Below are positions 1-42,072 of a stretch of 42,072 bases of DNA, piece after piece. The position numbers and the translations under genes were made by a program. This DNA comes from a virus. Under the pieces are notes generated by a model, which was given only the letters and a program-made list of their open reading frames with translations, was not told the DNA's origin and did no database searches. Position 1 is the stretch's first letter; each line of letters begins with the position of its first letter. The DNA lies in the IMG/VR virus record IMGVR_UViG_3300046665_000286, positions 1 to 42,072 of that record; one strand, given 5' to 3'.

Positions 1-39
1 TGCGTACAGATATTGCTCGGTCAATTTGCGGTGCGACAT
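1..39 (-). CDS. Start of an unknown gene, cut by the left edge of the window
   Basis: An ATG at 37-39 on the minus strand opens a reading frame of 13 codons (MSHRKLTEQYLYA) that continues past base 1. It is preceded by a good ribosome binding site, AGGAG, eight bases upstream, inside the end of the gene at 21-356. The overlap suggests translational coupling in one leftward unit. Nothing can be said of its function. If the two window ends were joined, this frame would be one base out of register with the leftward ORF at the right edge, so I treat them as separate. Confidence 0.5.
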   Translation of the reverse strand, partial: MSHRKLTEQYLYA

Positions 40-356
40 GGTTCGACTCCTGCTGCTGGGATGAGAACGGGCGCGGCCTCGCGTGGCATGGCGCGAATGC
101 GCTCTCTGCCGCGGGGCGTCAGGCGCGCGACGCGACCGGAGATCGTCATCAACTGCGCGCGGGCGAGGGATTGAATCGTTTTGGCGTGGATGTCCGCCCC
201 GGCAGCATCGACGCGCCAGATCGAGCGGAAGCGGTGAAGCTTGCCCGCGTCGTCGCAGGCGCGCATCGCCGCAAGCTGCGTCGGCGTCGGATAGAGCAGC
301 GCGCGGGGCGCGAGTGGCGGGCTTAGAATGATTGGCAAGCGAGGCATGTCAGACAC
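21..356 (-). CDS. Small winged-helix-like protein, first gene of the leftward early unit
   Basis: A 111-residue protein starting at GTG 356 (an ATG three codons later is an alternative). Residues about 25-90 have the look of a winged-helix domain: a run of helices with alternating hydrophobic positions, then a short segment ending LTPRGRERI, as in MarR-like and restriction-associated winged helices. This resemblance is by eye and no close family is recognised. The gene lies just downstream of two repressor-type dyads (365-387, 401-423). A possible promoter there (TTGTTA, 17 bases, TAGCCT) would leave a leader of only about 15 bases. Its end overlaps the start of the gene cut by the left edge. 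It may be a regulator under repressor control. Confidence 0.6.
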   Translation of the reverse strand: MSDMPRLPIILSPPLAPRALLYPTPTQLAAMRACDDAGKLHRFRSIWRVDAAGADIHAKTIQSLARAQLMTISGRVARLTPRGRERIRAMPREAAPVLIPAAGVEPCRTAN

Positions 357-364
357 CGAATCAA

Positions 365-387
365 AAACTAACGACTTAGGCTAGTTT
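365..387. promoter_or_regulatory. Repressor operator, left site 1
   Basis: A 23-bp dyad with half-sites AAACTAAC and GCTAGTTT around a 7-base centre (gacttag). The same dyad with the same spacing recurs at 1386-1408 on the other side of the repressor gene. The site covers the possible -10 hexamer (TAGCCT, 378-383, minus strand) of a leftward promoter whose -35 (TTGTTA) is at 401-406. Binding by the repressor encoded at 573-1319 is inferred from position and symmetry. Confidence 0.7.
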
Positions 388-400
388 GATCCGGATATCT

Positions 401-423
401 TAACAAGCGGTATAGGTTAGTTT
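401..423. promoter_or_regulatory. Repressor operator, left site 2 (one perfect half, one degenerate half)
   Basis: The right half GTTAGTTT is perfect. The left half TAACAAGC matches AAACTARC at six of eight positions with the same 7-base spacing. The site overlaps the proposed leftward -35 hexamer and lies 13 bases from site 1, so paired, cooperative binding as in lambda OL is plausible. Confidence 0.5.
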
Positions 424-512
424 ACCACAGCTTGAGGCCGCTTTCCTGCCATAATTTGACGCCGGGAAATAATTAAATCCACGCTGTACACATGAAATCG
501 CAGGCGAGACGC

Positions 513-539
513 AAAAAAACCCGCGCTGTAATGCGCGGG
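513..539 (-). terminator. Intrinsic terminator of the repressor gene
   Basis: On the minus strand a perfect 7-bp stem (CCCGCGC with GCGCGGG, 520-526 and 533-539), loop of six, is followed by seven T (513-519). It lies 34 bases past the repressor stop codon and isolates the repressor transcript from the leftward promoter. Confidence 0.85.
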
Positions 540-572
540 CTTCGAATTGCGTGAGTTAGTCAGTAAAGCGAA

Positions 573-1319
573 TCAATCTTCGCGGAAGAATACGCCGCGC
601 ACGCGGCCGATAAGCTCGACGCGGAAGTTCTCGCCGCCGCTCAATGGCGTCCAAGTCTGGTGATCGGGATGATCGGACTCCGGCTTTAACCAGTAGTTGC
701 CATCGGGCGACTGGCTCAAAAGCTTGATCGAGTCCTCGATCATGCCATCGGTGCGCATGACGCGCACGTGGTAACGCTTTCCGACTTCAATCTCGCCCGG
801 CTTCTGTTCCAGCCGCGACAGGATCACAAGCGATTTGGGCGAGTAGCGCAGATTATTCGAGGGGCCGCGTATCTCGCCAGCGTATAGCGCCGCCGCTGAA
901 AGGGATTCGTCGTAAGGAATCATGATGTCGTATTGTTCTTCGTTTAGGAGATCAGGTTGTGATCTCCAAAGTTGAGCCTCTAAAGCACAACTCACCTTAA
1001 CGCGCACCATATTCACGTTTGCTGGTACGGAAATAATGTCCGAAGCTGGAACAGCGTAAATTTCTCCCAATAGATTCATCCAGTCTTGAGTCAATGTGAT
1101 CTTTCCCGTCGCAAGACGGTTGATCGTCACCTCATGCACCTTGATGCGTTCACTATCGCCGCGCGTTTCCGCGAGCTTGCGAATGCGGTCGGCAACCTCT
1201 GCGTAAGTCCAGCGGCGTTCTTTAGTCAGAGCGTGTATTCGGTTCGGATGGCTCTTAGGCTTCCGGGGCGTCTTACCCACAGGGGCGCTCGCAATTTCAG
1301 AGGGAATTTGTCTGTTCAT
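573..1319 (-). CDS. Phage repressor, LexA/CI type with S24 autoprotease domain
   Basis: A 248-residue transcriptional repressor that should keep the phage dormant and be inactivated by RecA-stimulated self-cleavage. Residues about 25-95 form an N-terminal helix-turn-helix region with a long linker helix. The C-terminal half aligns with the S24 domain: GPSNN (152-156) fits the GDSM motif with Ser154 as nucleophile, SIKLL (197-201) carries the catalytic Lys199, and the following stretch through PESDHPD fits the usual strand after the lysine. Both catalytic residues are present, so the protein looks inducible. The cleavage-site dipeptide is not obvious by eye. The gene is transcribed leftward between two operator regions with identical dyads and ends at a strong terminator, like lambda cI. 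The ribosome binding site before ATG 1319 is weak, as in many repressors. Confidence 0.88.
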   Translation of the reverse strand: MNRQIPSEIASAPVGKTPRKPKSHPNRIHALTKERRWTYAEVADRIRKLAETRGDSERIKVHEVTINRLATGKITLTQDWMNLLGEIYAVPASDIISVPANVNMVRVKVSCALEAQLWRSQPDLLNEEQYDIMIPYDESLSAAALYAGEIRGPSNNLRYSPKSLVILSRLEQKPGEIEVGKRYHVRVMRTDGMIEDSIKLLSQSPDGNYWLKPESDHPDHQTWTPLSGGENFRVELIGRVRGVFFRED

Positions 1320-1377
1320 TTCAACACGCTAACCGTTACTTGTGACTAACGTATATAGCGGTTTGGGTATGGCGTCA

Positions 1378-1408
1378 TTGACAAAAAACTAGCGAATCAG
1401 GTTAGTTT
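1378..1408 (+). promoter_or_regulatory. Rightward early promoter with repressor operator
   Basis: A consensus -35 TTGACA (1378-1383) is followed 17 bases later by GTTAGT (1401-1406), a poor -10. The dyad AAACTAGC-gaatcag-GTTAGTTT (1386-1408) fills the spacer and -10, so repressor binding would block polymerase. It matches the 365-387 site in half-site sequence and spacing. This is the likely PR of the early operon and perhaps the repressor's own control site. Confidence 0.65.
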
Positions 1409-1457
1409 CCTCCCGCGAGGCCGGTAAATCGCTTCCGGCTGGGGCATTTAGGGGACT

Positions 1458-1511
1458 TGCCCGTCAAACGGGCACTTGGGGCAGCGCCGGCCGCATCACG
1501 GTTCCGGCGCT
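1458..1511 (+). promoter_or_regulatory. Two hairpins in the early-operon leader
   Basis: Within the untranslated leader, 1458-1474 forms a 7-bp stem with a 3-base loop (TGCCCGT/ACGGGCA), and 1483-1511 forms a perfect 8-bp stem (AGCGCCGG/CCGGCGCT) with a 13-base loop, followed by GGGGGGTTT. Neither has a proper T tract. They may be an antitermination or attenuation element, or may simply expose the G-rich ribosome binding site of the gene at 1528. Confidence 0.4.
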
Positions 1512-1527
1512 GGGGGGTTTCAGTTTC

Positions 1528-1713
1528 ATGTCACTTCAACAATCGGGCGGCTTTGCCGTTCCCGAACCGCGGCCGGCTGTCTGTACGTGCCCGGCCTGCC
1601 AATCGCCGTTCATTCCCAGCCATCGCCGCGAGGCCGATCTCCCGGAGATCGTGTGCGCGTCGATCGATTTCGATGCCGTCGAGCAGGTTCACGCGTGGGG
1701 GTTCGCATGTTGA
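1528..1713 (+). CDS. Small protein with one CxxC pair
   Basis: A 61-residue product of the first gene after the rightward promoter. It contains CTCPACQ (residues 19-25), a single CxxC pair as in small zinc ribbons, but no second pair, so zinc binding alone is doubtful. The ATG follows a run of G residues that can act as a ribosome binding site. The stop codon overlaps the start of the next gene (ATG 1707), which supports translation. No family is recognised. Confidence 0.5.
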   Translation: MSLQQSGGFAVPEPRPAVCTCPACQSPFIPSHRREADLPEIVCASIDFDAVEQVHAWGFAC

Positions 1714-1961
1714 GGCGGGCCGTTTCTGCGTTCTTCCGCCGTGGCGCTGCTCTCTTGGGGCTGATGCTCGGCATTTCTCCCGCTGTCCCGCCACGGCCGG
1801 CGATCGACTTCGCGCAAGGCCGCGCTCGCACGCGATCGGGGGCGGGCAAAGCCGGCGCTCGTCGCCTCGCCGCGATGAATATCTCGCCGGCGCATTCGTC
1901 GAGCGTTCGCAAGCTTCAACGCGCCGAGCGCATCCGCGCACGTATCGCCGCCGAGGGCTAG
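1707..1961 (+). CDS. Small basic protein with hydrophobic N-terminus
   Basis: An 84-residue protein. ATG 1707 was chosen because it lies seven bases after GGGGG and overlaps the stop of the upstream gene, the coupling used throughout this operon. Residues 1-28 are a basic and then hydrophobic segment (LLGLMLG), which could be a signal peptide or membrane anchor; the rest is rich in Arg and Ala. The next gene starts three bases after the stop. Function unknown. Confidence 0.45.
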   Translation: MLRRAVSAFFRRGAALLGLMLGISPAVPPRPAIDFAQGRARTRSGAGKAGARRLAAMNISPAHSSSVRKLQRAERIRARIAAEG

Positions 1962-1964
1962 GCG

Positions 1965-2222
1965 ATGACGCGTCTGCAAACCCTCTTTCTCGCGTATTTC
2001 GCCGGGGTCGGCGGTGTTGCGCTCGTGGGCGCGTTTGGGGGCTTCCGCTTCCTGCGTAGCCGCAAGCCTGCCGACCCCAAGGTGCCGACCACGGGCAGCG
2101 GCGTTAAGCCGGCGCTGCCGTGCGATTGCCCGGCGCGTCACTTCGTCGGCTTCGTCTGCGCCTGCGAAGTCAACGGCGTGCGCAATCCGCGCGGCTACGG
2201 TTCGCGGGCGGTGCTGTCATGA
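1965..2222 (+). CDS. Small membrane protein
   Basis: An 85-residue protein. Residues about 7-28 (LFLAYFAGVGGVALVGAFGG) form a likely membrane helix, followed by a basic stop-transfer segment (RFLRSRK). The tail has cysteines in CDC and CAC pairs at about 53-55 and 65-67, a possible metal site. It starts three bases after the upstream stop and overlaps the next start (ATGA at 2219). Possibly a host-interaction protein; function unknown. Confidence 0.55.
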   Translation: MTRLQTLFLAYFAGVGGVALVGAFGGFRFLRSRKPADPKVPTTGSGVKPALPCDCPARHFVGFVCACEVNGVRNPRGYGSRAVLS

Positions 2223-2533
2223 GCGCAGTCGCGATCACTTCCGGGGCGACGCTCGATCGGCTGTTGCGCCTGCATCATGCCGTCGCGGCCGAGCCGCACC
2301 GTGCGGCCGATCAGTTGCGCGAGGCGCTCGACGTTTCCGGGCAAGTCTCGGATGCCGCCGGCGATTACATCCGCGTCGATGCGCGCATCATGTCGGATGC
2401 GTTGCTCGCATTGTCCTGTCGCTCGCTCAATATCACTGAGGTTTATGCGTTTCTCGCTGCGGCTCGCGCAATGCAGCCGCTCGTCGAGGGTTCGCTCTAT
2501 CGCGCGTCGCGCGCTGCGGCGGTGCGGGCATGA
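2219..2533 (+). CDS. Unknown early protein, mostly helical
   Basis: A 104-residue protein starting at an ATG that overlaps the preceding stop (ATGA). The sequence is Ala-, Leu- and Arg-rich with regular heptad-like spacing, and looks all-helical. It overlaps the next start in the same way (ATGA at 2530), so it sits in an unbroken translational cascade. No family recognised. Confidence 0.55.
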   Translation: MSAVAITSGATLDRLLRLHHAVAAEPHRAADQLREALDVSGQVSDAAGDYIRVDARIMSDALLALSCRSLNITEVYAFLAAARAMQPLVEGSLYRASRAAAVRA

Positions 2534-2877
2534 ACGTCGGCGCAAAGAAAGCGGCGCTCTTGCGCTCGGAATGGTTCGGCCCGCTGACAACCGGCGCACT
2601 CGCTGAGATATACAAAATCGGCGAAAGCACTATTCGAAAATTTTGGGCATGTGAGCGCAGCGGCGGCCGATTGCCCGCGCAGCCCGTTCCGCGGCCTCAT
2701 TTTGGCAAAACCGTTTCGAAGGTAGTCGCCGCGATCGTCGACACGCCGGACGATGACGAGATCGAAACGATGTCCGCCCGCGCCGCAAGCGGACGCTTGC
2801 TCGCGTTGCTGCGCAAGCACCACGGCAAAGATCGCTTTCGCGGCGTCAACGACGAAATGCCTCTCAACATCACATAA
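2530..2877 (+). CDS. Helix-turn-helix protein, frame continues after the stop codon
   Basis: A 115-residue protein. Residues about 12-40 ([20 protein letters not shown], then STIRKFW) look like a helix-turn-helix of the loose kind seen in GcrA-like and phage regulators. The C-terminal part is charged and helical. The TAA at 2875-2877 is followed in the same frame by 37 more codons with typical codon use, ending at TAA 2989-2991 just before ssb. It may regulate early transcription; that is inference from the fold and position. Confidence 0.6.
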
Positions 2878-2991
2878 ACCGAACGGCTCGACAGGGCCGG
2901 CATTTACACGCCCTCGCGTTCGCGCGTGCGGGATTTTCAGCGCGGGCGCGACGCCTATGTCGGCGCGCACATCAGGGTCAAGGGAAAGTAA
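2878..2991 (+). other. In-frame coding-like extension downstream of the HTH gene
   Basis: Thirty-seven codons in the frame of the preceding gene, with strongly G/C third positions and a plausible basic product ([20 protein letters not shown] in the middle). It has no ATG; GTG 2926 is the only common start. It could be a readthrough tail, a remnant split off by a nonsense mutation, or a short gene. The ribosome binding site of ssb lies in its last codons. Confidence 0.35.
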
Positions 2992-2993
2992 CA

Positions 2994-3485
2994 ATGGCCG
3001 GAAGCGTCAACAAAACAATTCTCGTCGGCAACCTCGGGGCCGATCCTGTCGTGCGACACACTCAATCAGGAGCGATGAACGTCAGCTTTAGCGTCGCGAC
3101 TTCCGACACGTGGCGCGACAAGGCGACCGGCGAACGGAAGGAAAAGACCGAATGGCATCGCGTGCTGATTTGGTCCGAGGGGCTTTGCAAGGTCGCCGAG
3201 CAGTATCTCAAGAAAGGCTCGAAAGTCTATCTTGAGGGTTCGTTGCAGACTCGTAAATGGACAGATCAAGCCGGCGTCGAGCGATACACGACGGAAGTCG
3301 TCTTACAGGGCTTTAACTCAAGCTTGACCTTGCTCGACAAGGCGCAAGGCGGCGTGCCCGCACCCGACGATTCCTCGCGCCCTGAGTCTGGTTTGCAGTC
3401 TCGCCCCGGCGTCGCCCCGCGCGGCACCGCAGGCCGCACGGCCGCCGGCGGCAATTCCGACATGGACGATGACATCCCGTTTTAA
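2994..3485 (+). CDS. ssb: Single-stranded DNA-binding protein
   Basis: A 163-residue SSB. Residues 1-107 match the OB-fold of bacterial SSB (start [15 protein letters not shown]; central [25 protein letters not shown]). A Gly/Pro-rich linker follows, and the protein ends DMDDDIPF, the acidic tip that recruits replication partners. It protects single-stranded DNA during phage replication and can bring host proteins to the fork. It sits at the head of the replication part of the early operon. GGGAAA lies eight bases before the ATG. Confidence 0.95.
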
Positions 3486-3591
3486 CGCGGCGTGCGCGCG
3501 GCTCTTGCTCGCGCGTGAACGCTTCCGGCTGTGGCGGCTCTACGGCGCGCCACGCTGGCAATCCGTCAAACTGACATGGTGGTTTCTGTGA
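3469..3591 (+). CDS. Very small basic protein overlapping the end of ssb
   Basis: A 40-residue ORF whose ATG lies inside the last codons of ssb in another frame and whose TGA (3589-3591) overlaps the GTG start of the next gene (3588). It bridges an otherwise empty gap and keeps the overlap pattern of the operon. The product is rich in Arg and Trp ([11 protein letters not shown], ending LTWWFL). No clear ribosome binding site; function unknown. Confidence 0.42.
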
Positions 3592-3863
3592 AGCCTTTCC
3601 CGACTATCCCGCCTTTCCTCGCTCCTGTTTACTTCAAGCGACTGCAGATCGGCTTGCAGATCGTGCAGCATCCGAGCGACGCCGATCTCGTGCAATTCAA
3701 CGTGCGTGGATGCGCCGACAGCGCGGTGTTTGCGCTCGACAACGATGCCGATCGCGAGCGCGCTGCGGGCTTGATTACATTGCTGACGCTTGCTTTCGAG
3801 CTTGGCCGTCGTGACGTGATCGACTCCGTTCGTTCAATCTTTGATAGCCCGCGGGTCGCCTAA
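3588..3863 (+). CDS. Unknown 91-residue early protein
   Basis: GTG 3588 was chosen because it overlaps the stop of the 40-codon ORF; ATG 3576 in the same frame is an alternative. The product is acidic and compact, with a strand-rich first half and a helical second half (AAGLITLLTLAFELGRRDVI). Its TAA overlaps the ATG of the methyltransferase (TAATG). Function unknown. Confidence 0.55.
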   Translation: MKPFPTIPPFLAPVYFKRLQIGLQIVQHPSDADLVQFNVRGCADSAVFALDNDADRERAAGLITLLTLAFELGRRDVIDSVRSIFDSPRVA

Positions 3864-4954
3864 TGCTGGCCTCTCACACGTTCCTCGACGGGCGGGTGAC
3901 GCTGCATGCCGGCAGCATGCTCGACGTGCTGCCGGGCCTCGCCGAGGCGTCGATCGACGCTTGCGTGACGGACGGCCCTTACTTCCTTCCCGAAATGGAA
4001 AAGCGTTTCGGCTCGCTCGCCTCGGCGCGTGCGACCGGCGACCGTCTGTTTTCCGAGGGCGCGAAATCCAATTTTCACGGCAAGGGCGCGATTGTCGGCG
4101 ATATCTGCAACCGCGTCGAAACGTGGCGCGCAGTCTATCGCGTGCTTAAGCCGGGCGCATACCTGCTCGCCTTCAACTGCACTAAGGCATTTCACCGCAT
4201 GGCGTGCGCCGCGGAAGATGCCGGCTTTGAAGTGCGCGACGTGATGTCGTGGGTTTACGCGACCGGATTTCCGCACGGCAAGCCGCTTGCAAAGCTGATC
4301 GACCGCAAGATTTTCGGCGCGTGGTGCGACGCCGACGAGCTTGCGCGCGGCCCGGTGTCTCATACGGCGGCCTATTTCGAAGGTCATGACATCACGTTGA
4401 AGCCGGCAACCGAATTGATCCTCGTCGCGCGCAAGCCGATCGAGGGCACGATCGGCGACAACCTGATTAAACACGGCACCGGCGCCCTCGACGTGCGCGC
4501 CTGTCGCGTGCCGCATGCGACCGGCTCTAGCTATCCATCGAACCTATTGCATGACGCGTCGCGCGACGTGCTGGGGCTGTTTCCGGCCGACATCAACGGC
4601 AAGCCGATCTCGCGTTTTTTCTTTCACCCAAAAGCCGACGATCTCGATCGCGCCGGCTCGGAACATCCGACCGTCAAGCCGCTAACGCTGGTGCAATACC
4701 TTGTGCGGCTCGTCGCGGGGCCGGGGCAAACCGTTCTCGATCCATTCGCCGGCAGCGGCACCACGGGCATTGCAGCGTACCGCGAGGGCCGTCGCGCGGT
4801 GTTGATCGAAATCGACCCGGAATTTCAAGCCGACATCATTCGGCGTCACGAGAACGCGCTCGCCGGTCCCGACGAGGCGCGCCGCAACAAGGTCAAGGCG
4901 ACTGCAGCGCAGGCTTTCGAGGCCGGCACGCTGTTCGCCGGCATGGGGGCTTGA
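3863..4954 (+). CDS. DNA methyltransferase (N6-adenine or N4-cytosine type)
   Basis: A 363-residue methyltransferase that should transfer a methyl group from S-adenosylmethionine to an exocyclic amine in DNA. The motif order is that of the beta class: the catalytic motif IV comes first (TDGPY, residues 36-40), and the AdoMet-binding motif I comes late (DPFAGSGTT, 293-301), followed by an acidic EID (315-317 region). Motif IV reads DGPY where DPPY, NPPY or SPPY is usual; the Tyr and second Pro are kept. HPTVKP before motif I is typical. No restriction partner is adjacent, so it is probably a solitary phage enzyme that protects DNA or affects gene control. Target sequence unknown. Confidence 0.88.
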   Translation: MLASHTFLDGRVTLHAGSMLDVLPGLAEASIDACVTDGPYFLPEMEKRFGSLASARATGDRLFSEGAKSNFHGKGAIVGDICNRVETWRAVYRVLKPGAYLLAFNCTKAFHRMACAAEDAGFEVRDVMSWVYATGFPHGKPLAKLIDRKIFGAWCDADELARGPVSHTAAYFEGHDITLKPATELILVARKPIEGTIGDNLIKHGTGALDVRACRVPHATGSSYPSNLLHDASRDVLGLFPADINGKPISRFFFHPKADDLDRAGSEHPTVKPLTLVQYLVRLVAGPGQTVLDPFAGSGTTGIAAYREGRRAVLIEIDPEFQADIIRRHENALAGPDEARRNKVKATAAQAFEAGTLFAGMGA

Positions 4955-4956
4955 AC

Positions 4957-5082
4957 ATGACCATTCGAATAACGGGCGTCGTCGTTCTCGGCGCGATCAC
5001 TGTAGCGGCCGTGTGGCCGCTTATCGAGCGCGCCGCCGCGGCGATTGCGCTCATTTCATACGCAAGCGGGGGCTTTCGGTGA
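4957..5082 (+). CDS. 41-residue membrane protein
   Basis: ATG 4957 follows GGGGG by about eight bases and the methyltransferase stop by two. The product is one long hydrophobic segment (GVVVLGAITVAAVWPLIERA) and a short polar tail. Its TGA (5080-5082) overlaps the GTG start of the next gene (5079), supporting translation. Function unknown. Confidence 0.5.
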   Translation: MTIRITGVVVLGAITVAAVWPLIERAAAAIALISYASGGFR

Positions 5083-5579
5083 CTAAAAAACTAAACGTGT
5101 TTCAGACTTTCCGTGTCTATCTCGCGGGGCCGGTTACTGGCCTGCACTATGACGGCGCGCAGGATTGGCGCGACAAGGCGCAAGACGCTCTCGCCTTGGC
5201 GGGTGTCAAGGCATTCTCGCCGCTTCGATCTAAGCAATATCTGCGCGCCGTCGGCGAGTTGCAGGCAACCGCCGAGGGCTACGGCGATCTTAGCGCAATG
5301 TCGACTCCACGCGGCATCATGACCCGCGATCGGTTCGACGCAACGCGTGCCGACGCCTTGCTCGTCAATCTGCTCGGCGCGACGCGCGTCTCTATCGGCA
5401 CGTGCATGGAAATCGCTTGGGCCGATCTCGCGCGCATTCCGGTTGTGGTCGCGATCGAGCCCGCCGGCAATGTTCATGAACACGACATGATTAACGAGGC
5501 GACAGGTTATCGCGTCGGCTCGATCGACGCGGGTATCGAGATCATCAAGGCGATGGCTGACAACGGAATCGACCTATGA
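5079..5579 (+). CDS. Nucleoside 2-deoxyribosyltransferase-like enzyme
   Basis: A 166-residue protein starting at GTG 5079 (GTGA overlap with the preceding stop, G-rich ribosome binding site). It matches the 2-deoxyribosyltransferase fold: YLAGPVTG (14-21) is the nucleotide-binding loop; the segment around 82-98 ends in ADALLVNL; GTCMEIAWA (107-115) places Glu111 where the catalytic glutamate lies; HEHDMINEATG follows. Known relatives exchange bases between deoxynucleosides or cleave nucleotide N-glycosidic bonds. In a phage it could adjust nucleotide pools, make an unusual base, or remove a nucleotide signal of host defence. The exact substrate cannot be read from the sequence. Confidence 0.72.
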   Translation: MTKKLNVFQTFRVYLAGPVTGLHYDGAQDWRDKAQDALALAGVKAFSPLRSKQYLRAVGELQATAEGYGDLSAMSTPRGIMTRDRFDATRADALLVNLLGATRVSIGTCMEIAWADLARIPVVVAIEPAGNVHEHDMINEATGYRVGSIDAGIEIIKAMADNGIDL

Positions 5580-5923
5580 GCAATACCAAAGCTCCGACGG
5601 TCGTCATAATTCGTGCGCGGCGGCATGGCCTGCGCGAGGCGACCGCAGTCGCCCGCACGGCTCGCCCGCACCGTGCGCCCCGCGTCGATATCGTGTTCGT
5701 CGAAAGCTCGGCGATGATCGAGGCAAAGCTCGGCGTGTGGCGTGTCGGTGCCATCTGGCACGATGTCGCGACGGGCAAATGGCTTTGGGCGCTCGATCTC
5801 ACGCTGTTGTCAAAGCAGCCGCAGCGAGCCGCGACGATCGAGATCGCAAAGGCGATCGTCGCCGGCAAAATCCGCAATTGGTGCGAGGCCGCGGGCGTCG
5901 CGAGCGTGCGGGGCGGCCAATGA
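5576..5923 (+). CDS. Unknown early protein
   Basis: A 115-residue protein starting at an ATGA overlap with the deoxyribosyltransferase gene and ending in an ATGA overlap with the next. The basic N-terminus (RARRHGLREATAVARTARPH) is followed by a compact strand-helix part containing IWHDVATGKWLWALDLTLLS. It is co-translated with replication genes. No family recognised. Confidence 0.55.
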   Translation: MSNTKAPTVVIIRARRHGLREATAVARTARPHRAPRVDIVFVESSAMIEAKLGVWRVGAIWHDVATGKWLWALDLTLLSKQPQRAATIEIAKAIVAGKIRNWCEAAGVASVRGGQ

Positions 5924-6414
5924 TCGACCCGGCAATTCTGAGCAGCGACGGCGTTAAGGCCGTTCTCGCCCGCTTTCCCGGCGCGCAGATCGTCGAGGTT
6001 CGCGATTTGACGCCGGGCCTCGTCAAGGGCGCGGCCGTGAAGGTGACTTACGAAGAATTGGGCGAGGCCGCTCGCTATGAGCAGGCGCGCGCCGAGGCTG
6101 CGATTTCCCGCGCCCTCGAAACGATCGCCGGCGAGAACGTGTCGGAAGCGGCGCGCGACTTGGCGGCACGTATCGCGCAAGAGCAGCGCCGCCGCGCCGA
6201 CGTGTTCCGCTTTATGGTCAAGATTATCGATATCGTGAGCAGCGACGGCCCGGTTAAGCGCCGCATGCGCGACATCGCGCGGGCGGAAGCCGAGGCGCGC
6301 GCCGAGGCGGCGCAGGATACCCAGGAATCCGGGGGCGACAATTCGGATAGCGAGCGCGCAGAACGCGAGCGCGCCGAGGCCGATGCGTATCGCGCCGAGG
6401 GCGAGGCGTCCTGA
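5920..6414 (+). CDS. Unknown protein with long charged coiled coil
   Basis: A 164-residue product from ATG 5920 (overlap with the preceding stop). Residues 1-48 form a small strand-rich domain; residues about 49-164 are one highly charged helical region rich in Glu, Arg and Ala with repeats such as AEAEARAEAAQ. Composition suggests a coiled coil or flexible tether. Its TGA overlaps the primase ATG, so it may act with the primase; that link rests only on position. Confidence 0.6.
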   Translation: MIDPAILSSDGVKAVLARFPGAQIVEVRDLTPGLVKGAAVKVTYEELGEAARYEQARAEAAISRALETIAGENVSEAARDLAARIAQEQRRRADVFRFMVKIIDIVSSDGPVKRRMRDIARAEAEARAEAAQDTQESGGDNSDSERAERERAEADAYRAEGEAS

Positions 6415-7721
6415 TGCGCGGCGACCCGAAATATACGCCCGCGCAACTCGACGAGTTGCGGGCGCGGCATCCTGTCGATGAATACGCCGCCGGGCTTGTG
6501 GCGCTACGCTCGACGCGCCGCGGGCAATGGACGCATGCCGGGCCTTGTCCGTTGTGTTCGCAGCGCACGAATTCGAAAAGCGCCGGCCGGTTTGAATGTA
6601 ACGGCGAAACGTGGGTTTGCGCTGTCTGCCACGAGAACGGCGACATCATATCGCTTGTTCGCGCTGTCGAGGGCGTGGGCTACTTCGAAGCAATTGAGCG
6701 CCTTGGGGGCGTCCGCGCCGAGGAAATCAATTCTACGGTTGCGCTACGCGCTGGGCGACGTGATTACGAGACGGCGGCCGTCAAAACGGATGCGCCGGCG
6801 ACGGTGCCGGTTAAGTTCGCTGTTACAGATCCTCTGCGCGACGCCTATCTCGCCGGTTGGCTCAAAGCGGCGAGCGCCGCAGCGGCCTCGATCAAGTATC
6901 GCGCGCGCGAGCGCGATCGTCTGCTCGCATGGTGGAACGCTGGCGCGCATTGGCGCGGCACGCCCGTCGCGGCGTATCTGTCGGGCCGCGGCTTGCTGCG
7001 GCCGAGCAATGCGCAACTGCGCTACCATGGCAGCATTCCGTTGTTTTGCGACGGGCGCGAGCGCGAGCCGGTTCTCGTGCATCGTGGCCCTGCCATGCTC
7101 GCGGCGATTTGGGCGCGCCCCGACGAATTTATCGGCCTGCATATCACTTGGCTCGATCCCGCCGGCCCGAAAGGCAAGGCTGAATGCGTTAGCCCGATCG
7201 ACGGTGAGGTTCTGCCGTCCAAAAAGGTGCGCGGCACGAAAGCCGGCGGTTACATCGATCTCGGCGGTTGCGATGAGCATCGCGCCGTGCGGCTAATCGC
7301 TGGCGAGGGCATTGAAACCGTTTATGCGGCCTTTACCGGGCTGGTGCGCAACGGTCGCGACGTGTCGCGAACGATGCTCCGCAGTTCGGTCGATATCGGC
7401 AACCTTGCCGGCAAGGCGCTGGCAATGCTGCCGCACCCGACGGCGCGGGCGGCGAACAACCGGCCGCAACGTGTGCCCGGTCCTGATCCCGATTTGTCGT
7501 CACCGGCGATGCCGCTGCCGGCGACGATCTCGGAGGCCGTGTTTCTCGGCGACGGCGATTCCGACCCGTTCTTTACCCGCAACGCTCTTGAACGCGCGAA
7601 GCGGCGACATCAGCGCGACGGCCTGCATATCGGCACGCCGTTCGCGGAATCCGGTTCTGACTTTAACGACATGATCCCGGCCTCGGCTGGGGATGAAATG
7701 CAAGACGAGGCTACACAATGA
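6414..7721 (+). CDS. DNA primase with CHC2 zinc finger and Toprim domain
   Basis: A 435-residue primase-like protein. Residues 45-72 are a zinc ribbon with CPLC (45-48) and CAVC (69-72), followed by HENGDIISLV, the signature of CHC2 primases. Residues about 285-430 carry a Toprim domain: EGIET near 297 gives the acidic residue of the first motif, and LGDGDSDP near 378-385 the DxD-type motif. It would lay RNA primers at the phage fork. The following helicase starts four bases before its end (ATGA), so the two are made together, as in P4-type systems where both activities are in one protein. Confidence 0.85.
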   Translation: MRGDPKYTPAQLDELRARHPVDEYAAGLVALRSTRRGQWTHAGPCPLCSQRTNSKSAGRFECNGETWVCAVCHENGDIISLVRAVEGVGYFEAIERLGGVRAEEINSTVALRAGRRDYETAAVKTDAPATVPVKFAVTDPLRDAYLAGWLKAASAAAASIKYRARERDRLLAWWNAGAHWRGTPVAAYLSGRGLLRPSNAQLRYHGSIPLFCDGREREPVLVHRGPAMLAAIWARPDEFIGLHITWLDPAGPKGKAECVSPIDGEVLPSKKVRGTKAGGYIDLGGCDEHRAVRLIAGEGIETVYAAFTGLVRNGRDVSRTMLRSSVDIGNLAGKALAMLPHPTARAANNRPQRVPGPDPDLSSPAMPLPATISEAVFLGDGDSDPFFTRNALERAKRRHQRDGLHIGTPFAESGSDFNDMIPASAGDEMQDEATQ

Positions 7722-9607
7722 CGAACGCGCGTGACCCTTACGAGAAAATCGCTAGTTTAGTTGAAGGCGATTCGCCGGGTGAAGATTACGCGTCGTTTAT
7801 GGCTCGCGTCTCCGCAGCCCCGCACCCCGACGACGACGACGCCCCGCACCCCGCCGGCCGTGGTGCCCCTGAATTTTGGCAGGGCGACGATGACGCGGTG
7901 CCGCCCGATGATATGGCACCCGCCGACGCCGCGGATATTTCGCCTGAGATCATTTTGCGCTGCGCGAGCGAGCCGCAAAACGACATCGGCAACGCCAATC
8001 GCCTACTTAATTACTTTCGCTCCGATATCTTGAACGTGCGCGATGCCGGGTGGCATGGCTGGCACGAAAGCCGCTGGCGGCGCGAGGGCGGCAAAGAAAT
8101 CGCGACGATGTACGCGCACCGCACGGCCGCCCGCATCGCGCTTGAAGCCGAGTACATCACGGCGACATCGATCGAGCAGCATGCGATCGACGAGGCCGCG
8201 GAAGCGCACGCGGATTTGCAGGCGCTCGGTAAAGTCGAAAAGCTAACCGACGATCAGGTCGCCAAAAAACGCCGACTGAGTGATATCGTCGAGCGCGGTC
8301 GCGCGGCCCTTGCGGCGATCGAGGCGCGCCAGATCGCGCGGCGCAAATACGCCGTCTCGTCGGGCAATAGCGGGAAAATCCGCGGCATGCTTGAGCAGGC
8401 CGAGCCGTATCGAACCGTCGACATCGCCGAGCTTGACGCCGACAAGCTCGCATTCAACGTCGGCAACGGCACGCTGCATTTCGTCGGGCGCGATGTGCCC
8501 GACCCTGATGCCGGCGATCATTCCGACAAGGTGACGCGCAAGTATCATGTCGAGTTGAGGCCGCACAACCGCGAGGAATACATCACGAAAACTGCGCCAG
8601 TCGACTACAATCCAAAGGCGAAAGCGCCGCGATTTGTGGCTGCAATTACGCGGTTTCAGCCGATCGACGCCGTTCGCTCGTTTCTGCAACGATATCACGG
8701 CTATGCACTTACGGGACTGACCGGCGAGCAGTGTCTCGTTTTCAACTACGGCACCGGCGCGAATTGGAAATCGACCTTTGTCGAGGTCGTTGCGCGCATC
8801 ATGGGCGACTATTGCGCAACTATCCAATTCGAATCGATCGCCGGCGAGTCGCAGAAAAGCGGTTCGCAGGCATCGCCCGACATCGCCCGGTTGCCCGGCG
8901 CGCGGCTCGTGCGCGCTTCCGAGCCTGATCGCGGCGTTCAAATGAAAGAGGGTTTGATTAAAGCTCTCACGGGCGGCGAGCCGATGCTCGCGCGCCATAA
9001 TTTCAAAGACTTTTTCGAGTTTCGGCCCGACTTCAAGCTCGTGCTGTCGGGAAACCACAAGCTCGAAATCGGCGGCGTCGATCATGGCATCTGGCGTCGC
9101 ATGCGCTTTGTCGAGTGGCCGGTGACGATCGCCGACAATGAGCGGCGCAAGATGGATGAAGTCATGGCCGAGCTTTGGGAGGAACGCGCCGGGATTTTGA
9201 ATTGGCTCGTCGAGGGTGCGCTCGATTATCTCAACAATGGCCTGCGCACGCCGAAAGAAGTGACCGACGCGACTGATAGTTACCGCGAGGAAAATGACCC
9301 CGTGGGTGCGTTTCTCTCGCAATGCGTGGTGATGGTGCCGCCTAACCCCGATGGCTCGGCGGCGTCGACGGTGCCCGCGCGGCAGCTATACGATGCTTTT
9401 GAGGCGTGGGGAGAGATCAACGCCGTGCGGGCGTGGCGCGAGAAATCATTCGCGCAGGCGATGTCTCAAAAGGGGCTTGTTAAAGAGCGGCACAAGCTCG
9501 GGCAGCGATACTTGCATATGCGCCTCGACTATGTGCCGCAGCGTGCGGCGCGTAAGCGTGACGACGAAGCGCCCGCGCCCGGCGATGACGATGTGCCCTT
9601 TGAGTAG
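7718..9607 (+). CDS. P4/D5-type superfamily 3 replicative helicase
   Basis: A 629-residue helicase. The first 75 residues are acidic and low-complexity. Residues about 80-290 form a D5-like N-terminal region. The ATPase core has Walker A GTGANWKST (345-353), a Walker B-like strand ARLVRASE (395-402), and a motif-C-like segment from VLSGNHKLEIGG to GIWRRMRFVEWP (442-468) with the sensor Asn and arginine finger region. The C-terminus ends DDDVPFE, much like the acidic tip of SSB. It should load at the phage origin and unwind DNA. Walker A has Trp where Gly usually precedes the Lys. The probable origin lies just downstream. Confidence 0.88.
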   Translation: MTNARDPYEKIASLVEGDSPGEDYASFMARVSAAPHPDDDDAPHPAGRGAPEFWQGDDDAVPPDDMAPADAADISPEIILRCASEPQNDIGNANRLLNYFRSDILNVRDAGWHGWHESRWRREGGKEIATMYAHRTAARIALEAEYITATSIEQHAIDEAAEAHADLQALGKVEKLTDDQVAKKRRLSDIVERGRAALAAIEARQIARRKYAVSSGNSGKIRGMLEQAEPYRTVDIAELDADKLAFNVGNGTLHFVGRDVPDPDAGDHSDKVTRKYHVELRPHNREEYITKTAPVDYNPKAKAPRFVAAITRFQPIDAVRSFLQRYHGYALTGLTGEQCLVFNYGTGANWKSTFVEVVARIMGDYCATIQFESIAGESQKSGSQASPDIARLPGARLVRASEPDRGVQMKEGLIKALTGGEPMLARHNFKDFFEFRPDFKLVLSGNHKLEIGGVDHGIWRRMRFVEWPVTIADNERRKMDEVMAELWEERAGILNWLVEGALDYLNNGLRTPKEVTDATDSYREENDPVGAFLSQCVVMVPPNPDGSAASTVPARQLYDAFEAWGEINAVRAWREKSFAQAMSQKGLVKERHKLGQRYLHMRLDYVPQRAARKRDDEAPAPGDDDVPFE

Positions 9608-9691
9608 CGTAGCGGGGTTACTAGACGCCCGCACTATTCCGGCTCTTGCTGGTTTTGCGGGCGTTCGCGGTGATTTGCGCCGTTCCCCGCG

Positions 9692-9981
9692 GTGTAGGGA
9701 TGTAGGGACGGTGTACCGTTCGGATATCACCATACACCGCGTTTTCGGCAGACGTAGTAAGGGCTTAGCGGGGGTCGGTGTAGGGATGTAGGGTAAAGTG
9801 CCCTATACGCGTAGCGAAATTACGAAAACCGGCTTTTCCGGCATTTTTCAAAAACTCTACACGTATAAATCTCATTTTACCCTACATCCCTACATCAATG
9901 ACCAATAAGTCATTGAAATGGTGACACTAATTACGGTGTAGGGTCGGAAACCTTGGGTACATCCTCCCTACATCGCTACAC
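9692..9981. other. Probable replication origin: symmetrical TGTAGGG repeat array
   Basis: In the 402-base gap after the helicase gene, the 16-mer GTGTAGGGATGTAGGG occurs at 9692-9707 and 9778-9793, and its reverse complement (15 of 16 matches each) at 9880-9895 and 9966-9981. Spacing is 86 bases on each side and all four copies are symmetrical about 9836/9837. Half-copies at 9936-9943 (GTGTAGGG) and 9730-9737 (CCATACAC) are mirror images too. The inner copies extend into longer arms (TATACGCGTAG 9804-9814, CTACACGTATA 9857-9867). Each 16-mer is itself a tandem TGTAGGGA. The core 9815-9880 is richer in A/T than its surroundings. Iterons plus an AT-rich core beside primase and helicase genes fit an origin. 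Confidence 0.65.
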
Positions 9982-10009
9982 CAACGGAACAATGCGAGGA
10001 TTTGGGGCG

Positions 10010-10954
10010 ATGAAAAAAAATATCGACATTGAAAAGCTCGTGCGCTGGGCACTGCGCGATGAGTTGCCGAAAGGCCGGCCGGTTTCTGACGATCTCGGCC
10101 GTGTGATCGCAAAGCGGTTCGATCGTCGCCCGCTCTCCATCGCGACTGGTGCGCGCCCCGATATCGACTCGCTCGGATACGTGCCCGGCGCGCCGCACGA
10201 GGATGCCGAGCGCGTCGCCGATGCTGTGGCGTGCATTCGCACGGAAGCTCGTTTCTCGCTCTCGGAGGCAATGGCTGATGCGCGCAAGCTGATGCGCGAC
10301 CTGTTGCCGGTCACACACGTTGCAACCCTGCGCGAGATCGCGGGCGTCGTGGTCAATCCGCAAGCCCTCGTCGTGTCGTGTGGCATCGGCAATCGTCGGC
10401 CGGGTTGGGATTTCGCGCCGCGTTGCTCGCAAGGGATGGTTCCCTATCGCAACGGACGCGGCGCACTGCGGCAGCGGCCGATCGTCGAGGGTTTTGACGA
10501 CGCCGGCGCGCTCGTTGAGTTGAAGCCGAACCGGGGCAAGGCCGCAATGAAGCGCGGGGCGTATGATGCGCACCGCGAGCCGCGTTCGCCGCTCAACTGG
10601 CACGCTGCGTCGCTGCTTTCGATCGGTGTTGCGCGAGCGGAATACTTCGCTTGGCAGAACGCGATTGCGGGGCTTGCGCACGCCCTCCGCGGCGCGCTCG
10701 TCGAGTTTGAGCCGGTTGCGCCGGCGGCCGTGCCGTTCCCTTGGATCGACGGGCAACCGACTTCGCGCGTTCTCTCCGATGGTTTCCCGGCCGGTTTGCT
10801 GACGGTGCCACTCGCCCTCGGCCCGACTCGCGAGGCGACGCCGCGGCCGTATGAAACCGCTCTTGAAGTCGAAGCGCGCCGCGGGGCGGCTAACTATCAA
10901 AAGGCGCGAATTGCAAAAACCGCTGCGGTTAGGGCACAACTCGCAAAAGCGTAG
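10010..10954 (+). CDS. Unknown protein downstream of the origin
   Basis: A 314-residue protein. ATG 10010 follows GGGGCG by a few bases and lies 28 bases after the last origin repeat, so its promoter is probably inside the repeat array and may be controlled by whatever binds there. Residues 1-40 are helical (LVRWALRDELPKG); the middle has several Cys and Trp residues and a basic segment. I recall similar proteins beside P4-type primases in alphaproteobacterial prophages but know no function. A replication accessory role is a guess from position. Confidence 0.6.
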   Translation: MKKNIDIEKLVRWALRDELPKGRPVSDDLGRVIAKRFDRRPLSIATGARPDIDSLGYVPGAPHEDAERVADAVACIRTEARFSLSEAMADARKLMRDLLPVTHVATLREIAGVVVNPQALVVSCGIGNRRPGWDFAPRCSQGMVPYRNGRGALRQRPIVEGFDDAGALVELKPNRGKAAMKRGAYDAHREPRSPLNWHAASLLSIGVARAEYFAWQNAIAGLAHALRGALVEFEPVAPAAVPFPWIDGQPTSRVLSDGFPAGLLTVPLALGPTREATPRPYETALEVEARRGAANYQKARIAKTAAVRAQLAKA

Positions 10955-11181
10955 CGGGGTCACTGTACGGTGAACAAGTCACGCGGCTATAGATCGATCC
11001 ATCGGATACGCTGCCGATCTTTGTAAGACGACTTGATCGCGCTCAACCGGGCGGCCATTGGAAGGCCCGGAACGTCTCTGAGGGGTTATCGAAATGCTCA
11101 AGTAGCGACGGCCTAACTACACATTCAGAAAACGCGGCGCTGCCCGACGCCTCACTCGGGCAAACAATTCGAGGCGATTGA

Positions 11182-11427
11182 ATGACCAAAGAAATCAAAC
11201 CCGGCAACTATATCGACGTGCGCATGATCGCCGTCGCTGTCGACGGTTCAAATGTCATTGCTCGCCTTCCTTCGAAAAGCGCCGTGCATCAGTTCACGAT
11301 CGGCGCGCACCAAGTACAGAACACGGCACCGCGCTCGCCCGATGCGATCGCCGCGGATGTGGTCTGTTCCTCCTATGACGGCCTCGTGCCGTTGCAAGAT
11401 CGTCGCGCGCGAACGCTGCGACGTTAA
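11182..11427 (+). CDS. Small unknown protein
   Basis: An 81-residue protein with a ribosome binding site (GAGGCG, nine bases before the ATG). It begins MTKEIKPGNYIDVRMIAVAV and looks like a small beta-barrel with a basic tail (DRRARTLRR). It stands alone, with more than 200 bases on each side holding no convincing gene. The upstream gap (10955-11181) contains a 7-bp hairpin (11141-11162) without a T tract and otherwise nothing I can identify. Confidence 0.55.
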   Translation: MTKEIKPGNYIDVRMIAVAVDGSNVIARLPSKSAVHQFTIGAHQVQNTAPRSPDAIAADVVCSSYDGLVPLQDRRARTLRR

Positions 11428-11493
11428 CCAATCCGCATGGAATGCGCGGCGTGTGCTTGCTGAATAAGCGCACGGGCGAATCATTCGAGCGGC

Positions 11494-11616
11494 TATCACC
11501 ACGCGCGGCACTCGGCCACGCTTTACAAGATAGCGCGCACCAACCCTAGCCCTGAGTTAGGCTCTTGATAGTGCGGTGACTGATCTAGCTCGCGAGTTAA
11601 CGAGCGCGTGGTGATA
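11494..11616 (+). ncRNA. Candidate structured RNA in the gap before the packaging genes
   Basis: A perfect 13-bp inverted repeat (TATCACCACGCGC at 11494-11506, GCGCGTGGTGATA at 11604-11616) encloses 97 bases. Inside, CAAGA (11526-11530) can pair with TCTTG (11563-11567), and CCTAGC/GTTAGG (11545-11561) forms a hairpin with a 5-base loop. No ORF of any length fits here. It could be a small RNA, a structured leader of the gene at 11639, or a DNA site. The strand is assumed from neighbouring genes. Confidence 0.35.
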
Positions 11617-11638
11617 CTAAATCTCGCGGGGTCATGGC

Positions 11639-12148
11639 ATGCAGATCGTCGTTAGTGGAACGATGGCGCAAGTCATGGCCCCGTTGCGCAAGATCGCCGG
11701 CGGCAAAATGGCCGTTCTCGAAAACGGTTTGAGCGACGGCGGCGACAAGGTGCGCACTAAGGTACGCAAGGCGCTCAAGACGCAAACGAACGTCAAGAAA
11801 TACGGCACGATCACAAGCCGTGTGCAAGGCGCTCGTCGCGGCCTGTCCTACGTCATCACTGGCGAGGGCAAGGGCTTGCCGATTGATGAATTCCCGGTGT
11901 CTGCGCCGGGTAGCGTCTCGGCCTCGCCTTGGGGCGTTATGCGCAAGTTCAAGCGTTCGTTTGTGCGAGCCGGCAAATTCGTTGCGCGCCTCTCGTCGAA
12001 ACGCTTTCCGGTGCGACGGCTCTATGGCCCGTCGATCGCCAAGGAAATCGTCAAGGATCAATCGCTCGCCGCGTTCGAAGCTGGCGTTCGCACTGACATC
12101 GTTCCCGAAATCGATAAGCGCCTCGCGCGCCTGCTGAGTGGTGGCTGA
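11639..12148 (+). CDS. Tail completion protein, lambda gpZ-like
   Basis: A 169-residue protein. The C-terminal half, around FVARLSSKRFPVRRLYGPSI (residues about 116-135), is typical of the prophage minor tail protein Z family: a basic strand followed by LxGPS and a helix. The N-terminal half has the basic helix seen in these proteins. Relatives act at the head-proximal tip of the tail so that it can join the head. Here the gene lies before the terminase genes, apart from the other tail genes. GCGGGG lies a dozen bases before the ATG. Confidence 0.65.
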   Translation: MQIVVSGTMAQVMAPLRKIAGGKMAVLENGLSDGGDKVRTKVRKALKTQTNVKKYGTITSRVQGARRGLSYVITGEGKGLPIDEFPVSAPGSVSASPWGVMRKFKRSFVRAGKFVARLSSKRFPVRRLYGPSIAKEIVKDQSLAAFEAGVRTDIVPEIDKRLARLLSGG

Positions 12149-12150
12149 CA

Positions 12151-12441
12151 ATGGCGATCAATCTTAGTGCAATCATCGCGTGGTGCTTGCGCCTTGCGAT
12201 CTATGGACTTGTGACGATCGTTGCCTTGTTCGCCGCTGGCGTGGCCGTGATGTGCGGCGCACCGCATGGCGTCGTGTTCTATGCCTATATCATCGGCGCG
12301 CCTGTCACCGGCGTTATCATCGCCGAGTGTGCTGTGCGTCCGATGCGCCTGTCCTTTGTCGTGTCGCGCTGTCGATTAAAGCGCGCTGTGATGTCGGCGA
12401 TCGGCCGTGCCCGCGCTGCCGCTCGCCTGCGCCCTTCCTAG
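12151..12441 (+). CDS. Small membrane protein with two membrane helices
   Basis: A 96-residue protein starting two bases after the gpZ-like stop, with GGTGG upstream. Hydrophobic segments at about 5-33 and 40-60 are likely membrane helices, and the C-terminus is strongly basic (RLKRAVMSAIGRARAAARLR). It sits between a tail gene and terminase, where phages often keep small unassigned genes. Function unknown; a holin role is not excluded but the lysis genes are elsewhere. Confidence 0.5.
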   Translation: MAINLSAIIAWCLRLAIYGLVTIVALFAAGVAVMCGAPHGVVFYAYIIGAPVTGVIIAECAVRPMRLSFVVSRCRLKRAVMSAIGRARAAARLRPS

Positions 12442-12459
12442 CCTCGCCGATCGCCGTTC

Positions 12460-12515
12460 CCGCGTGGGATAAAGGGTCCTTCCCAAGGGCGGGGGGGACG
12501 CGCGGCCGCCGCAGT
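12460..12515. other. Possible cos/packaging start region
   Basis: The short gap directly before the small terminase gene holds a cluster of G/C symmetries: CCCGCGTGGG, CCTT-CCC-AAGG (12478-12488), a run of seven G (12491-12497) and CGCGGCCGCCGC. In lambda-type phages cos lies next to the Nu1 gene, and this is the matching place. No ends can be proved from sequence alone. Confidence 0.3.
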
Positions 12516-12558
12516 CCGGCATATTTTCAGTTTGCTAGTTGAAAAATCAGGGTTGACC

Positions 12559-13185
12559 ATGTTGACGCCCGACTCCCGGCCGGTTGACGCCCCGGATGTT
12601 GCCGTTTTGCCACTCGCGCCGGCGGCCGTGATGTTCACGGTTTCCGAGATCGCCGAGCGCGACGGCATTTCAAAGCAAGCGGTTTCGAAGCGCGTCAAGG
12701 CGCTCGTCGACGATCACGGCCTCGCGGTCGAAACCGATGCGCGCGGCAACGTCGCCCGTGTGAACGTCGTGCATTATGATCTTTTGCGCGAGCGCCACGG
12801 CAACCCGTCGAAAGATCAGCGCCCCGCGCCCTCGACTGAGTCGAGCGCGCCGGCCGGCGACTCATACGAGGAAGCGTTGCGCCTCAAAACGCACTATGAG
12901 GCGACGCGCAAGGGTATCGAGCTTGACGAGCAAATGGGCAAGCTCGTGCGGGTCGACGAGCTACAGCAAGCCGTTGCGGATGTTGGCGCGGAAATCGCCG
13001 CCATCGTCGGCAAGGTGGAACAGGAAGCAGACGCGCTCGCCGCGGCCGGCATGCGCGACGGGCCGCACGGCATTCGCGTCGCATTGAAGCAAGTCAAATT
13101 TCGGATGCTGACTGAGATCGCCGACGCGCTCGACGCGCTGGGCAAGCGCAACGCGCAGGCGAGCGAGGCATCCGCCGGAAACTAA
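12559..13185 (+). CDS. Terminase small subunit, Nu1-like
   Basis: A 208-residue DNA-recognition subunit of the packaging motor. Residues about 25-75 form a winged helix-turn-helix (FTVSEIAERDGISKQAVSKR), which should bind the packaging site. Residues about 105-140 form the charged helix (EALRLKTHYEATRKGIELDE) found in Nu1-type proteins, followed by a helical domain that contacts the large subunit. ATG 12559 was chosen; an in-frame TTG lies 27 bases upstream. Its large-subunit partner follows after three bases. Confidence 0.82.
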   Translation: MLTPDSRPVDAPDVAVLPLAPAAVMFTVSEIAERDGISKQAVSKRVKALVDDHGLAVETDARGNVARVNVVHYDLLRERHGNPSKDQRPAPSTESSAPAGDSYEEALRLKTHYEATRKGIELDEQMGKLVRVDELQQAVADVGAEIAAIVGKVEQEADALAAAGMRDGPHGIRVALKQVKFRMLTEIADALDALGKRNAQASEASAGN

Positions 13186-13188
13186 CCC

Positions 13189-15270
13189 ATGCGTTCGCAT
13201 CCCTCGGCGCGCGGCGTCATCGCCGAGCGCATGGCGCTTTCAATCCGCCCGCCGGTGCCCGTGCCGGTCGCGCAGTGGATGAGCGAAAATATCGTTCTCG
13301 TCGACGGCCCCGCGGCCGGCGGATTGTGGAACGCGAGCGGCGCGCCGTATCTCGTCGAGATCGCGAATTGCCTTTCGGACGATCATCCGTGCAATTTCGT
13401 CACGGTACGCAAGTCGCAGCAAACCGGCGCGTCAATTCTCGCGCTCGGTTGGTGTTTGTATGTCGCCGATCGCGAGCCGGCCAATCTGCTTTATGCGGTG
13501 CCCGGCCTCGACGCGCTCAAAGACTTGAACAACGGCAAGCTGCAACCGCTTATCGAGGCGTGGCAGAAGAAAACAAAGCGAACCGTCATCCTGCCGCAGA
13601 CCGCGCGCTCTGGTAACGGCTCGACGGCCGGCGAAAAGGTGTTTGCCGGCGGTCGCCTGTATCTGGCGAACGCAAATTCGGTCATGGATTTGTCGTCTAA
13701 AACGATCAAGAAAGGCGTTCGCGACGAATATTCGAAGTGGTCGGACATCGACGGTTACGGCGACCCCGGAAACTTGTTTTTCGGTCGCTTTACCGCCTTC
13801 CGTCGCACAAAGAATTTCAAAATCCTCGATATCTCGACGCCGGAAGTCGACACCGGCGACGAAACGGGACAAACCGAGGGGCATTGTCGCATCGATACGC
13901 GCTTTCGGCTCTCCGATCGGCGTTTCTGGCATTGTCTCTGCCCTGAGTGCGGGCAATTGTTCGTGCATCGCGACGATCAACTCGTCGTCGATAAGGATCA
14001 TCCGCACCGCAGCGCCTATGCCTGCGATTGCGGGCACCATATTTCGGACGCCGAGCGTATTATCGCGATCGACCTCGGCGAATGGATTGCGACGCACGCG
14101 GCCGGCAATCATCCCGGCTTTCATATCGATGCGTATGTGTCGAAGATGATGAGCTATGAAGCTATCGCCGAGGATAAGCTCAAGGCGACGAGCGAGACGG
14201 CAAAGAAAGACTATTCAAACCTAATCCTCGGCCTGCCGTTCAAGTATCGCGGCGACGCGCCCGATCATGAAAAGCTCATGATGCGCCGCGAGGATTGGAT
14301 GAAACGCGGCACGGTGCCGCCGAAAGGTCTAATCATCACGGCCGCCGCCGACGTGCAGATGCGCGGCATCTGGCTCGAAATCGTCGCGCACGGTGCGAAC
14401 CGCGAGTCCTGGCTGATCGAGGCTATCTATCTCGACGGTGACACGTCAAATCACCGCGGCGATGTATTCGATCAGCTACGCAAGCACACGATCGACAAAA
14501 AGTTTCCCGACGCGTTCGGCGGCGTTCGCCGCATTGACGCGCTCGCGGTCGACTCGGGCTATCGATCGAACACGGTCTATGCGTGGGTGCGGGAAAATCA
14601 ACGATTGCACCATGACACGGGTTTCGACCTGATCCTCGCGACGAAGGGTCAACCCGGCTGGGGCAAGCCTGCTATCGGACAGCCGACGCTCGTCGATATC
14701 GACTTAGCCGGCCGCAAGATCAAGCAAGGCTGCAAGGTTTGGAACGTCGGAACGTGGCCGCTCAAAGCCGACTTCTATTCGTATCTGCGGCAGGATGGTT
14801 TGAAGTCGGGCAAGGCGGAAATTCTGCGCGACCCCGACGGTTACTGTCATTTCGGAATGTGGGTGGATGAGGTCTATTTCCGGCAGTTGACGGGCGACCG
14901 ACTCGAGCAAGTTAAAGTGCAGGGTCGCGTCGCGGGGCAACGATGGGCGCAGATCAAAAACAACCATTTCCACGATACGCGCATCTATAATCAAGCGATG
15001 GCCGAATATCTCGGCATGTCGACAATTACGCCGGAAGGCTGGGCCGATCTCGCCCTGCGCCGTGGCCTTCCGTCTGAGTTAAGCGAGCTAAGTCTGTTTT
15101 CAGCCTTGGCCGCTCCGGTTGCTGACACGTCGAGCGCACCTCACACAAACGACAGTGACGAGACGCAGCAACCGGAAAACATCAGCGATCAGGCTCAACC
15201 GCCTCGCTCGACGCAATCGAGCGGCGGCAGTTGGCTTAATCGCGATACTAGCGGATGGGGACGCCGCTAA
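13189..15270 (+). CDS. Terminase large subunit, gpA-like
   Basis: A 693-residue packaging ATPase-nuclease of the lambda gpA family, close to the usual length. The ATPase part has a Walker A-like loop RKSQQTGAS (about 74-82) and the conserved YAVPGLDALKD segment. A zinc-ribbon-like insert with CLCPECG (about 247) and CDCG (about 280) is typical of gpA. The C-terminal half is the nuclease (AVDSGYRSNTVYAW near 450-463). The last 50 residues are Ser/Thr/Gln-rich and variable. It cuts concatemers and drives DNA into the prohead. Family membership implies defined cohesive ends, not headful packaging. Confidence 0.93.
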   Translation: MRSHPSARGVIAERMALSIRPPVPVPVAQWMSENIVLVDGPAAGGLWNASGAPYLVEIANCLSDDHPCNFVTVRKSQQTGASILALGWCLYVADREPANLLYAVPGLDALKDLNNGKLQPLIEAWQKKTKRTVILPQTARSGNGSTAGEKVFAGGRLYLANANSVMDLSSKTIKKGVRDEYSKWSDIDGYGDPGNLFFGRFTAFRRTKNFKILDISTPEVDTGDETGQTEGHCRIDTRFRLSDRRFWHCLCPECGQLFVHRDDQLVVDKDHPHRSAYACDCGHHISDAERIIAIDLGEWIATHAAGNHPGFHIDAYVSKMMSYEAIAEDKLKATSETAKKDYSNLILGLPFKYRGDAPDHEKLMMRREDWMKRGTVPPKGLIITAAADVQMRGIWLEIVAHGANRESWLIEAIYLDGDTSNHRGDVFDQLRKHTIDKKFPDAFGGVRRIDALAVDSGYRSNTVYAWVRENQRLHHDTGFDLILATKGQPGWGKPAIGQPTLVDIDLAGRKIKQGCKVWNVGTWPLKADFYSYLRQDGLKSGKAEILRDPDGYCHFGMWVDEVYFRQLTGDRLEQVKVQGRVAGQRWAQIKNNHFHDTRIYNQAMAEYLGMSTITPEGWADLALRRGLPSELSELSLFSALAAPVADTSSAPHTNDSDETQQPENISDQAQPPRSTQSSGGSWLNRDTSGWGRR

Positions 15271-15414
15271 TTGCGTCGTGTGAGTGAAGGCGGACTTTCG
15301 CATCCGCTGGGGGAATACCCGACGATCACGACGCCTTGCCGTGTGCGATCACGGCGTTTGCATCACGTTGTCGCGCGCGCGAGGGGGCCGCAGCGCCGGT
15401 GACGTGGTGCGTTC

Positions 15415-15467
15415 AAGGCCGCTCGGCTCGCGCTCAAAGCGCGGATGCCGGGCGGCCTTTTTGTTTT
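15415..15467 (+). terminator. Intrinsic terminator or attenuator after the terminase gene
   Basis: A perfect 8-bp stem (AAGGCCGC 15415-15422, GCGGCCTT 15452-15459) closes a loop that can itself fold, followed by TTTTTGTTTT. It lies only 20 bases before the gpW-like gene, so it probably limits readthrough into the head genes. The gap 15271-15414 shows no gene. Confidence 0.65.
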
Positions 15468-15486
15468 CGGCAAAGGGGGCCGCGCA

Positions 15487-15696
15487 GTGCAAATTTGGAC
15501 GATGGACGATTACGCCGCGCTCGCGAAAGCGATGGGCACCGGCGCATTGGAAGTGCAATTCGGCTCGGGCGACAACGCGCACCGAACGAAATTCCGCTCA
15601 CTCGCGGAAATGGAACGCATGCTCGATCGCATGGAAAATTATCTCGGCATCAATACCGGCTCGACGACGAGCTTTGTGCAGCATCGGCGGGGTTAA
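15487..15696 (+). CDS. Head-tail joining protein, gpW-like
   Basis: A 69-residue protein from GTG 15487, chosen because AAAGGGGG lies just upstream and the resulting length matches gpW-type proteins (about 68 residues). The product has the helix-hairpin-helix layout of that family: a first helix (DDYAALAKAMGTG), a strand pair (LEVQFGSGD, RTKFRSL) and a last helix (EMERMLDRMENYLG). Such proteins bind under the portal and prepare the head for tail joining. It lies between large terminase and portal, as in lambda. Confidence 0.75.
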   Translation: MQIWTMDDYAALAKAMGTGALEVQFGSGDNAHRTKFRSLAEMERMLDRMENYLGINTGSTTSFVQHRRG

Positions 15697-15699
15697 CGC

Positions 15700-17190
15700 A
15701 TGTCGGCAATGTTAAGGGCGCTGGCATGGGTCGCGCCGGCCGCGGCCATTCGCCGTGCGCATGCGCTCGCGGCGCTCGACGGGCAACGATCGTATGACGC
15801 CGCTCGGCGTGGTCGACGCAATGCCGGTGTGGCCAGCAAGAGCGGTAGCGCAAACGGTGCGATCGGCCCGGCTCTCGCCGCGCTTCGCGAAGCGTCGAGC
15901 GATCTCGTTCGCAACACGTGGATTGGCTCGCGGGCTATCGATGTGCTGTCGGCGAATACGATCGGCACCGGCATTACCGTCGCGTGGCGTGATCAAAAGG
16001 TACAAGACCTTTGGAATGAGTGGTGCCTCGGCGCGGATATCGAGGGCGAGAAGGATTTCGCTGGCGTGCAACTCGTCGCTTTCCGCTCGATGCTGGAACG
16101 CGGCGACTCGGGCGTGCGTATGGTTCCGCGCAAGATGGGCAGCGGCCGAACGGTGCCGCTTGCTCTGCAATGCGTCGAGGGCGACGTGATCGCAACCGAG
16201 CGCGACGGCATTTTCGATGGCAAGAAATCGCGCCTCGGCGTGGTGCTTGGCGATTGGAACGAACGCCTCGGCTATTGGCTGCACAACGAACATCCGGCCG
16301 AGTCAACGGGCTGGCGATCGCCCTCGCTTGTGCCGAGCTTCGTGAAGCGGGATGATTTCTGTCACCTTTACCGGCCAATGCGCGCCGGGCAGGTTCGCGG
16401 CGTGCCGCTGCTCGCGCCCGTCGCGCAGACGGTGCGTGACTATTTCGACGCGGAAGATGCAATGATCGTCAAGCTTCGAATGGAAGCTTGTTACGGCCTG
16501 ATCGTCACGTCGAATGATCCGGTTCGCAATCTCGCCGGCACGGGCGCGCGCAAAGACGAGGACGGCCGCAATATCGAGGAAATGTCGCCCGGTATGGTTT
16601 TCCGTGGGCGGCAGGGCGAGACGGTGCAAGCGTTTTCGCCGTCGGGTTCGGGGCAATTCGAGCCTGTTGCGTTCGCTGCGCTCATGGGCATCGCGTCGGG
16701 CGGCATGGTCACTTATGACCAACTAACCGGCGACTTGCGCAAGGCGAATTACTCGTCACTCAAAGCGGGCGACCGAATTTTCCGACGCCTCGTCGAGCAG
16801 ACGCAGTGGCTAACGCTTGTGCCGCAACTGATGCACCGCGTCACGTCGCGCTTTATCGATACCGCCATTCTAGCCGGCAAGCTGAAAGAGGGCGTTTATC
16901 CGCGCGATTACGTGATGCCGGCCGTTGTCCCGATTGACCCGTTGAAGGATCTAAAAGCCGACATCCTCGCCGTTCGCGCCGGGCGCATGTCGCCGCAGGA
17001 ATTCATCGGCGAATGGGGCCGCGATTGGCGCTCGGTTCTCAAAGAAACCAAACAATTTTGGACTGAGGCCGACAAAGACGGCCTCGTCTTGGATATCGAC
17101 CCGCGGCGCACCGATCAAGCGGGTGCGGCGCAGGCGAATGACGATGCGTCGGACAATGCCGACGCCTCGGATGATAGCGAGGAAAAATGA
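15700..17190 (+). CDS. Portal protein, lambda gpB-like
   Basis: A 496-residue portal of the lambda family. The N-terminus contains the conserved region from LVRNTWIGSRAIDVLSANTI and GTGITVAWRD (about residues 68-94), and the middle has the segment VPLLAPVAQTVRDYFDAEDA. The last 40 residues are acidic and low-complexity (DNADASDDSEE). Portals form the dodecameric ring through which DNA enters and leaves the head. The gene follows the gpW-like gene after three bases and overlaps the capsid gene (ATGA at 17187). Confidence 0.92.
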   Translation: MSAMLRALAWVAPAAAIRRAHALAALDGQRSYDAARRGRRNAGVASKSGSANGAIGPALAALREASSDLVRNTWIGSRAIDVLSANTIGTGITVAWRDQKVQDLWNEWCLGADIEGEKDFAGVQLVAFRSMLERGDSGVRMVPRKMGSGRTVPLALQCVEGDVIATERDGIFDGKKSRLGVVLGDWNERLGYWLHNEHPAESTGWRSPSLVPSFVKRDDFCHLYRPMRAGQVRGVPLLAPVAQTVRDYFDAEDAMIVKLRMEACYGLIVTSNDPVRNLAGTGARKDEDGRNIEEMSPGMVFRGRQGETVQAFSPSGSGQFEPVAFAALMGIASGGMVTYDQLTGDLRKANYSSLKAGDRIFRRLVEQTQWLTLVPQLMHRVTSRFIDTAILAGKLKEGVYPRDYVMPAVVPIDPLKDLKADILAVRAGRMSPQEFIGEWGRDWRSVLKETKQFWTEADKDGLVLDIDPRRTDQAGAAQANDDASDNADASDDSEEK

Positions 17191-19211
17191 CGCACAAACG
17201 ATTGCGGACGCGCGCAGCCGCGCGCCCGCGGACGACGCCTGACGGTTTCGAGCCGGGGCTGATCGTCGAGCGTAAGGCGGGCGATGACATCACCGCCCGC
17301 TTTGCGGCGTCGAGCTACAATTCGGAAGCGCACACGGTTGAAGCGGTGTTTTCCGCTGGTACGCGTGTTGCCCGTTGGGGCGCGTGGGAGGAATTGGCGA
17401 TCTCGACCGATGCGATCGACCTTAACCGGGTCGCGCTCGGGCAGGTTCGTTTGCTCGATACGCACAATCAAGGTTCGGTCAACGCCGTTTTGGGCGTTGT
17501 CGAGAACGCGCGGATTGAGGGCGGCAATCTTGTCGGCCGCATCCGCTTTGCCGACACAGACGCCGGCCGCAACGCCGAGGGCATGGTCGCCCGCGGCGAG
17601 ATTTCCGGCATTTCTGTCGGCTACCGGGTGACGACGTGGACTCTCGCGTCACTCGAATCCGATGTCGAGGTTTGGCGGGCTGACAAGTGGGAGCTTCTTG
17701 AAGTCTCGCTAGTCGCCGTCCCGGCAGACCCGCAAGCGTCGATCCGATCGACGAATGTTCAAGCACAACGGGCCGATGAGGCTCAATCAATGGAGAATGA
17801 CGACATGCGGCGCAATGCTGCCAATCCGACCGCCGAGCCTCTTGCCGGCGCTGCTACCGTGCCCGCTGCCGACGCAACCCGCGCGGCACCCGCACCCGCT
17901 GCCCCGGCCGCGCCTGCCGCTGCGCCGGCCGTCGATTACACTGCCGACCGCGCTCGCGCCGCCGACATCCTGTCGATCGGCACCCGCGCTAACATGAGCG
18001 GCGACGACATCCGCAACGCGATCAGCGCCGGCACCTCTGTCGACGCCTTCCGCGCGCGCGCGTTCGAAGCTCTCGCCGGCAATGCCGACGCGACCCGTTC
18101 GGGCAATGTGCAGATCATCCGCGACGAAACCGAAACCCGCGCGGCGAACCTGACTGACGCCTTTACCTTCCGCCTCGGCGGCGCTGACGCGCTGCGCGAT
18201 GCCGAGGGCAATGTTCGACAGATCAGCGCCGAGGCGCGTTCGTTCGTCGATTTCACTTTCGCGGAAATGGCCGCGACCGCGCTCGGCGAACGCCGTATGC
18301 CGCGCACCGGCCGCGATCGCGAAGAAACGATCCGCCGCGCAATGCACACGACTTCCGATTTCCCGGTCATCTTCGAAAGCTCGATCAACCGCGTGCTTGC
18401 GCGCCGTTACGAGCAGCAGAAGCCGACCTATCGCGAAATTTCGGTGCAGCGCCGGTTTAAGGACTTCCGCCCGCACGATCAGATTCGCGTCGGCGACTTC
18501 CCGATGCTCAAGAAAGTCGGGCAGTCCGGCGAGATTGAGTTCGGTTCGTTCGGCGAAAGCAAGGAAACCGTGGCTGTTGCGCCGTATGGCATTCAGTTCG
18601 CGATTTCCCGCCACATGCTCGTGAACGACAATATCGGCGCCATCGACGAGGTGTTGTCGAGCTACGGCGAGTCGGTCGCGGCTTTCGAGGAAGCTCTGTT
18701 CTGGGCAATGAAGGCGCAGGCGAGCGGCCTTGGTCCCAAGCTGATCGAGGGCGGCGTGAGCGTGTTCCACGCTTCGCGCGGCAACCTCGCGGCTGCGGCT
18801 TCCGACGTGACCACGGATGCTCTGAGCGCGGCCCGCGCCGCTATGCGGAAGCAGAAGAACGCCGCCGAGCGTCTGCTCAATATCTCGCCGGCCATTCTGG
18901 TTTGCGGTGCCGATCAGGAAACGAACGCCGACAAGGCGCTCGCGGTGATCACGCCGACGGCCGAGGGCGATGTCAACCCGTTCGGCGGCAAGCTCCGCAA
19001 GGTGGTTGCGCCGATCGAGGGCGATCAGTGGGAAGTCTACGCCGAGCCGAGCAAGATGCCCGTGTTCGTATGGGGCATGCTCGAAGGCTATGACGCGCCG
19101 CGTCTGCGCCTCGATAACCCGTTCGGTACGCAGGGCGTCGGCGTTTCGATGGAACACGACTTCGGCGTCGGTGCGATCGACTTCCGCGGCGCGTATCGCG
19201 TTCCCGGCTAA
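17187..19211 (+). CDS. Prohead protease fused to major capsid protein
   Basis: A 674-residue polyprotein. Residues about 20-190 are an HK97-type prohead protease: LLDTHNQGSV gives the catalytic His93 and GEISGISVGYRV the nucleophile, probably Ser143; LLEVSLVAVPADPQA ends the domain. Residues about 205-250 are an Ala/Pro-rich linker, and about 255-345 a helical scaffold-like region. Residues about 350-674 are the capsid (FAISRHMLVNDNIGAIDEVL near 470-490). In HK97-like phages these are usually two genes. An internal ATG (17790, codon 202) has GAGG eight bases upstream, so a separate scaffold-capsid product may be made. Confidence 0.88.
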   Translation: MTHKRLRTRAAARPRTTPDGFEPGLIVERKAGDDITARFAASSYNSEAHTVEAVFSAGTRVARWGAWEELAISTDAIDLNRVALGQVRLLDTHNQGSVNAVLGVVENARIEGGNLVGRIRFADTDAGRNAEGMVARGEISGISVGYRVTTWTLASLESDVEVWRADKWELLEVSLVAVPADPQASIRSTNVQAQRADEAQSMENDDMRRNAANPTAEPLAGAATVPAADATRAAPAPAAPAAPAAAPAVDYTADRARAADILSIGTRANMSGDDIRNAISAGTSVDAFRARAFEALAGNADATRSGNVQIIRDETETRAANLTDAFTFRLGGADALRDAEGNVRQISAEARSFVDFTFAEMAATALGERRMPRTGRDREETIRRAMHTTSDFPVIFESSINRVLARRYEQQKPTYREISVQRRFKDFRPHDQIRVGDFPMLKKVGQSGEIEFGSFGESKETVAVAPYGIQFAISRHMLVNDNIGAIDEVLSSYGESVAAFEEALFWAMKAQASGLGPKLIEGGVSVFHASRGNLAAAASDVTTDALSAARAAMRKQKNAAERLLNISPAILVCGADQETNADKALAVITPTAEGDVNPFGGKLRKVVAPIEGDQWEVYAEPSKMPVFVWGMLEGYDAPRLRLDNPFGTQGVGVSMEHDFGVGAIDFRGAYRVPG

Positions 19212-19234
19212 TCGGCCGAGCGTCTGACATCAGC

Positions 19235-19257
19235 GGGCGGCAATAGCGCCGCCCGTT
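19235..19257 (+). terminator. Hairpin after the capsid gene
   Basis: A perfect 7-bp stem (GGGCGGC 19235-19241, GCCGCCC 19248-19254) with a 6-base loop, followed by a weak GTTT. It may be a partial terminator or an mRNA-stabilising structure that keeps capsid expression above that of downstream genes. Confidence 0.5.
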
Positions 19258-19282
19258 TCCATTTCGAATTCAGGGAATCACC

Positions 19283-19615
19283 ATGAAAAATTATGTGCGT
19301 CACGGCGATACGCTGCCGTTCACTGCACCCGTCGGCGGCGTCGTTTCCGGCCTGCCGTATCTGATCGGCATCGTGTTCGGCGTTGCCATGTTCTCGGCCG
19401 CCGAGGGCGAAAGCTTCGAATTGCGCCGCAAGGGCGTCGTCACGCTGCCAAAGAAAGTCGGCGAGACGTGGACCGAGGGCGCGGCTCTCTATTTCGACGC
19501 GACCGCCAAGGTTCTGACCACGACTGCCGCGACGAACAAGCGCGTCGGCGCAGCCGCCGAGGGTGTCGTTAATTCCGGCGCGTCGGGCGACGTGCTGCTT
19601 TTGCCGACCGACTAA
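19283..19615 (+). CDS. Capsid cement/decoration protein, DUF2190 type
   Basis: A 110-residue protein matching DUF2190 cement proteins: start MKNYVRHGDTLPFTAPVGGV, then strands around GDVLLLP near the C-terminus, with the conserved pattern of GxxxxLPKKVGETWTEGAALYFD. Members bind the outside of the mature capsid and stabilise it against internal pressure. It lies straight after the capsid gene, and CAGGGA precedes its ATG. Confidence 0.85.
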   Translation: MKNYVRHGDTLPFTAPVGGVVSGLPYLIGIVFGVAMFSAAEGESFELRRKGVVTLPKKVGETWTEGAALYFDATAKVLTTTAATNKRVGAAAEGVVNSGASGDVLLLPTD

Positions 19616-19630
19616 CCGATCGAGGTTGAA

Positions 19631-20032
19631 ATGTCTCTGTTCGCGACGCTAACGCGCCTCTCGTCGAATATGGTCGACTCCATCATGGGCGAGCGGCTGC
19701 GCATCACGCCGCGAACAGAGGCGACCTATACGGCCGGCGGCGTCGACGAGACGCGGCCGGTTGCCGATGTCGTCGGCAAGTATATGGAATATGCCGGCCA
19801 AACCCGCATCGGTGACGCCGCCGCGGGCCGCGATTTTGAACGCCGGTTCAACACGCCGAAACTGTTTTTCAGTATCCAGCGCGCGGCGATCGGCGACAAA
19901 GTGTTTCGCTCGAAAGATCGCATTACGCGCCTTGAATTGCCCGGCGAGCCTCAATTCGAGATCACAGAAATCGAACCGCTCGACGACGGCCGCACGGCCT
20001 TTTACGTCGTGATAGTGGAGGCTGAAACATGA
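19631..20032 (+). CDS. Probable head closure/neck protein
   Basis: A 133-residue protein with GAGG before its ATG. Length, strand-rich sequence and place (after the cement protein, before the next neck gene) fit the lambda gpFII/Gifsy-type head-tail stoppers, which close the portal after packaging. The central segment ERRFNTPKLFFSIQRAAIGD and the strands FEITEIEPLDDGRTAFYVVI fit that small beta-barrel. The family call is by resemblance and context, not a clear motif. Its end overlaps the next start (ATGA). Confidence 0.5.
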   Translation: MSLFATLTRLSSNMVDSIMGERLRITPRTEATYTAGGVDETRPVADVVGKYMEYAGQTRIGDAAAGRDFERRFNTPKLFFSIQRAAIGDKVFRSKDRITRLELPGEPQFEITEIEPLDDGRTAFYVVIVEAET

Positions 20033-20817
20033 GCTTGGCCGCAGCCGCATTGCGCATCGCGACCGTCAAGGCGCTCAAGGGGGCGACTTCCGTCGGCAAT
20101 CGCGTGTTCGATAGCGAGGTCGACGTTCGGTCGCTGCTCGGCGAGAACGCCGAGCCGACAATCGTTGTGCTGGCCGAGAAAGGCCGTCGCAAAATTCAGG
20201 GTCGCGACATCCTCGGCGGCGATCATCGCGTCGAGCTTGCGATCGAAATGTTTGTCGCGCGAGCGACGAAGGTCGAGGGCGAAAATCCCGATCAAACAAA
20301 ATTCAAGATCGACTATCCGGCGACCGATGCCGCGCACGAAAATCGGCTGCGCCGTCTCGCCTATGAAGTCGACTCCATTTTGACCGGCGAGCTAACGCCG
20401 TGGGTTGAAATCTGGAAAGCGTTCGCGGTGTCGATCGACGAGGATGTCGAATGGGACCGCGGCGCGGATGGCGACGGCGGCCGGCGCTTCAACTTTCTGC
20501 GCAGCGTCTATTCCTGCGGCGTGCTTTCCGATCCGCCGCGCGGCATGCCTCTCACGCCGATTTGGGAAAAGCTCTTGTCGCTGATGGACAGCGACCCGGA
20601 GCTTGCGCCGACGGCGAAAGACTGGCGCGCGCTTATCACCACGCCGAACCTGCCCGCATGGCGCAACGCTATGTCGTCGCTCGGCCTGAGCTACGGCGAG
20701 TTGAAGGGAATGGGCCTTGCGCCGTTCCTCGATCATCAGGCGACGCCGACTACCGAAAGCGCGGGCCTCGACGAGGCGACGCTCGATCCCGATCAAATCA
20801 CGATCGACGCGCAATAG
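20029..20817 (+). CDS. Probable neck or tail terminator protein
   Basis: A 262-residue protein with GGAGG before its ATG. The first 150 residues resemble tail terminators: a start helix (AAALRIATVKALKGATSVGN), the strand VFDSEVDVRSL, then PTIVVLAEKG and a later strand HRVELAIEMFVA. The C-terminal 100 residues are a helical extension with no match I know. In other phages the tail terminator caps the sheath and tube at their head end. The assignment rests on position and pattern. Confidence 0.42.
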   Translation: MSLAAAALRIATVKALKGATSVGNRVFDSEVDVRSLLGENAEPTIVVLAEKGRRKIQGRDILGGDHRVELAIEMFVARATKVEGENPDQTKFKIDYPATDAAHENRLRRLAYEVDSILTGELTPWVEIWKAFAVSIDEDVEWDRGADGDGGRRFNFLRSVYSCGVLSDPPRGMPLTPIWEKLLSLMDSDPELAPTAKDWRALITTPNLPAWRNAMSSLGLSYGELKGMGLAPFLDHQATPTTESAGLDEATLDPDQITIDAQ

Positions 20818-20824
20818 GTGCTGC

Positions 20825-21460
20825 ATGGCTGCGCTACACGAGCAATTAACCGCGCTGATGCGCGACGTTGCCGATCTCAAGCGCCGCGCCGATACAACGG
20901 TGCGGCACGGCAAGGTTGCCAAGGTCGACGCAGAAAAGCACCGGGTCAAGCTGACGATCGGCGGCACCGAGAAAGAGCCGCAGGAATCGCCTTGGGTGCC
21001 ATACGGGCAGATTGCCGGCGCGCTCAAGGTTCACACGCCGCCGAGTGTCGGGCAGCAAATGACGCTGTTCGCGCCGACCGGCGATTTCCGGCAGGCCGTT
21101 GCGCTTCCTCTCACGTGGTCGGATGAAAACAAGTCGCCGTCGGATAAGCCCGACGAGCATGTGCTGACGTTCGAAAACGTCAAAATTGTTGTCAAAAAGG
21201 ACAGCGTGAAACTTTCCGTCGGCGACGCCTCGATCGAGGTGACAAAGGACTCGATCCTCGCCGTCGCAAAGGAAATGTTTAGCTCGAAAGTCGGCGACGC
21301 TGAGATCGAGCAAAAGGGCGACGCGACGAACATCGTCGCCGCCAAGCTTCACACGGTCGGAAAAACATACCTCGGCGTTGACGGCAAGGGCGAGACGCCG
21401 GCCGACAAGGTTGAGGTCGAAACCGACATTCCGTCGAAAAACGTATTCGCCAAAAAATGA
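20825..21460 (+). CDS. Baseplate assembly/spike protein, gpV-like
   Basis: A 211-residue protein of the P2 gpV/Mu gp45 kind. It has an N-terminal helix (residues 1-22), an OB-like domain (about 24-100: VRHGKVAKVDAEKHRVKLTI, WVPYGQIAGAL), and a C-terminal region of repeated short strands (VKIVVKKDSVKLSVGDASIE) that should form the triple-stranded beta-helix spike. The trimer sits under the tube and pierces the outer membrane. It opens the baseplate cluster. No HxH iron-binding tip is seen at the end, so the tip may be another protein. Confidence 0.85.
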   Translation: MAALHEQLTALMRDVADLKRRADTTVRHGKVAKVDAEKHRVKLTIGGTEKEPQESPWVPYGQIAGALKVHTPPSVGQQMTLFAPTGDFRQAVALPLTWSDENKSPSDKPDEHVLTFENVKIVVKKDSVKLSVGDASIEVTKDSILAVAKEMFSSKVGDAEIEQKGDATNIVAAKLHTVGKTYLGVDGKGETPADKVEVETDIPSKNVFAKK

Positions 21461-21467
21461 GGCTTCA

Positions 21468-21644
21468 ATGAGCAAGAAACACTATCGCCTGACCGATCAG
21501 GCGACCGTCGAAATGCGCCGCATGTATCCCGCCGGCAAGATCGTCTTGAGCGAGCGCGCGGCGCGCCACGAATTGCGGCGCGGCACGATCGAGCTTGATG
21601 GTGTCAAGGCGACGCCTGCCGTCGAGAAGCCGGCGGCCGGCTAA
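21468..21644 (+). CDS. Small unknown protein between gpV and gpW
   Basis: A 58-residue protein starting at ATG 21468, with TGAGG overlapping the gpV stop as ribosome binding site. It is basic (AARHELRRGTIELDGV). It may be a spike-tip or baseplate accessory protein because of its place between spike and wedge genes, but it has no PAAR-type repeats or metal ligands. It ends in TAATG, overlapping the gpW-like gene. Confidence 0.55.
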   Translation: MSKKHYRLTDQATVEMRRMYPAGKIVLSERAARHELRRGTIELDGVKATPAVEKPAAG

Positions 21645-22054
21645 TGGCAGGCATCAACCGCGAAACCGGAAAGGTCTTGGACGGTTGGGGCCATGTCGCG
21701 CAGTCGCTGCAAGTGCTGTTCACAACGCACATAGGTTCGCGCGTAATGCGCCGATATTTCGGCAGTGAAGTGCCGCCGTTGCTCGGCGAAAACCTGACGG
21801 CGCGAACCGTGACGCGATTTTGTTACGCGATCGTCGTCGCCGTCGAGCTTTGGGAACCGCGCTTTCGCGTAAAGCGCGTCTATTTCAATCCGTCTGCGAA
21901 TTCAAATGAGCAATTGCGCGGCGGCAAGCTGTCGATGGCAATTCATGGCGAGTACCGGCCGCGCGGTCATCTAGGCGACCCGACGCCGGCGCGCGGCGAC
22001 TACGTTATCGCTGTCGGTTTGGGGACGGCTGGCCTTGAGGTTAAACCCGCATGA
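21644..22054 (+). CDS. Baseplate wedge protein, gp25/gpW-like
   Basis: A 136-residue protein of the gp25/gpW wedge family. The conserved core is present: an N-terminal helix region AQSLQVLFTTHIGSRVMRRY followed by FGSEVPPLLGENL, then a helix and the strands RFRVKRVYFN. The Glu in GSEVP is the family's EPR-like position. It nucleates the baseplate wedge and the start of the sheath. Overlaps gpV-side and gpJ genes at both ends. Confidence 0.88.
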   Translation: MAGINRETGKVLDGWGHVAQSLQVLFTTHIGSRVMRRYFGSEVPPLLGENLTARTVTRFCYAIVVAVELWEPRFRVKRVYFNPSANSNEQLRGGKLSMAIHGEYRPRGHLGDPTPARGDYVIAVGLGTAGLEVKPA

Positions 22055-22959
22055 CACGATTTACTAAGCTCGATCTTTCGCAACTCGCGCCGCCGCAGCT
22101 AATCGAAGTCGTCGATTACGAGAAAATTCTCGCCGATCAAAAGGCGTGGGTGGTCGCGACGTGGGATAAGCTGCGCATTTCGCGCCCTGATCTTCCGGCG
22201 CTCGATACGCTCGGCCTCGAAACCGAGCCGATCACGATCATTCTTGAAGTGATCGCCTATCGCGAGACGCTGTTGCGCGCGCTCGTCAATGACAAGGCGC
22301 GCGCGGTGCTGCTCGCCTCGGCGGTTGGCACTGATCTCGATCATATCGGCGCGTTGTTCAACACGCCGCGCCGGCTGATCGACCCGGTGAATATGATTTA
22401 CCAATCGGACGCCGAGTATCGCGAGGAAATCCAACTCGCGCCGGAAGCGTTCTCTGTGGCTGGGCCGGAAGGCGCGTATATCTATTTCGCGCGCCGGGCG
22501 CATGCCTCGCTGTCGGATGCCGCCGCGTTGCATCCGCACACGAATCGAATTGATGTCGTGGTGCTGGCGCGCGACGGCAACGGCGCGGCATCGTCGGAAG
22601 CGGTGACGGCGGCCTATGTCGCACTCTCACCTAAAACGACGCGCCCGCTAACCGACGACGTTCGCGTCGTCTCGGCCGCCGTCGTCGATACGGCGGTGCG
22701 GGTGCGCCTGCAAATCCCGGCGGGGCCTGCGCCTGAGACGGTGCGCAAAGACGCATCCGATGCAATCGACGCCTATCGCAAGCAACGCCGGCGTATCGGC
22801 CTGCCGCTGCGCGTCGACGGCCTGATCGGCGCGGCTCGCGCCGGTGCCGCTGCGGCCGAAAAGGTGATTGTCGAAAGCCCGACGGCCGATGTCGACCCCG
22901 GAATTTATGGCGTGGTGAACGTCACGGCGATCGAGGTTATCGTCGAGGGCGTCGAATGA
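22051..22959 (+). CDS. Baseplate protein J, gpJ-like
   Basis: A 302-residue wedge protein of the P2 gpJ family, of usual length. The N-terminal helical part (DYEKILADQKAWVVATWDKL; then TIILEVIAYRETLLRALVND) and VGTDLDHIGALFNTPR are characteristic, as is the late EAVTAAYVALSPKTTRPLTD region. It starts in an ATGA overlap with the gp25-like gene and ends in an ATGA overlap with gpI. Confidence 0.92.
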   Translation: MTRFTKLDLSQLAPPQLIEVVDYEKILADQKAWVVATWDKLRISRPDLPALDTLGLETEPITIILEVIAYRETLLRALVNDKARAVLLASAVGTDLDHIGALFNTPRRLIDPVNMIYQSDAEYREEIQLAPEAFSVAGPEGAYIYFARRAHASLSDAAALHPHTNRIDVVVLARDGNGAASSEAVTAAYVALSPKTTRPLTDDVRVVSAAVVDTAVRVRLQIPAGPAPETVRKDASDAIDAYRKQRRRIGLPLRVDGLIGAARAGAAAAEKVIVESPTADVDPGIYGVVNVTAIEVIVEGVE

Positions 22960-24230
22960 TCGAGGAAATCGACAATCCCGACTTTCATTTGCTGCCGCCG
23001 AACGCCTCGCCGCTGGAACGTGTTTTCGCGAGTAGCGGCGCGCGCCGGCTAGACGGAATTCCGACCCCGATCGAAACGGTCAAGCGACCGTTTGAAGCGC
23101 CCGCGGCCTTCCTGCCGGCCTTGGCGTGGGAAACCTCGCTTGACCTTTGGGAGGAAGATTGGCCGGAATGGCGCAAGCGCCGGGCGATCTCTCGCTCGAT
23201 CGAGTTGCACCGGCTCAAGGGCACGTTGCCCGGCTTTATCGGTTGGCTCGATATCATCGGCGCGACGCTGCAATCGCACGTCATCCCGCCGATCGGCGGC
23301 TATGTCTCGCCGGGCCGTACCGACGCCGAGCGTCTTGCGTTCGTCTCGCAATTCCCTGAATTGCGCATCTATACGGAATCCGAATACGGCCTCGCGGACG
23401 CCGATCTCTATCTCGGTGACGGCTTTGTCGACGTGGATTTCGTGACGATCTCGACGGCGCGTGATCGCTACGGCCGCCGGGCTTACATCGTCGATCGCGG
23501 CGTGACACGCCCGGTGCCGATGCTTCCGGTCACGTGGGCGGGTGCCGAGGCGATTTTAGAGGATCTAATCGGGGTTGTTATCCCCGGCGAAGATGACGGC
23601 GGCTTGTTCCTGGGGGATGGCTCGCTCGATCGCGACCATGTGACGGTTGCAAAGATCACGTCGTCGCTGCTCTCTATCGCGGCCAATCGTTCCTACCTGC
23701 CGATTTCGCCTCGGCCTGTCGTGTTGCCCGGCGACACCTCGCCGCTTTCGCTCATGGACACCATGCCGGAACGGGTCGCCCTCAAGGGGACGATCGGCCC
23801 CGACGTGCTGCATGCGGGCGCGGGTTACATCGGCGACTATCTCGGCGAAAAAGATACGCATCTGCGCATCTTTGATCGCTTCTATCTGTTCGACGCCGAG
23901 CGCGTCATCGGCGGCCCCGGCAGCGATGGCGGGTTTTTCCTCGATCACACGCGGCTCGAAATCCCGCCGTTCTATGCCGAAATGCGCGTGCATTTTCCCG
24001 GTAACGCCCCGCCGCCGACGCTGATGCTCGACGACGGCTTTCTCGACGAGGCGAGCTTGCTGCCCGTGCAAGGGCAACTCGATCGTGTCGCCGCTGCGCT
24101 ACGTGCCGCCAAATCGCATCGCGATCACATTTGGTTCACGACGCAAATCTCTCGCCCTGTCGAATTCGCTGATGCGGTGCCGCTCGACGGCTCGGTCGCG
24201 TTCGATGACGAAATTCTGATCTATGACTGA
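22956..24230 (+). CDS. Tail protein I, gpI-like with long C-terminal extension
   Basis: A 424-residue protein. The first 170 residues match P2 gpI: LPPNASPLERVFASSGARRL, then FLPALAWETSLDLWEEDWPE and SIELHRLKGTLPGFIGWLDI. P2 gpI is about 176 residues, so the remaining 250 are an extension, strand-rich with several Asp-Gly turns (LGDGFVDVDFVTI, LGDGSLDRDHVTV, LDDGFLDEASLLP). gpI links baseplate and fibres; the extension may be a fibre docking or carbohydrate-contact part. Confidence 0.85.
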   Translation: MIEEIDNPDFHLLPPNASPLERVFASSGARRLDGIPTPIETVKRPFEAPAAFLPALAWETSLDLWEEDWPEWRKRRAISRSIELHRLKGTLPGFIGWLDIIGATLQSHVIPPIGGYVSPGRTDAERLAFVSQFPELRIYTESEYGLADADLYLGDGFVDVDFVTISTARDRYGRRAYIVDRGVTRPVPMLPVTWAGAEAILEDLIGVVIPGEDDGGLFLGDGSLDRDHVTVAKITSSLLSIAANRSYLPISPRPVVLPGDTSPLSLMDTMPERVALKGTIGPDVLHAGAGYIGDYLGEKDTHLRIFDRFYLFDAERVIGGPGSDGGFFLDHTRLEIPPFYAEMRVHFPGNAPPPTLMLDDGFLDEASLLPVQGQLDRVAAALRAAKSHRDHIWFTTQISRPVEFADAVPLDGSVAFDDEILIYD

Positions 24231-24246
24231 CAAGAGGTTAGGTTAA

Positions 24247-26526
24247 ATGGAGAAAATTGTTAACTTCGGCCCGCGCCAAAAGGTGACGGTCGACGACATC
24301 AATAACATCGGACTCGATGCCCGCGAGGGACTCGACCATGTTGTCGGCGACGCGCTCGTGCCGACCGCGAAATATGCCGGTGCCGACGTTGCGATCAGCG
24401 CCTCGACGAAAGTCAAGGTTGCGACGCCTGCGCGTCTTTATCGGCAGGGCCGCGTTTACGGCAACGAAATCTCGGGCGGTATCGAGGTCGACTTGCTGCC
24501 GCAACTGCCGACGGCGGGCTTTAAGCGCATCGTTGCGCTGACGTTGACCGGCAGCGCGCAAGACGATCAAGTCGAGGAACGTGACTTCCTGACGAACGCC
24601 GTCACTCGCGAGACGCAGGCGCAGCCGACGGCAACCCGGAACATCCGCGTTGCAATGGTCAACGTGATCGCCGGCGCTGCCGCTGTCGACCCGGTGCAAC
24701 CTGCAATCCCGGCCGAGCATCTGGTTATCGCCTATGTGACGCTGACGCCGACGGCTGTTTCGGTCGTGACACAAGTTACGAACAACCGCCTTGCGAGCAT
24801 CGTCGATATGGACGGTCGCCTCGTGGTCGTCGAGCAGTGGAAGGACATCACGCAGCCGATCATCGACGGTATGCGATCGGACATCGCCAAATTGCAGCAG
24901 GGGCAGAACGGCGCGCAGTCGCGCGGCATGACTGTCTATCTGCTCGAACAGGTGGCGCGCCTCTCCGATCGTATCGGCGTGAACGAATCGGCGTCCTATT
25001 CGCGAACCGATTGGTTCCTCGATCAGGACGATTCCGACATCACGCATCCGCAGTACCTCGCCAAGGTTGAAGAGGGCTTCCGCTTCGCAGACGCGAACGC
25101 CGAAACCTCGTCGCCCGTGCTGTCGAACCCGGCCGATACGAAATTCTCGATTTCGTCTGACGGTCTGCTCTTGCCGGCCTATAGCAACGTGCCGCTGGTA
25201 TCGAATATCGGCAAGGATAGCGAGATCGCGCTGTCGAACGCCGGTGCGCAGAACGTCAATGTCATTGCGCGCACGGTGTCGAAAACCCGCGTTCGCTGGG
25301 GCAGCTCTTACGTCGTCTGTACTAACTCGGCGATGTGGCAGTCGGGCCGCTATGACCCGACGACGGGCATTTTCACTGCATCCAGCGGCGAAACCTTTCA
25401 GGTTGCAAACCCGGAAGTCGCGCTTATCAATCATCAGTGGGTGCGCCTCGATCAGTTTTGGACCGACACTTACGAGGAAACCTATTGGGATACGATCGTC
25501 ACGACGGCGGCCTTTACCGGCAACGTCTGCGCGCAATCGTTCCTCGTGCCGCGTGCGGCTTGGCTTACGAAAGTTCGGCTCGGTTTCAGCCGCCTCGACT
25601 CGCAAGGCGACCTTCGTGTCGTTCTCTGCCGCGTGACGGCATCGGGTGCGCCTGATCCGAAAAACGCGCTCGCCGTGGTGACGGTTCCGGTTGCAAATCT
25701 GCGGCTCTATCCGACGATTACCGAAATCCCGATCCCGCCGACCTATGCGGAAGCCGGCGAACGCCTCGCCGTGCTGCTTATTACGGGTGGCAATCATTGG
25801 CTTGCGATGGCCGAGAACAACAAGTATGCGCAAGGCACGTTCTTTATCTCGACTGACGCCGCATGGTTTCAGGGAGATATCTCGCGCGACGCGTGCTTCG
25901 AAGTGCAGGCCGCGCAGTTCATCGCGCCTCGCATCGTCATCGATCTCGACCCGTGGTCGTGCAATGGCGGCATGACCGATATCGACATGAACCTGACTCA
26001 GATCGCGCCGAATCCGAGCAAGATCATTTTCGAAGTCAAGGTCAACAATATTTGGTATCCGGTCGCGGCCCCGGAAGCGGGCAATGCTAATCACCCGCTC
26101 TATGGACAGCCGGCCTCGGTTGGCGCGCGTATGACGCTGATCGGCACAACGGAAGTGATGCCGGGTATCTATCTCAACAAGTCGAAGGTCACGCGTTCGC
26201 GGCCTCGCGTTGATGGCGTGCATATCTCGACGCCGCGCAATGCGCCGTCGAATGTGACGGAAGTTCAAGTCATCGCGACGCTTGAACATATCGACACGGC
26301 CTATCACACGTGCGGCGTCAAGCTGTTGCGCGGCGCGGGTTATACGACTGAGGTTGGCCCGACCACGACGACGGACGTTGTGCAGCCTGACGGCTCGGTT
26401 CGCCGAACCTTCACGTTTGCCGGCCTTACGGCGCTGTCGACGTACAAGCGCAAAATCACGATGGGCACTGACTCGCCGTTGCGCGTGTTCCATGTCGCCT
26501 GTCTGACTGACGTTGCAATCCCGTAA
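24247..26526 (+). CDS. Large tail fibre or baseplate-peripheral protein
   Basis: A 759-residue protein with AGGTTAGG before its ATG. Residues 1-110 (VDDINNIGLDAREGLDHVVG; VKVATPARLYRQGRVYG) look like the virion-binding head of fibre proteins of the DUF4815 kind, which is a recollection and not a computed match. The middle is mixed and the C-terminal 250 residues are strand-rich, with FEVQAAQFIAPRIVIDLDPW near 560. It follows gpI, where fibre genes normally start. It probably forms the fibre or collar that carries the adhesins at 26803 and 27738. Confidence 0.65.
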   Translation: MEKIVNFGPRQKVTVDDINNIGLDAREGLDHVVGDALVPTAKYAGADVAISASTKVKVATPARLYRQGRVYGNEISGGIEVDLLPQLPTAGFKRIVALTLTGSAQDDQVEERDFLTNAVTRETQAQPTATRNIRVAMVNVIAGAAAVDPVQPAIPAEHLVIAYVTLTPTAVSVVTQVTNNRLASIVDMDGRLVVVEQWKDITQPIIDGMRSDIAKLQQGQNGAQSRGMTVYLLEQVARLSDRIGVNESASYSRTDWFLDQDDSDITHPQYLAKVEEGFRFADANAETSSPVLSNPADTKFSISSDGLLLPAYSNVPLVSNIGKDSEIALSNAGAQNVNVIARTVSKTRVRWGSSYVVCTNSAMWQSGRYDPTTGIFTASSGETFQVANPEVALINHQWVRLDQFWTDTYEETYWDTIVTTAAFTGNVCAQSFLVPRAAWLTKVRLGFSRLDSQGDLRVVLCRVTASGAPDPKNALAVVTVPVANLRLYPTITEIPIPPTYAEAGERLAVLLITGGNHWLAMAENNKYAQGTFFISTDAAWFQGDISRDACFEVQAAQFIAPRIVIDLDPWSCNGGMTDIDMNLTQIAPNPSKIIFEVKVNNIWYPVAAPEAGNANHPLYGQPASVGARMTLIGTTEVMPGIYLNKSKVTRSRPRVDGVHISTPRNAPSNVTEVQVIATLEHIDTAYHTCGVKLLRGAGYTTEVGPTTTTDVVQPDGSVRRTFTFAGLTALSTYKRKITMGTDSPLRVFHVACLTDVAIP

Positions 26527-26535
26527 GGAGGGAAA

Positions 26536-26721
26536 ATGTCGAATACCGAAAACACCACGATCGACCCGGAAGGGCAGTACAAGGTTGAGCTTACGCGATC
26601 GATTAAGGTCGGTCGCACAAGCATTCATCCGGGGCCGCGCGTGATCCTGCGCGGCGACATCCTGTCGGACACACTCGCCGCTGATGCGAGCGTCGTGTCG
26701 AGCTACGTCGCCGCAGAATAA
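26536..26721 (+). CDS. Small unknown virion-region protein
   Basis: A 61-residue protein with the strongest ribosome binding site of the tail cluster (AAGGAGGG before the ATG). It is strand-rich (YKVELTRSIKVGRTSIHPGP) and may be a small structural or chaperone protein for the preceding fibre. A terminator follows directly. No family recognised. Confidence 0.55.
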   Translation: MSNTENTTIDPEGQYKVELTRSIKVGRTSIHPGPRVILRGDILSDTLAADASVVSSYVAAE

Positions 26722-26740
26722 GCGACGCGCGCAATTGCTG

Positions 26741-26775
26741 GCGGCCGGTGCTTTCGAGCGCCGGCCGCTTTCGTT
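26741..26775 (+). terminator. Strong intrinsic terminator with TTCG loop
   Basis: A 12-bp stem with one G-T pair (GCGGCCGGTGCT, 26741-26752, against 26757-26768) closed by a TTCG tetraloop, then TTTCGTTT. It separates the baseplate genes from the fibre module. Confidence 0.8.
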
Positions 26776-26802
26776 TCCGCGGATGCTCTAAGGATTACGG
26801 TA

Positions 26803-27741
26803 ATGGCTTACGAAAAATTTCTGCGCAGTCAGATGCGCTACATCGGCGGCGCGCGCTGGGATGAATTGATCCGGCAAATTCAGAACGATTTTTCGGCGCT
26901 GTACGAACGCGCCGGCGTTGAAGAACAGACCGCCGAAAAGCTGCTGTCGCGCGGCTTGCAGGTAATCGAGGATTTGGTGTCGCCTGTCGCGCTACAGGCG
27001 CAGACGCGGGTTGACCAAATCGACGCGCTGATCGTCGGCGGAACCGAGGCGATCAACTATTTCACGCTGACAGCAACGCAAAAGCTCGAAGCAATCGCGG
27101 GCTATCTCGATATAATCGAGGCCGGCGGCATCACGGCAAACCTCGTCGTCGAAACGGCCGAGCGTTCATTTCTTGCTGCGGCGCTCAAGACGAAATTGCT
27201 CGCCATGTTCGGCGGCGATAACCCCGTCGCGCCGACTGCGCCGCTCGGCGAAGATAGCGAGCGGCTTGCCAATATGGCCGCGTTGCATGAGGCAATCGAG
27301 GCGCTGGCCGGCGATGTCGACGACGATCTCGTCGCATTGGCGGAATCGGTAGCGAAGGCGACGCTTGCCGAAATCAAGAGCGGCACGGGCGACAAATACC
27401 TGACGAACGGCAAGGCGTGGGGTGCGGCGGCGTGGGTATCGCTCGGCAATCTGTCGGGCGCTGTCACCATCGACGCGAGCAACGGCTCGCGCTTTTACGG
27501 CACGATGACGGGCAATGTCACCATTGATGTCTCAAACCTCAAGAACGGCCAGCCGTTCGAAATCGTGTTGATGCAGGATGCAACCGGCAACCGAACGGTG
27601 TCTTGGGCGGCGAAGTTCAAATGGCCGAGCGCGACTGTGCCCGGCGTCGGTACGGCGGCGAACGGCTATGCAGTCGTTGTGACCGGCATCGGCACGTGGG
27701 GGACCGATATTCTCGCCGCAGGCTGGAAAGTCACCGCATGA
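26803..27741 (+). CDS. Tail fibre protein
   Basis: A 312-residue fibre. Residues about 1-190 are helical with coiled-coil character. The C-terminal 120 residues hold the strand-rich repeat common in phage fibres (GAVTIDASNGSRFYGTMTGN; VTIDVSNLKNGQPFEIVLMQ). It lies between two terminators, with its own start after the 26741 hairpin, and its end overlaps the glycine-rich adhesin gene. It probably forms the shaft or distal part of the side fibre. Confidence 0.75.
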   Translation: MAYEKFLRSQMRYIGGARWDELIRQIQNDFSALYERAGVEEQTAEKLLSRGLQVIEDLVSPVALQAQTRVDQIDALIVGGTEAINYFTLTATQKLEAIAGYLDIIEAGGITANLVVETAERSFLAAALKTKLLAMFGGDNPVAPTAPLGEDSERLANMAALHEAIEALAGDVDDDLVALAESVAKATLAEIKSGTGDKYLTNGKAWGAAAWVSLGNLSGAVTIDASNGSRFYGTMTGNVTIDVSNLKNGQPFEIVLMQDATGNRTVSWAAKFKWPSATVPGVGTAANGYAVVVTGIGTWGTDILAAGWKVTA

Positions 27742-28643
27742 TGTTGCCGTTCCTGATGCGCATCGGCGGGGCCGATATCGACACCACGCCTAACCCCTTT
27801 TCGTTCCCGACGGTAAACGGCGCGGGGCCGGGTTCGGATAATTGGTCGATCGCCGTACAGATCACCGGCATTACGGTGCCGGTCCCGGTGACGACCGTCG
27901 GCGGTACGTTCCGCATTCTGGATGCGAGCCAAACGGTTGTCATTCAAGATTGGGGAACGGTCGGCAGCATACGGAACGGTCAAGTTCTCCAGCTTCGGCA
28001 GACCGCATCGGCGTCGTATAGCGGGACCGTACAAACCTCCGTTCAAGTCGGCACCGTGTCGTCGATTTGGTACGTCGTCACAATGTCCGTCGTCGGCGGC
28101 TCGGCATCGTGGGGAACGCCCGGCGTTTATAACTTCACTATCCCGCACCACAACGTATTCAACGCCGATGTCTACGGCGCGGGAGGCGGCGGCGGTGGCT
28201 GTAGTACCTCGGATTATTACGGTTCGCCGCCGCAGGCGGGCGCGGGCGGCCTTAGCTACTTCAATGCCCCGACCGGCAACCTTGTCGGCTATGGCGGCAA
28301 CGGCGGCTATTACGGCGGCGATTGGTACGATGGCGGTTTGAGTACGGGACCGGGCGGCGAGCATGGAACCGGCGTCAACGGCGACGGCAACGTTTATGCC
28401 GGCGGTGCCGGCCCCGGCGGCGGCGGCTACTTCTCTGTCGTTCCCTCTTGGCGAGGCGGCCCCGGAGGTTATGGCGGTCGCGCTTATCGCAGTTGGGCAC
28501 GCGGCGTCATGGCCCCCGGCTCGGTAATTCAAATCGTTGTTGGGCAGGGTGGATCGCCCGGCGGCGTCGCTGCGCCCAATCCGGAATACTTCGTCCAGGG
28601 CGGTTGGGGCGGCAACGGTGCCGTTTATGTTTCATGGGGTTAA
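27738..28643 (+). CDS. Glycine-rich receptor-binding adhesin
   Basis: A 301-residue protein. ATG 27738 overlaps the fibre stop; ATG 27741 is an alternative. Residues about 1-145 form a strand-rich, Thr/Val-rich domain. Residues about 148-301 are dominated by glycine runs (GAGGGGGG; GYGGNGGYYGGDWYDGG; GGAGPGGGG) alternating with Tyr, Trp and Ser, and the protein ends GGWGGNGAVYVSWG. This resembles the polyglycine sandwich adhesins at the tips of T-even-like fibres (gp38 type), where variable loops between glycine stretches choose the receptor. It is probably the host-range determinant. Confidence 0.72.
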   Translation: MMLPFLMRIGGADIDTTPNPFSFPTVNGAGPGSDNWSIAVQITGITVPVPVTTVGGTFRILDASQTVVIQDWGTVGSIRNGQVLQLRQTASASYSGTVQTSVQVGTVSSIWYVVTMSVVGGSASWGTPGVYNFTIPHHNVFNADVYGAGGGGGGCSTSDYYGSPPQAGAGGLSYFNAPTGNLVGYGGNGGYYGGDWYDGGLSTGPGGEHGTGVNGDGNVYAGGAGPGGGGYFSVVPSWRGGPGGYGGRAYRSWARGVMAPGSVIQIVVGQGGSPGGVAAPNPEYFVQGGWGGNGAVYVSWG

Positions 28644-28645
28644 CA

Positions 28646-29137
28646 ATGCAATATGTAGTTCAAGAGATCACCGCAGACGTGTTCCGTGAAGTACCCTTCG
28701 GCGCGAGCATCGTTGTCGGCGACGTGGTTCACCCGTGGCAGATTACCGAATTGTGGCCCGTCGCCGCGCAGGAAGCCGTTGGCGTGTTTCACGTCGCACC
28801 CGCAATGCCTCCGCATGCGAGCGCGACGGTGAAGGGATATCATTTCGCGCGCGTCGAGGGCGTCGTCGTGCAATTGCTCGATATCGAATTGCCGCCCGAC
28901 AACACGCTCGACATGAGCGCAACCGCTCGGCAAATCCGCCTTGCTATGAATGCGCTCGGCTTGCGCGAGGATATCGAGGCGTATGTCGCTAGTCAGTCGC
29001 AGGATGTGCGCGACAGTTGGCAGTACACGAGCGAGTTCAAGATCAATCACCCGTTTATCATCGCCGCAGCCGAGCATTTGAATAAGAGCGACGCCGAGCG
29101 TGTCGCGCTGTTCTCTCTTGCGCAAACCTTCACCTAG
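28646..29137 (+). CDS. Probable fibre assembly protein
   Basis: A 163-residue protein from ATG 28646, two bases after the adhesin stop. The N-terminal half is strand-rich; the C-terminal half is helical (AERVALFSLAQTF at the end). Its place after the fibre and adhesin genes and before a terminator matches tail fibre assembly chaperones. No diagnostic motif is seen, so the role is inferred from position. Confidence 0.5.
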   Translation: MQYVVQEITADVFREVPFGASIVVGDVVHPWQITELWPVAAQEAVGVFHVAPAMPPHASATVKGYHFARVEGVVVQLLDIELPPDNTLDMSATARQIRLAMNALGLREDIEAYVASQSQDVRDSWQYTSEFKINHPFIIAAAEHLNKSDAERVALFSLAQTFT

Positions 29138-29187
29138 CAGTCGAGCGTTGCTCGTCTGATCGAACGCAACTCAATGAATTCAACAAT

Positions 29188-29217
29188 GGCCGCCCTCGAC
29201 GGGGCGGCCTTTTCTTT
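29188..29217 (+). terminator. Intrinsic terminator ending the fibre module
   Basis: A perfect 8-bp stem (GGCCGCCC 29188-29195, GGGCGGCC 29202-29209), 6-base loop, then TTTTCTTTT. It lies 11 bases before the sheath start codon, so the sheath ribosome binding site (GGAG) follows it at once. Confidence 0.85.
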
Positions 29218-29228
29218 TGGAGTAACGA

Positions 29229-30476
29229 ATGACCGAACCGACTTTTGGTATCACTATCACGCGCGACGACAACGAAGCGCGCCCCGTCGTCGCGAGCGAT
29301 ATGTCCGTCGTGGGCCTCGTCGCCCCTGCGCCCCTCGCGGATGCAACGGCGTTCCCGCTGAATACGCCCGTGCTGATGTATTCGAGCGATAAGACCGCAT
29401 TGACGAAGCTCGGTGCCGGCGATCTCGCCGAACAGATCACGCTGATTAACGATCAGCTCGCCGACTTTCAGGTCGCCGCAAAGGTGGTCGTGGTGCGCGT
29501 CACCGAGGGCGCTGACGCTACTGCCACGCTGGCAAACATCGTCGGCACCGAGGCGGCCGGAACCGGCATCTATGCGCTGCTCGCTGCCGGCCCGATGCTC
29601 GGTGTCATCCCGCGCCTGATCGGCGTTCCCGGTTTCACGCATCAGCGCACCGGCGATCTCGCAAATCCGGTCTGCGCCGCTCTGCCGGGCGTGCTGTCGA
29701 AACTGCTCGCGCACGCCGTTGTCGAGGGGCCGGGAACGAACGCCACGGCAATCAAGGATTGGCGCGAGACGCTGGCGTCTGATCGCCTTATCCCCGTCGA
29801 TTGCTGGACGAAAATTCAGGTTGGCACCGAGGTCGTTTCTGCGCCGGGTGTCGGCACCGTTCTCGGCATCGCCGTTCGCCGCGACTATGAAAAGCGCGGT
29901 GTGCCCGGCCACTCGTGGGCAAATCAGTCGGTGCAAGGCATCCTCGGCCCGAACCGTTTCGTCAACTTCTCGCTGACGGACGGCGCGACGGAAGGGCAGG
30001 ATTTGCTTTCGGCAAATGTCGGCGTGCTGTTGCGCGGCGAGCTTGGTGTCGAGACCGCGATCGCTTCGTCGGGCTTTGTGTTCGTCGGCACCGACAACGC
30101 CGGCGACGATCCCTTGTGGCAGTTCTACAATGTGACGCGCATGCGCGATTACATCCACTTGGGCTTGCTGCGAACGCTGCGGTTCTATCTCGGCAAATAC
30201 AATATCACCGGACAGACCATTCAAGCCGTTCTCAACACGATGCACTTTTTCTTGCGCGACCTGAAAGCCGACGATCACATTCTCGGTTACAAGGTCGGTT
30301 TCGAGCCGAGCAAGAATTCGCCTGAGAACCTGCGCCTCGGCCGCTTCCGCTGCTACTTCGAAGCCGAGGAACCGCCGGTGCTGCGCCGCATCGATATCGA
30401 CTCGCGCCGCTATGCGCGCGCGCTCGACATCCTCGTCGCCGATCTCGCGTCGCAAACGAACGATCTCACCGGCTAA
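29229..30476 (+). CDS. Tail sheath protein, gpFI-like
   Basis: A 415-residue contractile sheath protein of the P2 FI family, close to usual length. Recognisable parts are the N-terminal FGITITRDDNEARPVVASDM, the middle VIPRLIGVPGFT, and the C-terminal RTLRFYLGKYNITGQTIQ and FEAEEPPVLRRIDIDSRRY. Its presence shows that the phage is a myovirus. It begins a new transcription block after a strong terminator and is followed by the tube gene, as in P2. Confidence 0.93.
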   Translation: MTEPTFGITITRDDNEARPVVASDMSVVGLVAPAPLADATAFPLNTPVLMYSSDKTALTKLGAGDLAEQITLINDQLADFQVAAKVVVVRVTEGADATATLANIVGTEAAGTGIYALLAAGPMLGVIPRLIGVPGFTHQRTGDLANPVCAALPGVLSKLLAHAVVEGPGTNATAIKDWRETLASDRLIPVDCWTKIQVGTEVVSAPGVGTVLGIAVRRDYEKRGVPGHSWANQSVQGILGPNRFVNFSLTDGATEGQDLLSANVGVLLRGELGVETAIASSGFVFVGTDNAGDDPLWQFYNVTRMRDYIHLGLLRTLRFYLGKYNITGQTIQAVLNTMHFFLRDLKADDHILGYKVGFEPSKNSPENLRLGRFRCYFEAEEPPVLRRIDIDSRRYARALDILVADLASQTNDLTG

Positions 30477-30547
30477 CGCCGGTTCGCGGCTCGCCGATCG
30501 CGGCGGGCCGCTCGATCTCTCACGCATCACAGTAAGGAATTCGCCAA

Positions 30548-31087
30548 ATGGCAGGAACCGTTTACATCCAGACCGCCGCTAACCTCTTTTGCGGCGATCA
30601 TGACCCGACCAAATCCAAGCATCTGACCCTTGAAGAAATGCGCGTTCCGGCGCTCGAAGAAAACTTCGCAGATCACACGCCGGGCGGCGCGCTGGTCGGC
30701 GTCGAGTTCGCGGTCGGCGTCAAGAAATTCGAAGCCGGCTTCAAGCTCAAGGGTTTCGACCCCGACCTGATGTCGGAATTCGGCCTCGGCTCGAAAGTGC
30801 GCAACGTGTTCACGTCTTACGGCGTGATCGTCGACAAGCGCACCGGCCGGTCGATCGAAAGCAAGGCGATCATTCAGGCGCGGCTCGGCCGCGTCACGCC
30901 TGATGCGTTCTCGCGCGGCAATCTCGCCGGCTGCGATTACAGCATGAATGAGATCGTCAACTATCAATTCCATTTCGACGGCAAGGAAAAATTCTATTGG
31001 GATTTTTTCACCAACGAATTCCGAGTCGATGGCGTCGATCAGAACCGCGAGGAAAACAACATTCTTCGCATCACGGGCGCCGCCTAA
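30548..31087 (+). CDS. Tail tube protein, gpFII-like
   Basis: A 179-residue inner tube protein of the P2 FII family. It starts MAGTVYIQTAANLFCGDHD and contains LTLEEMRVPALEENFADHTP with GGALVGVEFAVGVKKFEAGF, the usual FII pattern. AAGGA lies a few bases before the ATG. Tube and sheath are adjacent as in P2. Confidence 0.92.
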   Translation: MAGTVYIQTAANLFCGDHDPTKSKHLTLEEMRVPALEENFADHTPGGALVGVEFAVGVKKFEAGFKLKGFDPDLMSEFGLGSKVRNVFTSYGVIVDKRTGRSIESKAIIQARLGRVTPDAFSRGNLAGCDYSMNEIVNYQFHFDGKEKFYWDFFTNEFRVDGVDQNREENNILRITGAA

Positions 31088-31129
31088 TCGCCGCGTCGCT
31101 CTAGCCAAACATCAACGAAAGGAAATGAA

Positions 31130-31393
31130 GTGAAAAAGATTGCAATTGTCGCCCTTGTCCTCGCCGCGCAGACCGCCGGCGCTCTCGCCGGCTCGGTCAA
31201 GTATGACCCGAAATCGCCGGCCGCCGCGGTCGCCGTCAATGAGCAGGTACGCAAGGAAATCGCCGGCAAGGTCGACGCGCCGCTCTGTCTCTACATCTGG
31301 AATGACGGCTCGTGCCGTGTGGCGATGACCGCGGCCGGGCAGATGGACGGCGGCGGCGGTGCCGGCGGCGCTGCCGGCGCGTCGGGCGAGTAA
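31130..31393 (+). CDS. Small secreted protein inserted between tube and chaperone genes
   Basis: An 87-residue protein starting at GTG 31130 with AGGAAATGAA before it. Residues 1-21 are a clear Sec signal peptide (KK, then IAIVALVLAAQTAGALAG) with probable cleavage after Ala20 or Gly21. The mature part has two cysteines (LCLYIWNDGSCRV) that could form a disulfide, and a Gly-rich tail. P2 has no such gene here. It could be an envelope-acting lysogenic conversion or exclusion protein. Function unknown. Confidence 0.62.
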   Translation: MKKIAIVALVLAAQTAGALAGSVKYDPKSPAAAVAVNEQVRKEIAGKVDAPLCLYIWNDGSCRVAMTAAGQMDGGGGAGGAAGASGE

Positions 31394-31426
31394 CGAACCG
31401 AACAAAGCCAAGGGGCTGAATAACCG

Positions 31427-31756
31427 ATGACGACTGAGAACATGGACGCGCCGGCAGAAGTGCCGGCGCAGATCGAGCCGCCGCGCTTTGTCGGCAAGGT
31501 GCGATCAAAGACAGTGCCGCTCGATTGGCCGATCGAGTTCGACGGCAAGCTTTACGAGTCGGTGACTGTAAGCCGTATGACGGCGAAGCAGGTTTCCGAA
31601 TTCGTTGAGGCCAGCCGCACCGGCGGCAAGGCCGCCTTGGCGATGTTCGACTGCCCGATCGAGGTAATCGACGCGCTCGACGCGGACGATAGCGAGGCTG
31701 TCAACGCGGTTGCTCTCGATTTTTTGCCCCGCGCGCTGCGGATGGACGGCGAATAG
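31427..31756 (+). CDS. Tail assembly chaperone, gpE-like (unshifted form)
   Basis: A 109-residue protein in the place of P2 gpE, between tube and tape measure. It has a strand-rich core (VPLDWPIEFDGKLYESVTVS) and a helical end (MTAKQVSEFVEASRTGGKAA), typical of tail chaperones. Near its 3' end the slippery heptamer T TTT TTG (31720-31726) lies in the right phase for a -1 shift into the overlapping frame. AAGGGG precedes the ATG. Confidence 0.8.
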   Translation: MTTENMDAPAEVPAQIEPPRFVGKVRSKTVPLDWPIEFDGKLYESVTVSRMTAKQVSEFVEASRTGGKAALAMFDCPIEVIDALDADDSEAVNAVALDFLPRALRMDGE

Positions 31757-31899
31757 AGCCGTTAGCGTGGCGCTTTTACGTCGGCCTAGTCGCCGGCGTT
31801 CTCAATACGCCGATTCCGGTCATTCTCGCGATGGATTGGCTGGACATGGCGGCATGGTTCGACACTGCGATCGATGTGCGGAAGGTTTTGGGGCGGTAA
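31427..31899 (+). CDS. Tail assembly chaperone, E-E' frameshift product
   Basis: If ribosomes slip by -1 at T TTT TTG (31720-31726), translation continues at GCC 31726 for 57 codons to TAA 31897-31899, giving about 157 residues. The shifted frame encodes a coherent helical segment (PLAWRFYVGLVAGVLNTPIP, then VILAMDWLDM), with no other start for it. The same heptamer is used for the E/E' shift in phage P2. A short stem (CCGC/GCGG, 31729-31741) lies just downstream and could help the shift. The long form should bind the tape measure. Confidence 0.75.
31720..31741 (+). promoter_or_regulatory. Programmed -1 frameshift site
   Basis: Slippery heptamer T TTT TTG in the zero frame of the chaperone gene, followed after two bases by CCGC-gcgct-GCGG, which can form a small hairpin. 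The zero frame stops 28 bases later. Confidence 0.75.
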
Positions 31900-31902
31900 G
31901 AT

Positions 31903-33996
31903 ATGGGAAACGTAACCTCTGAGCTTGTCGTCAAGCTCGTCGATCAGATCAGCGGCCCTGCCAAAACGGCCGCCGGGTCGCTCGACGCGATCGACAAGTC
32001 GGCGCAGAAGCTGACAAAGGCGAAAAAGTTCGGACTGCCCGGCGATATCATCCGCGAAATGGAGCGGTTGAAGTCGTCGACGCGTGATGTCGATCAAGTC
32101 GGCAAATCGTGGGAGCGGATGCAGCGCATCATGCGCGAGAAGCCGGTCGGCGCTGCCAACTACTTCCGCACGATCGAGGATTGGTCGCGGCGCACGGTTA
32201 CGCAACTGCGCAATCTGGCGCGCGAGCAAGAGAAGGTGCATTCGGGCTTTGGCAAGGGCGCTGCCGGCCTAGCCGCCGGCGTTGCCGGTGCGTATGGCGT
32301 GCGGCGTGTTGTAGGTGCGGCCGTCAAGAGCGGCGCGTCGAATGCGCGTGAAAATACGCGCGATTACCTCGGCGGTCTGTCGGCGTCGGAAAGCGCGGCG
32401 CTCGTTGCCGGCGCGCGAACGATGTCGGGCAACTACAAATCACTCGACTATTCGACCGCGCACGAACGCTTGCGCGACACCGCAATGTCGATGGGTGATG
32501 TCAATAAGGCGATCGGCCTGCAAGACACGCTCGGCGCTGGGCACACTGTTTTGCAGTCGCTCAAGGGGCCGACTGCCGCGCTAGAGGAAAGCCGGAAGTT
32601 TTTCAAGGCGCTCGACACGCTCGGCCGTAATGTCGACGGCGGCGAAATCCGCAAGCTCTATGATGGCTACATCAAAGCGATGGGCGTCGAGGGCGCGGAC
32701 ATGAATATGGGCGACTTGTTCAAAGTCGCGATCATGTCCAAGTCGGGCGGCGCGTCTCTCTCCAATCGCTTCCTGATGTCGGCTGCGCCGGCGCTGATGC
32801 AGGATATGAAGCCGGATAGGCTGGGCACGGCCCTCGGTTCGATGGTGTCACAAGTCATCGGCGGCCGTGCGACTAAGGAGTCGAAGCGGCAGCAAACGAA
32901 ATTCGGTCTGCGCGACAAGAAAGGCAAATTCCTCGACGGCGACATGATGCTTGCGGACCCGATGGAATATGCCGAGAAGCGTCTTATACCTGCCCTCAAG
33001 GCGAAAGGCGTCAACGTCGAGGACAGCAAGGCGGTAACGACGGCGACTTCGGCGCTGTTTTCGAGCCAAACGGTTCAAGACCTTTTCAACAAGATTATCA
33101 CGCAGTTTCCGCAGTATCAGCGCAGGGCGCAGCAATACGATAAAGCGCCGGGACTCGCCGCAGCGAACAAGATCGGAAGCGGCGACCCGTTCGTCGCTCT
33201 CGACGGCCTCATGGCGCAGTTGCGCAATTTAGGCGCGAGCCTGACTGAGAAAATCATGCCGGCGGCGGCGAGCGGCATGGATAAGCTGGCGACGCTTGTT
33301 AACGGTTTTGCGGAATCCGCTAAGTCTTCCGGCTCGGCGCTCATGCAGGTTGCGGGCGCGCTCGGCGGAATTGTCACGGGCGCTGCGCTCGCTTCAACCG
33401 CTCTTAAGCAGTTTCTGCCGGGCATCTTCGGAAACACGCCGGCGGCCGTTGCAGGCCCGGCGGCAACCGTCGGCGGCGTGCTTGCCGGCGGCGCTGCCGC
33501 GTCGGTGTTCTCGGCCGAGGTCATCAAAAACAATAAAGAGGCGTTCGGCGATCTCACAACAAACCCGATGCTTGGTGCGTTCGGCGGCGATGCGAGCATC
33601 GCGGCGGCCATTCAAAACGCGCCGGCGATCGCGGCCGAGATCGCGGCGCGCGAGGCGGCTGCGAAAGCCGACGCTGCAAAGCGTATCGAGGATAAGAAAG
33701 TCAACTTCGGCGACATGGCAAAGCCGGCCGAGGCGAGCGCGGCCGGCGCGCAAAGCGGCTCGGGTTTCCGCGACGCGCTGCGGCAGGAATTGCACGGGGC
33801 CGAGGAAGATGTCGGCGCGTCCGTCGGGCGCATGCTCAACCTGCTCAACTTCAACGCCTCGCCGACCGTGACGCCAAAGGTCAACACGCCGGCAGGCGGG
33901 CCGGGCAAGCAATCGGCGCGGGATACGTCAACAAAGCTCGGGTCACTGATCGACGATCACACTCGGGGCAGCTTTCACGATCATGAGTTCGGCTAA
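31903..33996 (+). CDS. Tail tape measure protein, gpT-like
   Basis: A 697-residue protein that sets tail length and is ejected with DNA. The N-terminus (LVVKLVDQISGPAKTAAGSL DAIDKSA) is that of P2-type tape measures. The region 1-120 is helical, about 110-130 is Gly/Ala-rich, and about 470-590 has hydrophobic segments (AGALGGIVTGAALASTALKQ and similar) that may cross the inner membrane. GGGGCGG precedes the ATG. The chaperone gene is just upstream and gpU overlaps its end. Confidence 0.92.
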   Translation: MGNVTSELVVKLVDQISGPAKTAAGSLDAIDKSAQKLTKAKKFGLPGDIIREMERLKSSTRDVDQVGKSWERMQRIMREKPVGAANYFRTIEDWSRRTVTQLRNLAREQEKVHSGFGKGAAGLAAGVAGAYGVRRVVGAAVKSGASNARENTRDYLGGLSASESAALVAGARTMSGNYKSLDYSTAHERLRDTAMSMGDVNKAIGLQDTLGAGHTVLQSLKGPTAALEESRKFFKALDTLGRNVDGGEIRKLYDGYIKAMGVEGADMNMGDLFKVAIMSKSGGASLSNRFLMSAAPALMQDMKPDRLGTALGSMVSQVIGGRATKESKRQQTKFGLRDKKGKFLDGDMMLADPMEYAEKRLIPALKAKGVNVEDSKAVTTATSALFSSQTVQDLFNKIITQFPQYQRRAQQYDKAPGLAAANKIGSGDPFVALDGLMAQLRNLGASLTEKIMPAAASGMDKLATLVNGFAESAKSSGSALMQVAGALGGIVTGAALASTALKQFLPGIFGNTPAAVAGPAATVGGVLAGGAAASVFSAEVIKNNKEAFGDLTTNPMLGAFGGDASIAAAIQNAPAIAAEIAAREAAAKADAAKRIEDKKVNFGDMAKPAEASAAGAQSGSGFRDALRQELHGAEEDVGASVGRMLNLLNFNASPTVTPKVNTPAGGPGKQSARDTSTKLGSLIDDHTRGSFHDHEFG

Positions 33997-34418
33997 TGCT
34001 TTATGCTCTCGGGCCTATCGATTTCGAAGTCGCGCCCTTTAATACGCACGAGGTCGAGCGATCACACGCCGCCGACTTCGCCTCAAAGGACTTGCTCGGA
34101 CGCCGCAAGGGTCACGAGTTTGTCGGCGACGGCGACGAAAATGTTTCGTTTTCGTGCAAGCTCTTTCCGCACAAACTCGGCGGATTGAGCGAGCTTCAAA
34201 TCCTCGACGCGCTACGCGCCAGCGGTTCGCCGCAAATGCTGATGCGCGGCGATGGCTCGCCGCTCGGATGGTTCCTTATCACGCGCGTTCGCGAGCGGTC
34301 ATCGCACCTCGATCGTCAAGGCGTCGGTCGCATGATCGATGTCGATATCGACCTGATGCGGGACGACGCGCCGAGCGCCGCCGATTTCGTGGCGAGCCTT
34401 TTCAACCTGTTCGGATAA
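33996..34418 (+). CDS. Tail protein U, gpU-like
   Basis: A 140-residue protein matching P2 gpU: LYALGPIDFEVAPFNTHEVE at the start, GGLSELQILDALRASGSPQM in the middle and the WFLITRVRERSSHLD strand pair. gpU is part of the P2 tail terminus/baseplate hub. It overlaps the tape-measure stop (TAATG) and is followed by X and D in the usual order. Confidence 0.9.
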   Translation: MLYALGPIDFEVAPFNTHEVERSHAADFASKDLLGRRKGHEFVGDGDENVSFSCKLFPHKLGGLSELQILDALRASGSPQMLMRGDGSPLGWFLITRVRERSSHLDRQGVGRMIDVDIDLMRDDAPSAADFVASLFNLFG

Positions 34419-34424
34419 CGCGCA

Positions 34425-34652
34425 ATGGCAAAATACGAGTCGTTACAGGTGCGCGCCGAGGGCGTGACACTTGATCTCTTGCTTTGGCGTCGCTTCCTTC
34501 GGGTGATACCCGGCCTCGTCGAGCAGACGCTCGACATAAACCCGACGCTCGCCCGCAAGGGCGTTGTCCTGCCGATCGGCACGCGCGTCGTGGTGCAACT
34601 GCCGGAACCGCCGGAAGCGAAGATAGCGAACGCCGTTTCACTTTGGGATTAA
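34425..34652 (+). CDS. Tail protein X, gpX-like LysM-type
   Basis: A 75-residue protein of the P2 gpX family, which resembles a LysM domain: an N-terminal strand, LDLLLWRRFLRVIPGLVEQT and the ending LPIGTRVVVQLPEP. It may help the hub grip peptidoglycan or link gpU and gpD. Confidence 0.88.
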   Translation: MAKYESLQVRAEGVTLDLLLWRRFLRVIPGLVEQTLDINPTLARKGVVLPIGTRVVVQLPEPPEAKIANAVSLWD

Positions 34653-34655
34653 CAC

Positions 34656-35690
34656 ATGCGACGCAAAGCAGCCTTTGCGGTGACGGTTGGCGGCCGTCCC
34701 GTGAATTCGGCATTTAACGATTGCCTTATCGAGATCGTGGTCACGGACTCGGCGGGCCTTAACGCTGATACGGCATCGATCGAGCTTGACGACAGCGGCG
34801 GCTTTCTCTTGTTGCCGTCGAAAAATGATCCGCTGTCGATCGCCCTCGGATGGGAAGGCGCGCCGCTCGGCGTCGTGTTCGAGGGTAAAATCGAGGAAGT
34901 GCTTTCAACCGGCGGGCGCAGCGACGGCCGCAAGCTTCATATCACCGCGAAATCTGCCGACACCGAGTCGAAGATTAAAGAGCATCGGGAAAAGCATTGG
35001 GATGACAAGTCGCTCGGCGACGTGTTGCAGGATGCCGGCGGATACGCCGGCGTTTCCGTCAAGGTGCATCCGAAACTCGCCTCGATCAAGCGCGAGTGGT
35101 GGGGAATGAGCGGGCAAAGCTTTATCGCGTTCGGCGACAAGATCGCGCGCGAGGTCGGCGGTACGTTCAAGATCAGGAACAAGCAAGCGACGCTCGTGCC
35201 GCGCAATGAAGGCATCGGCGCGGGCGGCTCGTCTCTGGCGCCGATCATCGCAAGGTGGGGCGACAACCTCATTTCGTGGTCGCTGACGCCCGCGCGTGGT
35301 CGACCGCAGTTCAAGAAGTTTTTCACGCGCTGGTATGACTACAAGGGCGCGAAGTGGAAACGCGAAACCGTCGAGGCGGCTGCGGCTGTCGAACCGGAAT
35401 CCGGCGACCGCTTTTCAGAGTATGACGCGGACGCGTCGAACGATCGCGCAGGATCTTCGAAAAAGGGCGGCGACCGCGAAAAGGGCGGCGGCACCGTCGT
35501 TATTGACGGCAACCCGAATGCCAAGGCGGAAGCACCTTGCATCGTGATCGGCGCTCGGCCTGGCATTGACGGCACGTATCGAACGGACACCGCGCAGCAC
35601 AACTTTACGCGCGGCAGCGGCTACATCACGACGCTAACCGTCAAGCAACCCGACGGCGACGCCGGCAGCGATACGCGCGCGGCGGCCTAA
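34656..35690 (+). CDS. Tail hub protein, late control gene D-like
   Basis: A 344-residue protein of the P2 gpD family, which forms the baseplate hub under the tube, like T4 gp27. Conserved parts are IEIVVTDSAGLNADTASIEL near residue 25-45, the strand FEGKIEEVLSTGG, and the helix-strand DKSLGDVLQDAGGYAGVSV followed by WGMSGQSFIAFGDKIAREVG. A charged low-complexity linker lies at about 250-285. The name is historical; a control role is not implied. Confidence 0.92.
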   Translation: MRRKAAFAVTVGGRPVNSAFNDCLIEIVVTDSAGLNADTASIELDDSGGFLLLPSKNDPLSIALGWEGAPLGVVFEGKIEEVLSTGGRSDGRKLHITAKSADTESKIKEHREKHWDDKSLGDVLQDAGGYAGVSVKVHPKLASIKREWWGMSGQSFIAFGDKIAREVGGTFKIRNKQATLVPRNEGIGAGGSSLAPIIARWGDNLISWSLTPARGRPQFKKFFTRWYDYKGAKWKRETVEAAAAVEPESGDRFSEYDADASNDRAGSSKKGGDREKGGGTVVIDGNPNAKAEAPCIVIGARPGIDGTYRTDTAQHNFTRGSGYITTLTVKQPDGDAGSDTRAAA

Positions 35691-35721
35691 CGCACTTCAA
35701 TCGACATCAACGGAAATCGTC

Positions 35722-36090
35722 ATGCGAAAGCTTTTCGCCGTGGCGGCGCTTTGCCTGATCGCAAGCGCCGCGGATGCACGGCCGCGTCATCATTCGACAG
35801 CAGACAACGGCCGCCCGGCCGCGTGCGCTGGCATCCCGTGGTGCGGGTGCTGGTTACGCCTGCGCCACGGCATCGCCGATCGGCGTTTCGACAAAGCGAG
35901 CCTATGGGCGCGCCTCGGCGAGCGCGCGGACGTGTGCCGGCCGGGGCTTATCGCTGTTTGGCCTAACCATGTCGGCGAGATCACGGAATGCCTCGCCGGC
36001 GGAATGATCCGCATGATTTCCGGCAATGACAGTAACGCCGTGCGTGATCGCGTGCGGCCTTTGGGGCGTGCGCAACTGCGCGCCCTCTAA
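35722..36090 (+). CDS. Secreted small NlpC/P60-like protein
   Basis: A 122-residue protein with a signal peptide (residues 1-19, LFAVAALCLIASAADA). The mature part has a compact cysteine-peptidase-like layout: IPWCGCWLRLRHG places Cys41 before a helix, and LIAVWPNHVGEITE places His83 at the start of the next strand, as in small NlpC/P60 or CHAP-like domains. ISGNDSNAVRDRVRPLG closes the fold. It lies at the start of the lysis region. It may cut peptide stems of peptidoglycan or only bind them. The catalytic assignment is inferred from spacing. Confidence 0.55.
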   Translation: MRKLFAVAALCLIASAADARPRHHSTADNGRPAACAGIPWCGCWLRLRHGIADRRFDKASLWARLGERADVCRPGLIAVWPNHVGEITECLAGGMIRMISGNDSNAVRDRVRPLGRAQLRAL

Positions 36091-36102
36091 CGTGGGGGAC
36101 TG

Positions 36103-36336
36103 ATGAAAATCTTACTCGTCGAGGATTGGCGGCGTGTGCTGCGGCACGCGTGGTCGGTTCGATTGCTTGTGCTGTCGTTTGTGTTCGACGGCCTCGAATT
36201 CGCGTTGCCCATGTTCATGGACAATCCGCCGATCGAGCGCGGCCGGTTCTTTGCCCTTGCCGTTGCGGTGAAGGTGCTTGCGCTCGCGTTCAAGTTCATT
36301 TCTCAAAAGGAGTTTCGCGCAAATGGCGCTGACTAA
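36103..36336 (+). CDS. Holin-like small membrane protein, DUF7940 type
   Basis: A 77-residue protein with GGGGG before the ATG. A short amphipathic N-terminus ending in HAWSVRL is followed by two hydrophobic stretches (about 20-36 and 49-65), the pattern of DUF7940 proteins that stand beside phage lysozymes. Its end overlaps the endolysin start. As a holin or pinholin it would trigger release of the SAR endolysin. The family name is from memory; the holin role is inferred from position and topology. Confidence 0.65.
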   Translation: MKILLVEDWRRVLRHAWSVRLLVLSFVFDGLEFALPMFMDNPPIERGRFFALAVAVKVLALAFKFISQKEFRANGAD

Positions 36337-36868
36337 GAAACATGGGATCATCGCCATTTCTGCCGCTGCCATCGCGCTTGCGACGCCGCAGGTTGCGAGT
36401 TGGGAGGGGCTTTGGCTGACGGTGAAGCCGGATAAACTGGCCTATGGAATTCCGACGGGCGGTTATGGCGAGACGCAAAACGTCAAGCTAGGCGAGACGC
36501 ACACTAAGGAATATTGGCAAGATCGCCTCAAGATGCGTCTGCCGCAATACGCCACGAAGCTCGCGCCCTGTATCAAGGTCGAATTGCCTGATGAGGTTGT
36601 CGCGACCCTGATATCGATGTCTTACAACGCGGGAGCGGGCGCGGTTTGTAAATCGTCGGTGCTGGCAAAGATGAATGCCGGTGATATCAAGGGCGGTTGC
36701 GAGGCGATCATCAAGCTCGACAGCAAGGGTCGACCGCTCGTCACGTTTGACCGCAACGGCCGGCCGCTCGACGGTTGGTACGTGATGGCCGGCGGCAAAT
36801 TCCGGCAGGGGCTTGCCAACCGCCGCGCATCCGAGCGCAAGCTTTGCGAGTCGGGCCTCAAGACATGA
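36323..36868 (+). CDS. SAR endolysin, lysozyme family GH24
   Basis: A 181-residue lysozyme. ATG 36323 was chosen for its strong AAAGGAG site; an in-frame ATG 45 bases upstream lacks one. Residues 7-25 (HGIIAISAAAIALATPQVA) are a weakly hydrophobic Ala/Gly-rich signal-arrest-release segment rather than a cleaved signal. SWEGL follows with catalytic Glu28, then Asp37 nine residues on and Thr45 in the PTGGYGET motif; the classical spacing between Asp and Thr is shorter. Further on, ISMSYNAGAGAVCKSS is the conserved core helix. It degrades host peptidoglycan after membrane depolarisation. Confidence 0.88.
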   Translation: MALTKKHGIIAISAAAIALATPQVASWEGLWLTVKPDKLAYGIPTGGYGETQNVKLGETHTKEYWQDRLKMRLPQYATKLAPCIKVELPDEVVATLISMSYNAGAGAVCKSSVLAKMNAGDIKGGCEAIIKLDSKGRPLVTFDRNGRPLDGWYVMAGGKFRQGLANRRASERKLCESGLKT

Positions 36869-37389
36869 GCGAGTATCTTTATTCGCTTGCGGTGTCATGG
36901 GCGCTTTGGGCGGCTGTGGCGGTGCTGCTCGTCTCGCTGCTCGGCTATCTGCCGCTCGCCGATAAAGTGCCGATCGTCGGGCCTTACGCCCGCGTCGCGC
37001 GCCTCGTCGCGTTTCTGACATTCGGGCTTGTCTGCGCGCTCGTCGATCGTCGATCGGCGGACGCGCGCAGCGAGATCGCGCAGCTAACGCGCGACCTGAG
37101 TTTCGCACAAACGCAAATCCAAAACATTGCGGCAACCGCCGCCGACAAAGCGCGGCTCGCTAATGCGTCGGCTACGGCTGCGCTTGTCGCTGACATGAAG
37201 GCTAACACCTATGAGCAATGGCTCGCTTTGCAGCCGGCTCGCAAGTGCGATGATGATGATCTTGATAGCGACGACGTTCGGTGGCTGTCTGACATCAAAC
37301 CGCGACGCGAAACCGGCAGCGCCAACCGTCCCGGCGGTTTTACTTTCCCGCGACTGCGAGGATTTGGCAAAGAAACCGCCAATCCCTAA
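36865..37389 (+). CDS. Inner-membrane spanin-like protein (Rz-like)
   Basis: A 174-residue protein starting at an ATG that overlaps the lysozyme stop. Hydrophobic segments at about 8-28 and 44-60 are followed by a long heptad-like helix (about 62-115) with Ala/Asp/Gln repeats, as in i-spanins, though two membrane segments are more than usual. The Rz1-like lipoprotein starts inside it in another frame. Together they would fuse inner and outer membranes as the last lysis step. Confidence 0.7.
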   Translation: MSEYLYSLAVSWALWAAVAVLLVSLLGYLPLADKVPIVGPYARVARLVAFLTFGLVCALVDRRSADARSEIAQLTRDLSFAQTQIQNIAATAADKARLANASATAALVADMKANTYEQWLALQPARKCDDDDLDSDDVRWLSDIKPRRETGSANRPGGFTFPRLRGFGKETANP

Positions 37390-37528
37390 AGCCGTGAAAG
37401 GACAAAGCCGGCGCAAGCTACTGATGCGCACGCGTGTCGCGCTCGTCGAGGCAATCGATAGCCTCGACGACACGACGGAATGCCAGCGACTGCAGCGCGA
37501 GCGACTTGCCAAGGGTGCGCGCCGATGA
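37211..37528 (+). CDS. Outer-membrane spanin lipoprotein (Rz1-like), overlapping Rz
   Basis: A 105-residue ORF beginning inside the Rz-like gene in a different frame and running 139 bases past it. Residues 1-26 form a lipoprotein signal: hydrophobic AMMMILIATTFG ending in a lipobox with Cys26 (TFGGC). A Pro/Ala-rich stretch follows (AKPAAPTVPAVL), typical of Rz1. It is longer than lambda Rz1, with a helical C-terminus. The nested arrangement is characteristic of spanin pairs. Confidence 0.75.
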   Translation: MSNGSLCSRLASAMMMILIATTFGGCLTSNRDAKPAAPTVPAVLLSRDCEDLAKKPPIPKAVKGQSRRKLLMRTRVALVEAIDSLDDTTECQRLQRERLAKGARR

Positions 37529-38001
37529 CGGCGGCACACGATAACGCCGCGCTGGCCGCGGACGTAACGAACCTGAAAGATCAACATGCCGCCTTGCGCG
37601 GCGAGGTTCGTGATTTCAAGGCCGATGTCGCAAACGGCTTCGCCTCGATCCGCACGTCGATCGACAGCGGCCTCGGCCGGATGTCGCAGGCGCTCGACAC
37701 GAAAACGTCGACCAATTGGACGCCGATTGGAATCGTCGTGTCTGCGCTCGTGACGATCGCGGTCGCGTTCTATGCCGGCTTGCGCGAGCAGGCCGGGCGG
37801 CACGAGGCGCAAATCGAGGCGCTGCGCGACCGGCAGGTTCCTCGCATTGAACACGAGCGCGTGTGGCGCGAGCAAGCGGAAGATCAGCGCGTCGTCAACG
37901 AGCGTCTGCGCCGTCTCACTGATGAGAACGTCAAGGTTCAAATCGATCTCTCTTTCATGAAGGGGCAGCTTAACCCGCTGTCCGTTCGGCCTAAAGAATA
38001 A
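37525..38001 (+). CDS. Coiled-coil protein with a central membrane helix
   Basis: A 158-residue protein; ATG 37525 overlaps the Rz1-like stop. Residues about 5-60 form a coiled coil (LAADVTNLKDQHAALRGEVR), about 68-86 a membrane helix (IGIVVSALVTIAVAFYAGL), and about 88-150 a second coiled coil rich in Arg and Glu. It is encoded with the lysis genes and may be a lysis regulator or a membrane-spanning virion protein. Function unknown. Confidence 0.6.
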   Translation: MTAAHDNAALAADVTNLKDQHAALRGEVRDFKADVANGFASIRTSIDSGLGRMSQALDTKTSTNWTPIGIVVSALVTIAVAFYAGLREQAGRHEAQIEALRDRQVPRIEHERVWREQAEDQRVVNERLRRLTDENVKVQIDLSFMKGQLNPLSVRPKE

Positions 38002-38015
38002 GGCTTCAATCAAAA

Positions 38016-39281
38016 ATGTTCGAACCAATTTCCGACGAGCAATGCCAGCGTGCGGCATCGCTCAAGACGAAACACGGCTCGGAGCGCGCCGCGGCGAAAG
38101 CCGCGGGCATTCCCCGCACCACGTTTCGCCGTCATATCAAGCGCGCCGCCGAGCGCGGTTTCATGGGCTTCGATCCGGTGCTGCCGGGCTATGAGGTCAA
38201 AAGCACCTCGGCGCAAATGGACGATGCCGGCAATGTGCAGAAGTCGTGGGTAAAGCAGCATAAGGAATCCGGCGAGGCGTTCGCTATGCCGGCCGGGCAA
38301 ATTCTCAAAGGTGTCTCGGCTCTCGTCGACACCGAGGGCCGCATTCGGCAACAGTGGATCAAGACGAAAAGCGACACGGCCGCGCCGATGTTTATCGACG
38401 CGCTCAAGGCCGAGTTCGCGGCGTATCGCGGCCGGGCGCATCTCGTGCCCGCGCCGAAACGCACCGATCGCGGGCTGATGAATATCATCCCGATCGCCGA
38501 CCCGCATATCGGCATGCTCGCATGGGCACCGCAGACCGGCACCGATTACGATCTCAAGATTTCAACCGAGCGTCTTGTCGACACGTCGTCATCGCTGATT
38601 AGCGGCGCGCCGCGTGCCCGCGAGGCGCTGATCGCCAATCTCGGCGATTGGTATCACGCAAACGATCAGCGCAACATCACGCCGCGGTCGGGGCATCAAC
38701 TCGACGTTGACGGCCGATGGTTCAAGGTTCTGCAAGCCGGTGTGCGCACGTTCCGCACAATCATCGATCTCGCGCTCGCAAAGCATGAGGTCGTCGAGGT
38801 CGTGAATATCCCCGGCAATCATGACCCGGAAGCGGCGTGTGCGCTGGCGCTCGCGCTCGGCGAATTCTACGCGCGCAACAAGCGCGTAAAAATCGCGTTC
38901 CCGTCTGAAATCTATTATCGGCGGTTTGGGGCGACGCTGCTCGGTTGTGCGCATGGTGACAAAGCGCCGCCCGGCCGGCTTGCAATGGCGATGGCTGTCG
39001 ACGAGCGCAAGGCGTGGGGCGAGACGGCTTATCACTGGATCATGTACGGGCACATTCATAAGGACAAGTCAGACACGTTCGGTGATGTCTTTGTCGAGTC
39101 GTTCTCGACGCTCGCCGATAAGGATAACCACGCCGCCGGCGGTGCGTGGCGTTCGCGCCAGCGCCTTAACCTAATCACGCTTGATAAGCGTGACGGCGAG
39201 GTGTCACGCAATTTCATCAACCTTCCGCCGCCATCTATGCGCCGGCCGGTTCGCTCCAATGTACGCAGCGCGCGAGGTTGA
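38016..39281 (+). CDS. HTH-metallophosphoesterase
   Basis: A 421-residue protein. Residues about 8-45 are a helix-turn-helix (ASLKTKHGSERAAAKAAGIP RTTFRRH). Residues about 150-400 are a calcineurin-like metallophosphoesterase with all metal-binding motifs: ADPHIG (161-166), GDWYHAND (210-217), PGNHD (266-270), AHGD (312-315) and GHIH (345-348). It should hydrolyse phosphodiesters or phosphomonoesters using two metal ions. The DNA-binding domain suggests a DNA or nucleic-acid substrate. Such fusions occur in many temperate phages; their role is not known to me. It follows the lysis genes, outside the early operon. Confidence 0.82.
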   Translation: MFEPISDEQCQRAASLKTKHGSERAAAKAAGIPRTTFRRHIKRAAERGFMGFDPVLPGYEVKSTSAQMDDAGNVQKSWVKQHKESGEAFAMPAGQILKGVSALVDTEGRIRQQWIKTKSDTAAPMFIDALKAEFAAYRGRAHLVPAPKRTDRGLMNIIPIADPHIGMLAWAPQTGTDYDLKISTERLVDTSSSLISGAPRAREALIANLGDWYHANDQRNITPRSGHQLDVDGRWFKVLQAGVRTFRTIIDLALAKHEVVEVVNIPGNHDPEAACALALALGEFYARNKRVKIAFPSEIYYRRFGATLLGCAHGDKAPPGRLAMAMAVDERKAWGETAYHWIMYGHIHKDKSDTFGDVFVESFSTLADKDNHAAGGAWRSRQRLNLITLDKRDGEVSRNFINLPPPSMRRPVRSNVRSARG

Positions 39282-39693
39282 CGGCGGCGACGACGAGATC
39301 GCCGACGATCTCGCGTGCCTGCATGCGCTGACGTTTGGCGAGACCGCACCAATACCCGACACGAGCGTCGGGCATTGGTGGCTCGTCTATTTCATGCGCG
39401 AGCCGATGCCGATCGCGTTTGCCGGCCTGACTCCCTCGTCTCTCGGCGAGGGTGTCGGCTACTTCAAGCGCGCTGGCGTTCTAGCGGGGCATACAGGCCG
39501 CGGATTACAGCGCCGGCTTATCCGGGTGCGGCTCAATCGCGCGCGCCTCAATGGCTGGCAACGCGTCGTGACAGACACGACGGACAACCCGCGATCGGCG
39601 AACAACCTCGCCGACGCCGGCTTTCGAATGTTCACGCCCGCGCATCCGTGGGCGTTCCCTCAATCCCTTTATTGGACGAAAGCAATCGTTTGA
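39259..39693 (+). CDS. GNAT-family acetyltransferase
   Basis: A 144-residue protein. The acetyl-CoA loop is seen in AGHTGRGLQRRLIRV (about 76-90), preceded by the strand VGYFKRAGVL, and the late NPRSANNLADAGF (110-122) fits the GNAT motif B, where an Asn and a following hydrophobic-Gly-Phe are usual. The start overlaps the phosphoesterase end by 23 bases in another frame. The target (a host or phage protein, or a small molecule) is unknown. Its TGA overlaps the next gene's ATG. Confidence 0.75.
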   Translation: MYAAREVDGGDDEIADDLACLHALTFGETAPIPDTSVGHWWLVYFMREPMPIAFAGLTPSSLGEGVGYFKRAGVLAGHTGRGLQRRLIRVRLNRARLNGWQRVVTDTTDNPRSANNLADAGFRMFTPAHPWAFPQSLYWTKAIV

Positions 39694-40052
39694 TGTCGCA
39701 AGATGACACCGCGCCGGCGCGACGCCGGCTGATCGACACGACGAGCGCCGAGCGCAAAAACTATCCGATGGCGCGCGGACTGCTCGACTACTTCCCCGAC
39801 GCGCTCGCCGAGGTCGCAAAGCTCTCATACCTCGCAAATCAGAAACACAACCCCGGCGAGGAAATGCACCACGCGCGCGGCAAGTCGATGGATCATGCCG
39901 ACTGTATCGTGCGGCACCTTGTCGGGCGTGGCGGCTTTGACGGCGAGACGCGCGAAAGTGCCGCCCTCGCATGGCGCGCGCTGGCGCTGTTGCAAGAGGA
40001 GCTAGAAGCCGAGTTCGGCTTGCCGCTGCCGCGCAATGCGCGTGCGGGCTAG
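39693..40052 (+). CDS. dATP/dGTP diphosphohydrolase-like protein (MazG/MazZ type, DUF5664)
   Basis: A 119-residue helical protein. The segment MARGLLDYFPDALAEVAKLS, then NPGEEMHHARGKSMDHADCI with a following VRHL, is the signature of the DUF5664 family, now named for dATP/dGTP diphosphohydrolase activity; this is from memory. The Asp, Glu and His residues in it are likely metal ligands. Related MazZ enzymes supply nucleotides for phages with 2-aminoadenine DNA, but no PurZ-like gene is seen here. It may simply trim deoxynucleotide pools. Confidence 0.68.
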   Translation: MSQDDTAPARRRLIDTTSAERKNYPMARGLLDYFPDALAEVAKLSYLANQKHNPGEEMHHARGKSMDHADCIVRHLVGRGGFDGETRESAALAWRALALLQEELEAEFGLPLPRNARAG

Positions 40053-40061
40053 GCGTGCCGG

Positions 40062-40169
40062 ATGTCGAAAACCGGAAAGGTTATCGCCGTTGTTTTCATC
40101 GTGGCTGTCGGGCTTATCTGCGGCGCGGCGTTCCTGTTCATGGTGACGCTGCCGTGGCCGGATTTCTAA
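40062..40169 (+). CDS. 35-residue membrane peptide
   Basis: A short ORF nine bases after the preceding gene. It has a Lys-containing start (SKTGK), one strong membrane helix (VIAVVFIVAVGLICGAAFLF) and a Trp-Pro ending. No clear ribosome binding site. Codon use and the complete topology make it credible; function unknown. Confidence 0.45.
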   Translation: MSKTGKVIAVVFIVAVGLICGAAFLFMVTLPWPDF

Positions 40170-40226
40170 CCGGAACCAATCGCGCGCAGATGTCTTGAGT
40201 CCCGGTTGTGTTGCGGAGTTGAGTTT

Positions 40227-40511
40227 GTGTCGTGGCAGTCGCGATTTGAGCCGCCGGTGATTTTGCCGGATGGCACCGAGCTAGTAACGCTTGCCGACGC
40301 GCGCGCTCATATTCTCGCGCTGCCGGCCGCGCAGCATAAAACCGAGGCATGGCAAACGGCAGTCAAGACACTGCTAGAAGCGGCCGAGGGGCGCGGGCCT
40401 ATGATGCACGCGCGCGTCGGCGTGTCTCTGGCGATCAACGGGCCGCGCCCGATACCCGAAAGCCGGCCTTCAAAAGAAATCCATTGGCATAAGCGCCGTT
40501 CGCGGCGCTGA
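40227..40511 (+). CDS. Small unknown protein
   Basis: A 94-residue protein. GTG 40227 was chosen because GGAG lies eight bases upstream; an in-frame TTG at 40206 is less likely. The product begins MSWQSRFEPPVILPDGTELV, has a helical middle (LADARAHILALPAAQHKTEA WQTAVKTLLEAAE) and ends basic (HWHKRRSRR). It is the last rightward gene before a region of leftward genes. No family recognised. Confidence 0.55.
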   Translation: MSWQSRFEPPVILPDGTELVTLADARAHILALPAAQHKTEAWQTAVKTLLEAAEGRGPMMHARVGVSLAINGPRPIPESRPSKEIHWHKRRSRR

Positions 40512-40523
40512 CGTGCAGGCATG

Positions 40524-40557
40524 AAAAAGCCGCGCTGCGGGGCATCGCAGCGCGGCT
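40524..40557 (-). terminator. Strong intrinsic terminator of the leftward right-end genes
   Basis: A perfect 12-bp stem (40528-40539 with 40546-40557: AGCCGCGCTGCG/CGCAGCGCGGCT) and 6-base loop. On the minus strand it runs into TTTTT, which marks it as the end of the leftward unit; the plus strand has no T tract but the hairpin may slow rightward transcripts too. Confidence 0.85.
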
Positions 40558-40575
40558 GACTTGGAGCGTTTGGTG

Positions 40576-40782
40576 TTAGCCGAAAACCTTGATGAAAGCG
40601 GCGGTTGCGCCGACGAGCGCGCCGCCGGCCGTCATGCCGGCAATGACGAGCTGCCAGCCGGCGAGCGTGTAGTCGCGCGTAACCTTGCGGGTTTCCGCTG
40701 CAAACTTGCGGGTTTCTTCCTGCATGCGCTCGATGCGCGCAACCTGCTCGACTTGATCCATGCTTGTAAGGGTATCAGACAT
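40576..40782 (-). CDS. Small coiled-coil protein with C-terminal membrane helix
   Basis: A 68-residue protein from the ATG at 40782, chosen because AGAGAG lies just upstream; a longer in-frame start exists at 40812. Residues about 8-45 are a charged helix (VEQVARIERMQEETRKFAAE), and 50-66 a Gly/Ala-rich membrane helix (LVIAGMTAGGALVGATAAFI). It is a tail-anchored protein. Being leftward and separate from the late genes, it may be expressed in the lysogen, for instance for superinfection exclusion; that is speculation. Confidence 0.6.
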   Translation of the reverse strand: MSDTLTSMDQVEQVARIERMQEETRKFAAETRKVTRDYTLAGWQLVIAGMTAGGALVGATAAFIKVFG

Positions 40783-40857
40783 TCGCGTCTCTCTCAAATC
40801 GCCTGCGCACAATCGCGCCCGGCGTGACTATGAGATAGTGCATGATGCACTATGCTG

Positions 40858-41097
40858 TCAAGCCGCTTTGTTGTCGGCCGCGATCAGCTTTTTGACGTGC
40901 GCGGGCGTGAGTAGCGGCATGAGTATTTCAATATAGCGCGGGATGTCCTGCGCCTGCTCGGTGTCGCTCATGAGCCATCGCCGCACGGTCGACGGATTGA
41001 CCCGTATCAAGCGTGCAAACGCCTGTTGCGATATTTCCAGCCGCGCAAGGTGGTCGCGAAGCTCTTGCGGGGTCATGCGGGTGACTTCGGGCAGCAT
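40858..41097 (-). CDS. Small helix-turn-helix protein, Cro/XRE-like
   Basis: A 79-residue protein from the ATG at 41097, which overlaps the stop of the upstream gene (TGATG). Residues about 8-40 (MTPQELRDHLARLEISQQAF ARLIRVNPSTVRRW) form a classic XRE helix-turn-helix: LARLEISQQAFARLIRVNPS has the expected Ala-Arg-Leu turn. It is a second small DNA-binding protein besides the S24 repressor and could be a Cro-like antagonist or the control gene of this leftward operon. Confidence 0.75.
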   Translation of the reverse strand: MLPEVTRMTPQELRDHLARLEISQQAFARLIRVNPSTVRRWLMSDTEQAQDIPRYIEILMPLLTPAHVKKLIAADNKAA

Positions 41098-41339
41098 CAG
41101 GCGGCCTCGCTTGCCGGTTCTTCGAAATAGGCGGGCTTGCCTTCGTATTTGATCGCGTAGCCGTAGAAGTCGCCGCCGACATGCGTTGCATAGATGCCGA
41201 TTTGGCCCTCGGTCGCCTCGGTGTCGAGCATCGCCATTGCCTCGGCCTTGAAAGCCTCGGCCGATCGGTTGCGGGCATGACGGCTGCGAATCGCCGGCGT
41301 CGTGTCGGCGTCGAGCCAAGGTGCGGTTTTCAGTTTCAT
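41097..41339 (-). CDS. Small unknown protein co-transcribed with the XRE protein
   Basis: An 80-residue protein from the ATG at 41339, with GAGGAAATGAT just upstream. The middle is helical (AEAFKAEAMAMLDTEATEGQ) and the end is strand-rich with aromatic residues (IGIYATHVGGDFYGYAIKYE). The stop overlaps the XRE start. The pairing of a small protein with an XRE regulator recalls toxin-antitoxin operons, but no known toxin motif is seen. Confidence 0.6.
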   Translation of the reverse strand: MKLKTAPWLDADTTPAIRSRHARNRSAEAFKAEAMAMLDTEATEGQIGIYATHVGGDFYGYAIKYEGKPAYFEEPASEAA

Positions 41340-41363
41340 ATCATTTCCTCGTGTCGGATAGGA

Positions 41364-41392
41364 AAAAGGCGGGCCGCCCTCATTAGCGGCCC
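41364..41392 (-). terminator. Intrinsic terminator before the leftward XRE operon
   Basis: On the minus strand a perfect 7-bp stem (GGGCCGC/GCGGCCC, 41371-41377 and 41386-41392), 8-base loop, then GCCTTTTT (T tract 41364-41368). It separates the gene at the right edge from the 80-residue gene, which therefore needs its own promoter or depends on readthrough. Confidence 0.65.
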
Positions 41393-41451
41393 CGTGGTGC
41401 GTTGTCTGCGTTACTGGTGCCATGTATCGGATTTCCATTTTTAACGAACGG

Positions 41452-41471
41452 GCGGCCGGTTTCCCGGCCGC
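41452..41471 (-). terminator. Hairpin after the right-edge gene
   Basis: A perfect 8-bp stem (GCGGCCGG/CCGGCCGC) closed on the minus strand by a GAAA tetraloop, 12 bases beyond the stop at 41484. The T tract is poor (CCGTTCGTT). Together with 41364-41392 it makes a double barrier. Confidence 0.55.
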
Positions 41472-41483
41472 GTCGTTTGCGCC

Positions 41484-42068
41484 TCAGTGATAAGAGGATG
41501 TCGAAACCGCCGCGTAGACTTTAACGCCGGCGACGATCTCGAAATCGTGCGGGGTGGCGCGGGCGCACGACGAGATTTTCAGGCCGCGGCCGGGCTGCGC
41601 GATCTTGCGGATTTCCGCGCCGACATAATCGCCCGGCAGCGGGATAACGCGGGCCGTCATGTCGCCGGTTGCGACGGTTTCGGTTGAGATTTGGCGCACG
41701 GTGACGGATGCCCCCTTGACGGCGACGACTTCGTAAAATTCCCGATTGGTCTGCTCGTAGCCCCAGCATGTCGAAAGAACATCGCCGACGGCATAGACGT
41801 GCGCGCTCGCCTTGGCGTCGGCCTTGCGCGCGGCCTTGCGGGCGTCATAGGCGCGGCGGCCTTCGAAGGCGCGGGCGACGCTGGCCTGCCGCTCGGCGGC
41901 GTTGCGGTAGTAGCAGGCGATAACGGGCTTGCGCTGCTTGCCGTAGAACACGCGGGCGCAGGGGCGGCCGTCGCGGTCGGTGTAGACATAGGCGACGGCA
42001 TCTGACGACTTGTCGGCGATCTTGAGGGCGCCGGCAGGAACGAAGCGCAGGAGGGTAATGAAAGGCAT
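41484..42068 (-). CDS. Unknown conserved-looking protein at the right edge
   Basis: A 194-residue product if the ATG at 42068 is the start; the frame stays open to the window edge, so the true start may lie outside. The N-terminal third has strands (FVPAGALKIADKSSDAVAYV; ARVFYGKQRKPVIACYY), then a basic helix (ARKAARKADAKA), then a small-barrel-like part (VGDVLSTCWGYEQTNREFYE VV). It ends VYAAVSTSSYH. I recall similar proteins in alphaproteobacterial prophages and plasmids without function. Two hairpins follow. Confidence 0.6.
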   Translation of the reverse strand: MPFITLLRFVPAGALKIADKSSDAVAYVYTDRDGRPCARVFYGKQRKPVIACYYRNAAERQASVARAFEGRRAYDARKAARKADAKASAHVYAVGDVLSTCWGYEQTNREFYEVVAVKGASVTVRQISTETVATGDMTARVIPLPGDYVGAEIRKIAQPGRGLKISSCARATPHDFEIVAGVKVYAAVSTSSYH

Positions 42069-42072
42069 TGGG

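Follow-up and report, generated by a model that had tools for sequence, protein, structure and literature searches.

The repeat array that occupies the 402-bp non-coding gap downstream of the helicase gene of this virus raises the question whether it is a replication origin and, if so, whether it represents a new type of phage origin, as the original prediction had proposed. The window, i.e., the whole stretch of 42,072 nucleotides that was analyzed, is a virus record of IMG/VR and encodes on the plus strand a D5-type helicase (7718-9607; Pfam D5_N, 2.6e-19, and Pox_D5; PHROG DNA primase, 1.4e-130), which is the proposed initiator. The next gene (10010-10954, plus strand) matches phrog_9306. 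A separate primase gene with a zinc ribbon and a PHROG DNA primase match (6414-7721) and a gene annotated as single-strand DNA-binding protein (SSB, 2994-3485) are located on the same strand, and a terminase gene (13189-15270) follows about 3 kb downstream of the array. Both the primase and the helicase gene had been said to end just upstream of the array; the helicase gene ends at 9607 and the primase gene at 7721.

The array, the candidate origin, spans positions 9692-9981, is not assigned to a strand, and is mirror-symmetric about the centre 9836.5. It contains four 16-mers, two direct and two inverted, and their positions and symmetry had been predicted correctly to the base, but two of the four copies deviate by one base from the reference. 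The outer left doublet GTGTAGGGATGTAGGG (9692-9707) and the inner left doublet (9778-9793) are exact copies on the plus strand, with centres at -137 and -51, while the inner right doublet (9880-9895) and the outer right doublet (9966-9981) on the minus strand, with centres at +51 and +137, have one mismatch each. The direct spacing is 86 bp on both sides of the centre. Two half-copies obey the same symmetry, namely the degenerate inverted word CCATACAC (9730-9737, minus strand) and its mirror GTGTAGGG (9936-9943, plus strand), which lie at exactly -103 and +103. A further mirrored pair of degenerate words had been overlooked, i.e., TGTACCG at 9712-9718 on the plus strand, at the offset +19 where locus L001 and others carry a full word, and its counterpart at 9955-9961 on the minus strand. 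The repeats are thus present in both orientations on either side of a core (9794-9879, no strand), the proposed melting region. As predicted, this core is AT-richer than the end of the helicase gene (63% versus 38% AT), though its AT-richness is only moderate.

The array is real and non-random. The word TGTAGGG occurs eight times in the 42-kb window, and all eight copies lie within positions 9693-9972; the expected number is 0.75, and eight copies were reached in no shuffle. When each possible centre in the 42 kb was scored for complementary positions within 145 bp, the centre 9836.5 ranked first with 89 of 145 positions, far above the runner-up (65) and the mean of the window (38, standard deviation 5.8). 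Scans with Rfam and for tRNAs gave no matches, and a blastn search of the intergenic region against phages yielded chance matches only. The GC-skew minimum that had been expected at the array was absent, and the skew was weak throughout the window. The missing minimum counts against an origin at this site, though in a window in which the skew is weak everywhere.

Close relatives, i.e., viral contigs and genomes from pattern and helicase searches that encode helicases with 55-64% identity, revealed how the array is conserved. A single helicase sequence as query gave no match, and an alignment was required as query to find related loci. The relatives with an array include Bradyrhizobium sp. BTAi1 and Rhodopseudomonas sp. 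B29, and no locus without the array was found among the close relatives, in agreement with the original prediction. The clearest full template was locus L001, in which words are present at the offsets 0, 8 and 19 (plus), 37 (minus), and 86 and 94 (plus), followed by the core and the mirror image. Across 12 aligned loci the mean column identity was 0.84 in the blocks versus 0.64 between them (p=1.7e-13); the blocks are kept in register, and the intervening DNA is not conserved. Two loci, L014 and L057, carry TGTTGGG or TGACGGG at the same positions, and therefore the word drifts while the layout persists.

TGTAGGG recurs also beside distant helicases, at the loci L003, L033, L043 and L073. At L003 (8683-9018) the words mirror each other exactly, the inner ones at +/-81.5 and +/-89.5, and the array adjoins a very distant DUF5906 helicase (about 25% identical) at a place where two gene blocks diverge. 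The recurrence of the word at these four loci is not predicted by a simple reading in which one protein recognizes one word; it reflects either convergence or an ancient specificity.

A candidate for the protein that reads the words is the C-terminal domain of the helicase itself. The last 120 residues were modelled with AlphaFold, and the model is a winged helix (helicase residues 527-605, encoded by 9296-9532, plus strand) with a block-mean pLDDT of about 78-90 over model residues 21-100. Structure comparison gave a Z score of 8.7 with the origin-binding domain of phage P4 (1ka8; rmsd 2.3 over 78 residues, 22% identity), 8.9 with the C-terminus of the ASFV PrimPol, and 9.2 with the RFX DNA-binding domain. 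The predicted fold of the helicase C-terminus is therefore a winged helix that resembles the origin-binding domain of the P4 alpha protein. Such middling scores are typical of winged helices generally, and RFX scored as high as P4, which counts against reading the fold as origin-binding. The model of the full helicase, which is of mediocre quality (pLDDT 64), matched the ASFV PrimPol, which has been solved as hexamer and dodecamer. For the D5-type helicase Cch2 it has been described that the C-terminal domain alone binds iterons downstream of the Cch2 gene (PMC7581432). In addition, among 27 arrays the similarity of the words follows the similarity of the C-terminal domains beyond that of the AAA+ core, with a modest correlation obtained with automatically chosen words (partial Mantel r=0.28, p=0.001). 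A host protein is unlikely to be the reader because the words differ among phages of the same host class.

The layout was compared with those of known origins, and two phage elements that are annotated as origins in their records were found to share its mirrored geometry. In Lactobacillus phage A2 the annotated rep_origin lies directly 3' of the primase, and the word ACGGGAG is found at +/-38.5 and +/-114.5. In Streptococcus phage Sfi21 a feature at the same place is annotated as 'origin of replication, 302 bp non-coding region, phage inhibitory sequence', and its TTAGTTAC doublets with a period of 8 form an exact mirror about an AT tract. Both resemble the array in their position downstream of a D5-type primase-helicase and in their inner inverted words about an AT-rich core, and A2 also has outer copies of the word, 76 bp further out. 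They differ from the array in their words, ACGGGAG and TTAGTTAC, and in a core that is much AT-richer, and A2 differs also in the lag (76 versus 86) and in having primase and helicase in a single protein. The origins of the staphylococcal SaPIs, compared by their description in the literature, likewise have iterons directly downstream of the Rep helicase gene, and the SaPI origin is said to consist of two iteron sets that are symmetric about an AT-rich region, a description attributed to Ubeda et al. 2012. According to PMC7581432, the SaPI Rep helicase recognizes its iterons through the C-terminal domain and apparently does so as a pair of hexamers. In contrast to the replicon studied here, the SaPIs are phage satellites.

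The P4 system, with ori/crr and the alpha protein, shares with the array's system the C-terminal origin-binding fold, which is predicted in the present case. The alpha protein is a fused primase-helicase, two separate sites are used, and the P4 iteron is GGTGAACAGT. In contrast, the primase gene is separate here and the words form one cluster; the P4 iteron was not found, even when one mismatch was allowed. At the SV40 and papillomavirus origins two SF3 hexamers are loaded by inverted groups of short sites, and such groups are also a feature of the array. However, these SF3 helicases have an N-terminal DNA-binding domain (PMC7581432), whereas that of the array's helicase is predicted to be C-terminal. 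A classical tandem-iteron plasmid origin, in which direct repeats all point the same way and lie to one side of the AT-rich region, does not fit the array, and the cluster of boxes that marks a DnaA-box origin is not present, as the DnaA box TTATNCACA is absent from the window.

The array thus lies downstream of a D5 helicase and has inverted sets about an AT-richer core, like the symmetric-iteron D5/SF3 origins of the SaPI, A2 and Sfi21 kind, and the C-terminal winged helix of this kind is present as a predicted fold. It is already known that origins directly downstream of a D5/SF3 helicase can have inverted iterons arranged symmetrically about an AT-rich core, and the claim of a new type of phage origin had to be given up, as the annotated A2 and Sfi21 origins share the geometry with other words.

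The symmetry itself had been regarded as unusual for an iteron origin, and this view was not upheld by a survey of 60 non-redundant D5-helicase loci from phages, plasmids, viral contigs and a sample of alphaproteobacterial genomes. In the mirror test, exact 7-mer pairs with a common mirror centre were counted in the 800 bp downstream of each D5 helicase, and at least two pairs were required for a pass. Exact mirror symmetry was detected at 27 of the 60 loci, compared to none of the 527 tiles that were taken from the same records as controls (Fisher p=3e-30), and none of 700 shuffles passed. In the genome sample the test was passed by 11 of 24 loci. Some of the 33 loci that failed this strict exact-word test have degenerate arrays, and the others may truly be without one. 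The words vary by locus (ACGGGAG, TGTTACT, GGAGGGT, GGACAGT, TTGCCTC and others), and the spacing within the doublets was 9 bp in 18 loci, which was the commonest value, and 8 bp in seven. In a strict scan for four blocks, 14 of the 60 loci scored higher than any of 960 shuffles, and their lags ranged from 57 to 97 bp. The outer lags (75/86/96) look suggestive of helical phasing, but this is confounded by the 8-9-bp period of the doublets and is not claimed.

We conclude, with a probability of roughly 0.83, that the 290-bp element is a phage replication origin that is read by the C-terminal domain of the upstream helicase, with two inverted sets of sites flanking a melting core. The earlier proposal of an origin with protein binding sites is thereby well supported, by the geometry of A2 and Sfi21, by the place beside the initiator helicase, and by the predicted P4-type winged helix. 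According to the proposed mechanism, the winged helix would bind the TGTAGGG words, and the doublets on either side would seed two helicase assemblies, probably hexamers, on opposite sides of the AT-richer core and oriented towards each other. The two assemblies would melt the core and load head to head, two diverging forks would start at the array, and the separate primase and the SSB would act next.

Several alternatives were weighed, and the first is that the array serves to control transcription: a phage regulator would attach to the inverted doublets, perhaps with the intervening DNA in a loop, and would either control the genes after 10010 or repress the replication operon. Inverted operator pairs with intervening DNA are common in phage control regions, and the array of L003 is indeed located where two gene blocks diverge. 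However, a scan of 9550-10100 for one promoter type, sigma-70-like, and for terminators found neither, the geometry is shared by annotated replication origins, the words follow the C-terminal domain of the helicase, and the element stays behind the helicase gene in families whose downstream genes differ. A role in transcription control is thus unlikely.

It is also quite improbable that the origin is bound by another phage protein, e.g., the phrog_9306 product, which would deliver the helicase to the site. The phrog_9306 gene stays beside the array in the close relatives, but in A2, phi105 and TMW 1.591 P1 the mirrored arrays are followed by different genes. What all 27 loci have in common is the D5 helicase, which has a predicted domain of the origin-binding type of its own.

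A role as a cos/pac site for packaging or a par-like site for partition, which the nearby terminase gene and the occurrence of repeat arrays also in par sites could suggest, is very improbable: the cos site of Sfi21 is annotated 6 kb from the mirrored element, pRN1, which is without capsid or terminase genes, has a minimal version at its mapped origin, and the array tracks the helicase rather than terminase or par genes. These three explanations are disfavoured because none of them accounts for a shared geometry with changing words at D5 helicases and annotated origins. A recent inverted duplication or a chance symmetry without function is hardly credible in view of the conserved blocks and unconserved spacers across the relatives, the wide margin by which 9836.5 is the best centre of the window, and the 27 of 60 loci versus none of the control tiles.

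Inverted doublets were noticed also in two replicons for which stem-loops have been described as mapped or proposed origins. For the archaeal plasmid pRN1, mapping placed the origin in a stem-loop of 100 nt that lies downstream of orf904, and no iterons were recognized (PMC4234260). In this plasmid (L075, NC_001771) the arms TTATGTCCATAGTGTCCAACT and its complement at about 5084-5183 are 58 bp apart and equal two inverted TGTCCA doublets with a period of 9. Like the array's system, pRN1 has an SF3 helicase with a C-terminal winged helix and inverted doublets, but it has the inner pair only, and the literature describes a stem-loop without iterons. Within the pRN family the doublets stand out clearly in pRN1 and pHEN7, whereas those of pRN2 and pDL10 are weak, with a combined p=0.001 for a period range that was picked after pRN1 had been seen. 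Judging from the sequence, the pRN1 'stem-loop' origin may consist of binding sites rather than a hairpin, which is a lead, not proof.

The next example is the Bordetella phage BIP-1, for which a stem-loop beside the helicase stop was proposed (PMC4234260). Exact inverted TTGCCTC doublets about a core are present in BIP-1 (L067) at about 5128-5233, about 480 bp past the stop of the primase-helicase gene, and they are perhaps a better origin candidate than that stem-loop.

The generality of the mirrored geometry may be the new part of these results. It suggests that the origins of D5-helicase replicons are recognizable by geometry rather than by sequence. We see even odds for a wider proposal, namely that the origins of self-loading D5/SF3 initiators in bacterial phages, phage-plasmids and archaeal plasmids share one geometric code. 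It would comprise exactly mirrored doublets of 8-9 bp with a core between them that often measures 55-100 bp, optional outer doublets at a further distance of about 75, 86 or 96 bp, and a word that changes with the C-terminal domain; the pRN1 'stem-loop' would then be no hairpin but a mirrored doublet, and the sequence alone could suffice to find most such origins. If true, the geometry would locate origins in many phages and phage-plasmids, it would explain why searches for shared iterons missed such origins earlier, e.g., in BIP-1, and it would recast the pRN1 stem-loop. For the alphaproteobacterial phage family of Bradyrhizobium, Rhodopseudomonas and relatives, for which no mapped origin was found, an origin and its initiator can now be predicted, and the question of double-hexamer loading becomes testable in a simple phage system.

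Two of the replicons carry further genes of note. The 46-kb plasmid of Methylobacterium currus (L053) encodes a D5 helicase, has no annotated capsid gene, and contains a type I-E cas operon at 9547-18619. Its result in the four-block scan was marginal (p=0.04) and is not taken as firm, and its GC-skew minimum is about 6 kb away from the array. The 41-kb phage-plasmid pP88_h of Phaeobacter inhibens (L055), which has capsid and terminase genes, encodes an acyl-homoserine-lactone synthase and an autoinducer-binding regulator at 35384-36617. In the window itself, long open reading frames overlap on opposite strands at 24238-26628 (796 versus 759 aa) and at 29130-30530 (466 versus 415 aa), which is probably an artefact of GC-rich DNA.
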